A DNA stretch of 64,000 bases from Paremcibacter congregatus (lineage in GTDB: Bacteria; Pseudomonadota; Alphaproteobacteria; Sphingomonadales; Emcibacteraceae), in the NCBI RefSeq assembly GCF_006385135.1, contig NZ_CP041025.1, positions 3,875,501 through 3,939,500 of the forward strand, given 5' to 3'. Under the pieces are notes generated by a model, which was not told the DNA's origin, ran no database searches, and saw nothing but the letters and a program-made list of their open reading frames with translations. Shown here in pieces: positions 1 through 64,000 of this stretch; position 1 is the stretch's first letter; every line of letters starts with the position of its first letter. A program made the translations under genes and the position numbers.

Positions 1-8
1 AGACTAAA

Positions 9-1172
9 GTGATCACAAACGGTTTTACCTATCTGGCTGTTTTAATATTTATTGGCGGCGCCATTAAGCTGCTGGAAGATACAAAACGGTTCAGAATATT
101 TGACTATGTGCCCGGTGTGGTTGCCCTGTATTTTATCGTTATGGTCCTCGCCTCTCTGGGGCTCTGGTCCGAAACTGATAGTGTTTCCACCACCTATAGC
201 GGCGTCAAAGGTAATCTACTGCCGGCCATGATTTTCCTGATGTTACTCAAAGGCGACCTGCGACAGATTGCGGCCCTCGGCCCCCGCATGCTAACGGCCT
301 TTGCCGCCGCGTCAGTCAGCATCGGCATTGGTTTTATTATCACCTACAGCCTGCTGATGCATTGGCTGCCGGACGGTTCCTGGAAGGCCTTTGCCGCGCT
401 CAGCGGAAGCTGGATGGGCGGGACCGGCAATATGGCCGCCATACAGGGAGCCTTGAATGTACCGGATTCGAGCATGGGTTATACCCTGCTGATGGATTCC
501 ATAGACTATGCCATATGGGTGATTCTTCTGCTTGCTCTGGTGCCCCACGCCCCGATCTTCAATCGCTGGACAAAAAGCAATTCTCGTCTGCTGGATGAGA
601 TCGGCCGCAAGATCGAGGCGGAAGAAAACAAGACCCCGCGCCCGTTGAACTTTACCTCACTGATTTTTCTGATCGGGGCCGGTTTGATGGCCTCGGCTGT
701 GGCCCAATCCCTGGCCGGACTGATGCCTGTCAGCAGCTTCTTCTCCCAGACGACCTGGGCCGTACTGATTGTCACCGTTTTTGGTGTTCTGGCCGCCATG
801 AGCCCCCTGGGCCGCCTGCCGGGATCGAATGAAATCGCCAACGTCATGCTCTATGCGATCATCGGCCTGATTGCCTCCAAAGCCGATTTTTCCGAATTGA
901 CCCAAGCACCGCTTTTTGTCTTTGCCGGTCTGATGATTTTACTGATCCACGGGGCCTGCATGATGGTGGCGGCCAAATTATTCAAGCTGGATCTTTTTTC
1001 CTGCGGCGTCGCATCGCTGGCCAATATTGGCGGTGTGGCCTCGGCCCCGATCCTTGCCGCCGCCTATTCTCAAGCCCTGATCCCGGTCGGCGTACTTATG
1101 GCGATGCTGGGGTATATCATTGGCACGGGCGGCGGCCTTTTGGTCGGGAAAATACTGGCTCTTCTAACTTAG
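9..1172 (+). CDS. DUF819 family membrane transporter (possibly 5'-partial)
   Basis: Integral membrane protein of the DUF819 (YjcL) family, about 387 residues, almost entirely hydrophobic with roughly ten to eleven predicted helices. The family is thought to be a secondary transporter, but its substrate is not established to my knowledge. A family-like sequence YSGVKGNLLPAMIFLMLLKG lies near residue 65 and a glycine-rich GSWMGGTGNMAAIQG near residue 135. The frame is open to the window edge; GTG at 9 is the only visible start and a slightly earlier one could exist. The next gene, an NlpC/P60 lipoprotein, begins 9 nt downstream and a dipeptide epimerase follows, so an operon is likely. I infer import of a peptidoglycan-derived peptide such as L-Ala-D-Glu. 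A paralogue lies at 43879-45012. Confidence 0.8.
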   Translation: MITNGFTYLAVLIFIGGAIKLLEDTKRFRIFDYVPGVVALYFIVMVLASLGLWSETDSVSTTYSGVKGNLLPAMIFLMLLKGDLRQIAALGPRMLTAFAAASVSIGIGFIITYSLLMHWLPDGSWKAFAALSGSWMGGTGNMAAIQGALNVPDSSMGYTLLMDSIDYAIWVILLLALVPHAPIFNRWTKSNSRLLDEIGRKIEAEENKTPRPLNFTSLIFLIGAGLMASAVAQSLAGLMPVSSFFSQTTWAVLIVTVFGVLAAMSPLGRLPGSNEIANVMLYAIIGLIASKADFSELTQAPLFVFAGLMILLIHGACMMVAAKLFKLDLFSCGVASLANIGGVASAPILAAAYSQALIPVGVLMAMLGYIIGTGGGLLVGKILALLT

Positions 1173-1181
1173 AGAAAATTC

Positions 1182-2627
1182 ATGACATACCGTAACATTG
1201 CTCCCGCAAAAAAAATAATGGCCTCAACGCTTATGACAGCAACCTTCGCCCTGCTGCTCACCGCCTGCGGGCCGCAAGACAGCCCGCTTCAACAGAGCTT
1301 ACCTCCCCTGACGGATCCTTTTGTATCTGATGTCATGGGAATTACGGAAAAACACCTTTCTCCGGACCATTGGGTTGCCTCGTCATCCCGTTCGAAAATT
1401 TTGATGACAGCGGCAGAGATCCACGACTTCAATGCCCGTAATATAGCCGCAGAAAAAACCCTTTATAACCTCGCTTCCCTGCCGCAAAACTTGTCCAGAG
1501 ACGATCTTTTGGCCCGCATTCGTTCCATCAGCAACGTCCCTAAATACCCCCGAATTTATAGCGATGGCACCCCTGTCACCCAAAAAGATTTTTCCCGGTA
1601 CGAAGCAAGCCTCAACCTGGAGGCGATCAAAGAAAATAATATGCTGCGGTTCGCCATGGCGGTGCGTCGTACACCCTTACGCACCTACCCCACCCTTGAC
1701 CTTCTGTTCAGTAGCGATGCGGATAATAGAGACATTGAACGGTTTCAGGAATCCACTCTGTTTCCTGCCGATATTGCTGTGATCCTTCATGAAAGCGTCG
1801 ATGGCAACTGGTCCTTGATCCAGAGCAATACTTACATTGCCTGGGTTCAAAACAAGGATATCGCCGTAGGCGCTCGCGCTGATATTCTCGCCTACAAGGC
1901 GGCAAAAGATTTTCTGCTGGTGACGGGCGATAAAATCCACACCACCTATAACCCCGAGGTGCCGGAAGTCTCCGAATTGCAGCTGGACATGGGGGTTCGC
2001 CTTCCCCTCGACCGTCCAGAAGAATTTCAACATAACCTCTATGGCCAAAATCCTTATCTCAGCCATATGGTGAAACTCCCCATACGTCAACCAGACGGCA
2101 GCCTCGCTTTTCGTCATGCGCTGATTTCCCGCGCCAAGGATGTTCACGTAGGCTATTTACCCTTTACGGAAGAAAATATTATCCGGCAGGCGTTTAAATT
2201 TCTTGGCGAGCGCTATGGTTGGGGGCACCGCTACAATGGCCGGGACTGCACAGGCTTTGTTTCCGAAGTCTACAAAAGCTTTGGTATCCTGTTGCCGCGC
2301 AATTCCGGTGATCAAGCCAGAAGCCCCATCGGACAAAATACACGCTTTGATAAAGACACCCCCCGGGACGTCAAGCATACTGTCTTGCATCAATCCCGCG
2401 TGGGGGATATGGTCTATATGCCTGGGCATGTCATGATGATCCTTGGTCAGTCAGACGGACAACCTTTTGTGATCCATGACGTTACGGGGCTTGGTTATAT
2501 GCAGCAGGATGGGAGTATATATAAAGGCACCCTGAACGGCGTCTCCATCACCCCGATTATTCCCTTGCAAAGCAACCCGAAACGAACTTATGTGGATACA
2601 GTATCCAACATCAAGTCTATTCGATGA
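1182..2627 (+). CDS. NlpC/P60 lipoprotein, gamma-D-Glu-diamino acid endopeptidase-like
   Basis: Predicted lipoprotein of 481 residues: an N-terminal hydrophobic segment ends in the lipobox LLTAC (Cys29). The middle (about 40-310) fits the stabilising and bacterial SH3 domains seen in YkfC-type enzymes. The C-terminal NlpC/P60 domain carries Cys356 in RDCTGF, His416 in GHVMMI and His432 in VIHDV as the expected catalytic triad. The family cleaves the gamma-D-Glu to diamino-acid bond in free muropeptides, releasing L-Ala-D-Glu. That dipeptide is the substrate of the epimerase encoded 21 nt downstream, and a DUF819 transporter is 9 nt upstream. The membrane anchor implies periplasmic trimming before uptake, unlike cytoplasmic YkfC of Bacillus. 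Specificity is inferred from context. Confidence 0.87.
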   Translation: MTYRNIAPAKKIMASTLMTATFALLLTACGPQDSPLQQSLPPLTDPFVSDVMGITEKHLSPDHWVASSSRSKILMTAAEIHDFNARNIAAEKTLYNLASLPQNLSRDDLLARIRSISNVPKYPRIYSDGTPVTQKDFSRYEASLNLEAIKENNMLRFAMAVRRTPLRTYPTLDLLFSSDADNRDIERFQESTLFPADIAVILHESVDGNWSLIQSNTYIAWVQNKDIAVGARADILAYKAAKDFLLVTGDKIHTTYNPEVPEVSELQLDMGVRLPLDRPEEFQHNLYGQNPYLSHMVKLPIRQPDGSLAFRHALISRAKDVHVGYLPFTEENIIRQAFKFLGERYGWGHRYNGRDCTGFVSEVYKSFGILLPRNSGDQARSPIGQNTRFDKDTPRDVKHTVLHQSRVGDMVYMPGHVMMILGQSDGQPFVIHDVTGLGYMQQDGSIYKGTLNGVSITPIIPLQSNPKRTYVDTVSNIKSIR

Positions 2628-2648
2628 TCTTTTATCCAGGACCCTATT

Positions 2649-3740
2649 ATGAAAATTACTGATTTCAAGCTCGCTATGCTGAATGTCCCCCTGGTAACCC
2701 CATTCAAGACCGCGCTACGTACCGTAGAGCGTATCGAAAATATCGTCCTTATCATTGAAACAGACACCGGCCACAAGGGGCATGGCGAGGCCCCGGCAAC
2801 GGCTGTGATCACCGGCGACACCCACGGATCCATCATCTGCGCCATCAAGGATTATATCATGCCGCGCCTGATCGGTCGCCCGGTCACCGATCTCAATGAA
2901 ATCACCCAAATCATCCAGGGGGCGTTGGTGAATAACCTAAGCGCCAAGGCGGCAGTGGAAATTGCTATTTATGACCTTTTCGCCCAGTATTTCAATACCC
3001 CTCTTTATAAAATTCTCGGCGGCGGACAACCCCAGTTGTCCACGGATATTACCATCAGCATTGATTATATTGACAAAATGGTCGCCGATTCCGTCCAGGC
3101 GGTCGAAGCCGGGTATGAAATCCTTAAAATCAAAGTAGGCAAGGATATCGGTCTTGATATCAAACGCATCAAGGCCATTTATGCGGCGGTAAAAGACCGC
3201 GCATTGCTGCGCCTTGATGCCAATCAGGGCTGGACCGCCCGTCAGGCCGTGGATGCTCTGGATATTCTGGAACAGGCTGGCGTCAAGCTCGACCTCATTG
3301 AGCAACCCGTGAAAGGCAAAGACCTGCAGGGCATGCAATATGTCACTAAACGGGTCCGGACGCCGGTAATGTCCGACGAAAGCACCTTTGGCCCGCGCGA
3401 AGTGATCCAGCTTATCCAGATGCAGGCGGCTGATATCATCAACATCAAGTTGATGAAAACCGGCGGCCTTTCAAACGCCATCAAGATTGCCGATATTGCG
3501 GCCATTTATGATGTGGAATGCATGATCGGCTGCATGCTGGAATCCAGCATCAGCGTGGTGGCCGCCGCCCATCTTGCCGTGGCTAAATCCCACGTGATCA
3601 CGAAGATCGACCTGGATGGGCCGTCGCTCTGCAAGATCAATCCCGTTGAGAGCAAAACCTGTTTCAATGGACCGGAAATCACCCTCAGCGATGAGCCGGG
3701 GTTGGGCATTAAGTCGGTTAATAATCTTACGATGTTATAA
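2649..3740 (+). CDS. ykfB: L-Ala-D/L-Glu epimerase (dipeptide epimerase)
   Basis: Enolase-superfamily enzyme of 363 residues that interconverts L-Ala-D-Glu and L-Ala-L-Glu, so that ordinary peptidases can finish peptidoglycan stem-peptide breakdown. The acid/base lysines are in KIKVG (Lys160, Lys162) and Lys267 in NIKLMKTGG. The Mg ligands are Asp190 (RLDANQGW), Glu218 (IEQPV) and Asp243 (MSDES). The C-terminal DxD motif (Asp321, Asp323 in KIDLDGP) is the hallmark of dipeptide epimerases that bind the substrate ammonium group. These positions nearly coincide with those I recall for the Bacillus subtilis enzyme. It is the third gene of the DUF819-NlpC operon and is followed by a terminator. 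The exact dipeptide is inferred from context. Confidence 0.93.
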   Translation: MKITDFKLAMLNVPLVTPFKTALRTVERIENIVLIIETDTGHKGHGEAPATAVITGDTHGSIICAIKDYIMPRLIGRPVTDLNEITQIIQGALVNNLSAKAAVEIAIYDLFAQYFNTPLYKILGGGQPQLSTDITISIDYIDKMVADSVQAVEAGYEILKIKVGKDIGLDIKRIKAIYAAVKDRALLRLDANQGWTARQAVDALDILEQAGVKLDLIEQPVKGKDLQGMQYVTKRVRTPVMSDESTFGPREVIQLIQMQAADIINIKLMKTGGLSNAIKIADIAAIYDVECMIGCMLESSISVVAAAHLAVAKSHVITKIDLDGPSLCKINPVESKTCFNGPEITLSDEPGLGIKSVNNLTML

Positions 3741-3777
3741 ATTCAGGGGATCATTTAATCCTTTATCAGAATTATCG

Positions 3778-3808
3778 GAAGGGCATGTTCAAGCGCCCCT
3801 TCTTTTTT
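3778..3808 (+). terminator. Rho-independent terminator after the epimerase gene
   Basis: GAAGGG (3778-3783) pairs with CCCTTC (3797-3802) and is followed by six T residues (3803-3808). It ends the plus-strand operon of DUF819, NlpC and epimerase, facing the convergent serine hydrolase gene. Confidence 0.75.
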
Positions 3809-3817
3809 GCTCCGGTT

Positions 3818-5389
3818 TTATTTCTCTCTATGAAACAGTAGGTCCTGGAAATCAAAACTGAAATCGGTATCTTCTGAAACGGGGATCATTTTCACCGTGA
3901 CGATTTTGCCCGCCTCATCCGGCGTAAAAGAGACATAAGCGTCGGCCCCCATATTACGGTTATCCCACCTTACAATAAAAGTATTCCCTTCAAAGGGTTC
4001 GAGATTCCCTTGAAGCTGGATTGACTTTATCGAGCGGAACCGCAACCCCCTTTTGGTTTCCCGCACTTCCACCTGGCCGAACCACCGATCCCGATACAAG
4101 CCCACATAACGATGGGCGGGCAGCGCCATACTGCCGCTGCTCACTAGCGGGGCGGTCTTCGCTTTTGTTTCAGCCCTGGCCTCTTGCTGCGCCTGAGTAT
4201 ACTCTTTGATCCAGTTCTTTTTAGGAGCGCCCATATAGGATTTGACAATTGTTTGCATGACCGAAGACCGGGCCGCAGAATTGGACCCGTTACTCAGGAT
4301 CATAATCCCGACTTCTAATTCAGGCACCAATGTCAGGTAGGCCTGCATGCCGGACAAGGTACCTGTATGGGACACCACTTCATATCCCCGCACATCCGCT
4401 TTGCGCCAGCCGAGGCCGTAAGTTTTGAAATGCGTGTTATCCCACGCTCTTTCTTTATCCGACAAAGGTAAGATAGTGTGGGACCGCCACATTTCGTCCC
4501 GTTGCTCTTCACTGAAAAGACGGTTTCCTTCGGGGCCAACGCCGCCTTGTAACTGGGTCATCATCCAGCGCGCCATACCCCGCACATTACAGACCATTCC
4601 CCCTGCCGCCGCCGAGGCTTTCACCGCGCCGTTAATGGCATTGCGTGGAATGGGGACAATTTTACCTTCCACAACCCCATGAGGGGTGGCCACATTATGG
4701 AGGCTTTCCTCCGGTATTCTCCCCGAATAACAGGCCATATTCAAGGGGTCCAGGATACGCGTCTGCACAAACTCTTCCCAGGAAGTGCCGCTGGCCACAG
4801 CCACTACCTCCCCGGCGACTATATAAAGAAGGTTATCATAAGCATATTCGCTGCGGAAACTGGTCACCGGATCCAGATGACGGAGGTTGTGAATAATTTC
4901 CGTGCGGGAGAATCCGGAAGGTTCCGGCCATAACATCAAATCTCCGGCGCCGGGCCCCAGCCCACTACGATGCGTCAGCAGGTCGCGGATGGTAAATTCC
5001 CCGGTCACCCAAGGGTCAGCCATTTTGAAATCTGGCAAATGGCTGGTGACCAGATCATCCCACCCGAGTTTTCCTTCATCCACCAAAATGGCGAGCGCCG
5101 CTGTTGTAAAGGCTTTGGTGGTGGATGCGATGCTAAACAACGTATCGGCGTCCACCTTGTCAGAGGCCGCGTAATCCCGTTTGCCATATCCCGCCAAATG
5201 CACAATCTTGCCCTTATGGACAATGCTGACGGCCATGCCCGGGGTGTTAAAGCGATCCAGCGCCTGCCGGACCACCTTTTTGATCTGCCACTGACTAGGG
5301 CCTTTTGACGGTTTAGCCTGGAGATCGGGGGAGAGGCCCAGGCCCAGGCCCAGACACAGGCTCAAGCAGAAACCCAGACAAAGGTGCAT
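3818..5389 (-). CDS. Beta-lactamase-family serine hydrolase (S12, CubicO/AmpC-like), exported
   Basis: Predicted exported serine hydrolase of 523 residues. The open frame extends 114 codons further upstream into the RpiR gene, but ATG at 5389 is followed directly by a leucine-rich signal peptide (about residues 1-25), so I place the start there. Penicillin-binding-type motifs are clear: SxxK as Ser89-TTK92, YxN as Tyr184-Asp-Asn186, and an HTGTLSG segment in place of KTG. The C-terminal part (about 425-523) fits a lipocalin-like DUF3471 domain. S12 relatives include D-aminopeptidases, DD-peptidases and esterases. Beside peptidoglycan-catabolic genes, a D-amino-acid peptidase role is plausible but unproven. 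It probably shares a transcript with the upstream regulator gene, 154 bp away. Confidence 0.85.
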   Translation of the reverse strand: MHLCLGFCLSLCLGLGLGLSPDLQAKPSKGPSQWQIKKVVRQALDRFNTPGMAVSIVHKGKIVHLAGYGKRDYAASDKVDADTLFSIASTTKAFTTAALAILVDEGKLGWDDLVTSHLPDFKMADPWVTGEFTIRDLLTHRSGLGPGAGDLMLWPEPSGFSRTEIIHNLRHLDPVTSFRSEYAYDNLLYIVAGEVVAVASGTSWEEFVQTRILDPLNMACYSGRIPEESLHNVATPHGVVEGKIVPIPRNAINGAVKASAAAGGMVCNVRGMARWMMTQLQGGVGPEGNRLFSEEQRDEMWRSHTILPLSDKERAWDNTHFKTYGLGWRKADVRGYEVVSHTGTLSGMQAYLTLVPELEVGIMILSNGSNSAARSSVMQTIVKSYMGAPKKNWIKEYTQAQQEARAETKAKTAPLVSSGSMALPAHRYVGLYRDRWFGQVEVRETKRGLRFRSIKSIQLQGNLEPFEGNTFIVRWDNRNMGADAYVSFTPDEAGKIVTVKMIPVSEDTDFSFDFQDLLFHREK

Positions 5390-5543
5390 CACCTTGCCAA
5401 GCTTTAGACTATTCTTAGGATGATTTCTGACTGGTGACACAAACACTAATTTTCTCCCTAACTCTGGTTCCAGTGAGTGAAGTGCGCCAAACTGGAATAA
5501 CTTATTCAATAGGTTTTTTGATAGCAAAAAATCTGGCCTCAGC

Positions 5544-6401
5544 TTAACTGTGACCCGAGGCGCGTCGACTATCGATAAGCAATTCACGCATATGCGCATT
5601 ACGGTTCGATAACAGTAAAAACAAGGCATCGATGATATGTTGCAGGGCGACACGCCCGGCAATATGCGGAACATGTTCGATTTGACTAGCCACCGCCTCT
5701 TCCGAACAGAGAAACAGGCTAAGGTCGGCACAAAGACTGAGAGGGTTTACATCATATTCCGTTACGCTGATTACTGTGACGCCAGCCTCCTTAGCCGTTT
5801 CCGCCAGATCAACAATTTGGCTATTTTGTCCGGAAACAGACACCGCAAGCAGAACATCGCCCCGCTTCATAGAGGCCAGGTTAGCCTTTTGTAAAAACAG
5901 ATCGCTTTCCGCAATAACCGACTTGCCCATGATCATCAGTTTGAGGGAAAAATCCTTTAAAAGGAGCGAGTACCCCCCGGCAGCAACAAATTGTATACGA
6001 TGTGCCTCCTCAAGTACCCGAACAACATCAAGCAAAACCTCTTCCTGATTCAGCTCGGCAATGGTGTTTAGAATATCCCGTTTCATTCGGGCTATATCCT
6101 CAAAAACACCGCCCATGGCCGGCGTCGTCCGGGCACCGGCTTGAACAAGATCCGACTGTGTCGTTCCGCCTCGTCCCAAATCCTCGCTCACGGCCAATTT
6201 CAGGTCAGGATAGCCCCGATACCCCAGTTTCTGGCTGAACTTCACCACACTGGATTGACTGACTCCCACAGCCTCCGCCAATTGTTGTGACGAATAATCC
6301 CGCAGCAAAGACGCATTATTAAGAATAAAGTCAGCCAGTTTTCGTCCGTTACCAGACATTTCCCGGACCGAACGCTGCATTTCTCCCAAACAGTCTTTCA
6401 T
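5544..6401 (-). CDS. RpiR/MurR-family transcriptional regulator (HTH plus SIS)
   Basis: Regulator of about 285 residues with an N-terminal HTH_6 domain (helix pattern around YSSQQLAEAVGVSQSSVVKF) and a C-terminal SIS sugar-phosphate binding domain (around VAAGGYS and VSVSGQNSQIVDLAE). I prefer ATG 6401, preceded by GGGTGA, over ATG 6425, which has no ribosome-binding site. MurR of E. coli, in this family, senses MurNAc-6-phosphate. The ligand here is likely a phosphorylated amino sugar from peptidoglycan, given the nearby murQ and nag genes. It is divergent from lysA, and a perfect palindrome at 6588-6602 in that intergenic region is the obvious candidate operator. The serine hydrolase lies downstream on the same strand. 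Confidence 0.88.
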   Translation of the reverse strand: MKDCLGEMQRSVREMSGNGRKLADFILNNASLLRDYSSQQLAEAVGVSQSSVVKFSQKLGYRGYPDLKLAVSEDLGRGGTTQSDLVQAGARTTPAMGGVFEDIARMKRDILNTIAELNQEEVLLDVVRVLEEAHRIQFVAAGGYSLLLKDFSLKLMIMGKSVIAESDLFLQKANLASMKRGDVLLAVSVSGQNSQIVDLAETAKEAGVTVISVTEYDVNPLSLCADLSLFLCSEEAVASQIEHVPHIAGRVALQHIIDALFLLLSNRNAHMRELLIDSRRASGHS

Positions 6402-6587
6402 CAATTTCACCCACAGAATCTGCATATATCATAGTGGTTTTAAGAAGCGGCTACAGCCTTTGGACTGATGTCTCTTTCAACACACACCTCCGGCGCGACA
6501 TTTTTGCCTCGCCTTTCTGGTATTATGCAGTTTCGACCATCATAATAAAATATATTATTCCGTGCAAGCAGCAAGAACTTGACAATA

Positions 6588-6602
6588 GGAATAATATATT
6601 CC
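6588..6602. promoter_or_regulatory. Palindromic operator candidate between rpiR and lysA
   Basis: GGAATA-ATA-TATTCC is a perfect 6-3-6 palindrome. A further copy of its arm, AATATATTATTCC, lies about 30 nt upstream and pairs exactly with GGAATAATATATT, giving a larger 13-bp inverted repeat. TTGACA at 6579-6584 looks like a -35 box for lysA, with the palindrome in the spacer, which suits repression. Binding by the adjacent RpiR protein is inferred. Confidence 0.55.
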
Positions 6603-6672
6603 AATTTTGCCTTTTCGCGCTTTGTGATGTGAACAGTTTCACTCCTGCGTACAAGCAAAAAGGCTACTATAA

Positions 6673-7935
6673 ATGGATTCTTTTGCATATCGGCATCATA
6701 AACTGCATGCGGAAGATTTCCCCCTTGAGCGGATGGCCCAGGAAATCGGGACGCCCTTCTATTGTTATTCGACAGAAACGCTCATCCGTCATCATTCTGT
6801 ATTTTGCGAAGCTTTTACGGACCGCGATTTCCTGTTGTGTTACGCCGTTAAGGCGAATACCAATCAGGCGGTGATTAAAACTCTCGCTGATCAAGGAGCC
6901 GGGGCCGATGTGGTGTCGGAAGGCGAATTACGCCGGGCCTTAAAAGCCGGCATCCCGGCGGACAAGATCGTTTATTCCGGGGTTGCCAAAACCAAGAGAG
7001 AGATGGCTTACGCCCTGGAAAAAGGTATTTTTCAATTTAACGTGGAATCCGAGCCGGAACTTTATCAGTTAAACGACGTAGCCAGCCGGTTGGGCAAGGT
7101 CGCCGCCATTGCCTTCCGCATAAATCCTGATGTGGATGCAAAAACCCATGCCAAGATTGCCACGGGAAGGGCGGAAAATAAATTTGGCGTACCTCTGAAA
7201 AGGGCCCGGGCCATTTATGCCGACGCCGCAAAACTACCCGGCATCAGGGTACAGGGGGTTGATCTTCATATCGGATCCCAATTGACAGACTTGGCGCCTT
7301 TTGAGCAGGCCTTCCATATCGCCGGAAAATTGGTGGAGGATTTACGACGAGACGGTCATGACATCACCGTTCTTGATCTGGGCGGCGGTTTGGGGATTCC
7401 GTATGACCAGACAGAAACAGCTCCTCCCTTGCCCCACCTTTATGGCCAGATGGCACAACGGATCGTTGGACATCTGGGTTGCAAGATTATTTGTGAACCC
7501 GGGCGACTTCTGGTGGGGAATGCCGGCATCTTGGTGTCCGAGGTTATTTATGTCAAAAAAGGCGAGGATCGTAATTTTCTTATCATTGATGCGGCCATGA
7601 ATGACCTGATCAGGCCCAGCCTGTATGAAGCTTATCACGAGATCGTCGCCCTGGAGGAAACCGGCGCTAACCCGGTAACATACGACATCGTCGGCCCCGT
7701 CTGCGAAACGGGTGATACCTTTGCCCAAGGCCGGACCTTGCCCGAACTTGCAACTGGTGACCTTGTGGCCATCCGTTCCGCAGGGGCTTACGGAGCCGTA
7801 ATGGCTTCGACCTATAATACAAGACGGCTTATCCCGGAAGTATTGGTAAAGGGTGACTCATATGCCGTTATTCGCCCTCGACCGGACTATGAAGACATCA
7901 TTGGTCTGGATGTCCTGCCAGACTGGCTTGACTAA
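6673..7935 (+). CDS. lysA: Diaminopimelate decarboxylase
   Basis: Fold-type III PLP enzyme of 420 residues converting meso-diaminopimelate to L-lysine in the cytoplasm. The PLP lysine is Lys60 in YAVKAN. HIGSQ, GGGLGIPY (phosphate-binding glycine loop), EPGRLLVGNAG and GPVCETGDTFA (substrate-contact Cys-Glu segment) are typical of LysA. The gene stands alone between a divergent RpiR regulator and a TBDR, not beside argH or the lipoprotein genes where biosynthetic lysA often sits. Inside a peptidoglycan-degradation locus it may serve catabolism of diaminopimelate released from stem peptides. Whether it is the only lysA of the genome cannot be seen here. AAGG about 11 nt upstream supports the ATG. 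Confidence 0.93.
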   Translation: MDSFAYRHHKLHAEDFPLERMAQEIGTPFYCYSTETLIRHHSVFCEAFTDRDFLLCYAVKANTNQAVIKTLADQGAGADVVSEGELRRALKAGIPADKIVYSGVAKTKREMAYALEKGIFQFNVESEPELYQLNDVASRLGKVAAIAFRINPDVDAKTHAKIATGRAENKFGVPLKRARAIYADAAKLPGIRVQGVDLHIGSQLTDLAPFEQAFHIAGKLVEDLRRDGHDITVLDLGGGLGIPYDQTETAPPLPHLYGQMAQRIVGHLGCKIICEPGRLLVGNAGILVSEVIYVKKGEDRNFLIIDAAMNDLIRPSLYEAYHEIVALEETGANPVTYDIVGPVCETGDTFAQGRTLPELATGDLVAIRSAGAYGAVMASTYNTRRLIPEVLVKGDSYAVIRPRPDYEDIIGLDVLPDWLD

Positions 7936-8301
7936 CACAGCGCAGTCGCCCCTCCAATAACATGCAATACATGTTTTAGGACTGTTTCTTCAAAACAAAA
8001 TCTGAACCATTTTGGCTCAGCCTTTTTGATCGTATCCCAAGTCAACCAAAGGCCTCCCCCTTCCTCACACCGTCTTGCCATACGTATAACATAGCCCCTT
8101 ACCACTGATCAAAACAAGTAAGACAAAAACCTTACCTCTGGAATTGTTTTCAGAAATAATTTGCAAAATGGTATCTATAATAGTAGATAAGGTATTATTA
8201 TGGAGTACAACAAACAATACCAATATTGCATTTTTCGTATGTAGTATTTGATTTTTTACATTGCTTTTTGCCACAATGCGAGACTTTAAAAGGGACAAAT
8301 T
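7936..8301. other. Intergenic region holding regulatory half-sites for the TBDR gene
   Basis: No credible gene. The AT-rich right half carries AATGGTAT (8167-8174), GGTATT (8191-8196) and the inverted AATACCAAT (8216-8224), which match motifs upstream of other genes of the peptidoglycan locus. A ribosome-binding site AAAGGGA precedes the TBDR start at 8302. No clear terminator for lysA was found. Confidence 0.6.
8167..8224 (+). promoter_or_regulatory. Cluster of TTGGTAT-type half-sites upstream of TBDR
   Basis: Half-sites AATGGTAT (8167-8174), AAGGTATT (8189-8196) and the inverted AATACCAAT (8216-8224). They resemble half-sites of HutC/NagR/DasR-type GntR operators (TGGTNTANACCA). Two such regulators are encoded nearby, and their role here is inferred from recurrence of the motif. 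Confidence 0.45.
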
Positions 8302-11049
8302 ATGAAATATAAAACCGCCAAATTTTTATCAACGACAGGGAAAATTGCGCTTCTTGCCGGCGTCGCTTTTGTAGGAAATCCTGTTTTCGCCCAAGAGGCA
8401 AAACAGCAGAATAAGCAGAATGGCCCCGCTGAAATGGAAGAAATTCTGATCACCGGTTCACGCATTGTACGCACCGATATTACAGCCACCAGCCCTGTGA
8501 TGGAAATTAATGAAGAACAGATGCATATGGATCAGTCTGTTAACATTGAAGATATCACACGGAAAATGCCACAAGCCGCTGGTGGGGCCAATTCCACAGG
8601 CGCGACAGTTGGCGATTCCCTCGGCTCCTCAACCATTGATTTAAGAGGTCTGGGGCAAAACAGAACATTGGTTCTTATTAATGGCACCAGAGCTGTACCC
8701 TTCAGCTTCCGAAATTCCGTAGACGTAAACTCAATTCCCGCAGGCATGTTAAAAAAAGTTGAAGTCCTGACAGGCGGCGCCGCGGCTGTTTACGGCGCTG
8801 ACGCCGTCGCCGGAGTGGTCAATTTTATCCTTGATGACAAATATGACGGTATTGAGCTTTCCGCAGGCTATAAATACGCCGCAGGCGGAGCCGCACTTTT
8901 TAATGCGGAAGTCACCATGGGCAGCGAAATTCAAGACGGTCGCGGTCATATCAGCGGTTATATCGGCTACTCAGAGCGCTCTAAACTCTTGGCGGGAGAG
9001 CGAGACTTCACCAGTAGTGTCAAAACCCTGATCCCGGGGGAAGGCGGGAACTTCACCGATGTTGCCAGCGGTAACTTTTTCGCCTACGACGGCAGTGGTA
9101 ATATGACCACTACCCGTCAAACGACGGATGTCACGGCACAACGTTACCTGATTCAGCCCCTGAAACGCATGAATGCCGGTGTTTTCTTTAATTATGACGT
9201 CGTCGAAGATGTTGCCGAAGTATATGGCCGAGCCATGTTCTCTCAAGTCAAGGTAACCGGCGCCGGCTCTACAGGTCAAACACCTGTTTCCGTTAATGAA
9301 GTCGTTACTATTACCAACGACAACCCATTCCTGTCCGCGGAAGCTGCAGCGTTGCTGACCTTTAACGGCGACGGGGAAGCTCTGGTGAATGTTGAGAGAA
9401 ATCTTGGTCTTGGTCTGCAAGAAACCAAACTGGTTCGTAATACATTCCAGGTTCTTGTTGGGGTGCGCGGAGACCTGGCCGACAATGTCCGTTGGGATAT
9501 TTCCGGTCAATATGGCCGCACCGACGGCACCGCAACAGTTTATAATAACGGCATACGTACTGATAAAAACGGCAACAGTCGCTTTGGGGCCATTGCCAAT
9601 ACGGTTGATATTTTCGGCCCGGGCACTGACCTGAGTTCCTTAAGCAGCCCGATCATCCATTCCGACCGGGAAAGAACCCAGTCCGTAATTTCGGGTAACC
9701 TGACCGGCACATCTGCGGATATCTTCGAGTTACCTGCCGGCCCCATCGGCTTTGCTGTCGGCTATGAATACCGTAAAGAAGAAGGCGCTCAAACACCTGG
9801 TTCCGCTCTCAGCACAGGTACGGCTTACGGTCTTGGCGGCATCGGCCAGTTCAAAGACAGCTTTGATACCAATGAGATTTATGGCGAGCTCCTTGTGCCC
9901 CTGTTAAATGATCTACCCTTTATTCAGGAATTGAACGCGGAAGGCGCCTATCGCACATCCGATTATTCCAATACCGGTAAAGCAGATACCTACAAATTAG
10001 GTTTGAGCTGGGCTGTCAATGATGACCTGAGGTTCCGTGGCACACGTCAAACCGCAATCCGCTCGCCAAATCTCGGTGAATTCGCCAGTCCGGAAACAGC
10101 GCTTTCATTGGCTCTTTTTGATCCCGAAAGCCCCAGCTTCATCCCCCGCCTAGGCGGCCGTTTTGACGGTGACCCCTGTCTAGATGGCAGAGGGGATGCC
10201 ACACAATGCGCCTTGTTCGGTGCCGCCGCGCCGGGAACGGCTTTTGACACCTCCAAAGCCATCTATACCTTTGGTGGGAATCCAGACATCAAGCCTGAAG
10301 AAGCGGTCACTTATACCCTCGGTTTTGTCTATACACCGAATTACCTCGACGGCATGAGCCTGACAGTTGACTATTATAATATCAAGATCACCGATGCGGT
10401 TAGCCAAATTCAGCCCATTTCTGCCCTGACAAACTGTTATATTGATAACCCGACCCCAGACAACCCCCTTTGTGGCGCAGTTCTCCGCGATTCTTCTACC
10501 GGATTGATCAGCAAGGCGATTGTCAATGACTTTAACCTGGCCAGCCTGAAACAAGCCGGTTTGGATGTGGGTTTCCAATATCGTTTCAATGCCCCTGAAG
10601 GGTTTGGCGAAAGCATGCAATTTGGCTATCAAGGCAATATCGTATTGTCCCAATCACGTCAGAACAATGCGACCGTCGAACCTATCGACTGTAAAGCCAC
10701 ATTTGGCACCTCCTGTACCGGTGACTTCGCCAGTGTATTGCAGGCCGGCTACAAACACCGTGTCACCCTTGACTGGAGCAGCGAAAATGTTAATGTCCAG
10801 CTTGGATGGCGTCGGATTGGCAGTGTCAAAAACGTTCTGGACGAGACAGACGTGATTGACGCTCAGAATTATGTCGATATTGCAGCCGTCTGGAACATCA
10901 CAGAAAGTTATCAGTTGACCGCGGGTATTGAAAATATCTTCGATAAAAAGCCACCACTTCCAGCTTCAAATAGCAATTTGTACGGCACCGTCAGCGACTA
11001 TGATGTCATTGGCACAACGGTTGGTCTCACCTTCCGTATTCGCCATTAA
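8302..11049 (+). CDS. TonB-dependent outer membrane receptor
   Basis: Outer-membrane receptor of 915 residues with a signal peptide ending near NPVFAQE (about residue 31), a TonB-box-like EEILITGSR, and a plug domain containing DLRGLGQNRTLVLINGTR and VEVLTGGAAAVYGADAVAGVVNF. A long 22-stranded-type barrel follows and ends in an aromatic-rich C-terminus (LTFRIRH). The receptor lies directly upstream of murQ and shares regulatory half-sites with other genes of the locus. I infer uptake of muropeptides or amino-sugar oligomers by TonB-driven transport. No carboxypeptidase-like or STN N-terminal extension is present, unlike the receptors at 26125 and 54965 respectively. Substrate assignment rests on context only. 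Confidence 0.92.
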   Translation: MKYKTAKFLSTTGKIALLAGVAFVGNPVFAQEAKQQNKQNGPAEMEEILITGSRIVRTDITATSPVMEINEEQMHMDQSVNIEDITRKMPQAAGGANSTGATVGDSLGSSTIDLRGLGQNRTLVLINGTRAVPFSFRNSVDVNSIPAGMLKKVEVLTGGAAAVYGADAVAGVVNFILDDKYDGIELSAGYKYAAGGAALFNAEVTMGSEIQDGRGHISGYIGYSERSKLLAGERDFTSSVKTLIPGEGGNFTDVASGNFFAYDGSGNMTTTRQTTDVTAQRYLIQPLKRMNAGVFFNYDVVEDVAEVYGRAMFSQVKVTGAGSTGQTPVSVNEVVTITNDNPFLSAEAAALLTFNGDGEALVNVERNLGLGLQETKLVRNTFQVLVGVRGDLADNVRWDISGQYGRTDGTATVYNNGIRTDKNGNSRFGAIANTVDIFGPGTDLSSLSSPIIHSDRERTQSVISGNLTGTSADIFELPAGPIGFAVGYEYRKEEGAQTPGSALSTGTAYGLGGIGQFKDSFDTNEIYGELLVPLLNDLPFIQELNAEGAYRTSDYSNTGKADTYKLGLSWAVNDDLRFRGTRQTAIRSPNLGEFASPETALSLALFDPESPSFIPRLGGRFDGDPCLDGRGDATQCALFGAAAPGTAFDTSKAIYTFGGNPDIKPEEAVTYTLGFVYTPNYLDGMSLTVDYYNIKITDAVSQIQPISALTNCYIDNPTPDNPLCGAVLRDSSTGLISKAIVNDFNLASLKQAGLDVGFQYRFNAPEGFGESMQFGYQGNIVLSQSRQNNATVEPIDCKATFGTSCTGDFASVLQAGYKHRVTLDWSSENVNVQLGWRRIGSVKNVLDETDVIDAQNYVDIAAVWNITESYQLTAGIENIFDKKPPLPASNSNLYGTVSDYDVIGTTVGLTFRIRH

Positions 11050-11060
11050 GTGTACTTTTA

Positions 11061-11109
11061 ATATTCTGAGGCAACATCCTCCTCACGGCGTTTTTTTGCC
11101 TCAGAATAT
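11061..11109. terminator. Long-stem inverted repeat after TBDR gene
   Basis: ATATTCTGAGGC (11061-11072) pairs perfectly with GCCTCAGAATAT (11098-11109) around a 25-nt loop that includes a T7 run. It probably acts as a terminator or mRNA-stabilising hairpin between the receptor gene and murQ. Confidence 0.5.
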
Positions 11110-11135
11110 ATAACCAATTGATGCCCTTAAGAAGA

Positions 11136-11158
11136 AATTGGTATATGATATTCTAATT
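11136..11158 (+). promoter_or_regulatory. Near-palindromic GntR-type operator upstream of murQ
   Basis: The left arm AATTGGTATAT and right arm ATATTCTAATT flank a central G and match in 9 of 11 positions when folded. It is the most symmetric of the TTGGTAT elements in the locus. It lies about 60 bp before the murQ start, and the operon also encodes a GntR/UTRA regulator, so autoregulation is likely. Confidence 0.5.
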
Positions 11159-11216
11159 ATATCATCAGGATAATACTTCACACTCTATACTGAATTTAAG
11201 AAGACTTAGGATAATA

Positions 11217-12110
11217 ATGACAGAAAATGTAAGCCAACGGTTCTCGGACTTTGATCAATGGTCTACACAAGCCATGGTTGACGCCATGTATGAAGGACAA
11301 CTGGTGGCCATAGCCACAATCAAAGGCGCCCTGGAAGCCATTGCTCTCGCTGCAGAAGACGCGGCACCCAGACTTGAAGAAAAGGGCCGGCTTATATATG
11401 TGGGTGCGGGCACATCTGGACGCCTTGGTGTACAGGATGGCGCGGAACTGGGCCCCACATTCGGCTGGCCCCAGGACCGGATGGTCTTTTGCATCGCCGG
11501 GGGACTGAAAGCGCTCATCGTAAGTGCGGAAGGGGCTGAAGACGCCTTCGATCAAGGCGTTCTGGAAATACAAGAGGCCGACGTCAACAAAAATGACGTT
11601 GTGATTGGTATTGCCGCCAGTGGCCAGACCCCCTACACTCTTGGTGCAATCAAGGAAGCCAGATCACGCGGCGCCATGACAATTGGCATTGCCAACAACC
11701 CGGGCACTCCTCTTCTGAAGGAAAGCGAATACGCCATTTTGGCGGAAACGGGCAGTGAGCTGATTGCCGGATCGACCCGCATGAAAGCCGGCACCACGCA
11801 AAAGGCGATTCTGAATATTCTGTCAACAGCCATCATGTCAAAACTTGGCAGAATTTATAAGGGGTTTATGGTTGATATGGTTGTATCAAACCAGAAACTG
11901 GAGACCCGCGCCATCAGTATGATCGAGGATATTACGGGCTGTTCAACGGAAACCGCCCGAACCTCTTTGAAGGTGGCCAATAAAAATATTAAGGTCGCCG
12001 TCCTGGTAAGCCTGGGAGAAACTCTGGAAAATAGCCAGGCATTTCTGAAAAAATCCAGAGGAAACCTTCGCGATGCCTTGGCTTTATTAACATCAGACGG
12101 GAATCAATAG
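11217..12110 (+). CDS. murQ: N-acetylmuramic acid 6-phosphate etherase
   Basis: Cytoplasmic lyase of 297 residues that splits MurNAc-6-phosphate into GlcNAc-6-phosphate and D-lactate. The SIS fold is marked by YVGAGTSGRLGVQDGAE, the AEGAED segment carrying the likely catalytic Glu, GIAASGQTPYTLGA, and GSTRMKAGTTQK, followed by the family's C-terminal helical (UBA-like) part. These blocks match E. coli MurQ closely. It is the first gene of an apparent operon murQ-gntR-FAD dehydrogenase-nagB-nagA-kinase-anmK, with spacings from 4-nt overlaps to about 70 nt. Its substrate is supplied by AnmK and possibly by the BadF-type kinase. The D-lactate product would feed the dehydrogenase two genes downstream. 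Confidence 0.96.
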   Translation: MTENVSQRFSDFDQWSTQAMVDAMYEGQLVAIATIKGALEAIALAAEDAAPRLEEKGRLIYVGAGTSGRLGVQDGAELGPTFGWPQDRMVFCIAGGLKALIVSAEGAEDAFDQGVLEIQEADVNKNDVVIGIAASGQTPYTLGAIKEARSRGAMTIGIANNPGTPLLKESEYAILAETGSELIAGSTRMKAGTTQKAILNILSTAIMSKLGRIYKGFMVDMVVSNQKLETRAISMIEDITGCSTETARTSLKVANKNIKVAVLVSLGETLENSQAFLKKSRGNLRDALALLTSDGNQ

Positions 12111-12112
12111 GC

Positions 12113-12856
12113 ATGCATTCCGAATTAAAAAAAATAGTTTCAAAATGGGATAACTCTTCCCCCCTATATATTCAACTGGCCAATAATTTAAAGCAGATCA
12201 TCCTTGAAGGTAAAATGGCTTCAGGAGATTCTCTCCCTTCGGAGCGTATGTTGACCGAAATAACTGGAGCATCCCGCGTCACCGTTAGAAAGGCGATCCG
12301 CCGCCTGATCGAAGAAGGTCTTCTGTTGAGCCGCCAGGGCGCGGGCACGTTTGTCGCCCCCGCCATCGAACAATCGGGCGAAGAATTGACAAGTTTCACA
12401 GATGACGCCCAGGACCGCGGGGAAGAACCGGCCTCTATATGGCTTGTGCGCTCCATAGCCTCCCCGACGGAAGAAGAAGCCCGGCATCTGAAGATCTCCC
12501 TTAATGATCCAGTCGTTCGTCTCGGAAGAGTTCGTTTATCGGATGGCGAACCGCTGGCCATCGAACATGCTGTCATCCCGGCGGCTTTATTGCCCAGCCA
12601 CGAAAATGTCGGCCTTTCGCTTTATCAGGCGCTCGAAAAAATCGGCGTCTATCCTGTAAAAGGCACGCAAAAAATTCGCGCCTCCCTGGCGACCCCAACG
12701 GAAGCGGCACTTTTATCCATTCATGAAGAAAGTGAAATTCTTAGAATTGAACGGCATACATTTACGAAAGACGGGACGCCCGTGGAATATACAAGATCCG
12801 CCTACAGGGGCGATAAATATGTTTTTGTCAGCTACCTGCATGAATGTATTGATTAA
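12113..12856 (+). CDS. GntR-family regulator with UTRA domain (NagR/HutC-like)
   Basis: Regulator of 247 residues with an N-terminal winged helix (PLYIQLANNLK; LPSERMLTEITGASRVTVRKA; RQGAGTFV) and a C-terminal UTRA effector domain (LTSFTDDAQDRG onward). HutC-type members such as NagR, YvoA and DasR bind amino-sugar phosphates and repress or activate amino-sugar genes. The start is 2 nt after the murQ stop, and GGGAAT inside the murQ tail serves as ribosome-binding site, so it is co-transcribed. It is clearly paralogous to the regulator at 25232-25966, sharing for example LAIEHAV and TRSAYRGD. Probable targets are the TTGGTAT elements of this locus, including the one before murQ. GlcNAc-6-phosphate or glucosamine-6-phosphate is the likely effector, by family analogy. 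Confidence 0.9.
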   Translation: MHSELKKIVSKWDNSSPLYIQLANNLKQIILEGKMASGDSLPSERMLTEITGASRVTVRKAIRRLIEEGLLLSRQGAGTFVAPAIEQSGEELTSFTDDAQDRGEEPASIWLVRSIASPTEEEARHLKISLNDPVVRLGRVRLSDGEPLAIEHAVIPAALLPSHENVGLSLYQALEKIGVYPVKGTQKIRASLATPTEAALLSIHEESEILRIERHTFTKDGTPVEYTRSAYRGDKYVFVSYLHECID

Positions 12857-12923
12857 CACGGCTGTCTTCACTGATCCGATAAAGGGATGAAGACAACCAC
12901 CCAGAATAGACTTGGAAATCACT

Positions 12924-14315
12924 ATGTCCGACATCATTGACGCCCTTCAGGAACGGTTCGGAGAAAAGGCTGTACTGACAGCACATCAAATCGCAGAACG
13001 CGCCACCGGTTATTGGAACAGCAGTCCCATGACGGCAAAAGCCCTGCTTCGTCCCAAAACAACCGCTGAAGTTTCAGCAATACTGAAAATTTGCCACGCT
13101 CACGACCAAAGCGTTTTCACCCATGGCGGCCTGACCAGCTGCGTGCAAGGGACAAAAACAGGCGAAAATGATGTCATTATTTCTCTGGAACGCATGAATT
13201 CAGTGGTCGAGGTAGACACCACCTCCGGCACGGCCACTCTGGAAGCCGGCGTTGTCCTGGAGCAGGCGCAAAAAGCCATTGCCGAACAGGGGTTATATCT
13301 GCCCCTTGATCTCGGGGCGCGGGGATCCTGCACGATTGGGGGCAATATTGCCACAAATGCGGGCGGTATCAATGTAATCCGCTATGGTATGGCCCGTTCT
13401 CTGGTGTTGGGACTGGAAGCCGTTCTGGCTGATGGCACAATACTCAGCTCCATGAATAAAATGTTGAAAAACAACAGTGGTTTCGACCTGAAACAGCTCT
13501 TTATCGGCACAGAAGGTACTTTAGGTATCGTCACCCGGGCCGTCGTGAAACTTCAGCCTCAACAAACAACCAAAAATACCGCTCTTGCGGCCCTTCCCGA
13601 TTTCAACTCTGTACATATATTACTCAATCACATGAAAAATACGGTCGGCGCAAGCCTGTCCGCCTTTGAAATGATGGAAGGGGATTATTTCCGCGCCGTA
13701 ACCGAACCGGGATGGCACCGCCCCCCCATGGAGCGGGATTACCCCTATTACATATTATTTGAATGCGACGGCAGCGATCCTCAGCGGGATGATGAGCGAT
13801 TTTCCGAGGTCATCGAAGACGCCTTTGAAAAGGGCTATATTCAAGATGCCGTAATTCCCAAGTCAGAAAATGAACGTCAGGCACTTTGGGGCATTCGGGA
13901 TGACTTCGAAGCCATTTTACAACCGAAATCGGTTTATCTTTATGATGTCAGCCTGCCTATTCTGTCCATGGCGTGTTATATTCAGGATGTGAAAAACAAA
14001 CTGGCCCTGTTCCTGCCCGCATCCAAAGTCTTTGTGCTCGGTCATGTGGGGGACGGAAATTTACATTTCTTTGTGCAGCCCCATTCAGAAACACCCGCCG
14101 CTCGGGAATTTTCCGATCGGGGAATCTATGAACCCCTAAAAGCCTATGAAGGTGCCGTTTCAGCAGAACATGGCATTGGTTTCGAAAAGAAGAAATGGCT
14201 CAGTCAAAGCCGCAGCGCGGAAGAAATTGCTTTGATGCGCCTGCTGAAGGCCACCCTGGATCCTAAGGGAATTTTAAACCCGGATCTTGTTATTGACCAA
14301 CCAAAAAAACAATGA
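12924..14315 (+). CDS. FAD-linked D-lactate dehydrogenase-like oxidase (GlcD/DLD family)
   Basis: Flavoprotein of 463 residues with an N-terminal PCMH FAD-binding domain (HGGLTSCVQG, GARGSCTIGGNIATNAGG, GTEGTLGIVT) and a C-terminal FAD-oxidase domain ending in GHVGDGNLHFFV and SAEHGIGFEKKKWL, the metal- and substrate-binding segments of D-2-hydroxyacid dehydrogenases. I choose ATG 12924, with GGAAA upstream, over an in-frame TTG at 12912. The family oxidises D-lactate, glycolate or D-2-hydroxyglutarate. Its place in the murQ operon argues for D-lactate, which MurQ releases in equal amount to GlcNAc-6-phosphate. Oxidation to pyruvate would recover that carbon and pass electrons to an acceptor. 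No partner FeS subunit is adjacent. Confidence 0.87.
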   Translation: MSDIIDALQERFGEKAVLTAHQIAERATGYWNSSPMTAKALLRPKTTAEVSAILKICHAHDQSVFTHGGLTSCVQGTKTGENDVIISLERMNSVVEVDTTSGTATLEAGVVLEQAQKAIAEQGLYLPLDLGARGSCTIGGNIATNAGGINVIRYGMARSLVLGLEAVLADGTILSSMNKMLKNNSGFDLKQLFIGTEGTLGIVTRAVVKLQPQQTTKNTALAALPDFNSVHILLNHMKNTVGASLSAFEMMEGDYFRAVTEPGWHRPPMERDYPYYILFECDGSDPQRDDERFSEVIEDAFEKGYIQDAVIPKSENERQALWGIRDDFEAILQPKSVYLYDVSLPILSMACYIQDVKNKLALFLPASKVFVLGHVGDGNLHFFVQPHSETPAAREFSDRGIYEPLKAYEGAVSAEHGIGFEKKKWLSQSRSAEEIALMRLLKATLDPKGILNPDLVIDQPKKQ

Positions 14316-14366
14316 ATGACCAAAGAATAATTTAAATTATGCCATAGCATAATCAAGGAAATCGCC

Positions 14367-15404
14367 GTGTCCCAGCGTGAAATGCAAACCAAGATGTTTT
14401 CAGAAGCCGGAGAAGCCTCTGCTTCGGCTCGAATTTATCTCTCTCGCGCCACTTCTGCGCTCCAGAGAGTGGTCGAAAAAATTCATCTCTTCGACCCTGC
14501 TCTGGTCATCACCTGCGCCCGGGGGAGTTCGGACCATGCCGCCACATATGCCAAATATATGATTGAGAAACATCTGGGGCTTCCCGTCGCCTCCCATGCG
14601 CCTTCCATGTCATCCCTGTTTAAGCGCCCATTGAAAATGGATCGGGCGCTTTTCATCTGCATTTCACAGTCCGGCGGCAGCCCAGATCTGGTTGAATCGG
14701 CCAAACTGGCCCGCCAGCAAGGCGCCTTCACGGTAGCGTTGGTGAATGAAACGGCCTCTCCTCTGGCGGAAGCCTGTGAATATGTCATACCCTTATACGC
14801 CGGACCCGAGCTCAGTGTCGCCGCCACTAAATCATATATTTTGTCTCTGGTGGCCATTGCCCACCTGACCGCCTGTCTGTCCCGGGACCAAGATTTATTG
14901 GCGGATATTGAAACACTTCCCCAAAAATTGTCCGACGCTTGGACTTTGGAGTGGGGTGCCGCCCTGCCAATTCTTACGCCTGCCCGCAATTTCTTTGTTG
15001 TTGGTCGGGGCCTGGGGCTGGGAATTGCACAGGAGGCCGCCCTGAAATTTAAGGAAACATCCGGGCTACATGCAGAATCCTATAGCGCTGCGGAAGTCCG
15101 GCATGGGCCCATGGCTCTGGTCGAAAAGAATATGCCTGTCCTGTTATTCGTGCCTCAGGATGCATCCACCAAAAGCTTTGACGTCATCGCTGAAGATTTT
15201 ATTCAGCGCGGCGCAAAAGTTATCTCCGTCGGCAAATCCTATCGCGGCGCCGTGGTGCTCCCCACCATAGATGGCCTTGCACCGGAACTGTCTGTCATTT
15301 GTATGATTCAGACTTTCTACAAACTGGTCAATCGCTTGTCTCTGGAACGCGGCCTTAATCCGGATTCTCCCCCCTCTCTCCGCAAAGTGACTGAAACCGT
15401 ATGA
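14367..15404 (+). CDS. nagB-II: SIS-type glucosamine-6-phosphate deaminase (NagB-II)
   Basis: Protein of 345 residues with two SIS domains (ITCARGSSDHAATYAKY and ISQSGGSPDLVESA; VVGRGLGLGIAQEAALKFKE). It lacks the N-terminal glutaminase domain of GlmS, and this is the architecture of the alternative deaminase NagB-II described in Shewanella. It would convert glucosamine-6-phosphate to fructose-6-phosphate and ammonia. The start is GTG 14367 with AAGGAA upstream. The gene overlaps nagA by 4 nt, so deacetylation and deamination are translationally coupled. A sugar-isomerase or AgaS-like specificity is the main alternative, but adjacency to nagA favours GlcN-6-phosphate. Confidence 0.9.
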   Translation: MSQREMQTKMFSEAGEASASARIYLSRATSALQRVVEKIHLFDPALVITCARGSSDHAATYAKYMIEKHLGLPVASHAPSMSSLFKRPLKMDRALFICISQSGGSPDLVESAKLARQQGAFTVALVNETASPLAEACEYVIPLYAGPELSVAATKSYILSLVAIAHLTACLSRDQDLLADIETLPQKLSDAWTLEWGAALPILTPARNFFVVGRGLGLGIAQEAALKFKETSGLHAESYSAAEVRHGPMALVEKNMPVLLFVPQDASTKSFDVIAEDFIQRGAKVISVGKSYRGAVVLPTIDGLAPELSVICMIQTFYKLVNRLSLERGLNPDSPPSLRKVTETV

Positions 15405-16558
15405 CCGCAACAGGAATATATGCACCGGAAATATTAGTCGATGGCCGTTTTGTCACAGACCACATCGTCCTGATCGAAAAGGATGTGGTCATAAATATTC
15501 TGCCAAAAGAGCAATGTCCTGATGGCGTGCCAGTAATTTCATTTGATGACGGGAAGCTTGTCCCCGGTTTCTTTGATATTCAGGTTAACGGTGGCGGAGG
15601 TGTTCTTTTTAACGACGACCCCAGTGTCGCCGCTATCAAGGCTATCGGCGCCGCCCATCGTATATTCGGCACCACCATGTTTTTGCCCACCCTGATCAGC
15701 GATGATCTTGAGAAGATAGAACAGGCCATTGCGGCCGTTGATGCAGCTATAGATCAGGGCGTTCCCGGAGTTGTTGGCATTCATCTGGAAGGACCTTTCC
15801 TCAACGCAGAAAAAAAGGGCATCCACGATGCCCGCAAATTCCGCCGTCTGGATGAGGCCGCCATCCGGCTTTTATCCTCCTTAAGAAAAGGCCGCACCCT
15901 GATCACACTTGCCCCGGAAATGACAGATTGCGCCTCTATCGCCAAACTGGCGGCAACGGGCGTCGTCATCGCTGCCGGGCATACCAATGCCACCTATGAG
16001 CAGACCCTGGAGGCTGTCAAGGCCGGGGTGAGCGGCTTCACACATCTCTATAACGCCATGTCCCCCTTTCAAAGCCGCGCCCCGGGAGCCGTAGGGGGCG
16101 CTTTTGCAACGACAGATACTTTCGCGAGTCTGATTGCCGATGGCTTTCACGTCCATCCCGCCAGCCTCTCCCTTGCCATCCGGACCAAAGGTGTCGCCAA
16201 AACTATTCTCGTGACAGACGCCATGCCCACCGTCGGATCTGCACAAAAAGAATTTTGGTTAGGCGAAGAACGTATCACGGCCACAGGAGGCAAATGCGAA
16301 AATGCCTCCGGCGTTCTGGCGGGCTCTGACCTCGACATGGCCTCGGCTGTCCGTTTTATCGTCAACAACACGAAATATACGCTCGAAGACGCCTGCGCCA
16401 TGGCCAGTAAATCTCCGGCCAGTTTTATGAAAGTTGATCACGCGGTCGGCGACATCAAGATCGGGACAAAGGCCAATTTTACCCTGCTGGATAATAACCT
16501 GATGGTTTCACAAACATGGATTGACGGCGTAATATTTAAAGGACAAACAAGAAGATGA
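15401..16558 (+). CDS. nagA: N-acetylglucosamine-6-phosphate deacetylase
   Basis: Amidohydrolase-fold enzyme of 385 residues converting GlcNAc-6-phosphate to glucosamine-6-phosphate and acetate. Typical motifs are PGFFDIQVNGGGG near residue 55, HLEGPFLN with the metal-binding Glu, AGHTNATYE and HLYNAMSPFQ with metal/substrate His residues, DGFHVHP, and VTDAMP with the catalytic Asp. Both neighbours overlap by 4 nt (ATGA junctions), showing tight co-translation with the deaminase upstream and the kinase downstream. It is the meeting point of the two arms of the pathway, because MurQ and the amino-sugar kinase both yield GlcNAc-6-phosphate. Length and motif order are normal for the family. Confidence 0.95.
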   Translation: MTATGIYAPEILVDGRFVTDHIVLIEKDVVINILPKEQCPDGVPVISFDDGKLVPGFFDIQVNGGGGVLFNDDPSVAAIKAIGAAHRIFGTTMFLPTLISDDLEKIEQAIAAVDAAIDQGVPGVVGIHLEGPFLNAEKKGIHDARKFRRLDEAAIRLLSSLRKGRTLITLAPEMTDCASIAKLAATGVVIAAGHTNATYEQTLEAVKAGVSGFTHLYNAMSPFQSRAPGAVGGAFATTDTFASLIADGFHVHPASLSLAIRTKGVAKTILVTDAMPTVGSAQKEFWLGEERITATGGKCENASGVLAGSDLDMASAVRFIVNNTKYTLEDACAMASKSPASFMKVDHAVGDIKIGTKANFTLLDNNLMVSQTWIDGVIFKGQTRR

Positions 16559-17436
16559 TGTTTTATTTAGGTATTGATGCGGGCGGTTCAAACTGTCGCG
16601 CCCGACTGGTAAATTCAGAAGGCACTGTCTCAGGAGACGGAAGTGCTGGCCCGGCCAATATCAGACGAGGCATATCCGCCGCCGTCAGCGCCATTGAAGA
16701 GGCCTTTCAGAAAGCCGCCTTTGACGCTGGCCTGAATGATGTTTCCTTATCCGAAATTTCCGCAGCCATTGGTATCGCCGGCTTTTCCATGACCGAAATG
16801 ATTGACAGCTTACGGCAGCAGCTTTTCTTTTCAAATCTCAAAAGCGTCACCTTTGTGAGCGATGGTGAAATCGCCAATCTGGGCGCCCATGGGGGCCGGG
16901 ACGGTGGTACGGTGAGTGTGGGAACCGGCGCCATCGGCATTATTAAGCAGGGTCAGAAGCTCACCACGTTGGGCGGACATGGCTTCCCCATCTCTGATTT
17001 GGGCAGCGGCGCCTACATCGGGCTTAACGCGCTTAAAGACACACTCAGAGCCGCAGATGGCCTTATCCCCGAGACCGGTCTGACCGTCGAAATATTCGAC
17101 ATTTTCGATAATAATCCCCGAAAAGCGATCACCTTTCAGGATACCATGGCGGCGGCGAATTACGCGGAATTTACCCCGATTGTCATTTCTCACGCTCAAA
17201 AAGGGGATTATATTGCAAATAAAATCATGCAAAAATCCGCCCGGCATGTGACAGAACTGATCATGGCAATCCATAGAATGGATGTACCGCGCATATCTCT
17301 GACCGGTGGACTGGGCCCCGTACTCCTGTCCTGGCTTGATCCAGAGGTTAAGGAACTGCTTTCTGCGCCTCTGGGAAGCCCTCTCCAAGGGGCCATTGGG
17401 TTGGCAAAAGCACATCCCGTGAAAATCAAGAGGTAA
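16555..17436 (+). CDS. BadF/BadG-type amino-sugar kinase (GlcNAc and possibly MurNAc kinase)
   Basis: ASKHA-fold kinase of 293 residues of the BadF/BadG/BcrA/BcrD ATPase family. Its phosphate-1 loop is YLGIDAGGSNCRARL, a GAHGGRDGGTVSVGTGAIG block follows near residue 105, and the adenosine-motif-like SLTGGLGPVL is near residue 245. Family members include GlcNAc kinase and the clostridial MurK, which phosphorylates both MurNAc and GlcNAc. GlcNAc is expected from the two NagZ-type activities, and free MurNAc from the NamZ half of the protein at 18700-21774. A dual-specificity kinase would therefore complete the pathway, since AnmK handles only the 1,6-anhydro form. The first residues overlap nagA by 4 nt. 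Confidence 0.85.
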   Translation: MMFYLGIDAGGSNCRARLVNSEGTVSGDGSAGPANIRRGISAAVSAIEEAFQKAAFDAGLNDVSLSEISAAIGIAGFSMTEMIDSLRQQLFFSNLKSVTFVSDGEIANLGAHGGRDGGTVSVGTGAIGIIKQGQKLTTLGGHGFPISDLGSGAYIGLNALKDTLRAADGLIPETGLTVEIFDIFDNNPRKAITFQDTMAAANYAEFTPIVISHAQKGDYIANKIMQKSARHVTELIMAIHRMDVPRISLTGGLGPVLLSWLDPEVKELLSAPLGSPLQGAIGLAKAHPVKIKR

Positions 17437-17442
17437 AGCCAT

Positions 17443-18645
17443 ATGCACCCCCATATCCAGAAACTTCATAACATAGCAGGCAAGACAGATCGGTTGATTA
17501 TCGGACTGATGAGCGGAACCTCGCTCGACGGACTCGATGTGGCATTATGTCGAATTTCAGGCCAGGGAATGGAAACCGGCGTAGAACTGCTGCACTTCGA
17601 TACGATTGCCTATGACAAAACCTATAAGGACAAAATCAAAAGCGTCTTTTCCAAGCGTCAGGTGGATCTCCAGAATGTCTGCCTGCTGAATCCCTGGATT
17701 GGGGAACTTCACGGTGAAATGATCCTCACCTGCCTGCAAAAATGGGGCCTTGACGCGACCTCTATTGACTTGATCGCCAGCCACGGCCAGACCATTTATC
17801 ATAGCCCAAAATCTCTGCATCAACTGGCAGATTATTCAAACGCCACCCTGCAGATTGGCGACGGCGATCACATAGCCTGCACAACCGGAATCATCACCTG
17901 CAGCGATTTCCGGCAAAAGCATATCGCCGCCGGGGGAGAAGGCGCCCCGCTCGCCGTTTATGGCGATTATCTGCTGTTCAGCAACGCGGCGGAAAATCGC
18001 GTGATGCTCAATCTGGGTGGCATTGCCAATTTAACCTATTTACCCAAATCCCTGGACGCGTCCCATGTTTTCAGCAGTGATGTCGGCCCCGGCAACACCA
18101 TGATGGACGCCTTTGTGCAGCAGCATTGCCCCGGTCAGTATTTTGATGAGAATTCAGCCCTGGCCTTACAGGGAAATGTCCACCCCGGCCTGTTGACTGC
18201 TCTTAAATTTCATTCTTTTTTTGATCAGCCACTGCCCAAAACAACCGGACCCGAACTGTTCAATCTCGCTTATCTTCAGGATGCGCGGACAAGATGTGGC
18301 GTCAGGGAAATTTCGCCCGCAGATATCATGGCCACCTTAAATTATTTTTCCGCGGAAATGATTGTTCACGCCTTGAATATATGTGTCGACAAACTAGACA
18401 GTTACGAACTTTATGCAAGTGGCGGCGGCGTTCAAAACCCCCTGCTGATGAAAAATATCAGGAGTCTGCTCGGTGGTAAAAAAATCCGCTCCACCGCAGA
18501 TTTGAATATTAATCCAGATGCCAAGGAGGCCGTACTTTTCGCCATTCTCGCCAATGAATGTGTCGCGGGGGGGAAGACTCGATTTGGCAATATGAAAGAA
18601 GGTATTCCATCCATCACAATGGGCAAAATCAGTTTCTACGATTAA
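17443..18645 (+). CDS. anmK: Anhydro-N-acetylmuramic acid kinase
   Basis: Enzyme of 400 residues that opens the anhydro ring of 1,6-anhydro-MurNAc while phosphorylating it, giving MurNAc-6-phosphate for MurQ. The family signature GLMSGTSLDGLDV lies near residue 22, followed by IASHGQTIYH, IGDGDHIA, FRQKHIAAGGEGAPL, MLNLGGIANLTYL and SSDVGPGNTMMDAF, as in E. coli AnmK. It is slightly longer than the roughly 370-residue E. coli protein, mostly by an N-terminal extension. It is the last gene of the murQ operon and begins 6 nt after the kinase stop. Its presence shows that anhydro-muropeptides, the products of lytic transglycosylases, are among the substrates of the locus. Confidence 0.96.
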   Translation: MHPHIQKLHNIAGKTDRLIIGLMSGTSLDGLDVALCRISGQGMETGVELLHFDTIAYDKTYKDKIKSVFSKRQVDLQNVCLLNPWIGELHGEMILTCLQKWGLDATSIDLIASHGQTIYHSPKSLHQLADYSNATLQIGDGDHIACTTGIITCSDFRQKHIAAGGEGAPLAVYGDYLLFSNAAENRVMLNLGGIANLTYLPKSLDASHVFSSDVGPGNTMMDAFVQQHCPGQYFDENSALALQGNVHPGLLTALKFHSFFDQPLPKTTGPELFNLAYLQDARTRCGVREISPADIMATLNYFSAEMIVHALNICVDKLDSYELYASGGGVQNPLLMKNIRSLLGGKKIRSTADLNINPDAKEAVLFAILANECVAGGKTRFGNMKEGIPSITMGKISFYD

Positions 18646-18699
18646 AGATGGCCGCCGCCCAACCTGTTGCGACGCATGAATTAACATCTGTCAACGGCG

Positions 18700-21600
18700 T
18701 CAGCGGTGCGGCTTTTCCTTAAATAGGGCCTCATCCGGATAAAGCAGATACAGCGTCCGACGCGCCTTGAACTCATCCAAATCCGCTTTCCAGCTTAACC
18801 GTATCTCCTCGGCGCTCAGCCCCGCTTCTATCTGTCGCCGAAACAGATCGGTTCCCATCAGCTTGTCCAGCCATTGCGGCCGGTCAAGGAATTTCTCCTC
18901 CAGCGCCTTCGCCTTATGATACCAAGCGATCAATATTTCGATATTCAGGCCAGTGACAGAACTAGAACGGAAATCCCGACCGAAAAGTTGTTGCCCCTTT
19001 AATTTGGGATCAAGGGCCGCGCCCGGTTTCGGGACCGGGGTAAATTGAAAGCCGCCATATTCAGGCCGGACACCACCCAGTACCTGAAAGGGGAAATCCG
19101 TCCCCCGGCCCACGCTGACGGTGGTGGCTTCAAATAAAGCCAGAGATGGGTACAGCTTGATCGCCTTTTGATTGGGTAAATTGGGGGAAGGCTTGACAGG
19201 CAGGATATAATCCGTGGCGTGGGTGTAATTTTGCACAGGAATAACCGTCAAATCACATGTCGCCCCATAGGGCAACCACCCTTCCCCGTTGATCATCCGC
19301 GCCAGTTCCCCCAAGGTCATGCCATGCAACAGAGGAATGGGATGCATTCCGACAAAGCTTTGGAAGGCCGGCTGCAAAATGGGGCCGTCAATATAGGCGC
19401 CGTTGGGGTTGGGACGATCCAGCAACACCAGTGGAATCTTGTTGCGGGCGCAGCTGTCCATGACATAATGCAGGGAACTCAGGTAAGTATAGAACCGCAC
19501 TCCCACATCCTGAAGATCAAACACCAGAACATCCAGATCGGTTGTATCCTCGGCCGACGGGGATTTTTTCTTGCCATAGATTGACAGGATGGGTAACCCG
19601 CTTTGACTGTCCCTGCCATCGTCAACCTTGGCGCCAGCATCTGCGGTTCCGCGAATACCATGTTCAACGGCAAACAGTTTTGTCACCGCGACCCCTTCGG
19701 CCTGTAAAACATCAATCAGATGACGATCCTCAACCCGGGAGCTTGGATTGACGATCAGGCCCGCCCGTTTTCCCGCCAGCGCCTGTGTTACCAGATCCAG
19801 CCGTTCCGCCCCAGGCACCGCCTCCGCTTCCAGCTGGATCGGCAGATGACCCTGAGCTAGTTGATCACCGGCAAGTATTTGCACCAACGCATTAATGCTG
19901 GGACTTGAATAAGCGCCGCTCTGTTCATCCTTCACAGTGTTATAGTTATAGATGGCATAGGCGGCATCAACTTGATTGACAACAGACAGGATATCCGTCG
20001 GAAAACGCAAACTGATGAACACCGTTTCCTGCCCCGCCATGCGTGCCATGCGGTGAAGATTTTGCACCAGCTTCAAGCTTTCCGCCGTGTCTTCTTTGCC
20101 CCGCCATTCTGTGTCCGTCTTGGCCTGCCAGTCATTCACATCTCCCATACCACCCAGATCCACCGGGCTCGCCGCGGGGGTAATATGACCCGTGATCAAC
20201 AGATGCGTCGCCGGTGTCTGGTCCTGTGTCGGCATGATGTCCGTGATAATTTCCGGTGTAAGATCCGACAAAGAGGTGCCTTTTATATCAATTCTTTGTT
20301 CTGGGAACCGCACCCTCAGAGCCGATAGAAAGGCTTGCGTCACCTCTTCTGTTGGCATAATCACATGAATGGAACGAATGTCGTCGCCGACCACTTTTCC
20401 GGCCCGGAGTGTCTTCAGCGCGGTGATAGCGGCGACGGCCAGCTTTCGTTCAACATCCCGGTGCGCCGCCGTCCCGATGGTCTTTTCCGCCTGAATGATT
20501 TTTTGACCTAGTGACCGTTCAGCAGTTTCCCGGATGTTGAATTCTTCTTTCAGCCTCAGGATACGCCGCACGCTATGGGTAATGTCCTGTTCCCTGATCT
20601 CACCAGCCTCAACCCTGCGGGCAAGGTGCTCGATCAGGGCATCAACATCTTCCAGGTCGCGGGCGGACTGCACCTGGACCGGCATCAATAGAAGATCAAT
20701 GCCCGCTTTGAGCGCGCTTGCCATAGCGTCTTTGCGGTCCAGCAGGCTGGATATGGCTTTCATATTCATGGCATCCGAGACAATAACCCCGTCATAGCCG
20801 AATTCATGACGTAAAATTCCTGTCAGCATCTTTTTCGACAGAGTGGCTGGGGCATAGTGTAAGGATCCGTCCTTTGCCGTAATCTTATCGCCATCTAGTG
20901 CCGGGAACTGGATATGGGCCGTCATGATCATGGGCGCCTTCCCCGCAGCGATCAGGCGGGCAAAAGGCCATAAATCCGTATCATAAGACCTTGCCCGGTC
21001 ATGCCCTACCTGGGGCACCGCAAGGTGACTGTCCAGCGCCGTATCGCCGTGGCCGGGAAAATGTTTTAAAGTCGAGATAACACCACTGTCCATCATGCCC
21101 TGGGCCATCTGTCCCGCCAGCGCCGTCACCTTTTCAGGCTGATCGGAAAAGGACCGCACGTTAATCACCGGATTGTCGCGGTTGGTATTAATATCAACAA
21201 CCGGGGCGTGGTTGACATTTATCCCCAGAGCCATAAGCTCCGCGCCCAAAATGGCGCCAACCTTGCGGGCGAAATCATTTTGTCGTCCCGGCGGCGTGGC
21301 TGAAATGGCCATATTACCGGCAAAATTAGTCGCCCAGCTCCCGGGCAACCGCGCCACTTTGCCGCCTTCCTGATCAATGGAGATCAAAAGCGGCACCCCG
21401 GACGGAGACCTCAGGCTATGCCGTTGCAACCCATGGGTCAGCCGGACTGTCTGTTCGATGCTGTCAATATTATCCGCAAACAATATCACGCCCCCCAAGG
21501 CATGACGTTCGAGAAAACCGGCGACTTCGGCGGGCACTTGTTGCATGGGGGTTCGGCATTCTTCCTTTTCCCCTTTAGGCTCAGAACAGAAATAGCGGAA

Positions 21601-21774
21601 ATCAAGGATGATTTTCTGCGCTATTTTATCCTTGAGCGACATCCGGGAAAGGGTTTCCGACACCCGTTCTTCAGGCGTGCTCTTCGAACTGCAGCCTGCC
21701 AACAACATCACGCCTAGCATAAGAATTAGCATCAAGCGGGAGAAAGCAACGGGCAGGACTGATCGGTACGACAT
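18700..21774 (-). CDS. NagZ-NamZ fusion lipoprotein (GH3 hexosaminidase plus GH171 exo-muramidase)
   Basis: Predicted lipoprotein of 1024 residues (lipobox LLAGC, Cys28). Residues about 35-415 are a GH3 beta-N-acetylglucosaminidase: IDQEGGKVARLP (134-143), KHFPGHG (237-243) with the Asp248-Ser-His250 dyad of NagZ enzymes, and nucleophile Asp334 in VSDAMNMKA. Residues about 440-645 form a GH3-type C-terminal domain. Residues about 650-1024 are a DUF1343/NamZ domain: VEHGIRGT with Glu704, FDLQDVGVRFYTYLSS (752-767) and LDRPNPNG (785-792). NagZ removes terminal GlcNAc and NamZ removes terminal MurNAc, so one lipoprotein could shorten glycan chains from the non-reducing end. It follows the symporter gene by 18 nt, probably as an operon. 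Confidence 0.93.
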   Translation of the reverse strand: MSYRSVLPVAFSRLMLILMLGVMLLAGCSSKSTPEERVSETLSRMSLKDKIAQKIILDFRYFCSEPKGEKEECRTPMQQVPAEVAGFLERHALGGVILFADNIDSIEQTVRLTHGLQRHSLRSPSGVPLLISIDQEGGKVARLPGSWATNFAGNMAISATPPGRQNDFARKVGAILGAELMALGINVNHAPVVDINTNRDNPVINVRSFSDQPEKVTALAGQMAQGMMDSGVISTLKHFPGHGDTALDSHLAVPQVGHDRARSYDTDLWPFARLIAAGKAPMIMTAHIQFPALDGDKITAKDGSLHYAPATLSKKMLTGILRHEFGYDGVIVSDAMNMKAISSLLDRKDAMASALKAGIDLLLMPVQVQSARDLEDVDALIEHLARRVEAGEIREQDITHSVRRILRLKEEFNIRETAERSLGQKIIQAEKTIGTAAHRDVERKLAVAAITALKTLRAGKVVGDDIRSIHVIMPTEEVTQAFLSALRVRFPEQRIDIKGTSLSDLTPEIITDIMPTQDQTPATHLLITGHITPAASPVDLGGMGDVNDWQAKTDTEWRGKEDTAESLKLVQNLHRMARMAGQETVFISLRFPTDILSVVNQVDAAYAIYNYNTVKDEQSGAYSSPSINALVQILAGDQLAQGHLPIQLEAEAVPGAERLDLVTQALAGKRAGLIVNPSSRVEDRHLIDVLQAEGVAVTKLFAVEHGIRGTADAGAKVDDGRDSQSGLPILSIYGKKKSPSAEDTTDLDVLVFDLQDVGVRFYTYLSSLHYVMDSCARNKIPLVLLDRPNPNGAYIDGPILQPAFQSFVGMHPIPLLHGMTLGELARMINGEGWLPYGATCDLTVIPVQNYTHATDYILPVKPSPNLPNQKAIKLYPSLALFEATTVSVGRGTDFPFQVLGGVRPEYGGFQFTPVPKPGAALDPKLKGQQLFGRDFRSSSVTGLNIEILIAWYHKAKALEEKFLDRPQWLDKLMGTDLFRRQIEAGLSAEEIRLSWKADLDEFKARRTLYLLYPDEALFKEKPHR

Positions 21775-21792
21775 ATTGAATTTCCACGGACG

Positions 21793-23352
21793 CTAAAGTT
21801 CACTCGTTACCTGTTTGTCATTTCCGGCCAGACAAACCAGAAAGGCACAACCGGTGCCAATACAAAGCTGCCAAGAGAACGCCAACGCCTTCCACCCTTG
21901 TGGAAGTCCCAGAACATCAACAATATAGCTCTGTTGCAACAACGTAACCACAAAACCCACCACCAATGCCAGAATAACAGACCGTGGGGAGCCCCGCTTT
22001 GTAAACAGGACCGTAAAATAGACCCCCAGCAACCCGGAATAGGAAAACACCATCACTGACAGGGCAAATTCCAACAGGGGCATATTGGTATATTTCTGCC
22101 AATAGTAACAAAGCACTGCCATCAGGAATAACCCAATCCCCACGCCCCCCATGCAGATGCGGCCGGCGATAACAAAATGCTTTTCCGCCACCACTGATTT
22201 GCTCTCGCGCCAGGGTTTATAAAAATCCTGCACAATCACAGACGACATGGAATTCAGGCCTGAATTGATGGTTGAAACCGCCGCCGCAATCACCCCAATG
22301 GTCACCAGTCCCCGCATCCCAGCGGGGAGTTCGGTGAGGATATAATGCATAAATATGGTAATCTTCTCCCCCGCGAATGTCTGATTGGCAGCCGAGGCTA
22401 CGCCAGCACCCATAAGGTCAGGCCGTTCATAAAAGACATGCAACAATTGACCAATGGAAATGAAGAGCCAGACCACAGGAACGGCAACAATAGCCGAAAT
22501 CAAAAGCGCCTTCCCGCCCTCATTCTCATTTTTACAGGTCAGCACCCGCTGCGTCATATCCTGATCAAGCCCAAAGGCGCCAATGGACAGCAATGTGAAA
22601 CCGGTCAAGATTGAAATCAAGGTAAAAGGTTCGGAAAAATTCATCGCCGTGTTGATAAAGCGTAGTTTATTCTGCCCGTCGGGAGCTTGACTGAGACCGG
22701 CGAAAATATCATCGGAACTGGCCGGAATTTGGTCCCATAAAAAAAACAGCACAGCGCCCACGGCGATACAGTATATGATAAACTGGATCAGGTCGCTCCA
22801 GACAACCGAATTGATTCCACCGAGAAACGTCATCACAAAGCCCAGCGCCATCATGATAAAGGCGGCCATAATGATACTGTCCGCATCCACATTTGAAAAA
22901 AGGATCATGGCCACGGCAATGGCCGCCAGATAAAGCCGGGCGCCACTGGCGAACATGCGGCCGATCAAATACATACCGCCCGCGGCCCGCATGGTCGTCG
23001 CGTTAAACCTTACTGCCAGAATTTCATAAACCGTGGTCGCCTTATAGTGATAAAATTTCGGGATCAGTATTTTGGCAACAAACAACGCCGCGATCAAGGT
23101 TCCGATATTTGTGGTAAGATAGGTGTAGTCGCCGCGAAACCCCTGATCCGGCCCCCCGAGAAAAGTGGCTGCGGATTGCGATGTGGCGAGCACTGATATG
23201 GACACCACCCAGAAGGGCATTTTATTGCCACCGAGGAAATAATCCTGCGAATTTTCTGATTTGACCCGGGTGGACATCCAGCTCATCCCCATTAACAGGG
23301 CAAGATAGCCCCCGACGATAACCCAATCGAGCAACGCAAAACTATCCGTCAT
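21793..23352 (-). CDS. Sodium:solute symporter (SSS family)
   Basis: Inner-membrane symporter of 519 residues with about 13 hydrophobic helices. SSS features include an N-terminal GGYLALLMGMSW helix, SQDYFLGGNKMPFWVVSISVLATSQSA spread over helices 1-2 with the family Ser/Thr-rich sodium site, and GLFVAKILIP-like segments in the middle. It resembles the SGLT/YidK branch that carries sugars and sialic acid. It is the first gene of an operon with the NagZ-NamZ lipoprotein, so GlcNAc, MurNAc or anhydro-MurNAc freed in the periplasm are the likely cargo. This would replace the MurP/NagE PTS systems used by enterobacteria. GAGGTGAGGG upstream supports the ATG. Confidence 0.9.
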   Translation of the reverse strand: MTDSFALLDWVIVGGYLALLMGMSWMSTRVKSENSQDYFLGGNKMPFWVVSISVLATSQSAATFLGGPDQGFRGDYTYLTTNIGTLIAALFVAKILIPKFYHYKATTVYEILAVRFNATTMRAAGGMYLIGRMFASGARLYLAAIAVAMILFSNVDADSIIMAAFIMMALGFVMTFLGGINSVVWSDLIQFIIYCIAVGAVLFFLWDQIPASSDDIFAGLSQAPDGQNKLRFINTAMNFSEPFTLISILTGFTLLSIGAFGLDQDMTQRVLTCKNENEGGKALLISAIVAVPVVWLFISIGQLLHVFYERPDLMGAGVASAANQTFAGEKITIFMHYILTELPAGMRGLVTIGVIAAAVSTINSGLNSMSSVIVQDFYKPWRESKSVVAEKHFVIAGRICMGGVGIGLFLMAVLCYYWQKYTNMPLLEFALSVMVFSYSGLLGVYFTVLFTKRGSPRSVILALVVGFVVTLLQQSYIVDVLGLPQGWKALAFSWQLCIGTGCAFLVCLAGNDKQVTSEL

Positions 23353-23526
23353 AACAAATCCCTCACCTCACGCATTTTGACTTTTAGAAGAGGAACACCG
23401 GTCAAGACGGTTGATACAGCCGGCTATCACAATGTGCGACCGCCTGAAATCCGGCAAACACGTTTTCTAATTTTCTCCCACACCCAAGAAACCGCGAACG
23501 GTTCTCTTGGTAAAGGCTGTGTATAC

Positions 23527-23542
23527 ACCACTTTCAAGTGGT
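23527..23542. promoter_or_regulatory. Inverted repeat upstream of the symporter-NagZ/NamZ operon
   Basis: ACCACTT and AAGTGGT form a perfect 7-bp inverted repeat around TC, about 175 bp before the symporter start. No T tract follows, so it is more like an operator than a terminator. The TGGT core recalls GntR/UTRA sites, but the arms are in the opposite order from the others in this window. Confidence 0.35.
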
Positions 23543-23813
23543 ATGCAACATGAGGAAGATCATTATAACAAATTCTCTTTTAAAAAAGACCGAATTTGAA
23601 GAAATTCAAACCTTTCGATAAATATTTTCTCTGAAAAATTCATGACATCGTTTTTTAAAAATGAGTTCAATTTATATTTTTTATTCAAATATTACAAAAT
23701 GTTAAATGATATATTTCGAGAAATAAAATCTCAGAAAGACATACAATCCCGCAAAATAATTTCGGGTTTTTCGAAGAAAAAATTCCCAAAAAACCTTACA
23801 AACCATTTGCTAT

Positions 23814-23832
23814 ATGGTATTGTAATTGGTAT
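23814..23832 (+). promoter_or_regulatory. Tandem GGTAT half-sites upstream of nagZ
   Basis: ATGGTAT (23814-23820) and AATTGGTAT (23824-23832) are direct repeats 12 nt apart. They match the element before murQ and those before the receptor at 26125. They probably bind one of the two GntR/UTRA regulators. Confidence 0.45.
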
Positions 23833-23956
23833 CTAGTTAATAACTTGAAACGATGTAACAAACTCATCATAGGCCTCTATCTGTACTGCTTGTATCCTCT
23901 GGCTATATAGGCGCTTACCCTGTGTCCTTATGATGTTTTCACTTTGGAAGATTCCC

Positions 23957-25006
23957 ATGACAGAAACCCCTGCTCTCCGTCCTGCCAGTACGACCTCAAA
24001 CGTCATTTTTGGATGTTCAGGGCTTCGCCTCACCCGGGCGGAAATCAACCTGTTCACGGCAGTAAAACCCTGGGGATTGATCTTGTTTTCCCGCAACCTG
24101 CAATCTCCGGATCAGGTCACGTCACTGGTCGGAGATTTTAAAGAAGCCATCGGACGAGACGAGGTTATGGTCTTGATTGATCAGGAAGGAGGGCGTGTGT
24201 CCCGGCTCCCGCGGGAATTCTGGCGCATCCCCCCAAGCCCGACCCTGTTTGCAGAAATCTATAAAAACGCCCCCCGGGACGCCGAAACCGCCATTTACCT
24301 TAATTACCGACTGATCGCTCACGATCTGAAAACGCTGGGCATCAATGTTAATTGCGCGCCAATGCTGGACATTCCTCTGGCGGGCTCCGCCCCCGTTGTC
24401 ACAGATCGGGCGCTCGGGACCACACCAGAGGGGGTTAGCCAGCTGGCTGTCCAGGCCATCGCCGGCATGAAAGCTGGCGGCGTCGCGCCTGTGATCAAAC
24501 ATGGTCCCGGCCACGGGCGCGCCACAGTCGACAGCCACCATGACGTGCCCCGCGTCGCCGCATCCCTGGAATCTCTTGCTGCCTTTGATTTTATTCCCTT
24601 CAAAAACCTGCACAAGGAAGCCATGTTGATGACGGCCCATATTATATATGACGCCATTGATTCCACCTTGCCCGGCACCATCTCGCCAATCATCATCAAT
24701 AATATCATTCGGTCAGAACTGGATTTTGGTGGTCTGATCATGACCGACGACATTAACATGCATGCTCTCTCCGGGCCCATCGAACAACGGGGCAAACAGG
24801 CCATTGCGGCGGGCTGTGATGTCATTCTACACTGCAGTGGCATTCTGGAAGAAATGACCCGACTTGCAGAGGTAGTTCAGGATCTAGAGGGCGCCAGCCT
24901 GAAACGGGCGAAAAAGGCAGAATTCGAGGCTTTTGCCGAGGCGGGGGAAATTGATCCGGTCCAAATTCAGGCGGAACTGGACAGAATACTTCACGACTAT
25001 TTGTGA
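23957..25006 (+). CDS. nagZ: Beta-N-acetylhexosaminidase, cytoplasmic NagZ
   Basis: GH3 glycosidase of 349 residues without signal peptide, releasing GlcNAc from GlcNAc-(anhydro)MurNAc and muropeptides in the cytoplasm. It has LIDQEGGRVSRLP, VIKHGPGHGRATVDSHHDVP (the NagZ Asp-Ser-His loop) and the nucleophile Asp in MTDDINMHA. GPGHG is the only visible departure from the usual IPGHG-type loop. I choose ATG 23957 because GGAAG lies seven bases upstream; the ATG at 23930 lacks such a site. This second GH3 enzyme, besides the lipoprotein fusion at 18700, implies hydrolysis both outside and inside the inner membrane. It is followed by a GntR/UTRA gene 225 bp downstream. Confidence 0.93.
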   Translation: MTETPALRPASTTSNVIFGCSGLRLTRAEINLFTAVKPWGLILFSRNLQSPDQVTSLVGDFKEAIGRDEVMVLIDQEGGRVSRLPREFWRIPPSPTLFAEIYKNAPRDAETAIYLNYRLIAHDLKTLGINVNCAPMLDIPLAGSAPVVTDRALGTTPEGVSQLAVQAIAGMKAGGVAPVIKHGPGHGRATVDSHHDVPRVAASLESLAAFDFIPFKNLHKEAMLMTAHIIYDAIDSTLPGTISPIIINNIIRSELDFGGLIMTDDINMHALSGPIEQRGKQAIAAGCDVILHCSGILEEMTRLAEVVQDLEGASLKRAKKAEFEAFAEAGEIDPVQIQAELDRILHDYL

Positions 25007-25122
25007 TACGTCCTCGAATTGCCATTATTCCCTGTCGTTATATCCCTCATAGTTCTTCCTCTAAAGGCGAGCGAAAGGGGGAGAATTTTACTATAAATAC
25101 TTGTAATAGACATTTTATTTTT

Positions 25123-25160
25123 GATGGTTATTCTAATCTTTTCCATTCGATGGTAATCTT
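25123..25160 (+). promoter_or_regulatory. Direct repeats GATGGTTATTCT / GATGGTAATCTT upstream of gntR
   Basis: Two related 12-mers, at 25123-25134 and 25149-25160, are spaced by 26 nt, which places them on nearly the same face of the helix. They resemble degenerate versions of the TTGGTATCT element found elsewhere in the locus. Autoregulation of the GntR/UTRA gene at 25232 is the simplest reading. Confidence 0.4.
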
Positions 25161-25231
25161 ATGGAAATAATAACAATTTCTGCCCTGATTTCAGGAGGAG
25201 AGACACGATATATGGATGGGATTTTTTACAA

Positions 25232-25966
25232 ATGAAATTGGAGAGAATTACACCTGACAAAAGCACTGTAACGCCTCTATATATACAGATTGCGAATAAC
25301 ATCCGCACCTATATTACCGACCATAACGTCGAAGTTGGCGAAGCCTTGCCCCCGGAACGGGACCTGTGCCACATGACCGGGACGTCCCGGGTGACCATTC
25401 GCAAGGCCTTAAACAAGCTCGCAGAAGATAAAATAGTCCAACGTCGGCAGGGCGCGGGCACCTTTGTTCTGCCCCGGGTTGAACATCTGGGATCAAATCT
25501 TAGCGGCTTTACCGACAATGCTCTCAATCAGGGGCTCAGCCCCCAAGCCATATGGATCATGAAAACCTATGGCAGCCCCACCGCCGAAGAAGCTGAAATT
25601 CTGAAGATTTCTCAAACAGATAAAGTCGCACGCTTCGGCCGGGTACGCCTATCCGACAACCATCCACTGGCCATCGAACATGCCGTAGTTCCCGCCAAGC
25701 TCTTGCCAAATATTAGCGATATATCCGAATCCTTGTATCAGGCACTGGAATCAATGGGCAATCATCCGGTAACGGGCACCCAGCGGGTCAGGGCCTCTTT
25801 AGCCAACCCGACCGAAGCAGGTCTTCTGTCTGTCGCGGAAAACAGCGAAGTTCTGCGCATTGAACGACGATCCTATCTGGAAGATGGCACCCCCGTCGAA
25901 CTGACACGTTCTGCTTACCGTGGCGATCATTATGATATCGTGATGAATCTGGAAAATATTGAATAA
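25232..25966 (+). CDS. GntR-family regulator with UTRA domain, second paralogue
   Basis: Regulator of 244 residues with the winged-helix segments PLYIQIANNIR, LPPERDLCHMTGTSRVTIRKA and RQGAGTFVLP, and a UTRA effector domain starting near LSGFTDNALNQG. It is colinear with the murQ-linked GntR protein, with long matching stretches such as FGRVRLSD and LAIEHAV, so the two arose by duplication. It probably senses a phosphorylated amino sugar. It is convergent with the large TBDR gene at 26125 and downstream of nagZ. The existence of two regulators suggests that separate effectors, for example GlcNAc-6-phosphate and a MurNAc derivative, may be read independently, but this is inference. Confidence 0.9.
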   Translation: MKLERITPDKSTVTPLYIQIANNIRTYITDHNVEVGEALPPERDLCHMTGTSRVTIRKALNKLAEDKIVQRRQGAGTFVLPRVEHLGSNLSGFTDNALNQGLSPQAIWIMKTYGSPTAEEAEILKISQTDKVARFGRVRLSDNHPLAIEHAVVPAKLLPNISDISESLYQALESMGNHPVTGTQRVRASLANPTEAGLLSVAENSEVLRIERRSYLEDGTPVELTRSAYRGDHYDIVMNLENIE

Positions 25967-26050
25967 CATTCCCTCTCACACCCACCGCTAGAACCTCTCT
26001 TTCCTGTAAAAAAATGTGGGGAACAGGACGCTATGGGTTACGTCGTGTCC

Positions 26051-26088
26051 AAAAAAAACGTCTGGCTCCCGATATAGGGAGCCAGACG
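26051..26088 (-). terminator. Strong terminator downstream of TBDR gene
   Basis: CGTCTGGCTCCC (26059-26070) and GGGAGCCAGACG (26077-26088) form a 12-bp stem with a 6-nt loop. On the minus strand the stem is followed by eight T residues (26058-26051), ending transcription of the receptor gene. It may also act for the convergent gntR gene. Confidence 0.85.
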
Positions 26089-26124
26089 CCATTTAAATCA
26101 CGGAACGTTGTGTTTTAGCTCAGA

Positions 26125-29100
26125 TTAGAACCTGAACTTAGCTGTGAGCTGCAGACGACGCGGGTTATAAAAGCTCCGCGCTTCGCCAAAACCCGCGCTG
26201 TTGACTTTGTTCTGAATGTTATAACCGGTCTGTTTATCAAATACGTTAAACAGGTCAGCACGCAACTGGACAGTATAGCCGTTATACACCTCTATATTCT
26301 GGGTATAACTCAGGTCAAGTTGTACATGGGCATCCGTACGACGGGAACCTGCTGGTTCCGCATAACGGCTCGTATCACTTTTACTGCCTGTCAGATGGCT
26401 ATACAGAGAATAATCCCATTTTTCCCACGGCTGGCCGGATTGGGCGATCAAGAAAGCACCAAGTTGCCCATCCCAATCAAACTGGTAATAGCCATAGAGT
26501 TTGAACTGGTGACGACGATCCCCACGCAGGAAACCTTCGCGGAAGTTCCAGAGCTGACGACCCGCACCGTCCGCAATAAAGGAAGATCCGATAAAGGTAT
26601 CTGCATCATTTTTGGTTGTGGTGTTATCTTGGTCAAAGTTACCCGTATACCGGCTCCAGACGTAGGACGCGGATACGAATAGATTCTCAGTGGTATATTC
26701 AGCCTCAGCACTGACTTCCCAATAATGGGTATAAGCATTGTCCAGTTGAGCAATGACATAGGATGATCCACCGATTTCAGCGCGAATATCTGCCAAATTT
26801 GGGACATAATCAGTCGTAGGAGTTCCTGCGGGAGGTTCAAAACGGGACCGGGCATTGTTTTCTGTATCCTCCCAGAAATTCCCGCCTTCACGATAACGTA
26901 CATGAGCTCTCAACATCAACCCATCCGTAATCTGACTATTCCAACCAATCAAAAACTCATCAATTTTACGAGGGCTCATATCTTCCTGGAATACTTTGCC
27001 AGATGACGACCTAACTGACGTGCTCTCAATAATATTGCCGGCTTCGTCGAAGAAAACATCCACTGTTTTTTGTAAATTCCGACCCCAGGACGCTGCCCGG
27101 GCCAAGGAAGATGCAGAAGGATTATAACGCGCATAATTCACATAGACAGCACTGGTATCTGAATAATCCCAATTGATGCCAAAGCGTGGCTGGATCATAT
27201 CAGTCCAGTCAACTTCATACATCTTATACTGGTTTCCTAGCGCCACCTCATAACCTGAGACGGTACCTTCTTTTTCACGCAGCCCTTGACCGAAAAGAAT
27301 ATCGTTGCTGATCAACGCCCCTACATTAATAGTAAAATCACCTGTTTCAATGGTATCATTAATTTCCAAACTCTGCAGTTTCGATTTCGATTTGATTGAA
27401 GGCACCAATGCCGTCCCATCAACCCCTTCAAGACTCATCTGATTGAGGCGAGCGACATAATATACCGGCGTCACTCCGTCCTCAGCAAAGGTCTCTCCCC
27501 CATGGGCTGTAATGATCCCCCATCCATTTGAGTTACGCGCCAGATCTTCTTCAATTTCCTGATATTGATATCCGATATGAACGTCGTGGGTCGTATCCCC
27601 AGCGTAGAAAGACCGGTCATAGGCAACCTCAAAACTGATGCGGGAGAAGTCCTGGTCATTAATTGTAGACCCTCCACCAACAACACCACCCCCGGCTGCC
27701 ACACCATTATCAAGATAGCCATACTTGTTAACCAACGGTGTAGCAAATGCATTAAAGGCATTTGCGGCATTATTATCGGGATGATTAACGTCTGTTTGAT
27801 TGGGGAGGTCCCGCAATTTAGGTACAAGAAATAGCCCCTGTTTATCCAGTGCTGAAACATCCAGCTTACCGTCTAATGAACGAGGAAAGTCAAAAAGTGT
27901 ATCAGGACGCCCTGTTGACTTCAGTTCAAAATTGGTAAATTTAAAACTCAAAGAACTGTCTTCATCCACAATCCAGGAGCCTTCAACAATAGCAATATCC
28001 TGTGCAGTATCCGAACCATTTGCCGCTGAAGCTGCGGTAAAACTTCCTACATCCTCCGTACGATCTGAACGGTCTGACGTCCGGTAACTGGCATCCAGAA
28101 GAATATCATCTGTCGGCGAGAAGGTCAGCTTCCCAAAAAACTCATTACGCTTACTGCTGTAATTCGGAACATCGCCGTAAGCATTGCTCACATTGTCCCG
28201 AGTCTTGGTCGGACGATAATAAGAGGTATAGAAAAATAATCTATCTTTAATGATTGGACCACTGAGATTGGCCGTAATCCAGGTTCTATCTTCATCAAAC
28301 TCTAAGGGTGTATCGCCATTCTTCCGGCTACCGGTCATACCGGCTGTTTGGGTTTTGTAACTAATTTCCCCGTGGAATTCATCCGTACCGCGTTTACTGA
28401 TGGTATTCATCAGGAAACCGCCTGAACGGTTAAAACCAATGGCCGTCGCGCCACCACGCACCACAGACACCTGATCAATATCATGCGAAGATGGTTCCGC
28501 AGACAGTGTCCCGAACATGGGCAGGGAAATATCAACCCCATCAAACTGGTACATATTATCCTGGCCACTGCCACCAGCATTTGGCCCACGACGTGTATCT
28601 TCGGAATATTGCACCCCGGGAATCAATTTTTGCAGATCGCGATAATCCTGACCGACTGGCAGACCTTCAATGGTTGCGGAACTGATGGAGTTCTTCAGGC
28701 TCGCCCGACCGGTAACGACGCTGCTCTGGGTACCCACCACAACAATCTCGTCAAATTCCTGGCTCTGGGCCATATCAACTTTTGATTTTTGTTGTAGTTT
28801 CACCGCTACATTACGCTTTTGTTCACTGCCATCAGGGAATTTAAACGTGAGTACATAATTGCCCGGAGGCAGCAAAGGCAGCTGATACCGGCCATTCTCA
28901 GCGGATGTGGTTGTCCGGGGTTGCGGCAGCACATCTCCTCTGGCTTCAATCGTCACACCGGCAAGAGCTGTTCCGTCTGCCTGGGTAATTCGACCGGTCA
29001 CGCCACCGGCTTGCTGGGCGACGGCGGGCGCACTGATCACCAGCATACTGGAAGCCAAAGCCGCCCAGGTCAAACTCTGGGTCGCACTGAGACGCGGCTT

Positions 29101-29127
29101 CCTCAATAATTTTGAAATTTTTAACAT
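26125..29127 (-). CDS. TonB-dependent receptor with N-terminal carboxypeptidase-like domain
   Basis: Outer-membrane receptor of about 1000 residues. Start at ATG 29127, which has AAAGGAAACGA directly upstream; the frame continues 47 codons further but without a start signal. The signal peptide ends near APAVAQQ. It is followed by a carboxypeptidase regulatory-like beta-sandwich (GVTGRITQADGTALAGVTI), a TonB-box-like FDEIVVVGT, a plug domain and a long barrel ending in LQLTAKFRF. This Oar/CarboxypepD_reg architecture is common among receptors for large oligomers. At least three ATACCAATT-type half-sites precede it, tying it to the peptidoglycan regulon. Import of larger muropeptides or glycan chains is inferred. 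Confidence 0.92.
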   Translation of the reverse strand: MLKISKLLRKPRLSATQSLTWAALASSMLVISAPAVAQQAGGVTGRITQADGTALAGVTIEARGDVLPQPRTTTSAENGRYQLPLLPPGNYVLTFKFPDGSEQKRNVAVKLQQKSKVDMAQSQEFDEIVVVGTQSSVVTGRASLKNSISSATIEGLPVGQDYRDLQKLIPGVQYSEDTRRGPNAGGSGQDNMYQFDGVDISLPMFGTLSAEPSSHDIDQVSVVRGGATAIGFNRSGGFLMNTISKRGTDEFHGEISYKTQTAGMTGSRKNGDTPLEFDEDRTWITANLSGPIIKDRLFFYTSYYRPTKTRDNVSNAYGDVPNYSSKRNEFFGKLTFSPTDDILLDASYRTSDRSDRTEDVGSFTAASAANGSDTAQDIAIVEGSWIVDEDSSLSFKFTNFELKSTGRPDTLFDFPRSLDGKLDVSALDKQGLFLVPKLRDLPNQTDVNHPDNNAANAFNAFATPLVNKYGYLDNGVAAGGGVVGGGSTINDQDFSRISFEVAYDRSFYAGDTTHDVHIGYQYQEIEEDLARNSNGWGIITAHGGETFAEDGVTPVYYVARLNQMSLEGVDGTALVPSIKSKSKLQSLEINDTIETGDFTINVGALISNDILFGQGLREKEGTVSGYEVALGNQYKMYEVDWTDMIQPRFGINWDYSDTSAVYVNYARYNPSASSLARAASWGRNLQKTVDVFFDEAGNIIESTSVRSSSGKVFQEDMSPRKIDEFLIGWNSQITDGLMLRAHVRYREGGNFWEDTENNARSRFEPPAGTPTTDYVPNLADIRAEIGGSSYVIAQLDNAYTHYWEVSAEAEYTTENLFVSASYVWSRYTGNFDQDNTTTKNDADTFIGSSFIADGAGRQLWNFREGFLRGDRRHQFKLYGYYQFDWDGQLGAFLIAQSGQPWEKWDYSLYSHLTGSKSDTSRYAEPAGSRRTDAHVQLDLSYTQNIEVYNGYTVQLRADLFNVFDKQTGYNIQNKVNSAGFGEARSFYNPRRLQLTAKFRF

Positions 29128-29200
29128 TCGTTTCCTTTCCCTTATGATCACTACAGTAAATTTAAGTGGCTTTGTGGTTCTTATAGTTGTTAGAAACATT

Positions 29201-29293
29201 ACCAATTTCAGGAGCAAAGTCAAATACCAATTCAAGTCCTTTGTGAGAAAAACGCTAAATACCGGCAATTTTACCGATAATAAGATACCAATT
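29201..29293 (-). promoter_or_regulatory. Array of AATTGGTAT-type half-sites upstream of TBDR
   Basis: Read on the plus strand, ACCAATT lies at 29201-29207, ATACCAATT at 29224-29232, ATACCGG at 29259-29265 and ATACCAATT at 29285-29293. Successive spacings are 25, 35 and 26 nt. This is the densest cluster of the motif in the window, suggesting several regulator dimers bind here. Confidence 0.5.
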
Positions 29294-29445
29294 TAAGACC
29301 TTTATATAAGTCCTTTCCATTTTCCTTTGCCATGTGATATAGCTGATTCATGGAAAACGGATGTCGAGAACAAAGAAAACTTATTCTTACTTGCCTACAG
29401 AGCTTACCTTTTCTTTCGAACGGACTGGTCTGGCAAAGACCTCTG

Positions 29446-29460
29446 CTGGTCTATGACCAG
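29446..29460. promoter_or_regulatory. DasR/NagR-like palindrome upstream of amidase gene
   Basis: CTGGTC-TAT-GACCAG is a perfect palindrome close to the known DasR/NagR-type consensus TGGTCTAGACCA. Further TGGTC half-sites lie at 29426-29430 (ACTGGTC) and just after it (AATTGGTC). It is about 150 bp before the amidase start. Confidence 0.5.
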
Positions 29461-29610
29461 TTAATTGGTCTTCTTCTTGGGTACAAAAAACGGAATAGAA
29501 GAGCTGTGACCGGCTGGCACACTCCCATGCTTCGAGGTGTGATAAAACAGTTACTCCTTCTCAATTTCCACTGGACACATAATGATTTATTGATTTAGGC
29601 TTTATTCGTG

Positions 29611-30705
29611 ATGACAAAAAATATCTTTACCCCCGCCCCCAAACGCGTCCTGCTTCGGCATTCCTTGTTGGTTGCCAGTTTACTTTCTCTCTCCGCCTGT
29701 TTTCACAACAGTGGCACAGTCCGTTTGCCGTCTGAAAACTTCAACAGTCGCATTAGCGTCATTGTGCTTCATCATACGGCGACAAATTTTGAAGATGCCG
29801 TCAATATTCTGACCCACGCCTCCTCCAATTCGGTAAGCTCCCACTATTTGGTGCCAGAACCCGATGACGCCACATACACTGACGACAAGTTGAAGGTTTT
29901 TGAACTTGTCCCCGAATCACAACGCGCCTGGCATGCCGGACGCAGTTACTGGGCAGGAAAACAGGGACTCAATGACCAATCCATTGGCATTGAAATTGTC
30001 AATAAAGTCCATTGTGTGCCATACGATCCCCTCCCCCTTCTCTATGCAGAAAATACCGCGCATCAAGAAATGGGCCTGCCTGTCAAAACGGATTCTCCTG
30101 TTAAAACAGACATGCCTTTGGAGGAGAGCCTGCCTGTAGAGTTGGGTCTGCCTATTGAAACGAGCTCACATGAAAAGCCTGAAGCAACTGCCCCGGCTGC
30201 AGAGGCTGCCCCCCCTGAATATCCTAAGGATTTATGTTTTTACCCGGATTTTGCTGAATCACAGATCAGTGTACTGATCGAACTTTTGCAAGACATTCAT
30301 GAACGCTATCCCGACTTGGACCCCACCAACATTGTTGGCCATTCGGACATTGCTCCAGACCGCAAGATCGACCCAGGCCCCCGTTTCCCCTGGCAGAGGC
30401 TGTACCAGCTCGGCTATGGCGCCTGGTATGATGATGACACGGTAACGCGTTATTGGAAAAAATTTATCGCGGCCCCTCTCCCCCTGATCACTGTCCAAAA
30501 AGCCCTTCACGCCTACGGTTATGAGATAGAGGAAACAGGGGTGTTGGACGAACAAACACGTAATGTTCTGCGGGCCTTCCAGATGCACTTTCGCCCTTCC
30601 GCCGTCACCAGCAAACCAACAGTGGAAAGCACAGCCATTTTATATGCCTTGATTGAAAAATATCGTCCTGAAGCTTTGGAGAGCCTAAATGGTAGTGTCA
30701 AATAA
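29611..30705 (+). CDS. N-acetylmuramoyl-L-alanine amidase lipoprotein (AmiD-like)
   Basis: Predicted lipoprotein of about 364 residues (lipobox LSAC near residue 30) with an Amidase_2/PGRP domain. The Zn-binding His is in IVLHHTA, the conserved Glu in IGIEIVN, and a second His and Asp lie in VGHSDIAPDRKIDPGP. A C-terminal peptidoglycan-binding domain follows (about 295-350). AmiD-type enzymes cut the MurNAc-L-Ala bond and accept anhydro-muropeptides. An unusual insertion (about 148-200) consists of imperfect Pro/Glu-rich repeats such as GLPVKTDSPVKTD and SLPVELGLPIETS, splitting the catalytic domain. GTG at 29608 is an alternative start one codon upstream. The last few codons abut an IS remnant and may be foreign. 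Confidence 0.88.
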   Translation: MTKNIFTPAPKRVLLRHSLLVASLLSLSACFHNSGTVRLPSENFNSRISVIVLHHTATNFEDAVNILTHASSNSVSSHYLVPEPDDATYTDDKLKVFELVPESQRAWHAGRSYWAGKQGLNDQSIGIEIVNKVHCVPYDPLPLLYAENTAHQEMGLPVKTDSPVKTDMPLEESLPVELGLPIETSSHEKPEATAPAAEAAPPEYPKDLCFYPDFAESQISVLIELLQDIHERYPDLDPTNIVGHSDIAPDRKIDPGPRFPWQRLYQLGYGAWYDDDTVTRYWKKFIAAPLPLITVQKALHAYGYEIEETGVLDEQTRNVLRAFQMHFRPSAVTSKPTVESTAILYALIEKYRPEALESLNGSVK

Positions 30706-30766
30706 ACTATCGCTTCGATTAGGTTCGGGATCTATTAATTTAGGAAATTTCGATTTGGTATAATTT

Positions 30767-30808
30767 ATGATCACTCATGGTATAAGGAGACACCCCATGA
30801 GTGATCAT
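30767..30808 (+). repeat. Perfect 14-bp inverted repeat around the transposase ribosome-binding site
   Basis: ATGATCACTCATGG (30767-30780) pairs with CCATGAGTGATCAT (30795-30808). The 14-nt loop contains AAGGAG, and the start codon is in the right arm. In transcripts reading through from outside, such a hairpin would hide the start codon, a known way for insertion sequences to limit transposase translation. Confidence 0.6.
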
Positions 30809-30967
30809 TTTGATTTGTCATACCATCAATTAGATTATATTCGGCCCTATTTCCCAAAGTCCCATGTCAAACTACCTCGTACTTCCCCCCCACAATTAAT
30901 TGGTTCTGTGCAATTTAATGCTGTAATTCCTTCAAGGCTTACAAGAAAGTTCCCGTTTACATTGTGA
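30797..30967 (+). pseudogene. Truncated IS5-family transposase N-terminus
   Basis: The first roughly 33 codons, MSDHFDLSYHQLDYIRPYFP and the next dozen residues, resemble the N-terminus of IS5/IS427-type transposases (DUF4096), which start with a similar F-D-L-S-x-x-Q-W-x-x-I-x-P-x-x-P pattern. After about residue 33 the similarity is lost and the frame ends within 57 codons. No DDE catalytic region follows, so this is an IS remnant. Its outer boundary is unclear, but its left end may reach into the last codons of the amidase gene. Family assignment is from memory of the motif only. Confidence 0.55.
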
Positions 30968-31154
30968 TCACTGAGTGTTTCGTCCTGCGGAATCTTGTAA
31001 CCAACGCTGCATAATTGAGGCTTCTATTGAAAATTCTTCGCGCTGAAAAAGTTAAAGTGACAGCCCCCTGAGCCGGACCGCTTTAAAAACCGTGCCAGCC
31101 GTTTTGCAGCCTATAGGAGATTTTCTGGCTTGTAAAATCGCAGGATGTTGAATC

Positions 31155-31192
31155 AAAAAAGCCTGCCAATACAGTGCACTAGCAGGCTTTTT
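31155..31192. terminator. Terminator adjacent to the degenerate tRNA fragment
   Basis: GCCTGC (31161-31166) pairs with GCAGGC (31182-31187), with A6 before and T5 after, so it can act on both strands. On the minus strand it lies about 10 nt beyond the 3' end of the tRNA-like sequence at 31202-31260, as expected for a tRNA terminator. Confidence 0.65.
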
Positions 31193-31201
31193 ATGTGTAT
31201 T

Positions 31202-31351
31202 CTTGGTTGCATTGATATGATTTAAACCTATGACCTTCAGGTTATGATCCTGATGGGGTATATTATAACCTATTGTAAATAAACGATATAAAATCAAAAT
31301 AATATTTTCCGTGCTAGAAACCGTGCTAACTCCGAACCGCCTCAAATGCAA
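31202..31351 (-). repeat. Left direct repeat of island (degenerate tRNA-CAT 3' half plus att-like arm)
   Basis: Aligns over about 150 bp with 50071-50221. Identity is strongest in CCTTCAGGTTATGATCCTGA, which is an anticodon arm with anticodon CAT on the minus strand, in TTGTAAATAAACGATATAA, and in CCGTGCTAGAAACCGTGCTA. The T-arm portion (31202-31231) is degenerate compared with the right copy. The 5' half of a tRNA is absent, so this is not a functional tRNA. I interpret it as an attachment-site duplicate. Confidence 0.65.
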
Positions 31352-31585
31352 AATGAGTATCAAAAAATTTCATGTCTGCTCGCTCACAATTCAATCTCGT
31401 CTTCACACCTACCAGAAAATTCTAAGTCTTGTTACATCACAAAGCAATCCCTCTCTGAACCAGAATTCCTCATAATGGCTCTTAGATTAATTTTCCTTAT
31501 GGAACGATGAAAAAGGATCATTTGTTGTTTTTCCGCCCTTTCTTTACCTGTTGAGTTAACGCTTAATTCCAGGAGAGAAAAATTT

Positions 31586-33217
31586 ATGACACGTTTGTCA
31601 GGGGCTGATGCCATTTTGCAGTCCGTTATCAATAATGGAGTCGATACCATTTTTGGCCTGCCCGGGGGGCAGCTCGATTATTTCTTTGATGCGATGTATC
31701 ATGAAAAAAGTCGGGTGAACCTCATCGGCACCCGTCATGAACAGGGCGCGGCCTACATGGCTTTTGGCTATGCCCGCTCCACCGGTAAAGTCGGCACCTA
31801 TACGGTTGTTCCCGGCCCGGGCGTGCTCAACAGCACCGCTGCGCTCTGTTCCGCCTATGCCACAGATACCCCCGTGCTCTGTATCACCGGCCAGATCCCG
31901 TCCCGGTCCATCGGCAAGGGCTACGGTGAACTGCATGAATTGCCGGATCAACTGGCCACCCTGAAAAGCCTGACCAAATACGCTGAACGGATCGAACATC
32001 CTTCTCAGGCCCCCGATGTGGTCAATCAGGCCTTCAAGGCCCTTACATCCGGCCGTCCCCGTCCGGTTTCCCTCGAAATGCCGATGGATATCATGGCGAT
32101 GGAGAGTGATGTCACCCTGCAAACCGCTTATGAAAACACCCCGCTTGCACCGGATCTGGACAGAATCAAGGCAGCCGCCAAAATCCTGGGACGCGCCAAA
32201 CGTCCCCTGATTGTGGTGGGCGGCGGCGCTATTCATGCTGCTGCAGAGGTCCAGGAAATTGCCGAAATGCTACAGGCGCCCGTGGTATCCTTCCGCAGTG
32301 GCCGCGGCATTGTCAGTGACCAACATTATCTTGGGCAAAACTATCCCGCCGGGCATCAACTCTGGGCTGACGCCGATGTGATTCTGGGAATCGGCACCAG
32401 GCTGCAGTTGCAACAGCAGTTCTGGGGAACCGACGATGATCTGAAGATCATCCGCATTGATATTGACCCCGTGGAAATTGACCGCATCACTGTGCCAGAG
32501 GTCGGCATTGTCGGTGATGCAAAACTGTCCCTGCAAAACCTCATCCCGGAAGTTGGCCGTCATAATGATAAACGCGAAAGCCGTGAAGAGGAGTTGAACG
32601 GACTCAAGCACAGCATGCTGCAAAAAATCGGCAAGGTTCAGCCGCAGATGTCCTACCTTGAAGTCATTCGGCAGGAACTGCCCGAAGACGGGTATTTCTG
32701 TGACGAGATCACTCAGGTTGGCTTTACGTCATGGTATGGTTTCCCGGTGTATGAACCCCGCCATCTGATCACCTGCGGGTATCAGGGCACACTGGGTTAT
32801 GGATACGCCACGGCGCTGGGCGTCAAGGTGGCCCACCCGGACAAGGCCGTGATCTCTGTCACCGGGGACGGCGGGTTTCTTTTTACCGCAACTGAACTTG
32901 CCACCGCCGTACAATATGGCATCAATCTGGTGACCATCATCTTTAACAACAATAAATTCGGCAATGTTCAGCGCCAGCAAAAGGAATGGTTCGGCGGTCG
33001 TTTGATTACATCTGATCTGCATAATCCCGATTTTGTCAAATTTGCCGAAAGCTTTGGCGCCGCCGCCTACCGCACCAACAGCCCGGAAGGTCTGCGCCAG
33101 TTTATCCGTAAAGGCCTGGCCCATAATGGCCCGACCATCATCGAAGTCGAAATTACCGAAGACATGGCATCACCGTGGGAGTTTATTTTAACACCGCCCG
33201 TTCGCGGCCAGAAATAA
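31586..33217 (+). CDS. ThDP-dependent enzyme (acetolactate synthase/2-oxoacid decarboxylase family)
   Basis: Thiamine-diphosphate enzyme of 543 residues in the usual three-domain order. The N-terminal PYR domain has catalytic Glu52 in TRHEQGAA, the central domain has LIVVGGGAI, and the C-terminal PP domain has the GDGGFLFTATELATA cofactor motif ending in IIFNNN. Family members decarboxylate 2-oxoacids or ligate aldehydes, and sequence alone does not tell which. The next two genes encode a HisC-like aminotransferase (36 nt on) and an aldehyde dehydrogenase (4 nt on), suggesting amino acid to oxoacid to aldehyde to acid. Regulatory-subunit genes typical of biosynthetic acetolactate synthase are absent, which argues against a housekeeping IlvB. 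Confidence 0.85.
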   Translation: MTRLSGADAILQSVINNGVDTIFGLPGGQLDYFFDAMYHEKSRVNLIGTRHEQGAAYMAFGYARSTGKVGTYTVVPGPGVLNSTAALCSAYATDTPVLCITGQIPSRSIGKGYGELHELPDQLATLKSLTKYAERIEHPSQAPDVVNQAFKALTSGRPRPVSLEMPMDIMAMESDVTLQTAYENTPLAPDLDRIKAAAKILGRAKRPLIVVGGGAIHAAAEVQEIAEMLQAPVVSFRSGRGIVSDQHYLGQNYPAGHQLWADADVILGIGTRLQLQQQFWGTDDDLKIIRIDIDPVEIDRITVPEVGIVGDAKLSLQNLIPEVGRHNDKRESREEELNGLKHSMLQKIGKVQPQMSYLEVIRQELPEDGYFCDEITQVGFTSWYGFPVYEPRHLITCGYQGTLGYGYATALGVKVAHPDKAVISVTGDGGFLFTATELATAVQYGINLVTIIFNNNKFGNVQRQQKEWFGGRLITSDLHNPDFVKFAESFGAAAYRTNSPEGLRQFIRKGLAHNGPTIIEVEITEDMASPWEFILTPPVRGQK

Positions 33218-33253
33218 GCCAGAATAAGAAAAATAAGAAAGACATAAGAGCAT

Positions 33254-34345
33254 ATGACACATCTCACCGCACGCCCAGGCATTCTCAAGATCGCCCCCTA
33301 TAAACAGGGGGCAAGTGAAGTGGACGGGATCACAAGTCCGATTAAATTATCGTCCAATGAATCTCCTCTGGGACCCAGCCCGCGCGCCATTGCTGCTTAT
33401 GAAAAAGCCGCCGCCGAATTGTTTCGCTATCCCGACGGGTCGCAGCATAATCTGATTGCCGCAATTGCGGGTCGTTTTGACCTGCCGGAAAGCAAATTGA
33501 TCTGCGGCAACGGATCTGATGAACTGATTCAGATGCTGATCCGCGCCTATGTCGGGCCGGAAGATGAAATCATCATCAGCGAACAGGCCTTCGCCATGTG
33601 CCGCGTCCATGCCCTGGCCCAGGGCGCCACCGTTGTAACGGCCCCCGAACCGGACCTTGTGGCCGATGTCGACCAGATACTGGCTCTGCTGACCTCCCGC
33701 ACCCGGATGGTCGCCCTCGCCAGCCCCAACAACCCCGCCGGGCGTTATCTGACAAAAACGGAACTGCACCGCCTGCATGAAAACCTGCCGGAAAATATTC
33801 TGCTTCTCGTCGACAGCGCCTATGCGGACTATGTCGAGGCCGAAGATTACGACCCGGGCTTGATGCTGGCCAACACCACAAAGAATGTTGTCATGACCCG
33901 CACCTTTTCCAAACTTTACGGTCTGTCCGCCCTGCGAATCGGCTGGGCGCTCTGTCACGAAAGCATCATTGATATTCTGCAACGGATCCGCACGCCTTTT
34001 AATACCAACGCCCCCGCCCTCGCCGCCGCGGAACAGGCCATTCTTGATGTCGCCTATGAAACCACGGTGCGCGCGCATAACACCGTCTGGCTTGAGAAAC
34101 TCTCCGCAACCCTCACCGATCTCGGTATTGAAGTCATTCCCAGCGTCGCGAACTTCATTTTGATGCGCTTTCCAAATGATCCGGCCAAAAACGCCGAAAG
34201 CGCCTGGCGGTTTTTGCTGTCCAAAGGCATCATTCCCCGTCCGGTCGGCGCCGGCGGTCCCGCCAATTGCCTGCGGGTTACCATCGGGCTTGATTCAGAA
34301 AATGAAGCCGTGATTGCCGCTCTGAGCGAATTTATGAAAAGGTAA
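33254..34345 (+). CDS. HisC-like PLP aminotransferase
   Basis: Class I/II aminotransferase of 363 residues. It has the N-terminal LSSNESPLGPSPRA of histidinol-phosphate aminotransferases, ASPNNPAG, the PLP-binding Lys in TFSKLYGLSALRIGW, and a C-terminal Arg segment CLRVTIG. HisC paralogues often act on aromatic amino acids or other side chains. No other histidine genes are nearby, and the operon with a ThDP enzyme and an aldehyde dehydrogenase suggests a catabolic transamination rather than histidine synthesis. True HisC function cannot be excluded. Confidence 0.88.
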   Translation: MTHLTARPGILKIAPYKQGASEVDGITSPIKLSSNESPLGPSPRAIAAYEKAAAELFRYPDGSQHNLIAAIAGRFDLPESKLICGNGSDELIQMLIRAYVGPEDEIIISEQAFAMCRVHALAQGATVVTAPEPDLVADVDQILALLTSRTRMVALASPNNPAGRYLTKTELHRLHENLPENILLLVDSAYADYVEAEDYDPGLMLANTTKNVVMTRTFSKLYGLSALRIGWALCHESIIDILQRIRTPFNTNAPALAAAEQAILDVAYETTVRAHNTVWLEKLSATLTDLGIEVIPSVANFILMRFPNDPAKNAESAWRFLLSKGIIPRPVGAGGPANCLRVTIGLDSENEAVIAALSEFMKR

Positions 34346-34349
34346 CCTC

Positions 34350-35834
34350 ATGACGCCCACCTCCACCGCCCTGAAACAGATCCAGACCTTTCTCGCCACT
34401 GAAAAAAAGATGCTCCTCAACGGGCAGTGGTGTGCGGGTCAAAAGGGGGAAATCCTCCCCGCGATTAATCCTGCAACCGAAGACATCATTGGTCGTTTCT
34501 ATGCCGGGGGGACGGGCGATGTTCAGGTCGCCATTGAGGCGGCCCATAACAGTTTCCACGACAAACGGTGGCGCAACAAGACCCCGGCGGAAAAGGCCCG
34601 GATATTATGGCGCCTGGCCGACCTGATTGAGGAACACGGCGACCGGCTGGCGCTGCTGGAAACTCTGGATGGGGGCAAGCCTTATCAGGCAGCGCGTCAG
34701 GGGGAAATCCCCATGGCGGCGGAGAGCTTCCGCTATTACGCCGGCTGGTGCACCAAAATTTCCGGCAGAACCAGTGATATTTCCATTCCCGGCGATTTCC
34801 ACTGTTACAGCCGCCGCGAACCGGCTGGTGTTGTCGGCCTGATCACCCCCTGGAACGGTCCTCTGGTCATGGCGGCGTGGAAAATGGCCCCGGCGCTGGC
34901 CGCCGGATGCAGTGTTATTCTCAAACCTTCGGAAGTGACTTCCCTGTCAACGCTCTATCTGGCGGAACTGATTGTCGAGGCCGGCATTCCCGACGGAGTG
35001 GTGAATATTGTGCCTGGCCCGGGCGCGACAGTGGGGGCTGCACTCGTCAACAGCCCTCTGGTGCATAAGGTCAGTTTTACCGGTTCGACCCAGACCGGCA
35101 AAAGCCTTGTCCAGGCGGCCATGGGCAATCTGAAAAAACTGACCCTGGAACTGGGGGGAAAATCACCGGTGATTGTCTATAAGGACGCCGATCTTGCAAA
35201 GGCGATCCCCGGGATCGCCGACGGGATATTTGGCAATGCAGGACAGGTTTGTGTTGCCGGATCCCGTCTGTTCGCCGCCCCGGAAATATATGATGATCTT
35301 CTCTCCGGGCTAATCGACTATGCCCAGAACATTACAGTTGGTGACGGGGTAAATCCAGAGACCACCATGGGGCCTCTCATTTCTGAAGAACACCGCGCCC
35401 GCGTCACCGGATATGTCGCAAAAGGCCTCGCCCAGGGCGCTACCCTTGCCACAGGCGGCATCGCCCTTGACCGCAAAGGCTACTTCATGACGCCAACCAT
35501 TCTCACCGATGTCACGCCTGGAAATTGTGTCGCGGCGGAAGAAATCTTTGGCCCCGTTCTCTCTGTCATGAAAACCGATCATATGGATCACGTCATCGCC
35601 GCCGCCAATGCCACCGATTTTGGTCTTGCCGGCAGTGTCTGGACCCGGGATATCAGCACAGCCCATAAGACTGTCGCAGATATCAGAGCGGGTCTGATGT
35701 GGATTAATTGTCACGGCATTCCCGACATGGCGATCCCCTTTGGCGGTTATAACCAGTCCGGCTGGGGGCGTGAAGGCGGCCCGGAAGGCATCGAATATTA
35801 TACCGAACTGAAATCTGTAGTGACCGCACTTTAG
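34350..35834 (+). CDS. NAD(P)-dependent aldehyde dehydrogenase
   Basis: Aldehyde dehydrogenase of 494 residues with Asn169 in PWNGP, the general base Glu267 in LELGGKSP, nucleophile Cys301 in GNAGQVCVAGSR, and the C-terminal IPFGGYNQSGWGREGG seen in betaine/phenylacetaldehyde-type enzymes. It starts 4 nt after the aminotransferase stop and is probably the last gene of the operon that begins with the ThDP enzyme. The product would be a carboxylic acid from the aldehyde made by that enzyme. The substrate is not readable from sequence. The stop lies only 4 nt from the end of the convergent LysR gene, with no room for separate terminators. Confidence 0.92.
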   Translation: MTPTSTALKQIQTFLATEKKMLLNGQWCAGQKGEILPAINPATEDIIGRFYAGGTGDVQVAIEAAHNSFHDKRWRNKTPAEKARILWRLADLIEEHGDRLALLETLDGGKPYQAARQGEIPMAAESFRYYAGWCTKISGRTSDISIPGDFHCYSRREPAGVVGLITPWNGPLVMAAWKMAPALAAGCSVILKPSEVTSLSTLYLAELIVEAGIPDGVVNIVPGPGATVGAALVNSPLVHKVSFTGSTQTGKSLVQAAMGNLKKLTLELGGKSPVIVYKDADLAKAIPGIADGIFGNAGQVCVAGSRLFAAPEIYDDLLSGLIDYAQNITVGDGVNPETTMGPLISEEHRARVTGYVAKGLAQGATLATGGIALDRKGYFMTPTILTDVTPGNCVAAEEIFGPVLSVMKTDHMDHVIAAANATDFGLAGSVWTRDISTAHKTVADIRAGLMWINCHGIPDMAIPFGGYNQSGWGREGGPEGIEYYTELKSVVTAL

Positions 35835-35838
35835 GTCT

Positions 35839-36759
35839 CTAGTCGGTTTTCAGACCATCTTTCATTTCGATAAATTTATCCGCTTCCTTCATCAACCAGT
35901 TGGTGAAGGCGCGGATCTTTGGTTGGTCAGAGGCGGTCTTGGTGCTGACCAGATAATATTTATAGGTGCAGGGAATCTTGGTTTCAAAGGGAGCCACCAA
36001 ATCCCCTTTTCTCAGGGCGTCCGCCACCAACGCGCCTCGCCCCAAAGCCACGCCTTCGCCAAAGATCGCCGCCTGCATCACATGATGAGAATGGGTAAAG
36101 CCCGGCCCCCGGCTTGGGTCCACGCCCTCAACTCCCGCCTCTTCCAGCCACTCTTTCCAGCCCATAACCCCCACATCATGCAACAGTGTATGGCCTTTCA
36201 GGTCTTCCAGACTTTTTAACCCGCCCGTTTCCTTAATATAAGCCGGGCTGCAAACCGGATATATATTCTCGCTCAGGAATTTTTTAGCATGCACATGTTG
36301 CCATTTCCCGTCTCCGTAGCGGATATCCAGATCCACGTCCCCCTTACTCAACAAGTCGGTTTCCCGGTCAATGGTCACGATACGCACATCCAGATCGGGA
36401 TACTGGTCCCGGAAACTTTTAAGGCGGGGCACCAGCCAGATAGAGGCAAACGAGCTCAGGGTCGAAATATTAAGGGTTTTGATCCCTTCCCGGTTGATCA
36501 GGTGGCTGGTGGCGTCCGACATAATGTCCAGCGCCCGGGTCATGGGCCCAAGATATTCTTCGCCCTCCTCGGTGAGTTTCAGGCCATTTTTCAATCGTTG
36601 AAACAGCAGCACCCCGAGCCATTCTTCCAATACCCGGATCTGGTGGCTGACGGCCGCCTGGGTGACATGCAGTTCTTCTCCGGCCTGGGTAAAGCTGAGA
36701 TGACGGGCGGCCGCTTCAAATACCCGCATTGAATTCAACGGTGGTAATTTTCGGCCCAT
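35839..36759 (-). CDS. LysR-family regulator, GcvA-like
   Basis: Regulator of about 306 residues beginning GRKLPPLNSMRVFEAAARHL, the classic N-terminus of the GcvA group, with HTH around LSFTQAGEELHVTQAAVSHQ and a substrate-binding-protein-like effector domain from about residue 90. I prefer the ATG at 36759, since AAAGG abuts the ATG at 36768 too closely. The gene is divergent from manD (131 bp) and convergent with the aldehyde dehydrogenase gene, so it could control either. LysR proteins usually regulate the divergent gene, which favours manD. Confidence 0.9.
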   Translation of the reverse strand: MGRKLPPLNSMRVFEAAARHLSFTQAGEELHVTQAAVSHQIRVLEEWLGVLLFQRLKNGLKLTEEGEEYLGPMTRALDIMSDATSHLINREGIKTLNISTLSSFASIWLVPRLKSFRDQYPDLDVRIVTIDRETDLLSKGDVDLDIRYGDGKWQHVHAKKFLSENIYPVCSPAYIKETGGLKSLEDLKGHTLLHDVGVMGWKEWLEEAGVEGVDPSRGPGFTHSHHVMQAAIFGEGVALGRGALVADALRKGDLVAPFETKIPCTYKYYLVSTKTASDQPKIRAFTNWLMKEADKFIEMKDGLKTD

Positions 36760-36889
36760 ACTCTTCATCCTTTCTTGGCGACATCATAAATAAATCTAAT
36801 CCACAGTATGACAAAGTCTCGTTTGCGCGCAAGCTTGAAAGTGAATATTTTCAAGGGGAAAATCACAAATAGCAGTGGAAATCCTTCTT

Positions 36890-38098
36890 ATGAAAATCAC
36901 AGACGCCAAAGTTATTGTTACCTGCCCCGGGCGCAATTTCGTCACCTTGAAAATATTCACCGATCAGGGGTTGTATGGCATCGGCGACGCCACCCTGAAC
37001 GGGCGGGAAAAGTCGGTTGTCTCTTATCTGGAAGACTATGTCATTCCCTGCATCATTGGGATGGATGCCCACCGGATTGAAGACATCTGGCAATATCTCT
37101 ATCGCGGCTGCTATTGGCGGCGGGGTCCTGTGACCATGTCGGCAATTGCCGCTGTCGATACGGCGCTTTGGGATATCAAGGCCAAGGCCGCCAATATGCC
37201 GCTTTATCAATTGCTCGGCGGCGCCAGTCGCGAGGCCGTGATGGTCTATGGTCATGCCAATGGCGCCGATATCGAAGAAACCAAGGATGAGGTCGGAAAA
37301 TATATTGATCTGGGTTATAAGGCCATACGCGCCCAGACCGGAGTGCCGGGCATTCCGTCAACCTATGGCGTCTCCAAAGATAAAATGTATTATGAGCCAG
37401 CTGACGCCGAACTGCCGTCCGCCAATGTCTGGTCAACGACCAAATATCTTGATCATACCCCGAAATTGTTCGAAGCCCTGCGAAACACATATGGCTTTGA
37501 CCCCCACCTGCTCCATGATGTCCACCATCGGCTGACACCGATCGAAGCCGCCCGTCTGGGCAAGTCTCTGGAGCCCTACCGTCTTTTCTGGATGGAGGAT
37601 TGCGTCGCTGTCGACAATCAGGAAAGCCTGCACCGCGTGCGCGAACATACGGTAACGCCGCTGGCCATCGGGGAAATATTCAACACGATCTGGGACTGCA
37701 AAACCCTGATCGAACAGGAATTAATTGATTATATCCGCACCACCGTGGTGCATGCCGGAGGCATCACTCACCTGCGGCAAATCGCCGGCCTTGCCGCCCT
37801 GCATCATGTGAAGACCGGTTGCCACGGCGCCACGGATCTCTCCCCTGTCTGTATGGGGGCGAGCCTGAACTTTAACCTCTGGGTGCCTAATTTCGGGGTT
37901 CAGGAATATATGCGCCATACAGAAGAAACAGACACCGTTTTCCCCCATGCCTATCATTTCGAGGACGGCTTCCTGCATCCCGGCGACCAACCCGGTCACG
38001 GTGTCGATATTGATGAGAATCTGGCGGCGAAATACCCCTATCAGCGCGCTTGTCTGCCTGTGAACCGTCTCGAAGACGGCACCATGTGGAACTGGTGA
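36890..38098 (+). CDS. manD: D-mannonate dehydratase
   Basis: Enolase-superfamily enzyme of 402 residues that dehydrates D-mannonate to 2-keto-3-deoxygluconate (KDG). With ATG 36890 as start, the catalytic Arg147, Tyr159 and His212 and the Mg ligands Asp210 (LLHDVHH), Glu236 (MEDCV) and Glu262 (GEIFN) fall at the numbers I recall for the characterised Novosphingobium Man[15 protein letters not shown] and [11 protein letters not shown] complete the pattern. The GTG at 36875 is less likely. The products of the convergent operon downstream, KDG kinase and KDPG aldolase, would carry the product to pyruvate and glyceraldehyde-3-phosphate. RspA-like relatives without high activity exist, but the full residue set suggests an active enzyme. 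Confidence 0.93.
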
Positions 38099-38118
38099 GT
38101 CCCCTCTGAACTCAACCC

Positions 38119-38143
38119 GGCCAGGTCAGCGTTTGACCTGGCC
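38119..38143. terminator. Hairpin between convergent manD and kdgK
   Basis: GGCCAGGTCA (38119-38128) pairs perfectly with TGACCTGGCC (38134-38143) around a 5-nt loop. It overlaps the last codons of kdgK. No long T tract follows on either strand, so terminator function is probable but not certain. Confidence 0.5.
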
Positions 38144-39187
38144 CATAAACTCACCCCCGAGAAGATCAACGATTTCCTTGCGGGTCACCCGATTGATGTC
38201 CCCCGGAATAGAATGTTTCAGACAGGCCGCCGCCGTGGCGAAGTCCAGCGCTTTCTGTCCCCCCTGATTCTTCATCAACCCATAAATCAACCCGGCGGCG
38301 AATGCATCCCCCGCCCCGATCCGGTCAACAATATTCTGTAAGGAAAAATTACGGCTGACATAATAGCCACTGCGATCTCTCAGGCCTGCGCTTAAATTAT
38401 GATGGTCGGCACTGATGACATCCCGAAAAGTGCTCGACATGACTTTCAGGTTGGGATAGCGCTCAAACATTTTTTCCGTCAGGGCGTAATTCCGTCCCTG
38501 ACCATCCGGCGATGTATCCCCCACAGAAACATCAAGGCACAACATGCAATCCCGTTCACTGGCCATCAAAACATCCACATGCTGGACAATTTTCCGCATG
38601 ATATCCGGCGCATCAAGCCTGTTGTCCCGCCACAGGCTCTCTCGGTAATTGAAATCAAAGACCACCGTCAGTCCGCAGGCTTTCGCCACACGAATGGCCT
38701 CCAGCGTCATCTCGGCAAGTTCCCCGCTTAACGCCGGAGTAATGCCTGACACCAGAAACCATTGGCTGTCGGCCAACGCGTCTTCCCACGTGATGTCGTT
38801 TTTCTGGAAATGGGCGAAGGCCGAGCCTTTTCTGTCATATATGACTTTACCGGACCGCTGATTTGATCCTGATTCCAGGAAATATTGCCCCATGCGGGCG
38901 TCATGTCGCCGGATATCAGAAGTTTCAATCCCGAAAGACCTGATATCGCCAAGGCACGCCGCCCCGATATCATTTTCCGGCACTTGGCTGACGAGTTTGC
39001 AACGAAGGCCAAACTGGGCCAGAGAAGCCAGAACATTATATTCAGAGCCGCCAAAGCTCGCCTCCAATGTCCCTGACTGCATCAGCCGTTCATGGCCCGG
39101 CGATTTCAGCCGCAGCATGATTTCACCAAAGGCCGCAACCCTTATACCATCCTCATAATCCATCAGATAATGCATGCTATTGTTCAT
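38126..39187 (-). CDS. kdgK: 2-keto-3-deoxygluconate kinase (PfkB family)
   Basis: Ribokinase-family sugar kinase of 353 residues: N-terminal VAAFGEIMLRLKSPG, FGGSEYNVLASLAQFG (PfkB signature 1 region), VFDFNYRESLW, and C-terminal DRIGAGDAFAAGLIYG with the catalytic Asp of PfkB enzymes. It would phosphorylate KDG to KDPG. GGAAGGGG upstream supports the ATG. It is the last gene of a tightly packed five-gene operon (gaps of 2 to 15 nt) and starts 2 nt after the KDPG aldolase stop. Together with manD this completes the lower hexuronate branch of Entner-Doudoroff metabolism. A related sugar such as 2-keto-3-deoxygalactonate cannot be ruled out. Confidence 0.9.
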   Translation of the reverse strand: MNNSMHYLMDYEDGIRVAAFGEIMLRLKSPGHERLMQSGTLEASFGGSEYNVLASLAQFGLRCKLVSQVPENDIGAACLGDIRSFGIETSDIRRHDARMGQYFLESGSNQRSGKVIYDRKGSAFAHFQKNDITWEDALADSQWFLVSGITPALSGELAEMTLEAIRVAKACGLTVVFDFNYRESLWRDNRLDAPDIMRKIVQHVDVLMASERDCMLCLDVSVGDTSPDGQGRNYALTEKMFERYPNLKVMSSTFRDVISADHHNLSAGLRDRSGYYVSRNFSLQNIVDRIGAGDAFAAGLIYGLMKNQGGQKALDFATAAACLKHSIPGDINRVTRKEIVDLLGGEFMGQVKR

Positions 39188-39189
39188 CT

Positions 39190-39831
39190 TTACAGCCCCT
39201 TCCTGATCCGGGTTATTGTTTCCACCGTGGCGGCCGCATTCTCTTGTATTTCAGTGAAATTCCCTGCATCTATCAAGACTGTCGGGGCGATCCAGCTGCC
39301 GCCACAACAGATCACATTCGGCAAGGATAAATAGGCGTTAAGCTCCCCAAACCCGATTCCTCCCGTCAGCATATAGGTAATGTCTGGAAAAGGACCGGCC
39401 ATCGCCGGGATAACAGCCTGGGCATTTTGCGCCGCCGCCGGAAAAAACTTAACCAGATCTATCCCCAACGTCTGCGCAGCGCCAATCTCGGTCGCGGTCG
39501 CACACCCCGGAATGAACGGCATTTCCATTCTCAGGGATTTCTCAATCAACGTGGCGTCAAATCCGGGAGAGACCATAAAGTCCGCGCCCGCCACCCGCGC
39601 CTGGTGCAGCTGCGCCAAGGTCAATATGGTGCCTGCGCCAATTATCATATGTGGCAAAGCCTGCTTGACGGCCGCGATCGCCTCTGCCGCGGCGGGTGTA
39701 CGAAACGTGATCTCGGCCACGGGGAGCCCGCCATCCGACAGAGCTTGCGCCACGGGTATGGCGTCTTCAACCTGTGTCAGGGTGATCACCGGGATCACCC
39801 CGAAATGCCTTAATTTCTCGCGCAACTGCAT
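39190..39831 (-). CDS. eda: KDPG aldolase (2-keto-3-deoxy-6-phosphogluconate aldolase)
   Basis: Class I aldolase of 213 residues. The Schiff-base residue is Lys128 in LVKFFPA and the general base is Glu40 in AEITFRT. GAGTIL and CCGGSW are the phosphate- and substrate-binding segments. It splits KDPG into pyruvate and glyceraldehyde-3-phosphate. It lies 2 nt before kdgK and 4 nt after a small membrane-protein gene in the same operon. Length and motif spacing are normal for Eda. KDPGal aldolase (DgoA) is the main alternative. Confidence 0.93.
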   Translation of the reverse strand: MQLREKLRHFGVIPVITLTQVEDAIPVAQALSDGGLPVAEITFRTPAAAEAIAAVKQALPHMIIGAGTILTLAQLHQARVAGADFMVSPGFDATLIEKSLRMEMPFIPGCATATEIGAAQTLGIDLVKFFPAAAQNAQAVIPAMAGPFPDITYMLTGGIGFGELNAYLSLPNVICCGGSWIAPTVLIDAGNFTEIQENAAATVETITRIRKGL

Positions 39832-39835
39832 TGAA

Positions 39836-40108
39836 TCAAACCCACGGGTTGTTCATGGATTTCGGCGTGACCTTTTCTTCGCGGTCACGAAGCCCTCTGA
39901 TGTAAAACCAGGGAAACAACAAAATAAAAAGTATGGCCGACAGGCTTTTGAAAAACGCCTTGAGCGCTCCCACCACATCGCGGGGATGGACATAGACCTT
40001 TGTCGGGATGCCCTCCCCCCCTTCATTGGTGATCACCAAGCGATTACCTTCCCGGTACATGCGCCCGACCGTCAAATTCATATTGGCCAGTTTGCTGACG
40101 ACTTTCAT
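39836..40108 (-). CDS. Small single-pass membrane protein, unknown function
   Basis: Protein of 90 residues that I do not recognise. The N-terminal half is soluble and beta-rich in appearance (LTVGRMYREGNRLVITNEGG, KVYVHPRD). A hydrophobic segment around residues 56-71 (SLSAILFILLFPWFYI) is followed by a charged C-terminus. AGAGGA precedes the ATG, and the gene sits between nitrilase and eda with 2- and 4-nt gaps, so it is surely translated as part of that operon. It may anchor or assist the nitrilase-family enzyme or FAD oxidoreductase encoded upstream. No catalytic motif is visible. Confidence 0.75.
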   Translation of the reverse strand: MKVVSKLANMNLTVGRMYREGNRLVITNEGGEGIPTKVYVHPRDVVGALKAFFKSLSAILFILLFPWFYIRGLRDREEKVTPKSMNNPWV

Positions 40109-40110
40109 GC

Positions 40111-41271
40111 TCAGTCCTCTCTTAACAAACCAATTTTCTGGGCGGCGCGGATGCGTTTTTCATGCAGATTGGCCATATCCTCGACCGTTTGACCGGCAGG
40201 CGGTGTAAACTGACCCCGGCCATACACATCAAGGAAGACTTCCCTCAAAGGCTTCATTTTATCCGCTAAATTGCGCGGCGGCCGGCCAGACGGGAACTGG
40301 TTCGGCGGGTAGATTGGGTTTTCATAGATCTGACGGAACCCTTCGGTGCGCACATCAACCCAGGTATTATGATTGCAGCGTGAGCGATGCTCGCGCAGGG
40401 ATTCAATATCGATCGGACAACTGATCACCTGTTCTTCCGGATAATCCGCCCGCCGCAACACCAGACCGGTATAATCGATGATAAAGCTATGCCCCGGACA
40501 GAAGGCTTTCGGATAAAATTTGTGATCGACCGTGCCCCAGTTCGACCCCAGCAGATAACACATATTGTCATGGGCCCGGGTGCGCCGGGTAAAGGTCCAG
40601 AAGTCCCACGGCTCATTGACCCCTTCGACTTCCTGAATGGCGCCAGGGTGACAGATAACCTCGGCCCCGTTGTAGCCCAACGCGCGGGAGACTTCAGGGG
40701 TACAGCCATCATGACAGGTCATGGTGCCGAGCTTGCCAATATCCGTATCCACCACCGGAAACAGATCCTTGATATCACCACCAAAAACTTCCGAATATTC
40801 ATCAAGAATATCATGGGGACTTGTGCCCAGGCCAAGAGAAGCATTGATGTGCCATTTGTGGTATTTAAGGATAACTTTCCCATTGGGGCCGATGATAAAG
40901 GCTGTATTGAACCAGCGATCCGGGAATTCCGGCACCCGTTCAATAATACCGCCGCCGGAAATATAGATATTATATTCTTTCGCTTTTTCACACAATCGGC
41001 CAATTTCCGGGCCATCAAAAGTCACCGCCTTTTTCATGAAACCGTCAAGACCGTCTTCCCCCTTGCCGGGCGTGGTCACCCCCTGCATGAAATATTCAGG
41101 CAACACCACCAGCCGCGCCGGCAATTCCCAATGATACCCCACGCTAAAGTCAATCAGATTACAGATCCGGTCGAGATTTTTACGCACCGCCGAGTGATCA
41201 TCCGAGATGGTGACCTGGGGCTGGATCACAAGGGCGGTATATTTTTCGATTTTTTTTGATGGCTGAGACAT
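40111..41271 (-). CDS. Nitrilase-superfamily carbon-nitrogen hydrolase
   Basis: Enzyme of 386 residues with the Glu-Lys-Cys triad of the nitrilase superfamily: Glu59 in VVLPEYF, Lys in ILKYHKWH (Lys136 or Lys139), and Cys186 in MTCHDGC. It is longer than simple omega-amidases, with a C-terminal extension of about 100 residues (RTEGFRQIYENPIYPPNQFP onward) resembling aliphatic amidase and formamidase relatives. The substrate is unknown; an amide or N-carbamoyl compound is more likely than a nitrile, judging from the CHDG context. It is second in the five-gene operon, 15 nt after the FAD oxidoreductase and 2 nt before the small membrane protein. GAGGATCTT supports the start. Confidence 0.87.
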   Translation of the reverse strand: MSQPSKKIEKYTALVIQPQVTISDDHSAVRKNLDRICNLIDFSVGYHWELPARLVVLPEYFMQGVTTPGKGEDGLDGFMKKAVTFDGPEIGRLCEKAKEYNIYISGGGIIERVPEFPDRWFNTAFIIGPNGKVILKYHKWHINASLGLGTSPHDILDEYSEVFGGDIKDLFPVVDTDIGKLGTMTCHDGCTPEVSRALGYNGAEVICHPGAIQEVEGVNEPWDFWTFTRRTRAHDNMCYLLGSNWGTVDHKFYPKAFCPGHSFIIDYTGLVLRRADYPEEQVISCPIDIESLREHRSRCNHNTWVDVRTEGFRQIYENPIYPPNQFPSGRPPRNLADKMKPLREVFLDVYGRGQFTPPAGQTVEDMANLHEKRIRAAQKIGLLRED

Positions 41272-41286
41272 AAGATCCTCGTCTGT

Positions 41287-42858
41287 TTAATAATCGTTAC
41301 TTTTGAGGCCAAAATCCTCAAGCATGATGTTGGCGGTGATGGTCCCCATAGCAGAAATCGCCCCGCCCGGGTGGCAATGCGGTCCGGTCATATACAGGTT
41401 CTTCACCGGCGAGCGATAATGGGCATACCCCGGGAAGGGCCGGAAATAACCGAGCTGTCCCTGTATGCGCTCCCCGCCGGTGGTCACTCCGTCGACAAAA
41501 CTCGGATTGGCCGCCTCGAGACTTTCCCGGGTTTCAATATATTCCCCGAGGATCGTGTCCTGATTAACGTTCGGCGCATATTGCTGCAGTTTTTTCAGCA
41601 GAACATTATGGGCATAGTCTTCCTTGATATTGTCCCAGCTCTGACCATCGGCCAACCAGTTGGGCACGAACGTGTCGAAGATCAATGTATGCTGTCCTTC
41701 CGGCGCCCGGGTCGGATCAACCACTGTCCAGCAGGCGCTCCACAGGAACGGATCACTTGGGGGGATACCCTGGGCGATCTCGGCATATTGTTTAATCAGT
41801 TGCGGCGCCGTATCGACAATACGGTGAAAGGCGCAACTGCTCATCAGATCACCGTTGTTAAACCGCGGCGCCTCTTTCAAAGCCAGATGCACCCGGCAAA
41901 TGGTGATCTTGCCAAAACTGTAGCGGTCAACCATTTGAGTGAATTCCTCACTCAACACCCCGGGTTTGATAAATTTACGAAATGTCTGTTTTGGTTCCAG
42001 GGCACTGACCACCGCCTTGCGGGCGCGAATTTCCGTGCCATCCTCCAGAATACAGCCCTTCGCCTCACCACCTTCAACGATAAACTCTTGGATTGGCGCC
42101 TCTGTCATCACCTGCCCGCCATTGTCATCAATATAGCGTTGCATGGCGACCGGCAGCATCATGCTGCCCCCTTCGGGGATCGATTGGCCGAAGACATGAA
42201 TCGCCGGAATCATGATATAGCAGGACTGTCCAGCTCCTTCCTGTTCCGGCAGGATTTGCGGCGCCATGGCCCAGTTGAGCATCGTCGCCTTGACAAATTC
42301 ATTCTCGAAATTCTGATCGACCCATGCCGTGGCGCTCAGGGAAAATTCCCGCATGCGTTTGAGGCCTTCCTTGCTGTTTTCCATGGCCTGCGCCATATAG
42401 CTTGGCGGTGACGGCGGCGAGAAAAAAGCCTTGAGAAACCCTTCCCGCACCAGCTCGAAATCTTCATAAACTTCGCGATATCGGGCGGCGTCCTTTTTGG
42501 AATATTGCGCAATACTGTCGACGGTCTTGTCAATGCTGCGATAAATCACAATACCCGGTCCGCCGGTCTGATCGGGGTGACCCGTAATCTGGTCATCGGA
42601 CCAGATATATTTCAGGCCATATTGCTCAAGCTCCGTCTTGATTTCCTGAAAATCGGGATTGCAATGGATCCACACATGTGAGGACCCGAACATGTCATGT
42701 TTGAACCCTGGCAAGGTCACTTCGCGGGTCACGGCCCCGCCACCGACCCAGGGGTTACGCTCCAGCACACAAACCGATAGTCCGTATTTAATCAGAAGGC
42801 TGGCGCAGGCCAGTCCGTTCACCCCGCCGCCCGCAATAACGACATCAAATTCTTTCAT
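41287..42858 (-). CDS. FAD-dependent oxidoreductase, phytoene dehydrogenase-like (COG1233)
   Basis: Flavoprotein of 523 residues. I place the start at ATG 42858, which follows GGGAAAGATGC and immediately precedes the Rossmann motif DVVIAGGGVNGLACASLLIK; the longer frame to 42942 lacks a start signal. GRNPWVGGGA-type and C-terminal YMTGPHCHPGGAISAMGT segments are typical of the NAD(P)/FAD-dependent carotenoid-desaturase-like oxidoreductases that act on many non-carotenoid substrates. No carotenoid genes are nearby. It is the first gene of the operon with the nitrilase, small membrane protein, eda and kdgK, so it likely oxidises an early intermediate of that pathway. The chemistry is not evident. 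Confidence 0.87.
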   Translation of the reverse strand: MKEFDVVIAGGGVNGLACASLLIKYGLSVCVLERNPWVGGGAVTREVTLPGFKHDMFGSSHVWIHCNPDFQEIKTELEQYGLKYIWSDDQITGHPDQTGGPGIVIYRSIDKTVDSIAQYSKKDAARYREVYEDFELVREGFLKAFFSPPSPPSYMAQAMENSKEGLKRMREFSLSATAWVDQNFENEFVKATMLNWAMAPQILPEQEGAGQSCYIMIPAIHVFGQSIPEGGSMMLPVAMQRYIDDNGGQVMTEAPIQEFIVEGGEAKGCILEDGTEIRARKAVVSALEPKQTFRKFIKPGVLSEEFTQMVDRYSFGKITICRVHLALKEAPRFNNGDLMSSCAFHRIVDTAPQLIKQYAEIAQGIPPSDPFLWSACWTVVDPTRAPEGQHTLIFDTFVPNWLADGQSWDNIKEDYAHNVLLKKLQQYAPNVNQDTILGEYIETRESLEAANPSFVDGVTTGGERIQGQLGYFRPFPGYAHYRSPVKNLYMTGPHCHPGGAISAMGTITANIMLEDFGLKSNDY

Positions 42859-43031
42859 GCATCTTTCCCTAAAGACAAAGGTCAAACTTCTCTCTTTTGG
42901 GATACAGCAGTGATCAACGCCCAACAAATGATAGATTCTCATCGCAGCATTAGAATTATCAATGAAGCATTCGCACCGATTTGGCTTATACTCGGGTCAT
43001 GTTTTAATCACACCGGGTTTGAGTTCAGCAT

Positions 43032-43835
43032 ATGGCGGTTATTCTCATCACAGGGGCAGGCAGCGGGATCGGATTGGCCCTTACCACCGCCTATGCAGCC
43101 CGCGGAGATCAGGTCTATGCGGCGGTCAGAAATACAGATCACTGCCCCCCCGCCTTCCGACATCCTGGCGTGCATCCAATCCGGCTGGACGTCACTTCTG
43201 AAGAAGAAACTCAGGCTGTACTCCCTTTGATGACGCAGCAGGTCGGCCTGCCGGATATTGTGATCAATAATGCCGGCATAAACCTGCCCGGCACGATTGA
43301 GGAAACCTGTCGCGAAAGTTGGGATGACATATTTGCGGTCAATGTCTTCGCGCCGCTGCGTCTCAGTCAGGCGTTCCTGCCAGCCATGCGCACCGCCGGC
43401 ACGGGTACGATTGTGATGATGTCCTCGCTCTCTGCCGAGGTGGCGCTACCAGGAGACGGACCCTATGCCGCCAGCAAAGCGGCCCTGACCCGAGCCGCCG
43501 AGGCCCTGCATTACGAAGTGGCACCCTTTGGCATCAAGATTATTTCCCTGGAACCCGGCGCCGTCAAAAGCAACCTGAACCAAATGCCGGTCCCCCCAAA
43601 AAAGACAATCCCGGCCTATGATCCATTACGGCACCATATGCAACAGAGGGCCAATGAGAAATCCGGGGGAGCAGAAACCGGGGATATCGCCCTGGACATG
43701 ATCCGCCTGATCGAGGCGCCGGACAGTCCGGCGATCTGCCCCGTCGGCGCACAGGCCGGGGAAATCATCCGGAAGCTTAATCGGGCCGCTGCAGAAGAAC
43801 GGGCGCAATTGATCCGGGCGGCTTCCGGTTTATGA
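43032..43835 (+). CDS. Short-chain dehydrogenase/reductase
   Basis: Classical SDR of 267 residues: nucleotide-binding TGAGSGIG (7-14), NNAG (79-82), catalytic Ser131/132 and Tyr145-xxx-Lys149 in PYAASKAAL, then the PGAVKSN segment. Arg33 after the second beta strand suggests NADP preference, a weak inference. It is divergent from the FAD oxidoreductase gene and 43 nt ahead of a DUF819 transporter gene, so the two are probably co-transcribed. The substrate cannot be deduced; an oxidation or reduction step linked to the uronate-type pathway nearby is possible. Confidence 0.9.
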   Translation: MAVILITGAGSGIGLALTTAYAARGDQVYAAVRNTDHCPPAFRHPGVHPIRLDVTSEEETQAVLPLMTQQVGLPDIVINNAGINLPGTIEETCRESWDDIFAVNVFAPLRLSQAFLPAMRTAGTGTIVMMSSLSAEVALPGDGPYAASKAALTRAAEALHYEVAPFGIKIISLEPGAVKSNLNQMPVPPKKTIPAYDPLRHHMQQRANEKSGGAETGDIALDMIRLIEAPDSPAICPVGAQAGEIIRKLNRAAAEERAQLIRAASGL

Positions 43836-43878
43836 TCAACACACAAAAAGAACTTAAAGAAATATAAGGGAAGAACAA

Positions 43879-45012
43879 ATGCCATTCATATCCGGAGATA
43901 ATATCCTGGCAACCCTGGCCGTCATTCTGTTTCTGGCGTGGTTTGGCTTCTGGGCCGACAAGACACGGCTGGGGAAAGTCACTTCTGGTGTTGTCTGGAT
44001 CATCACCATCGGCATCCTTCTCTCCAACCTGTCGATTACCCCTTACAAGTCCGCCATCTATGATTTCATCGGACAATATATAGTGTCCGCCGCCATTCCT
44101 CTGTTGCTGCTCAAAGCCGACCTTCGGAAAGTTTTTCGCGACAGCGGCCGGGTAATGCTGCCTCTTGTCATTGCAGGCGCAGGGGTAATTACCGGTGTAT
44201 TGCTCGGTTATTTTCTGCTTAACCTCGGTGAAATTGGCCCCAAAGTCGCCGGGGTATATACCGCGGGCTATATCGGCGGCGCGATGAATTTTGTCGCCGT
44301 CGCCAAATCAGTCAATATGTCCCCCGCAGAATTCAGCGCCGCCATCAGCGCCAGCAGCATTGTCAGCGTCATCGGCCTCATGGTTCTGGTGGCAATCCCG
44401 TCAATCAAGCTGATCCAGCGGCTGATCCCGTCAGACATCATGGCCCAGGCCGAAACCTCTTCTACAGAACAAGAACAGGGCGCTGTCATCGAGATGAACC
44501 TGCTGCATCTCAGCGGCGCGCTGGCGCTCAGTTTCGGCATCTGCACCGCGGCGTCTCTTCTCGCCGACACGCTCGGCCTCGGGCAATATAACATTCTGTT
44601 TATTACCCTTTTGACCATTGCGGTGGCCAATATTTTCCCCCGGCAGTTGCATCTCCTGAAGGGAGAGTTTGAATTGGGCATGCTGTTTATGTATATCTTC
44701 TTCGCCATGGTCGGCCTGAGCACCAATATGACCACTTTCCTCGACCATGCCATCATTCTTCTTGTTTATGGCCTGTTGATCATCACCGTACAGTTTATCG
44801 TGGTGCTTACCATGGCGAAATTGTTGAAAATTGATCTCGCCGAAGCCATTACCGGGTCCGGCGCCGCCATTGTCGGGCCGGCAGTCACGGCCGCGGTGGT
44901 ATCTTCCAAAGGCTGGAACAGCATGATCACCCCGGCGGTCATGACCGGCATATTCGGCTATGTAATTGCCAATTTTATCGGCGTTGCCCTAACCGCTCTT
45001 CTGGCGGGGTGA
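43879..45012 (+). CDS. DUF819 family membrane transporter, second paralogue
   Basis: Integral membrane protein of 377 residues with about ten helices, matching the DUF819 pattern in the first gene of the window: a KADLRKVFRDSGR motif near residue 75, GYIGGAMNFVAVAKSVNMS near residue 130, and the C-terminal GSGAAIVGPAVTAAVV. A short polar loop (MAQAETSSTEQEQGAVIEMN) splits the two halves. It follows an SDR gene and precedes a converging TBDR gene, and probably imports the substrate of the island pathway. GGGAAG before the ATG supports the start. Finding two DUF819 proteins in different catabolic loci supports a solute-uptake role for the family. Confidence 0.85.
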   Translation: MPFISGDNILATLAVILFLAWFGFWADKTRLGKVTSGVVWIITIGILLSNLSITPYKSAIYDFIGQYIVSAAIPLLLLKADLRKVFRDSGRVMLPLVIAGAGVITGVLLGYFLLNLGEIGPKVAGVYTAGYIGGAMNFVAVAKSVNMSPAEFSAAISASSIVSVIGLMVLVAIPSIKLIQRLIPSDIMAQAETSSTEQEQGAVIEMNLLHLSGALALSFGICTAASLLADTLGLGQYNILFITLLTIAVANIFPRQLHLLKGEFELGMLFMYIFFAMVGLSTNMTTFLDHAIILLVYGLLIITVQFIVVLTMAKLLKIDLAEAITGSGAAIVGPAVTAAVVSSKGWNSMITPAVMTGIFGYVIANFIGVALTALLAG

Positions 45013-45361
45013 AGCAGATCTCTTTACTCCGGCATTATGGGCATCATAAGAAGCCCTGCCGTTGAGACAACAAAATCTCCCCTTGTAAAACGATCAAACC
45101 GGCCAGCAGAGATATGGACAGGCCGGTCTTCTTAATGGTCCGTCTACCCGGTCAAATCATGCGCAATTTAGGGTGCGATACAAGCCGGGTAATCATTGAG
45201 ATATAACACGTTGCCCCGAACTCTGCCGGTGGGTCTAATGGGAGTTCCTCTTCCTTATTGTCACACAGAACGCCAAAAAAAGACACCTCCCCAAAGGGAA
45301 GGTGCCAAGTCAAGACTAATACTCACTTATCATTATACTATAGAAACATGACCGCGAAGGT
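45013..45361. other. Convergent intergenic region with two hairpins
   Basis: No gene seen. It contains a plus-strand hairpin at 45098-45127 (ACCGGCC / GGCCGGT followed by CTTCTT) and a minus-strand terminator at 45274-45305. Nothing else recognisable lies between. Confidence 0.5.
45274..45305 (-). terminator. Terminator of the third TBDR gene
   Basis: On the minus strand GGCACCTTCCC and GGGGAGGTGTC form an imperfect stem around TTT, followed by a run of eight T residues (45281-45274). Confidence 0.7.
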
Positions 45362-47914
45362 CTAGCCACCGAATTCCATGGTCCAGCGTACTGTAAACCG
45401 CCGCGGATTATATGTCGCGGCGCGGCCGATCATGCTATTGTCTGTCGAAGTAAAATACTCTTTATTCAACAGGTTAGAAACATTCAACGATACCCGGTGG
45501 TTTTCCCAGCTCTGGGTAATTCCGGCATTGACCAGCGTGAAGGCCGGAACTTCTGTCGGGAACCCCAGTGAGGCCTGTGAACGGGCATTGGAGACAGAAG
45601 ACCGGTGCGTCATTCCAATCCGGCCAGAGAGTTCCCCTCCCAAGGCGTCCATGGTATATTCCGCCGCCGCAGAGGCCGTGACAGAGGGCGCCGCGCCGAT
45701 TTTGGAACCGGAAATATCCTGGTCTGTCCCTTTAACATTACCGATATAGTGGACAAATTTAGCATCCAGTATCCCCAGACTACCGCTCAGTTTCAGTTGT
45801 TCCGTTATCAGGAAGTCACCGGAAATCTCAAATCCCTTGGAGGTCGCTTTTTCTGCATTTTCGGTGCGATCTATAGGGGTGATGACACAAGTCGCCGGAT
45901 CATTGGTTTGATCAAAGATTTCCTGATCAATCAATACGCCATCTTTTAAACAGGCCGTTTGACGTACTTCAACTTGCATGTCCCGCCAGTCCATATAAAA
46001 TACAGCTCCGGAAATCCGGGCCCGTCGATCCATGAAATAGGCATTAAAGCCAACCTCATAGTTCATCAGTCTTTCTTTATTATAAAGACTTACATTATCA
46101 AGGCCGCTGTCAGGGTTGGCCCGAGCCCCGGAAGGTTTGTAGCCCTTTGCAATACTGGCATAGGCGGAAAAATCATCATTCGGGTTCCAGTTAAGCGCCA
46201 CGCGATAGGAGAAATCGTTTCCTGACTGCTCGCCAAAAGTACCGATATCCTGAATAGCGCGTCCCCCGGTCTGACGTACATCGCCATCCCCGTTGACATC
46301 ATAGACCAGGTTTCCAACCTGATCGGGACGCAATGTACAGCCGTCAGCAAGAGCGGACCCCAGCGCCTGGTTCGCACAGGCCGAATAGACCTTATCCCAG
46401 GAGTTGGAATGTTTGTCATGAGAATACCGTCCCCCGACGATTAAAGACAGGGCGTCAGAGAAATCATATTCGACATTTCCGAATATGGCCCAGCCTTCTC
46501 TCTCGTCAGTCACCTCGTTTTCGTTGGCGAAATCACCTTTCATCCAAGGTCCGAGAAATGTGCGTATTTCGATATCATTCTTGGCAAAATTTTCTTCTTT
46601 GTAATAAATACCGCCCAACATCCATTCAAAAGCATCCGTCGTGCCGGTTAACCGCATTTCATGGCTCCAGCCTTCAGATGTGAACCGCCCATGACGCACC
46701 AGGAAATCGCGCCCAGATCCATCCAGGTCAAGTAACTGGTCCATTTCAGATTCGACAAACCCCGTGATCGATGTCAAATTCACATTATCACTGAAATCAT
46801 GTTCCATATTCAGGATATATATTCCGGTACGCGCATCGGAAAATTCATCCGCATCCTGCGCAATCATATCTCTGTTCTCGCGAATACTGGATAAAGTCAC
46901 ACCATCCGGCAGAACCGTTTCCCCCTTGGCGACAGAATCCGACAGAACACCATTGAGATCATAGCACCCTATGCCCCGCCCCGTTGTCTGGTCGAAAGGA
47001 TCACCGCCAAAATATGTATTCACACAGGTGGGTAATTTTTGTTGATGATCGTTATAATCAAGGGTGTAGTCACCTAACAGGTTAATTCTTGTATTTTCGG
47101 TTGGTTCCCAGCGAATCTGGCCCCGCGCCATCATATATTCTGTACCGGTGCCTTTTTTTCCCGGTACAGCGTTTTTGAATGGTCCATCTGATACGGAACT
47201 GTCAATCGCCACACGGGCAAACAAGGTATCCGTGATCGGCACATTCGCAACCGCGCCCAGCGTGTAGGTCCCCCATGTGCCATATCCGGCATCAATCCGG
47301 CCATAGAGGTTCTCGTCCGGTTTCTTCGAATGAATGACAAGGGCACCGCCTTCCGAATTACGTCCGAAGAATACGCCTTGAGGCCCGGCCAGAACTTCAA
47401 CGGCTTCCGCATCGTAAATCGACGGGTTGGGCTGGCCTGTTGCCAATGTGCTCAGGCCAAAGTCATTAAAGTACGTCGCAAAGGCACTCGTCTGGTTAAC
47501 TTTTTCACTGCCCTTGATATCTGAAATACCGCGAATGGCGATAATAATCTCTCGCTGACCATTGCGGCCGCCTTGCTGGAAACTTACATTTGGTGTCTGG
47601 GCCAGATAGCCTTTGGCGTCGGTGATATTTTCCTTATCGATTTTTTCCGCCCCGAAGACTGTGCTGCTGACCGGCACTTCCAGAATGGACTGCTCTTTCC
47701 GTTGACCGTGCACAACAATTTCTTCCAATTGTATGGCATCCGTTCCGGCGTTTTTCATTTCCTGCGCGATTGACACGCCAGAGGACATACATAGCGCCAT
47801 CAATGAAACGCCTGCAAATGCAAGGCCTCTTGATATCCGTACTCGATTACCGGCATCTTGTGTCATGGTGTTATATTCTTTCTGGTGTTTGTTTTTTAAT
47901 AGCATGTGTTTCAT
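45362..47914 (-). CDS. TonB-dependent receptor
   Basis: Outer-membrane receptor of 850 residues. ATG 47914 has a strong GGGAGAAA site upstream, giving a long N-region before the hydrophobic signal core (LAFAGVSLMALCMSSGVSIAQE). A TonB-box-like LEEIVVHGQR is followed by a plug domain (AKGYLAQTPNVSFQQGG; VEVLAGPQGVFFGRNSEGG) and a barrel ending in FTVRWTMEFGG. The PQGVFFGRNSEGG segment is typical of receptors often grouped with sucrose/aromatic-compound uptake in sphingomonads. It lies inside the tRNA-bracketed island and is divergent from a metallopeptidase-like gene, so it may bring in the compound degraded by the island enzymes. Confidence 0.92.
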   Translation of the reverse strand: MKHMLLKNKHQKEYNTMTQDAGNRVRISRGLAFAGVSLMALCMSSGVSIAQEMKNAGTDAIQLEEIVVHGQRKEQSILEVPVSSTVFGAEKIDKENITDAKGYLAQTPNVSFQQGGRNGQREIIIAIRGISDIKGSEKVNQTSAFATYFNDFGLSTLATGQPNPSIYDAEAVEVLAGPQGVFFGRNSEGGALVIHSKKPDENLYGRIDAGYGTWGTYTLGAVANVPITDTLFARVAIDSSVSDGPFKNAVPGKKGTGTEYMMARGQIRWEPTENTRINLLGDYTLDYNDHQQKLPTCVNTYFGGDPFDQTTGRGIGCYDLNGVLSDSVAKGETVLPDGVTLSSIRENRDMIAQDADEFSDARTGIYILNMEHDFSDNVNLTSITGFVESEMDQLLDLDGSGRDFLVRHGRFTSEGWSHEMRLTGTTDAFEWMLGGIYYKEENFAKNDIEIRTFLGPWMKGDFANENEVTDEREGWAIFGNVEYDFSDALSLIVGGRYSHDKHSNSWDKVYSACANQALGSALADGCTLRPDQVGNLVYDVNGDGDVRQTGGRAIQDIGTFGEQSGNDFSYRVALNWNPNDDFSAYASIAKGYKPSGARANPDSGLDNVSLYNKERLMNYEVGFNAYFMDRRARISGAVFYMDWRDMQVEVRQTACLKDGVLIDQEIFDQTNDPATCVITPIDRTENAEKATSKGFEISGDFLITEQLKLSGSLGILDAKFVHYIGNVKGTDQDISGSKIGAAPSVTASAAAEYTMDALGGELSGRIGMTHRSSVSNARSQASLGFPTEVPAFTLVNAGITQSWENHRVSLNVSNLLNKEYFTSTDNSMIGRAATYNPRRFTVRWTMEFGG

Positions 47915-48249
47915 TTACTTTCTCCCTCTCTTTGATGCCTGGTCGCACGACTTGCACCGTTTACAGGGCCTGTGCAAGGTGCCGCATCTCTCATCTGTCT
48001 CCTGACCCGTGCTTATTAAGCCGGGCGAAAGAAGGGAATCTCAAACGATAGTTTCTTATGTTGAGATTAGAATAACTAATGCCAGGAACGCATGATCTGT
48101 AATTACAAGATTTTTCACTTCGGCGGTCCAGAAATTCTAATAGGGGGATAAGGAAAAGTCATTTTATCGTCAGGAAACACAGCAGTTACAATCATCAGAA
48201 CACATATAAAACACGCCACTTCATATCATAAAATATCAGGGAATAATCA
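47915..48249. other. Divergent intergenic region with inverted repeat
   Basis: No gene seen. AATCTCAA (48037-48044) and TTGAGATT (48061-48068) form a perfect 8-bp inverted repeat with a 16-nt spacer, possibly an operator for the divergent receptor and metallopeptidase genes. AT-rich promoter-like DNA follows toward 48249. Confidence 0.45.
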
Positions 48250-49893
48250 ATGCGTTTTCATATTTTTCTTGTCGCACTTTTAGCCACCCTGCCGGCAGCA
48301 TTTCTATCCGCACCCGTTTTCGCCAGCACCCCGGCCTCTGAAGAAAAGCCTTTCGTGATTATTGTTCAGCCAATTATTGTACGGGGAGATGACGGGACAG
48401 ATCCCGCTTCCATGGCCCTGCCGGAAGATCTGGTTGATCGGGCGTATGACAAGGCCAATATTGATTTCTATTTCCTGGAACCTCTGCACTATAACAACAG
48501 CGCCGCCCGTGATGGCGAAATCAATCTGGATCAAATTGTACTCCAGGCGAAACAGGACGGCATGCTGCGCGGCCAGGGTGACATCGTCAATATGTTCTTT
48601 GTCAATGCCGTAGACGGTCAGAAAGGCCCCTTGGGCCGGGGTATGTTCAATGGGGATCTTACTTTTATCACCTTGGGAAAAGACGGCGACAGCCCGGCGC
48701 AAAAAGCCATGCAGGCCTTCGTTATCGCGCATGAGGTGGGGCATAATCTGGGCTTGTCACATGCTGTTAATGATCCATCTGTACCAGATGACCTGCCCAA
48801 CATACAAGGGGACGGCGCCTATGAGGACCGCATTGACCCCCGGTATAGTCTGATCCCGTCCCAGATTGAGAAGATCATGCAAAGTCCACTTGTCCACCCG
48901 CGCGTTGATCTGTTGTCCCGTGCAGATGGTCAAGAGGCAATTCTTGATGAAAGTTTCGAGCCCTATTTCTCCAAATTACAGAAGCGCGAGATCGAGGCCT
49001 TTGTCGCCGAAACCGCCCCGGACGGATCACTTGAGTCCATCCGGGATTTCGCCCGACAAAAATTCACATCTGCTGTTCTGGATTTTACCCCGAAAGAAAA
49101 GCAGGCCCTCGTCTGGCTCACACAGGAAGTCAGACAGGAACTGACGAAACATAACATCGGTCTGATGGCCGGGCACCCCTGGCGCTTTATCAAAGTTGAC
49201 AGTTGGTTGTGTGGCGGGTTCGCCCATACCCGCGGCACCTACATTATCCTGAGCCAACACCATATGGATTCCTTAAGCACCCGCTGGTCGATAGAGATGA
49301 CGAAAGAGGCGCGCGAAGCGTTGCTCAAAGGTTTTGGTGCCTTGCTGGTTCATGAACAGATGCACAGCCTGCAGCGTAGCTTTCCGGAAAAATTTGCCCG
49401 TCTGAATCAGACCTCGTGGGGCTTTCACAAAGCTCATGTCGAACCGGAAGAGTACATCACCCTGAATCAGGTTTCCAACCCCGATGCACCTCAGGCGGAA
49501 TGGTTGATTCCCGATCCCGGAAAAGACAACCAGTATTACTGGATCAGAACATTGCTGAAACCCACCGACGCAGTCCCCCGGATGGGCAAAGATTTCACCG
49601 ATCAGGTTTTCACCGTCACCCTCCAGGATAACAAATACCGGGTCAAAAAAGACAGTAACTCTGTCCTGCAAAGCTTTCCCGTAACAGATTTTCCCTGGTT
49701 CACTGACCAATTCCCGGTGTCCCGAGGAATAGACCACCCCAATGAAATTGCCGCCTATATGTTCGCGGAAAAATTCAAGACATACGTTGCTTCCAGAAAA
49801 TCCGAAGACATGTCGAATGAACCAAAATCGGTGGAGAAAACAAATAATTTCCTTCTCTGGGTAAACCAACAAATGTCGTATCAACACAAATAA
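48250..49893 (+). CDS. Secreted protein with two HExxH zinc-protease motifs
   Basis: Exported protein of 547 residues with a signal peptide ending near APVFAS (about residue 26). The N-terminal half contains HEVGHNLGLSH (161-171), the full HExxHxxGxxH zinc motif of metzincins. The C-terminal half contains a second motif, HEQMH (368-372), with a candidate third ligand in PNEIAAYMFAEK (Glu499), as in gluzincin-like enzymes. I know of no named family with this pairing. It may be a tandem of two zinc metallopeptidase domains or one active and one structural. It is the last intact gene of the island and divergent from the TBDR. A role in digesting extracellular protein or peptide is inferred from the motifs only. 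Confidence 0.8.
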   Translation: MRFHIFLVALLATLPAAFLSAPVFASTPASEEKPFVIIVQPIIVRGDDGTDPASMALPEDLVDRAYDKANIDFYFLEPLHYNNSAARDGEINLDQIVLQAKQDGMLRGQGDIVNMFFVNAVDGQKGPLGRGMFNGDLTFITLGKDGDSPAQKAMQAFVIAHEVGHNLGLSHAVNDPSVPDDLPNIQGDGAYEDRIDPRYSLIPSQIEKIMQSPLVHPRVDLLSRADGQEAILDESFEPYFSKLQKREIEAFVAETAPDGSLESIRDFARQKFTSAVLDFTPKEKQALVWLTQEVRQELTKHNIGLMAGHPWRFIKVDSWLCGGFAHTRGTYIILSQHHMDSLSTRWSIEMTKEAREALLKGFGALLVHEQMHSLQRSFPEKFARLNQTSWGFHKAHVEPEEYITLNQVSNPDAPQAEWLIPDPGKDNQYYWIRTLLKPTDAVPRMGKDFTDQVFTVTLQDNKYRVKKDSNSVLQSFPVTDFPWFTDQFPVSRGIDHPNEIAAYMFAEKFKTYVASRKSEDMSNEPKSVEKTNNFLLWVNQQMSYQHK

Positions 49894-49930
49894 TCTATAT
49901 GGTAAAAATCCAAGGCTGCCAAATAGCTCA

Positions 49931-49974
49931 CGACCTTCAGGTTTTTGGCCGTTTTTGTGCTAGAACCGTGCCAG
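49931..49974 (-). repeat. Third att-like fragment
   Basis: CGACCTTCAGGTT (49931-49943) is identical to the anticodon-arm part of the tRNA-derived repeat at 50099-50111. The sequence then diverges but includes GTGCTAGAACCGTGCCA (49958-49974), close to GTGCTAGAAACCGTGCTA in the two long repeats. It looks like a scar of another integration event at the same target. Confidence 0.45.
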
Positions 49975-50070
49975 GTGTAAAATCAATGACTTAGCGGGAT
50001 ATAATGTAAACATATGGGGAATGTATTTTATACTATTTTGAGTTATATGTAATAAAACAAATAGTTAAGA

Positions 50071-50221
50071 CTGGTTGCTGGGGTTGGATTTGAACCAACG
50101 ACCTTCAGGTTATGATCCTGATGGGGTATTTACTAACTAATTGTAAATAAACGATATAATTTCATAATAAAATTTTCCGTGCTAGAAACCGTGCTAGCTC
50201 CGAACCGCCTCGAATGCAAAA
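50071..50221 (-). repeat. Right direct repeat of island with tRNA-CAT 3' half
   Basis: On the minus strand positions 50124-50072 read as the 3' half of a tRNA: anticodon arm TCAGG-ATCATAA-CCTGA (anticodon CAT), variable loop, T-arm GTTGG-TTCAAAT-CCAAC, acceptor strand CCCAGCA, discriminator A and CCA. The D-arm and 5' acceptor strand are missing. The next 97 bp (50125-50221) match the left repeat at 31255-31351. This is the arrangement left by tyrosine-recombinase integration into a tRNA gene. The intact tRNA would be expected outside the window. Confidence 0.7.
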
Positions 50222-50272
50222 ATAAACTCAGAAAAATGGGGGTATCTCAATCGTTACTGATAAACTGAGGTC

Positions 50273-50853
50273 CTACGATGCCGCACTTCGAATATTAGAA
50301 ATAAAGCATCTGCACGACACAACGAACAGACTGAATAATAGGGCGGAAAGTTTCCACGTTACTATTCGGCGACGGAAACGAAAGATGCACCTGATGTCCC
50401 CCATCGTCCAGAACCCCCACCAACGCCCGAGTTTGATATCGCCAATACCTTTAGTCGTGGTTTTAAAGACGGCATCACCCATCATCGGATTTTGTAGATG
50501 CGTCATCCTCTTATCGATATAGGGCGCCATGGCCATCAGGGTCACCCGGTCCGACGGCGCATACATCAGGCCGAACATATGCATATGCATGGACATCTCC
50601 ATTGGCGCAATCCCATAGCCCTACTGGAAAAGATCTTCCGGGGTAAGAGTAATGTACCCGCGCGGTACCCAACCATATCAATATAGTGATATCTGCAGAA
50701 TAGCATCACCTCACCTGTTTTATGGCGATGATCCCTCATAACGCCGATCGGCGCATGGGAATCCGTCCGAGTGGAAAATCCGATTTCCTTTTCATGAGAC
50801 CAGGCCAGGGGCGAAGGGGAGGCCAGAGATATGGCGACAACGCCCAAAAACAT
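50273..50853 (-). pseudogene. Frameshifted outer-membrane transporter-like gene of the copper cluster
   Basis: Two minus-strand frames together resemble one protein. The upstream frame (50853 to about 50600) encodes a signal peptide, then SHAPIGVMRDHRHKTGEVML and a Tyr/Met-rich stretch. After a frame change, the other frame (about 50602-50400) continues with MHMFGLMYAPSDRVTLMAM and KGIGDIKLG. Proteins with APIGVMGDHMH and MYAPTDRLTLM patterns occur beside copper and multicopper-oxidase genes and look like outer-membrane beta-barrels. The break, short length and lack of the C-terminal half indicate a decayed gene. It starts 61 bp after the multicopper oxidase gene, on the same strand. Confidence 0.6.
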
Positions 50854-50913
50854 TATGCGCCTTGCTCGTCCGCCCCCATCCCCGGAGGGGACGGGGCGTT
50901 CAGAAATCTTTAT

Positions 50914-51993
50914 TTATTCAGCGGACGCAGGTTTCTTGCGCTTCTTTTTCTTTCGGCCTGCTGGCTGCTCCTGCTGACCTTTGAAGCTTTCAATGTCATG
51001 CAGTCCATAGGCCTTTTTCAGGCTTTCACTCATATAAAAATCCGGTTCATAGGACTTGTCTTTCCAGACATACCAATCCGGTTTTTCAACACCTTCATAT
51101 TCGACAATCATCACCGCGCCCCCCGGGGCTTTTCCGCTGTTGCTGACATGATGATCAATATGGTCATGATTAATCCACAGGCCGGGATTATTCATCCTGA
51201 CAATCGCATCGATACGAGCGCCCGATGGAACATCAATAACATCGGCCCAATAAGGGCTATCCAGAGGCAGGCCATCCTTATGAGTCACCAGCATATCATG
51301 GCCGTGAAGGTGAAAAGCAACGGTCATTCCCGCACCAAACAGTCTGAGGCGAAGCACATCCCCCTCCTTAACCTTCAGCGGCTGCGTGAAGGGGAATGAT
51401 CGACCATTAATAGAGAAATAGTCCATTTTTTCGCTCGGATGCCCTCCTTTTCCATAGGTCATCGCCACGTCGGAATTCCACCCCGTAAACATTAAGACCG
51501 CTTCCTTGGTAACTTCTTTCTCCAAGGCCGTTGGCTCCTTGGGGTCAACGATCATCGCCCCCCACATGCCACGCAAGGCGACATGTTCCGGCACATTTAC
51601 ATGACAATGGTACCAAAGACTTCCCGGCTTGTCGGCTGTAAAGCGATAGACAAAACTTTCTCCAGGTTCTACGGCTTTCTGGGTGATATTCGGCACACCA
51701 TCCATTTGCCAGGTTCCGGTCTGAAAAGTACCATGCCAGTGAATGGTATGGTTCAAGGTCGTATTATTGATCAAGGTAACTTCAACTTCGTCCCCCTCCT
51801 TCACATGTAGAAGCGGTCCGGGAACCTGCCCGTTGTAGGCCCAGACTTTGGACTTGAACCCCGGCGCCACTTCTATTTCGACCTCCTCTATGGTCATTTC
51901 GAACTGTCTGAATTCCGCCAGCGCGGTCCCGAGACTCATCACCCAGATCATCCCCGCAAGCGCAAACTTTCCGGCGTTCTTTAAACAATACAT
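50914..51993 (-). CDS. Two-domain multicopper oxidase, type-1 copper in domain 1
   Basis: Exported protein of 359 residues (signal peptide about 1-26) with two cupredoxin domains. Domain 1 has HTIHWHG (His85, His87) and WYHCHVNVPEHVALRGM, giving trinuclear-site His129/His131 and a type-1 set Cys130, His137 and Met143. Domain 2 has FHLHGH (His228, His230) and NHDHIDHH, where Asp replaces the type-1 Cys. Type-1 copper only in domain 1 defines the type C two-domain oxidases, thought to be relatives between NirK and laccases. A lysine/arginine-rich tail (GRKKKKRKKPASAE) ends the protein. It lies downstream of two cytochromes c and nirK, likely in one operon. The electron donor is unknown. Confidence 0.88.
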   Translation of the reverse strand: MYCLKNAGKFALAGMIWVMSLGTALAEFRQFEMTIEEVEIEVAPGFKSKVWAYNGQVPGPLLHVKEGDEVEVTLINNTTLNHTIHWHGTFQTGTWQMDGVPNITQKAVEPGESFVYRFTADKPGSLWYHCHVNVPEHVALRGMWGAMIVDPKEPTALEKEVTKEAVLMFTGWNSDVAMTYGKGGHPSEKMDYFSINGRSFPFTQPLKVKEGDVLRLRLFGAGMTVAFHLHGHDMLVTHKDGLPLDSPYWADVIDVPSGARIDAIVRMNNPGLWINHDHIDHHVSNSGKAPGGAVMIVEYEGVEKPDWYVWKDKSYEPDFYMSESLKKAYGLHDIESFKGQQEQPAGRKKKKRKKPASAE

Positions 51994-52025
51994 TTTACTC
52001 TCCTGAAATTCTAAATGTCCGCTGT

Positions 52026-52382
52026 TTATTCAACAGGTTTTGAAAGCTCTCTTAAATAAACCACCAGAGCCCTGATATCTTCATCTGCAATATTGTTGCC
52101 CCATGCTGGCATCAGAACGGATTTATTGACTGCCGCACCGCCAGATTTGATGGCTTTGAACAAGTCATCATCCGAACGAGACTTCATCTCTTTGGTTTCT
52201 GTATGATCTTTGGGTAAAACATCCATATACCCGGCATTGACCCCGAAACCGTCACCATTGACACCGTGGCATTGTGAACAATAGGCGTGATATAGTTCAT
52301 GCCCCCGCTTATTCTCCGCCGCTGCCCCGCCCGGCAAAAAAACCGCCAGTGCTAAAATTAAAATCATGCGGTAATGTCCCAT
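52026..52382 (-). CDS. Monohaem cytochrome c (class I)
   Basis: Periplasmic cytochrome of 118 residues: signal peptide ending near GGAAAEN (about 23), haem-binding CSQCH near residue 36, and an axial Met candidate in VLMPAWGN near residue 90. The ATG overlaps the stop codon of the upstream dihaem cytochrome gene by one base (TAATG), showing translational coupling. It probably shuttles electrons to NirK or to the multicopper oxidase encoded 32 nt downstream. The partner assignment is inferred from gene order. Confidence 0.9.
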   Translation of the reverse strand: MGHYRMILILALAVFLPGGAAAENKRGHELYHAYCSQCHGVNGDGFGVNAGYMDVLPKDHTETKEMKSRSDDDLFKAIKSGGAAVNKSVLMPAWGNNIADEDIRALVVYLRELSKPVE

Positions 52383-53083
52383 TATTCTTCTCCCGAGATA
52401 AGTTTTAAATAATGAACCAGTTTGTAAATTTCCTTATCTTTCAAGTCAGAGTGCGGCATCAGACTGACGCCTTCCCACACCAGCGGATTGCGAATATAGG
52501 CGACGATAAAATCGGCTTTGAGACGGCTGTAGGCCGTATAAAGCTCTGGTCCCGAGACACCGCCATATTCCGGTTCGTCCTGATGACAGGAGGAACATCC
52601 CTTAAATTTATTGAAATTCATCGCCCCCATCCGTTTGGACACTTTCTTGGGCTTATATTCTTGAGCCCTCACCACATCGGCATGAGCCGTCAGAGTCATT
52701 AGGTAATCGGCAACATCAATCGCCTGCTTGGCGTCAAGACGGGGGTGCGGCACCAAGCTGCCGGCGTCTATTTCATCGCCTTCTTCTGTAACGATTGTAT
52801 GATTTCCAGCAAACATCCCCCCTGGTCGAATGCGAACCGGGTCTTGCAACCACTTCATAACCCAGTCACGGCGGTATTTAGTTCCCGCATAAAATAGCGC
52901 TGGCCCCTTTTGCGCCATACGACCTTTTTCTGTCAATTGACTTGCGGAGACCGCGTGACATGCGGCACATTCCCCTTGCACCAGGGAAGAACCGGATTGC
53001 GTTTGTGCGCCTGCCTGGCTTCCCCAGACGGCGCCCAATACGGTCAGAATAAATAAGAACAAAAATCTGCTGTAGCTATGCAT
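52382..53083 (-). CDS. Dihaem cytochrome c
   Basis: Periplasmic protein of 233 residues with a signal peptide (core FLFLFILTVLGAVWG) and two c-type haem motifs, CAACH near residue 47 and CSSCH near residue 165, each followed by a later Met candidate (GGMFAGNH; VSLMPHSDL). I choose ATG 53083, preceded by GAGG, because the longer frame to 53176 would delay the signal peptide by 31 residues. It lies between nirK (126 bp) and the monohaem cytochrome gene. Such dihaem proteins can pass electrons from the quinol pool or bc1 complex to nitrite reductase. Confidence 0.88.
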   Translation of the reverse strand: MHSYSRFLFLFILTVLGAVWGSQAGAQTQSGSSLVQGECAACHAVSASQLTEKGRMAQKGPALFYAGTKYRRDWVMKWLQDPVRIRPGGMFAGNHTIVTEEGDEIDAGSLVPHPRLDAKQAIDVADYLMTLTAHADVVRAQEYKPKKVSKRMGAMNFNKFKGCSSCHQDEPEYGGVSGPELYTAYSRLKADFIVAYIRNPLVWEGVSLMPHSDLKDKEIYKLVHYLKLISGEE

Positions 53084-53209
53084 TTCTATGACCTCATTGA
53101 TAATAAGTTCGATAAGCGGGGTGTGAAAAATAGGATACTCTATGCTTTTCACACCCCTGATATGCCCCTCAGGCAACCTAGAAAGAAACGAGGGGCATAA
53201 CTGTATTGC

Positions 53210-54154
53210 CTATTCGCGAATGATCAGGTTGGAGCCGCGCCCCGATTCAGGATCAGCTTCACTATGGTTCATCAAAACCGTAATCGCCCCGGTCTGGGCA
53301 TTTTTCATCTGATGATCGACAAGGGCATTATTGGTCGGACGATCCCCCGGACTGATCAGGTCCAAGGTGACGGCATGGGCCGGGGCCACATCATAAGTCT
53401 GCATGCCGTAAGATACATTCTTCGGATTACCGTTATCCCAGACACGGTCCCATATTCCGGCAATGGGATGGAAAGCGACACTGTCGTTGATCTGCGCATT
53501 GACAAAATAGAATCTCACCCGTTCACCGGGCTTGGATTCCAGGGCCAGGCTAGCGTTTTGGTCATGAACAGGGTCGTAATGAAATATTTTTCCGTTGATT
53601 AGATTCGCAGCTTTACCTACATTTTGCGTGATATCATTCGGGGTTGTACCATCTTTAAAAAGATCACCCTGAACAATCACATATTCCCGGTCTGGTTTGG
53701 GGTAATCCTCGCTATACCCTTCCTTGGGGTCTACAATGATAACGCCATACATGCCCCGCGCGATATGCTCTGACATCGCCTCGGCCCCGCAATGATAAAT
53801 AAAGACCCCGGGATAATCCGCACGAAATTGAAAGTCCTTTGACTGACCGGGAGACACCGGGGCGAATTCATCGAGAACATCAACACGCGCCGCATGAAAG
53901 TCCATGGAATGACTCTGCTTGTTGCTTTTCAAATTCGTCAGGGTGAAGTCCACCACATCGCCCTGTTTGACCCGCACGAGAGGGCCCGGGATGGTGCCGC
54001 CGAATGTCCACATCGCTTGCATGGTGCCGGCATTATCCACAGCAAGTTCCTTCTCAACAACAGGGATATCGACCTTGACTGTCTTGGCTACAGTTGTTAA
54101 CGGCAACGCGAAAACGCCTCCGGTAAGTAAAAGGGCTAGAGTTTTAGTTTTCAT
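53210..54154 (-). CDS. nirK: Copper-containing nitrite reductase
   Basis: Periplasmic two-domain cupredoxin enzyme of 314 residues (signal peptide about 1-23) reducing nitrite to nitric oxide. Type-1 ligands are His82 (SHSMDFH), Cys122 (YHC), His130 and Met135. Type-2 ligands are His87, His121 and His281 (DHQ). The catalytic Asp85 (MDFH) and His229 (AFHPIAG) are present, so an active enzyme is expected. The segment GAEAMSEH differs from the APEGMVPWH of classical NirK. The gene heads the cytochrome/multicopper-oxidase cluster and is divergent from an NsrR-type regulator, with a candidate operator at 54174-54196. No nor genes are seen in the window. Confidence 0.9.
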   Translation of the reverse strand: MKTKTLALLLTGGVFALPLTTVAKTVKVDIPVVEKELAVDNAGTMQAMWTFGGTIPGPLVRVKQGDVVDFTLTNLKSNKQSHSMDFHAARVDVLDEFAPVSPGQSKDFQFRADYPGVFIYHCGAEAMSEHIARGMYGVIIVDPKEGYSEDYPKPDREYVIVQGDLFKDGTTPNDITQNVGKAANLINGKIFHYDPVHDQNASLALESKPGERVRFYFVNAQINDSVAFHPIAGIWDRVWDNGNPKNVSYGMQTYDVAPAHAVTLDLISPGDRPTNNALVDHQMKNAQTGAITVLMNHSEADPESGRGSNLIIRE

Positions 54155-54173
54155 TGTGGACTCCTTAATTTAA

Positions 54174-54196
54174 AAGATGTATTTAATATACTTGTT
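54174..54196 (-). promoter_or_regulatory. NsrR-type operator candidate upstream of nirK
   Basis: The two arms AAGATGTATTT and ATATACTTGTT flank a central A and resemble the 11-1-11 NsrR consensus built on AAGATGCATTT. It lies 20 bp upstream of the nirK start codon, suitable for repression relieved by nitric oxide. Confidence 0.5.
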
Positions 54197-54303
54197 ATTG
54201 ACTCATAATTGATGCATGTCAAATACTTCTTTCTTGAAATATGCAACCCTTTGCAACTTAAACAGAATATCGCTCCAGAAATCCTTGTTAGATGCCATTA
54301 ACT

Positions 54304-54322
54304 AACATATAATATGCATCTT
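54304..54322 (+). promoter_or_regulatory. NsrR-type operator candidate upstream of nsrR
   Basis: AACATATAATATGCATCTT; read in reverse it begins AAGATGCATAT, very close to the NsrR half-site. It covers an ATG at 54314 and ends 25 bp before the preferred start at 54347, which supports the later start and autoregulation. Confidence 0.5.
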
Positions 54323-54346
54323 TATGAAATTTATGGCTATTTCTCC

Positions 54347-54799
54347 ATGCACCTGACATATCACACCGATTACGCATTACGGCTACTCATGTTATTGGCC
54401 GTTGAGGACGCCAGGCTTCACACCATTGCGGAAATTGCCCGCCGCTATGGCGTATCCCGTAATCACATGATGAAAATTTCACGCACTCTTGTGGCAGCAG
54501 GCTTCATTACCCCGGTCCGGGGACGAAATGGCGGCTTAAAACTGGCCGCACCGGCAGAGAAAATAAACCTCGGGGCAGTAATCTCGGTTACAGAAGATAA
54601 TTTCAACTTGGTAGAATGTTTTGACGCTGAGAGAAACAGTTGTGTCATTTCAGCCAACTGCGGCTTAAGAAACCCTTTAAGACACGCGCTTCAGGCCTTC
54701 CTGGAAACTTTAAGGAAATATACTCTTCAGGATCTGATCACCATTCCAGGATCTTATAAGGATCTCAGAACCTTATTCGGGACCGAGATCGCGCCTTAG
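54347..54799 (+). CDS. nsrR: Rrf2-family nitric-oxide-sensing repressor NsrR
   Basis: Rrf2 protein of 150 residues from ATG 54347, where the sequence MHLTYHTDYALRLLMLLAV aligns with the canonical NsrR N-terminus; the in-frame ATG at 54314 would add 11 foreign residues. A winged helix (IAEIARRYGVSRNHMMKI) is followed by three cysteines in VECFDAERNSCVISANCGL, the iron-sulphur cluster ligands of NsrR. NO damages the cluster and relieves repression. The gene is divergent from nirK, and both promoters carry NsrR-like sites. The spacing of the cysteines matches NsrR better than IscR. Confidence 0.9.
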   Translation: MHLTYHTDYALRLLMLLAVEDARLHTIAEIARRYGVSRNHMMKISRTLVAAGFITPVRGRNGGLKLAAPAEKINLGAVISVTEDNFNLVECFDAERNSCVISANCGLRNPLRHALQAFLETLRKYTLQDLITIPGSYKDLRTLFGTEIAP

Positions 54800-54964
54800 C
54801 TATTGCAATGGGCTTGTCATGTATGGATACCTCCTGATTTGCAAGGATTTTTTCACTGATAGCTTTAGGTTTGCAGTCATGTATCTGACCTATTATAGGC
54901 GGATTCCATCAAGGCCAGCGATACAAGTTGTCGCGTAAACAGGCCGGATACATGATAAAACTCT

Positions 54965-57742
54965 TTAAAAAAAATAATTAAGGCCGATATAATAATAGCC
55001 CCCGCTTACCCCATAAACACTGTGATTATCGGATCTGACGCCATGCTTATCATAAAGCGCCTCTCTCAAGGGCGGCCTTTTATTCAGCATATTACGTCCA
55101 CCCATATAAATATCCATGCGATCAGTCAAGGCGTATAACGCCTGGAAATCCAGTAATACAGCAGGCTTTCGTACCAGAAACGGCGCACCTTCAACAACCC
55201 CGCGCCGTTTCCAGCCCCCATAATACGTGGCCCGGGTCACAAGTCGAACCGGTCCCGCCTGATGGGTCAGCGAAAGGTTACCGTTCCAATGGGGAATACC
55301 TTCTTCAAATTCATATTTCTTACTCTCGGAAAAAACCTGCCGGGCGGCCTCCGTTCGTAAAATTTGCTGGTTATAATTGAGGCTGAAGCTGATTTCTGTC
55401 GCATGGGCATTCTGCCAGAAGACCTCATAGGTAGTCACCATGTCCGCCCCACGCACCCGGGTATCCAGCTTGTTCTGAAAGAACCTCACTTCCTGAATAT
55501 CCTGACCATTCGGATAACCGATGGCCGCCAGCTGTTCCCGCTGATCTGCAGTCGTCGGAATCGTATCCAGTAAGAGCAACCGGTCATCCACGTCAATCTG
55601 ATAAAAATCCAGGGTAAAGGTCAAACCATTATCAAATTGCGCGACAATACCTCCCGACAAATTGAAAGAGGTTTCCGGCTTCAACGGAACGGCGCCAAAA
55701 ATTCTGGCGGCTTCAGACCCCAACACCAGAACCGCATCAAGAATAAAATCTCCCTGAAGATTCATTTGAGACGTTTGACTGGTGCCAAATAATTGCCCCA
55801 CGGCCGGGGCCCTAAAACCCGAACTGATCGCCCCTCTGAGCGCCAGAGAATTATTGAGTTCAAGTCGGGATGTCAAACGATAGCTGAAATTATCCCCAAA
55901 AACGTTATAATCCTCATATCTGCCGGCGATAGCCACCGACCAACCTTCCGTCACATCCGTTTCAAAATCCAGATACATGCTATAGCTTCCCGTGCCAAAG
56001 GTGCCGGCAATATCCGGGCTGTATCCCTGAAATCCATTTGAACCGACAGGCAGGTCCCTGAGCGGTCCAATGGCGTAAGACGCGGGATCTCCTTCTCCGA
56101 TGCGGTAAGATTCATGGCGGTAACTTGTTCCAGCCGACAAAGTGACATCACTGAAAAACACCGTTTGGGCCAGATTATATAAGACACCCGCCTCAATCTG
56201 ATATTCTCTCTGGTGCAATGACCCCGGCATAAAGGAGGTCGGCGACATGCTCCCCATCGACGGATTAATCGTATTCCAGAGATGATATTTCACTTTATTT
56301 TCGCCCCACCGAAACGAAACATCCCCCTGAATAGACGTGCCGTTGTCAAATTTCAGCCCCGCCACCTGGCTAAAATCCGTTTGAAGTCCGCTAAAACGTG
56401 GCGTAAAGCCTCCGGGATAAATCGTTTTCAAGTCAAATGCTTCCGGGTGCGCCGCCGTACCGTCATATTGTGATTTAGCATAGGCCGCATGAGCCCCCAG
56501 ACCACCACCCGCCAAGGACTGGCGGTAGAAAAAATTAATGGCGCTTTCCGACCGCATGTAATTACCAAAGAAATAAAGCGAAAACTGATCTCCCAGCCGC
56601 ACGCCTCCGTTCCAGGCCGTTTTCAAGGCCTCATAGGACGGCTCTCCGATATTTGTCGCGGGCCAGGGCACCCCCGATACCCCGGCCTCGCGCAAGGCCT
56701 GGGCCCCTGCATGAATGTCACTTGATCGGGTTTGTTCCTGCCGGGTATATTGAACACTCAGGTTCAGGAAACCGGCATCGCTCACTGGCACACCCATGTT
56801 GGCCTGGGTATCAAAGGTCAGCCCCCCGCCTTGATAATATTGACCAATATGCGTTGCAACTTCCCCACCTTCGGCAGTATCCTTCAACGCCATATTAACC
56901 ACGCCTGCAATGGCATCCGACCCATATAAGGCTGACGCACCGTCGCGTAATATTTCAATATCTTTAATGGCGATCAACGGAATAACATTAAAATCCGACC
57001 CCTGAGAACCGGATGTGGTGGCGTGTCCCGTACCGATCATCACCGTCGCAGAACGGTGTCGCCTTTTGCCGTTCATCAGCAGCAACACGTGATCAGCTGG
57101 CGAACTGCGCATGGTAATCGGACGCACAAATGAGGCTCCGTCGTTCAGACTAAGCCGTTTGGCATTAAAGGATGGAATTAGAGTACGAAAAGCATCCGTC
57201 ATATCCACATATCCCGTCTCTGTAACCATATCGGGCTGAAGGATATCAATCGGAATAGCGCTGTCAGTAATGGTGCGGCCGCTACGACGAGTACCAATCG
57301 TAATAATTTCATCAAACCGGCGAGGCGGAAAGGATTTTGCTATGATGCTCTCGTCCGTCCCGTTTTCCGGCTGTACCGCGAACGGAGAAGCCACAGTCTT
57401 TTCTTTCAGAATAACCGTATCATCAGCATTCATAATATAGACAAGATCACTGCCCGCCAGTAAATGGTCCAGTACACTCTCCAGCGTATAATTACCATAG
57501 ATCTCCTGAGGAACCGTTTTATCAACCATAATTTCCGGAAAAAAGAAAATCTGGACGTTCGCCGTTTTCGCCACCATGAAAATATTTTTTTCAAGCGAGC
57601 CAGGCATCAGGCGGAAATGAAACTTTCGGTCAGAGGCCTGAACAACACAGGATAGAACGCCACAGGCCAAAATAACACTAAAGGTTAAAAAAAACTTGTT
57701 ACTCCGTATGGCCACCATAGGAAAAAGAATAAAATTAAACAT
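54965..57742 (-). CDS. TonB-dependent receptor with STN signalling domain
   Basis: Outer-membrane receptor of 925 residues with an unusually long N-terminus. After the signal sequence (about 1-37), residues about 40-112 form a secretin/TonB N-terminal (STN) domain (FRLMPGSLEKNIFMVAKTA; LESVLDHLLAGSDLVYIM), as in FecA. A TonB-box-like FDEIITIGTRR, a plug (VDMTDAFRTLIPSFNAKRLS; IEILRDGASALYGSDAIAGVVN) and a barrel ending in YYYIGLNYFF follow. The STN domain would contact the FecR-like anti-sigma protein encoded divergently, so ligand binding outside could switch on transcription. The neighbouring symporter and dipeptidase genes hint at a peptide or amino-acid conjugate as ligand rather than iron, but this is inference. 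Confidence 0.93.
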   Translation of the reverse strand: MFNFILFPMVAIRSNKFFLTFSVILACGVLSCVVQASDRKFHFRLMPGSLEKNIFMVAKTANVQIFFFPEIMVDKTVPQEIYGNYTLESVLDHLLAGSDLVYIMNADDTVILKEKTVASPFAVQPENGTDESIIAKSFPPRRFDEIITIGTRRSGRTITDSAIPIDILQPDMVTETGYVDMTDAFRTLIPSFNAKRLSLNDGASFVRPITMRSSPADHVLLLMNGKRRHRSATVMIGTGHATTSGSQGSDFNVIPLIAIKDIEILRDGASALYGSDAIAGVVNMALKDTAEGGEVATHIGQYYQGGGLTFDTQANMGVPVSDAGFLNLSVQYTRQEQTRSSDIHAGAQALREAGVSGVPWPATNIGEPSYEALKTAWNGGVRLGDQFSLYFFGNYMRSESAINFFYRQSLAGGGLGAHAAYAKSQYDGTAAHPEAFDLKTIYPGGFTPRFSGLQTDFSQVAGLKFDNGTSIQGDVSFRWGENKVKYHLWNTINPSMGSMSPTSFMPGSLHQREYQIEAGVLYNLAQTVFFSDVTLSAGTSYRHESYRIGEGDPASYAIGPLRDLPVGSNGFQGYSPDIAGTFGTGSYSMYLDFETDVTEGWSVAIAGRYEDYNVFGDNFSYRLTSRLELNNSLALRGAISSGFRAPAVGQLFGTSQTSQMNLQGDFILDAVLVLGSEAARIFGAVPLKPETSFNLSGGIVAQFDNGLTFTLDFYQIDVDDRLLLLDTIPTTADQREQLAAIGYPNGQDIQEVRFFQNKLDTRVRGADMVTTYEVFWQNAHATEISFSLNYNQQILRTEAARQVFSESKKYEFEEGIPHWNGNLSLTHQAGPVRLVTRATYYGGWKRRGVVEGAPFLVRKPAVLLDFQALYALTDRMDIYMGGRNMLNKRPPLREALYDKHGVRSDNHSVYGVSGGYYYIGLNYFF

Positions 57743-57951
57743 CTATCCCGCTTTCTCCAACTCATTTCAGCGCCTGAAAAACTGTAACAAAAATGACATT
57801 TTTTCCCTGTTACTACAATATAAATGATTCTGAACTTGGGGATAAAATGGAAAAAAATGAAAAAAATGATGTCGCATTATTTTGAATGTCCCGTTTTATA
57901 AACATCAGATATACTGGGGCTAATCGATACAGGAAGGGATGCAATCATTAA

Positions 57952-58548
57952 GTGTTGATAAAAAGTAATATGCGCGTACCCACCGAACAAACGATCCAAA
58001 ACAGGCAGCGCCGCGATCAGATGTTTTGCAGCGAGCGTGCTTATGTGGAAAGAATATTTTTAAAATATAAAAAAGATATTCACCGTTACCTGAAATCTAT
58101 GGTGTCCTCTGAAGAAGACGCCCATGATCTACTGCAGGAAACCTACCTCAAGGTTTGCAGCAGAGAAGATATTGGTCGTCTGGATCAGAATATAAAGGGG
58201 TATTTATTCGTCGTCGCGAGCAACCTGGCGAAAGATTTTATCCGCAAAAAAGCCACCCGACAGGAACAACGGCATGTTCCTTTAAACAGTGTTGAATTGA
58301 TCTCACGGGAAGCTTCCCCCGAAAATATGGCTGAATGGCGGGAGAGCCTCGACTGTATTAAAGCGACCCTGCTCACCCTTGACGATCGCTGCAAGCAAAT
58401 TTTTATCATGCGCCGTTTCATGGGATATAGTACAACCGATATCGCGGCAGTTTTTAAAGTGTCCAAACGCACCATAGAAAGAGATCTTCTTATTGCCTTT
58501 GAGCATATTAAAAACGATTTGCAAGAGCATAAATATTATGATGACTAA
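57952..58548 (+). CDS. ECF-family RNA polymerase sigma factor (FecI-like)
   Basis: Sigma factor of about 198 residues with region 2 (FLKYKKDIHRYLKSMV; EEDAHDLLQETYLKV) and region 4 (LDDRCKQIFIMRRFMGYSTT; VSKRTIERDLLIAF). Starts are uncertain: GTG 57952, or ATG 57970 which lacks a clear ribosome site. The gene overlaps the FecR-like anti-sigma gene by 11 nt and is divergent from the STN receptor, the standard layout of a cell-surface signalling trio. It likely directs transcription of the receptor and perhaps of the TPR-symporter genes downstream. Confidence 0.92.
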   Translation: MLIKSNMRVPTEQTIQNRQRRDQMFCSERAYVERIFLKYKKDIHRYLKSMVSSEEDAHDLLQETYLKVCSREDIGRLDQNIKGYLFVVASNLAKDFIRKKATRQEQRHVPLNSVELISREASPENMAEWRESLDCIKATLLTLDDRCKQIFIMRRFMGYSTTDIAAVFKVSKRTIERDLLIAFEHIKNDLQEHKYYDD

Positions 58549-59584
58549 GTTTTTAGAACAGATTACTTCTTTTATCCGCCCGGATGGGAAGACGGATGAA
58601 CGCTTCCCCTCTGCCCCTCGCCGTCCCCTTAAAGACGCGCTGGACATGCCATCCTGTCTCACGGATGATCGCTCGGGAAAGTCTGATCTGGATGCAGACT
58701 ATGACACTTTCATCTGGAATATGTCGAAAGAACTGGAACAGGACCCAGACCTGAAAAACCTGATGGCTCAGTATCAATCCGAAATTGCCGCATCGTCGGA
58801 AAAGGCCCCAGTGAAACAACCCGCTCGGAAGTGGAAAGGAAGCTTCTGGCTGATGCCCACATCACTGGCTGCCGCCGTAATCACCGTCGTTATGGGGACC
58901 TATTTTTACAGCGCATCTCCCACCATGACGTTATATGACACTCCGGTCGGTCAACAACGGACCGTCACACTGGGTGATAAATCCGTGATTACCCTGAACA
59001 CCGATTCCGCGGTTCGGGTTGCCTATACTGATCAGGTGCGGGAATTGCACCTGGACAAAGGCGAGGCAATCTTTACCGTTGCAAAAGACCCGAACCGGCC
59101 TTTTTATGTCCATACCGGTGCAGGTATCGTGCGCGCGATCGGAACGGAATTTAATATCCTGATTGACCCTGACAATACAGGCAAAGTTATCGTATCCGTG
59201 CTTGAAGGACGCATCAGCATTAATGATGAGACCTCGCCTTCTCCCCGAATTATACTGCCCATACTGAAGGCAGGCGAAGAAATTTCTCTGGCGCAAGAAC
59301 TCTCCCCTCTGGACATTAAATCACTTGATACAGCAAGAATAAATGGATGGCGCGCCGGGCAAATTGTTTTTCATGATGTTGACCTCGCCAAAGCCATCAA
59401 GGATCACAACCGCTACGCCAAAACCAAAATCGTCCTGAACGACAACAGTTTCGCAACCCGCAAAATCAGCGGCACTTTTCGTATCGGAGACACCACAGCT
59501 CTTATTTTTGCGCTCCAGAATTTACTCAATGTTGACGTCGAACAACAGGAGGGCAAGCTTTTGCTGAAGAAGCGCGGCGTCTGA
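58538..59584 (+). CDS. FecR-like anti-sigma / signal-transducing membrane protein
   Basis: Protein of about 348 residues starting at ATG 58538 inside the sigma gene. A cytoplasmic N-terminal part with a FecR-type helical segment (about 53-82, containing FIWNMSKELEQDPDL) precedes one membrane helix (about 103-124). A periplasmic FecR domain comes next (about 130-235, TPVGQQRTVTLGDKSVITLN), then a C-terminal STN-like domain (about 275-345, VDLAKAIKDHNRYAKTKIVL; LIFALQNLLNVDVEQQ). It would hold or activate the sigma factor depending on contact with the STN domain of the receptor at 54965. Confidence 0.92.
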   Translation: MMTKFLEQITSFIRPDGKTDERFPSAPRRPLKDALDMPSCLTDDRSGKSDLDADYDTFIWNMSKELEQDPDLKNLMAQYQSEIAASSEKAPVKQPARKWKGSFWLMPTSLAAAVITVVMGTYFYSASPTMTLYDTPVGQQRTVTLGDKSVITLNTDSAVRVAYTDQVRELHLDKGEAIFTVAKDPNRPFYVHTGAGIVRAIGTEFNILIDPDNTGKVIVSVLEGRISINDETSPSPRIILPILKAGEEISLAQELSPLDIKSLDTARINGWRAGQIVFHDVDLAKAIKDHNRYAKTKIVLNDNSFATRKISGTFRIGDTTALIFALQNLLNVDVEQQEGKLLLKKRGV

Positions 59585-59690
59585 TCGCCGCCTTCCGATA
59601 AAAAGAATGTCGCACGCGCCCCCTTGATGCGTTTTATAATTTGGGAAGATGACCCTTTCCTATAATTAATAATTCAAAAAGAGAGTGCTC

Positions 59691-60617
59691 ATGACAAAAT
59701 TTCTAAGCATGCTGACGTTACTGTCGGTGTTTACCATCACCGCATCTGTGGCCGGTGAAAAATCATATCAGGCAACCTCCCTTCTGGGGGAAAAACTCTA
59801 CAGCATCCTGCCGGATCCGGATGATAAAGATAATAAACTGGTTCAGGATCTGAATGCGGCCAAGGCGAAATATGACGCCGACCCGATGAATGCCGATAAT
59901 ATCATTTGGTATGGGCGTAGAACGGCCTACACCGGAAATTTCCGCAAAGCGATCACAATCTTTTCCGAAGGCATCGAAAAACATCCGGAAGACGCCCGTT
60001 TCTACCGCCATCGTGGTCATCGTTATATCACCATACGGGAATTTGATCATGCCATCGCCGATTTCGAAAAAGCCGTCAGACTAATGGAAGGTACAGAAAA
60101 CTTCATGGAACCGGACGGGGCCCCCAATAAATATAATATTCCGGTTTCCAGCCATAAAGGCAACATCTGGTATCATCTCGGTCTGGCCTACTATCTAAAG
60201 CAGGATTGGGAAAATGCGCTGCGGGCCTATCGCAATGGATATAATACCGGCAACAATGCTGATAATCTCGTCTCGACCTCTCATTGGAAATATATGATCC
60301 TGCGCCGGATGGGCAAAGAAAAAGAAGCCCTTGCTGAATTGGCCCCGATTCGTGCCGATATGAAAATCCTGGAAAATGATTATTATCACCGCCTGTGTCT
60401 TTTCTATAAGGGTGAAATTTTAGAGGCAGAAATGTTCGCCGACAAAAAAGACAGTATTCAGAACTCCGGTGCGTCTTACGGTCAAGCCAACTGGTATCTT
60501 TATAACGGCAAAAAGAAAAAAGCCGTCAAGATGATGGAAGATTTTGTATCCACCAGCAAAATATGGGGCGCGTTTGGCTATATTGCCGCCGAAGCCGATC
60601 TGGCTTCGTTTAAATAA
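59691..60617 (+). CDS. Exported TPR-repeat protein
   Basis: Secreted protein of 308 residues with signal peptide (MTKFLSMLTLLSVFTITASV) and tetratricopeptide-type helices from about residue 60 to 260 (IIWYGRRTAYTGNFRKAITI; FYRHRGHRYITIREFDHAIA; IWYHLGLAYYLKQDWENALR). I prefer ATG 59691, after AAAGAGAG, over GTG 59685. It is clearly paralogous to the lipoprotein at 62079-63044, including the motif EPDGAPN. It lies between fecR and a sodium symporter gene. A chaperone or scaffold role at the membrane is possible; no enzyme motif is present. Function unknown. Confidence 0.85.
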   Translation: MTKFLSMLTLLSVFTITASVAGEKSYQATSLLGEKLYSILPDPDDKDNKLVQDLNAAKAKYDADPMNADNIIWYGRRTAYTGNFRKAITIFSEGIEKHPEDARFYRHRGHRYITIREFDHAIADFEKAVRLMEGTENFMEPDGAPNKYNIPVSSHKGNIWYHLGLAYYLKQDWENALRAYRNGYNTGNNADNLVSTSHWKYMILRRMGKEKEALAELAPIRADMKILENDYYHRLCLFYKGEILEAEMFADKKDSIQNSGASYGQANWYLYNGKKKKAVKMMEDFVSTSKIWGAFGYIAAEADLASFK

Positions 60618-60655
60618 AATACACATAACTACGTGACATGCATAAGGGAGGCAGT

Positions 60656-62014
60656 ATGAAAAAAACAGAATGGACGTCCACAACGAGCTTTATTCTGGCA
60701 TCGGTCGGCGGCGCAGTCGGACTGGCCAATGTCTGGAAGTTCCCCTCAACCGTAGGCGCCAATGGCGGGGGAGCGTTTATTCTGATTTATTTTCTTGCTG
60801 TCACCTTTATTGCCGCCCCGATTTTAATCGGTGAACTCATGATTGGGCGGTCTTCCGGCAAAAGCCCGGTCATGGCCTGCCTGGATGCCGCCCGCGCCAG
60901 CAACCTCAGCAGTCGATGGCGGTATTTGGGGTATATGGGCATTTCCGCCTGTTTTATCGTCCTGACGTATTACAGCGTCATTGCTGGCTGGACCATTGAT
61001 TACGCCATACAGTCTTTCCGCGGACATCTCCTCGGCCTGGACGCTCCCGCCGCCCAAAACGCCTATAACGCGGTCTTGGCCGATCCCCGCCGCATGACCC
61101 TGTTTCACACCATCTTTATGACCTTGACGGCTCTGGTCGTCAGTGGAGGCCTGAAGGGCGGCATTGAGAAGTTCACCAATTTCGCCATGCCGTTGTTTTT
61201 CAGCCTGTTGATCGGCATGATGATCTATTCCGCCATGACGGGCGCCTTCAGTCAGGCCCTGCATTTTATGTTCGTGCCGGATTTCGCAAAAATCACCCCG
61301 ATGGTTGTCCTCAATGCCATTGGCCAGGCTTTCTTCTCTATCGGCATCGGCTTTTGTTTCATGATGATGTATGGCGCATATATGAGAAAAGAAACCAATA
61401 TTCCCCGCACCAGTTACATGATTGCCTATGCCGACATGCTGGTCGCTGTAATCGCCGGCCTCGCCATCTTCCCGATGGTGTTCCTTTATGGTCTGAATGC
61501 CGGTGAAGGCGCAGGGTTAATCTTTGTCACACTCGCGGTGGTTTTTGGCACGATGGATGGTGGACAGATCGTGGGTGGACTTTTTTTCTGCCTGATGATG
61601 TTTGCCGGCCTCACTTCCTCCATCGCTTTGCTGGAACCGGTCGTACATCATTTTGTCGATCGATATGGCTGGGCCCGCAAGAAAGTAACACTTGTCACCG
61701 GCCTCATCGCCTGGTCCATTGGCCTGTTGATGATTTTCTCCTACAATATTATGAGTGACTTCAAGCCGTTGTTTTTCATCTCTTATCTCGCCGATAAAAA
61801 CCTGCTGGATCTGATGGACTTTATTGTCACCAATCTGATCCTTCCTATTGGCGCAATACTGATTTGCATTCTGGTGGGATGGCTTATTTCACGAGATATC
61901 ATCAAAGTTGAATTGTCTTTTCAAAACAATCTTGTCGCCCGGCTATGGAATTTCTCCATTCGCTTTGTAGCCCCGATCTTCTTGCTGGTAATCCTGGTCT
62001 ATGGTCTCACCTGA
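60656..62014 (+). CDS. Neurotransmitter:sodium symporter family (NSS/SNF) amino-acid transporter
   Basis: Inner-membrane symporter of 452 residues with about 11-12 helices. The N-terminal FILASVGGAVGLANVWKFPS with broken helix 1 (sodium- and substrate-binding backbone) and NGGGAFILIYF are hallmarks of the LeuT/MhsT family. ATG 60656 is preceded by AAGGGAGG, which decides the start over ATG 60638. Bacterial members import amino acids with sodium. With a membrane dipeptidase gene nearby, it may take up amino acids released from dipeptides. It follows the TPR gene by 38 nt and ends at a strong terminator. Confidence 0.93.
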   Translation: MKKTEWTSTTSFILASVGGAVGLANVWKFPSTVGANGGGAFILIYFLAVTFIAAPILIGELMIGRSSGKSPVMACLDAARASNLSSRWRYLGYMGISACFIVLTYYSVIAGWTIDYAIQSFRGHLLGLDAPAAQNAYNAVLADPRRMTLFHTIFMTLTALVVSGGLKGGIEKFTNFAMPLFFSLLIGMMIYSAMTGAFSQALHFMFVPDFAKITPMVVLNAIGQAFFSIGIGFCFMMMYGAYMRKETNIPRTSYMIAYADMLVAVIAGLAIFPMVFLYGLNAGEGAGLIFVTLAVVFGTMDGGQIVGGLFFCLMMFAGLTSSIALLEPVVHHFVDRYGWARKKVTLVTGLIAWSIGLLMIFSYNIMSDFKPLFFISYLADKNLLDLMDFIVTNLILPIGAILICILVGWLISRDIIKVELSFQNNLVARLWNFSIRFVAPIFLLVILVYGLT

Positions 62015-62018
62015 ACCT

Positions 62019-62056
62019 AAAAAAGGCGATCACATGTCTCTGTGATCGCCTTTTTT
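62019..62056. terminator. Bidirectional terminator between symporter and TPR lipoprotein genes
   Basis: GGCGATCAC (62025-62033) and GTGATCGCC (62042-62050) form a 9-bp stem with an 8-nt loop, with A6 before and T6 after. It can serve both convergent transcription units. Confidence 0.88.
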
Positions 62057-62078
62057 ATTTTAGGGGAAACTCGGTCTG

Positions 62079-63044
62079 TCAGTTTTGTGACCTGACCAGT
62101 TCAACCTCCGCCGGCCAAAAGCCAAATGGACTGTCCTGAATAATTTCTTTCTGCAACTCCGCCGCTTTAGCCGCCTGCCCATCAAAATGATACTTCATGG
62201 ACAGGGCAAATTTGACCAGCGCATGAGAGTCTCTTCGGGCATCCTCTTCCGTGATATACCCCTGCAACAGTAAAACCCCTTTATGATAATGCGTATTTTC
62301 AATCAGGTCCAACTGCTGCGGGATAGCGTTAATCATGGCTTCCGCCGCCTCATGTTGCCCCAGTTTACGTAGCGCCATATAGCGCCAATACCCATTCGAT
62401 ACCAGATAGTCATCCCGGGCAAATAATACAGGGGATGTCAGCGCCTGATCCATTTCCACCAGCATGGTTTCATAATCCCCAACCGCGAAACTGGCTTGCC
62501 CGAGATAATAGTGAATATTGGTATGATAGGTCCCAATGGTCAGCCCCAATGCATTGGGGATACCATCCGGCTCGAAGCTATCCGGATGATCTGCCATCAG
62601 AAGAATCGCCTGGCGGTAATCGGCCAACGCCCGTTCGAATTGACGCGTCCGCACCAGGTGACGACCCCGGAATCGCAGTAGCTTGTAACTGTCAGGAAAT
62701 TTTTCCAGCCCCTGGCTGAATATCTCGATCGCTGTCAGATACTGCCCCAAATAACCATACCGACGTCCCAGCCATAAATAGGAGTCCTCCCGGTCGGGCG
62801 CGAGATCAAAAGCCGCCTGAGCAATTTCCAGATCCAGCAATAGCCGGGCTTTTGTAGCCTCTGACCATGCCGGTTCCCGTAGCGGCGTGCCGATCAAGGT
62901 TGTCTGTTCCGCGAAGGGCGGCTCAGAAAACACTAGCGTTTCCGTCCCCCCACAGGACATCATCACCAAACAAACCCCGGTCAAGGCCGTCATTTTAAGT
63001 GTGCGACGCACCCGCCGCCGGCCCATTGCTTTCTGTAACTGCAT
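62079..63044 (-). CDS. TPR-repeat lipoprotein
   Basis: Predicted lipoprotein of 321 residues (hydrophobic core then lipobox VMMSC, Cys31) with TPR-like repeats from about residue 70 to 280 (YLWLGRRYGYLGQYLTAIEI; LRFRGRHLVRTRQFERALAD; IHYYLGQASFAVGDYETMLV). It shares motif order and EPDG-x-PN with the TPR protein at 59691, so the two are duplicates that differ in membrane anchoring. It follows the M19 dipeptidase gene by 11 nt on the same strand, with AGGGGCG before ATG 63044, so they form an operon. Function unknown; a partner of the dipeptidase or of the receptor is conceivable. Confidence 0.87.
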   Translation of the reverse strand: MQLQKAMGRRRVRRTLKMTALTGVCLVMMSCGGTETLVFSEPPFAEQTTLIGTPLREPAWSEATKARLLLDLEIAQAAFDLAPDREDSYLWLGRRYGYLGQYLTAIEIFSQGLEKFPDSYKLLRFRGRHLVRTRQFERALADYRQAILLMADHPDSFEPDGIPNALGLTIGTYHTNIHYYLGQASFAVGDYETMLVEMDQALTSPVLFARDDYLVSNGYWRYMALRKLGQHEAAEAMINAIPQQLDLIENTHYHKGVLLLQGYITEEDARRDSHALVKFALSMKYHFDGQAAKAAELQKEIIQDSPFGFWPAEVELVRSQN

Positions 63045-63055
63045 CCTGTGCGCCC

Positions 63056-64000
63056 CTATCCAATCACGGTTTCATAAAGCCGGTACAAATTCTGCCCCAT
63101 GACCTTTTCCAGTTGATCTTCCGTCAGGCCCCGCTTGTGCAGACCATCCCAGATCACTTCCATCCGGCGCGGACCGTTGAGTTCTTCGAAGTATAATGGC
63201 CAATGGGCATCATTGAAATTTGCCCCTTCTTCGGCTCTTAATTCTGCAATATATTCGGGTGTCATATTCACCCGGCGATGGTCCCGGTCACTGCCGATCG
63301 CCACATGATCAATGCCCGCAACCTTGATGGCATGCAAAATATGATCAAAATAGACCGGCAAGGCGTCCTTCTTTTTATCCGTCATAAAAGGACGCATCTG
63401 GCAAATCCCGACAACGCCGCCTTTTTGCGCCATCGCCTTCAGATTCTCGTCAGTGGTATTGCGTTCATTGTCGTTCAGGGCCTTGCAGCAGGTATGGGAA
63501 ATGACTACGGGTTCTTTTGACGCCTTGATACTGTCCGCCATAGTCTGCATCCCAGCATGAGACAAATCAATTAACATTCTGACATCGTTCATTTTTTCGA
63601 CCAACTCATGACCAAAAACCGTCAAGCCGGAACCGTGTTTTTCCTTGCATCCCGCCCCGGCCCAATTCTGGTAATTATACGTCACCTGACTGGAGCGCAT
63701 GCCCAGGTCATAAAAAACATCCACATTATCCAGATCGCGACCAAACTGGGTCGAATTCTGCGCCAGATAGAAAACCGATAACTTGTCTTGTTTTTGAGCC
63801 GTAAGAATATCCGCGGCGCGCTCCCCCTTGATAAACAAGTCCGGGTGAGCCTCTAGGTACGCGTTATACTCCAAGATTCCCTGGATGGCCGATTGATAGG
63901 CATCCTGTTCAAATGTTTTCGGATCACATAAAGTTATTGCAATGGAATTCATGCCACTGTCCAGTATCTCCCGGATCAGCGCCTTGCTGTATACAGACCG
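63056..64000 (-). CDS. Membrane dipeptidase (peptidase M19), 5' end outside the window
   Basis: The reading frame is open to the window edge, so at least 314 residues are visible and the N-terminal metal ligands (His-x-Asp) lie outside. Visible M19 features are DLGMRSSQVTYNYQN, LIDLSHAG and ISHTCCKALND (the two later zinc-ligand His residues) and AIGSDRDH with the catalytic-site Asp. Where renal dipeptidase has the bridging Glu, this protein has a Gln-containing YLAQNSTQFG; I recall a subfamily with QDT at this place. It hydrolyses dipeptides, often with a D-residue, fitting the peptidoglycan and peptide theme. The ATG at 63952 is internal and not the true start. Confidence 0.88.
   Translation of the reverse strand, partial: RSVYSKALIREILDSGMNSIAITLCDPKTFEQDAYQSAIQGILEYNAYLEAHPDLFIKGERAADILTAQKQDKLSVFYLAQNSTQFGRDLDNVDVFYDLGMRSSQVTYNYQNWAGAGCKEKHGSGLTVFGHELVEKMNDVRMLIDLSHAGMQTMADSIKASKEPVVISHTCCKALNDNERNTTDENLKAMAQKGGVVGICQMRPFMTDKKKDALPVYFDHILHAIKVAGIDHVAIGSDRDHRRVNMTPEYIAELRAEEGANFNDAHWPLYFEELNGPRRMEVIWDGLHKRGLTEDQLEKVMGQNLYRLYETVIG

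Follow-up and report, generated by a model that had tools for sequence, protein, structure and literature searches.

The closest described system is the murQ-murR-murP-amiE-nagZ-ybbC operon of Bacillus subtilis, whose last gene we take to be namZ. It combines a two-domain NagZ carrying an Asp-His pair with NamZ, the same two enzyme families as the protein described here. The excerpts of PMC5061867 place amiE, nagZ and ybbC in a row, and those of PMC10653849 give B. subtilis NagZ and AmiE as inactive on intact peptidoglycan. Both murQ proximity and an extracytoplasmic NagZ recur in the 64,000 nt of Paremcibacter congregatus DNA analysed here (the window), but the two enzymes are separate genes in B. 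subtilis and one chain here, the amidase is AmiE there and an AmiD/AmpDh3-like candidate here, and uptake involves a PTS there, with an SSF symporter and TonB receptors here. NagZ and NamZ are thus already known as a pair of separate neighbouring genes, and of the 20 plasmid rows listed, 12 carry both as separate annotated genes. As a single chain the pair seems to be rare: a NagZ-NamZ or GH3-DUF1343 fusion did not turn up among the matches listed from the open-licence PMC literature, a scope outside which the founding NamZ papers fall.

A lipoprotein with complete NagZ and NamZ halves

The fusion gene is a single ORF of 1024 aa with an ATG start (Table 1). NagZ (GH3) and NamZ (GH171) are both complete in it, almost without a linker. 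Pfam matches were obtained with GH3 (E 4e-85, 286.5 bits for a cut-off of 27) and, far above cut-off, with NamZ_N (E 1e-75) and NamZ_C (E 2.9e-24); no Pfam match to Glyco_hydro_3_C was found in the protein. The best PDB relative of the NagZ half is B. subtilis NagZ/YbbD (3bmx, query residues 5-656, E 1.8e-104), and that of the NamZ half is 4jja (query residues 650-1014, E 6.5e-102). Sequence and fold agree on both halves, with Z scores of about 46 each: the structure model matched 4jja with Z 46.8 (348 residues, 1.5 Å, 47% identity) and 4gyj with Z 46.1 (502 residues, 5.2 Å). The model has low pLDDT in the second NagZ domain and a pTM of 0.50, and is unreliable for this domain and for the relative orientation of the two halves. 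By the lipobox rule, the motif LLAGC, read by eye, marks the fusion as a lipoprotein, and two neighbouring peptidoglycan enzymes also have a lipobox. The first-pass annotation had proposed one lipoprotein joining NagZ and NamZ, and Pfam, PDB homology, the fold match and the lipobox all bear it out; residues 650-1024, on which it had staked the proposal beforehand, belong to NamZ/DUF1343 by Pfam, the 4jja alignment and the fold.

Table 1. Features of the fusion gene and of the genes around it (positions in the window)
Feature	Position	Strand	Basis
NagZ-NamZ fusion lipoprotein	18700..21774	-	ORF, Pfam, PDB homology, alignment, structural match
Type II signal peptide, residues 1-28, lipobox LAGC, Cys28	21691..21774	-	sequence, by eye
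GH3 TIM-barrel domain (PF00933), residues 72-408, with D248, H250, D334	20551..21561	-	Pfam, homology, alignment
Second (C-terminal) domain, B. subtilis-type NagZ, residues ~409-650	19825..20550	-	homology to 3bmx
NamZ N-terminal domain (PF07075), residues 672-869, with E704	19168..19761	-	Pfam, alignment
NamZ C-terminal domain (PF20732), residues 874-1012	18739..19155	-	Pfam
NlpC/P60 + SH3 lipoprotein, like putative gamma-D-glutamyl-L-diamino acid endopeptidase 3m1u	1182..2627	+	domain and PDB match
L-Ala-D/L-Glu epimerase-like enolase-family enzyme	2649..3740	+	1jpm, E 2.7e-91; under NCBIfam cut-offs
Diaminopimelate decarboxylase LysA	6673..7935	+	TIGR01048, 478.5 bits (cut-off 297.9)
TonB-dependent receptor 1	8302..11049	+	domain match
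MurNAc-6-phosphate etherase MurQ	11217..12110	+	over NF003915 (341.6, cut-off 168) and NF009222 (286, 255); under TIGR00274 (285.4, 302)
GntR/UTRA regulator 1	12113..12856	+	domain match
GlcD-like FAD oxidase	12912..14315	+	domain match; under NCBIfam cut-offs
NagB-II-like glucosamine-6-phosphate deaminase (SIS)	14367..15404	+	318.1 bits, under cut-off 430 (NCBIfam)
GlcNAc-6-phosphate deacetylase NagA	15401..16558	+	over TIGR00221 (283.6, cut-off 225.65); under NF008371 (303.9, 483)
NagK-type amino-sugar kinase	16555..17436	+	226.9 bits, under cut-off 370 (NCBIfam)
Anhydro-MurNAc kinase AnmK	17443..18645	+	NF007149, 655 bits (cut-off 616)
Sodium:solute symporter (SSF)	21793..23352	-	best PDB match 5nv9; under NCBIfam TIGR00813 cut-off
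Second NagZ, single-domain, no visible signal peptide (cytoplasmic type)	23930..25006	+	NF003740, 220.8 bits (cut-off 207)
GntR/UTRA regulator 2	25232..25966	+	domain match
TonB-receptor-like outer-membrane protein 2 ('Oar-like')	26125..29268	-	CarboxypepD_reg over cut-off; Plug 20.2 under 23.9
Amidase_2 + PG_binding_1 lipoprotein (AmpDh3/AmiD-like)	29608..30705	+	domain, PDB match, lipobox

The NamZ motif GAER lies at residue 655, just where NagZ homology stops (about 656). Standalone NamZ relatives (L029, L030, L031, L033 and L042) have 19 to 42 residues ahead of GAER, a segment that looks signal-like by eye in L029, L031, L033 and L042. GC and GC3 are near-equal in the two halves (0.543/0.547 and 0.604/0.607). 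A frameshift or lost stop between two genes was rejected, on the grounds that there is no internal signal peptide at the join, that composition is even across it, and that two other genomes have the same architecture. These points, together with a genome assembled in one contig, also make it hardly credible that an assembly or sequencing error joined two genes, even if none of the 15 genus relatives searched yielded a NamZ, so that no close genome confirms the join.

Catalytic residues

The translation has D248, H250, D334 and E704, the residues named as catalytic in the first-pass annotation, at the stated positions, and they align with known enzymes. By a hand count along the 3bmx alignment, the first three correspond to D232, H234 and D318 of B. 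subtilis NagZ, the Asp-His mechanism of which is described in the excerpts of PMC6403190. D248 and H250 form the Asp-His pair after the KHFPGHGDT motif, and D334 occupies the position of the Asp nucleophile; its counterpart D318 is mutated in the substrate complexes 4gyj and 4gyk. In NamZ, the Glu of the EHG motif is presumably catalytic, and E704 aligns with this Glu of 4jja and 4k05. Among 60 other NamZ-family rows, 16 have Gln in this position, so that the putative role of the EHG Glu may not extend to the whole family.

In fused enzyme pairs one of the activities is sometimes lost, and one half could then be enzymatically dead and kept as a binding or scaffold module. The GH3 half is indeed divergent, falling just below the cut-off of the NCBIfam NagZ model (NF003740, 195.1 bits for 207, with the 340-position model covering residues 83-389 only). 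But all 14 other aligned GH3 rows (13 distinct) share D248, H250 and D334, and of 47 columns with at least 90% conservation among 60 other rows (58 distinct) the NamZ half retains 46, which makes a dead half very improbable.

Relatives and origin of the fusion

Among the sampled genomes, GH3-NamZ fusions were found elsewhere only in two, L028 and L206, both from the order of Lachnospiraceae. The order GH3, NamZ_N, NamZ_C is the same as in the present protein, but the junction is longer and L206 has three additional S-layer homology repeats. Their NamZ half comes from another branch, which points to an independent fusion, and an AU test on a quick tree of the NamZ halves rejected a single origin of the GH3-NamZ fusions (p 1e-60, a deficit of 196.7 log units). 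On this evidence the fusion arose more than once, and such repetition suggests selection for coupling. The NamZ halves of L028 and L206 have an unfused sister, L177/L251, and a search of the 16 kb around it gave no GH3 frame. For the GH3 half, the closest sampled relative has about 40% identity, and the tree did not place a donor, its rows being too few and too distant.

A sister architecture, in which a beta-lactamase-type (AmiE-like) domain precedes NamZ, occurs in five sampled genomes (L204, L205, L207, L208 and L261). As in the present fusion, NamZ is the C-terminal half and the partner family belongs to the same B. subtilis operon, but this partner is a presumed amidase instead of NagZ. 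A single origin was not rejected here (AU p 0.172, for four of the five, L261 being left out). PMC2605481 lists a fusion of this kind as DDPept-DUF1343. Several long frames tried as GH3 fusions were discarded: L008/L208, L157/L204, L165/L205, L181/L207 and L254/L261 are of the beta-lactamase type, L262-L264 match NamZ and neither GH3 nor the beta-lactamase type, and L265 (a 517-aa frame) gave a NamZ match only.

A putative peptidoglycan-catabolism island

By its gene content, the region of about 31 kb around the fusion reads as a peptidoglycan-catabolism island. The fusion and the symporter are on the strand opposite to the kinase operon. The symporter gene lies directly upstream of the fusion, on the same strand with an 18-nt gap, and is the probable importer of the released sugars. 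The GlcD-like oxidase is a candidate D-lactate dehydrogenase for the by-product of MurQ, the NagK-type kinase may accept MurNAc as a further substrate, and LysA could equally serve lysine synthesis. The gene for TonB-receptor-like protein 2 probably starts at 29127. This island setting was absent from the first-pass annotation.

In Robiginitomaculum (L030), a neighbouring receptor-amidase-NamZ set resembles that of the window, with identities of 63% for the receptor, 55% for the amidase and 68-69% for NamZ. There the amidase gene is directly before NamZ and the receptor beside it, and NamZ stands alone, whereas it is fused here; the L030 genome has one GH3 match, in a 353-aa frame.

Proposed function

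We consider it likely, from sequence and gene context, that the fusion is a lipid-anchored, periplasm-facing, bifunctional exo-glycosidase that peels peptide-free glycan fragments of peptidoglycan, in an island feeding on them. What the sequence shows is the ORF with its domains, residues and folds, the homologies and the order of the genes; both activities, the location, the substrate flow, the nutritional role and any kinetic gain from fusion are what we infer. The GH3 half would remove the non-reducing terminal GlcNAc, with a covalent intermediate on D334 and D248/H250 as general acid/base pair, and the GH171 half would then remove the newly exposed peptide-free MurNAc, with E704 as catalytic carboxylate. 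By alternating, the two halves would break denuded fragments down to single sugars, and anhydro-MurNAc would remain from those fragments whose last unit has it. Fragments are the likely substrate, since B. subtilis NagZ is reportedly inactive on intact peptidoglycan. NamZ requires peptide-free MurNAc, and a separate amidase is therefore needed for glycan to reach monosaccharides; the AmiD/AmpDh3-like lipoprotein, encoded 7.8 kb from the fusion, is a good candidate for stripping these peptides. A TonB receptor would import the fragments and the symporter take up the sugars, which NagK, AnmK, MurQ, the FAD oxidase, NagA and NagB-II would channel into central metabolism, with the epimerase, the endopeptidase and LysA handling the peptides.

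The same enzyme might instead chiefly recycle the turnover products of the cell's own wall in the periplasm. AnmK and NagZ are recycling genes, and B. subtilis NagZ and AmiE act on own turnover muropeptides (excerpts of PMC5061867). But AmpG and a canonical NagZ are also encoded elsewhere in the genome, which need not depend on the fusion for recycling. Moreover, the TonB receptors, GntR regulators, epimerase-like enzyme, LysA and lactate-type oxidase read as catabolic, and a search of 23 other genomes of the genus and family, several of them incomplete, gave no NamZ. Recycling as the main role is thus unlikely. Far less probable still is a substrate other than peptidoglycan, with the GH3 half a general chito-oligosaccharide GlcNAcase: the PDB matches include other GH3 GlcNAcases (6k5j, 4zm6) and GH18 genes lie near a haloarchaeal pair, but B. 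subtilis NagZ gives the best matches, and NamZ, MurQ, AnmK and the amidase are all of murein families.

Beyond the bifunctional exo-glycosidase, one may tentatively imagine true coupling in a two-site murein saccharidase, with site-to-site hand-over of products and processive peeling of the denuded strand. The fusion would then have been selected independently in Alphaproteobacteria and the order of Lachnospiraceae, and would here be one component of a full, regulated apparatus for growth on foreign peptidoglycan. The physical tie between NagZ and NamZ supports a model of alternating action on the glycan, and allows coupling to be tested in a single protein by mutating one site at a time. Provided that both sites work, the fusion could serve as a single-enzyme tool that yields GlcNAc and MurNAc from denuded murein glycan. 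The island is a compact candidate for peptidoglycan catabolism, sugars and peptides alike, in a Gram-negative bacterium.

As to regulation, no operator shared by the two GntR regulators was found in the window. A perfect palindrome is located at 23527-23542, between the symporter and the second NagZ, and the only other site within 3 mismatches of it in the window is at 55657 (3 mismatches). Finally, a beta-lactamase-family protein encoded at 3818-5731, which may be an AmiE, scores under the cut-offs of all 25 NCBIfam models listed (best 25 of 32) and shares 27% identity with its fused counterpart in L208.

Domain structure of the fusion protein

The first-pass annotation had proposed, from the sequence alone, a lipoprotein fusing NagZ (GH3) and NamZ (GH171, DUF1343), and the fusion proved to be real and well described. 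Its ORF, in a genome made of a single contig (4,189,011 bases), is uninterrupted and encodes three Pfam domains (Table), and both halves have PDB homologues. The genome was placed in Alphaproteobacteria, as matches in its class sample turn up again, at identical positions and scores, when the order of a Robiginitomaculum genome is sampled (G101/G961, G315/G1045), and Robiginitomaculum belongs to that class. In a sequence search of the PDB, residues 5-656 aligned with B. subtilis NagZ (YbbD, 3bmx) at E 1.8e-104; for residues 650-1014 the match was 4jja, a DUF1343 protein from B. fragilis, at E 6.5e-102. The two homologies meet around residue 650-656, meaning that the fusion has practically no linker. 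The domain search also placed in NamZ the segment 650-1024 that had been assigned to it, and the lipoprotein claim agrees with an N-terminal LLAGC, read by eye as a lipobox with Cys28.

Table. Features of the fusion and of its surroundings (window coordinates unless residues are stated)
Feature	Position	Strand	Remark
Fusion ORF	18700..21774	minus	1024 codons, stop-free
GH3 domain of fusion	residues 72-408		Pfam, far above cut-off
NamZ_N domain of fusion	residues 672-869		Pfam, far above cut-off
NamZ_C domain of fusion	residues 874-1012		Pfam, far above cut-off
Symporter gene	21793-23352	minus, as fusion	18 nt upstream of fusion gene
Perfect inverted repeat	23527-23542		between divergent symporter and second NagZ genes
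DUF819 gene	9-1172
Beta-lactamase-family gene	3818-5731
Second NagZ, short			farther out in island
Second GntR/UTRA regulator			farther out in island
Two TonB-receptor-like proteins			farther out in island; Plug match of the second below cut-off
Amidase_2 + PG_binding_1 lipoprotein, AmpDh3/AmiD-like			farther out in island
NlpC/P60 lipoprotein, 3m1u-like			farther out in island
L-Ala-D/L-Glu epimerase-like enzyme			farther out in island
LysA			farther out in island

An AlphaFold model built from 26 aligned sequences had a mean pLDDT of 74.9 (NamZ half mostly >90, GH3 barrel mixed, second NagZ domain poor) and a pTM of 0.50, at which the placement of the halves relative to each other is not readable. 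Compared by VIA-align, it matched 4jja (Z 46.8, 348 aligned, 1.5 Å) and 4gyj (Z 46.1, 502 aligned, 5.2 Å).

Catalytic residues

Asp248, His250, Asp334 and Glu704 were all found at the numbers first annotated. By a hand-counted alignment with 3bmx, the B. subtilis NagZ counterparts of the first three are D232, H234 and D318, and it is a D318N mutant that appears in the GlcNAc-MurNAc complexes 4gyj and 4gyk (PDB entry titles). Asp248, His250 and Asp334 are identical in 14 of 14 other GH3 rows (13 distinct, the window's second NagZ included). Glu704 aligned with the Glu of the EHG motif of 4jja and 4k05, which we take to be catalytic. Across 60 other NamZ rows (58 distinct), 47 columns are at least 90% conserved; the window protein kept 46 of them, and the two other GH3-NamZ proteins, L028 and L206, kept 45 and 44. 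The E704 column is outside these 47, because it holds Glu in 44/60 rows and Gln in 16/60. We consider it quite probable that the fusion is a working bifunctional exo-glycosidase.

The 16 Gln rows (L002-L005, L007, L009-L011, L013, L014, L016, L018, L019, L113, L116 and L118) form one supported branch of the NamZ tree (97). In this proteobacterial PF07075 branch the motif is mostly GPQHG, and either the mechanism is different or activity was lost.

NamZ requires MurNAc free of peptide, and ybbC of B. subtilis encodes NamZ. The genes amiE, nagZ and ybbC are consecutive in the B. subtilis MurNAc operon (PMC5061867, in extract), and in Gram-positives extracellular NagZ and NamZ free monosaccharides from peptidoglycan-derived sugars (2026 review, PMC13204101, in extract). 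NagZ and AmiE are inactive on intact peptidoglycan, according to an extract of PMC10653849, so the substrate is likely limited to fragments. Both activities and the NagZ/NamZ gene pairing are already known; what is new is that the two sit in a single chain, that this form arose repeatedly and that here it lies in an apparent full utilisation island.

Distribution of NamZ fusions

NamZ_N was searched in overlapping samples, whose counts include the genome on which each was centred. It was present in 3/40 relatives, 26/385 genomes of the class, 23/299 of the phylum, 34/246 of the order of L028, 88/249 of the order of L030 (a Robiginitomaculum receptor-amidase-NamZ cluster), 5/184 of the order of the Microbulbifer locus L032, 2/48 of the family of G816 (the genome of L206) and 3/14 control genomes, B. 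subtilis included. Among the 40 relatives, none was found in 15 further genus genomes and 8 further family genomes, several of them incomplete. Every frame of at least ~800 aa among the matches listed, plus four shorter ones, was checked for fusions, which cuts at contig ends could mask. GH3-NamZ was found there only in the window, L028 (genome G691) and L206. Beta-lactamase-type-NamZ occurred in five genomes among these matches (G363, G755, G786, G892 and G1313), spread over the order of L028, the window's class and the order of Microbulbifer.

With the full-length fusion as query, 94/100 genomes of the phylum of Microbulbifer gave matches, none of those listed covering both halves; G695 and G956 carry the halves as separate genes. 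A genome-contig scan, the sole coverage of Bacteroidota and possibly lacking records from the genome of the window itself, yielded a GH3 fusion in 1 (L028) of the best 80 of 326 confirmed relatives. On plasmids, 500 records matched; in 12 of the 20 listed, GH3 and NamZ are annotated as two genes, and the other 8 show just GH3. No GH3-DUF1343 fusion was seen among the open-licence PMC papers listed in the literature searches. A 2008 survey lists one DDPept-DUF1343 protein (PMC2605481), so the beta-lactamase-type fusion was already tabulated.

In the beta-lactamase-type fusions, L204, L205, L207, L208 and L261, a beta-lactamase-family (AmiE-like) domain precedes NamZ. The GH3-NamZ protein of L206 (2240-6382) carries three C-terminal S-layer homology repeats, which suggests wall anchoring.

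Origin of the two halves

The fusion's NamZ is 68-69% identical to standalone NamZ of Robiginitomaculum MAGs. In L030, the gene directly before NamZ encodes an amidase that shares 55% identity with the window amidase, and the adjoining receptor is 63% identical to the window's receptor. Receptor, amidase and NamZ all having L030 counterparts, they look like an older set, which NagZ would have joined through fusion. At E 1e-60, the GH3 half had no match among 289 class genomes beyond the window's own; its identity to gammaproteobacterial proteins reaches ~40%, and its donor likely came from outside the class.

In a NamZ tree of 68 rows (65 different, quick method), the window grouped with three Robiginitomaculum rows (100), and L028 and L206 with L177 (100), an unfused row of the same order sample. 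Forcing the GH3-fused rows together cost 196.7 log-likelihood units (p 1e-60), which rejects a single origin and means at least two separate GH3-NamZ fusions. For beta-lactamase-type-NamZ, a single origin is compatible with the tree (p 0.172; four rows, L261 left out).

Gene surroundings

We read the ~31 kb around the fusion gene as a peptidoglycan-utilisation island. The symporter's best PDB match is 5nv9, which we take to be a sialic-acid symporter. The plus strand carries, in this order, murQ, GntR/UTRA, GlcD-like FAD oxidase, NagB-II-like SIS, nagA, nagK and anmK, and neighbouring genes are -4 to 55 nt apart. MurQ, NagA and AnmK each score above one or more of the NCBIfam cut-offs set for their own name (MurQ falls under TIGR00274 and NagA under NF008371); NagB-II (318 vs 430), NagK (227 vs 370) and the FAD oxidase are below all. 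NagK best matches 1zc6, a probable GlcNAc kinase, and also resembles 8zo3, an N-acetylmuramic acid/N-acetylglucosamine kinase. LysA could instead be a plain lysine-synthesis gene, and the island reading gives no part to the DUF819 and beta-lactamase-family genes. AmpG (479 bits, cut-off 350) and a 360-aa single-domain NagZ, both located elsewhere in the genome, are ordinary recycling genes.

The perfect inverted repeat, ACCACTTTCAAGTGGT, is a candidate regulator site; the window contains no second good copy. Upstream of the window, contig segment L239 carries an ApeA/HEPN (defence-like) gene (12798-14210) and, closer to the window (15279-19237), an M19 dipeptidase, an Na+/H+ antiporter-family gene and an FAD oxidoreductase, which may extend the island.

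Separate NagZ and NamZ genes on plasmids

On the Providencia plasmid NZ_CP145926.1 (L248, 5908-10273), GH3 and DUF1343 genes lie either side of a 362-aa protein with no Pfam match in this Enterobacterales plasmid. Plasmid NZ_CP100402.1 of the haloarchaeon Halorussus aquaticus (L249, 186-8751) encodes AnmK, Amidase_2, a beta-lactamase-family protein, NamZ and NagZ, the last two 6 nt apart, with two GH18 genes farther along; the cluster looks like one for peptidoglycan degradation. Nine more haloarchaeal plasmid rows among the matches listed have nagZ/GH3 and DUF1343 annotated separately.
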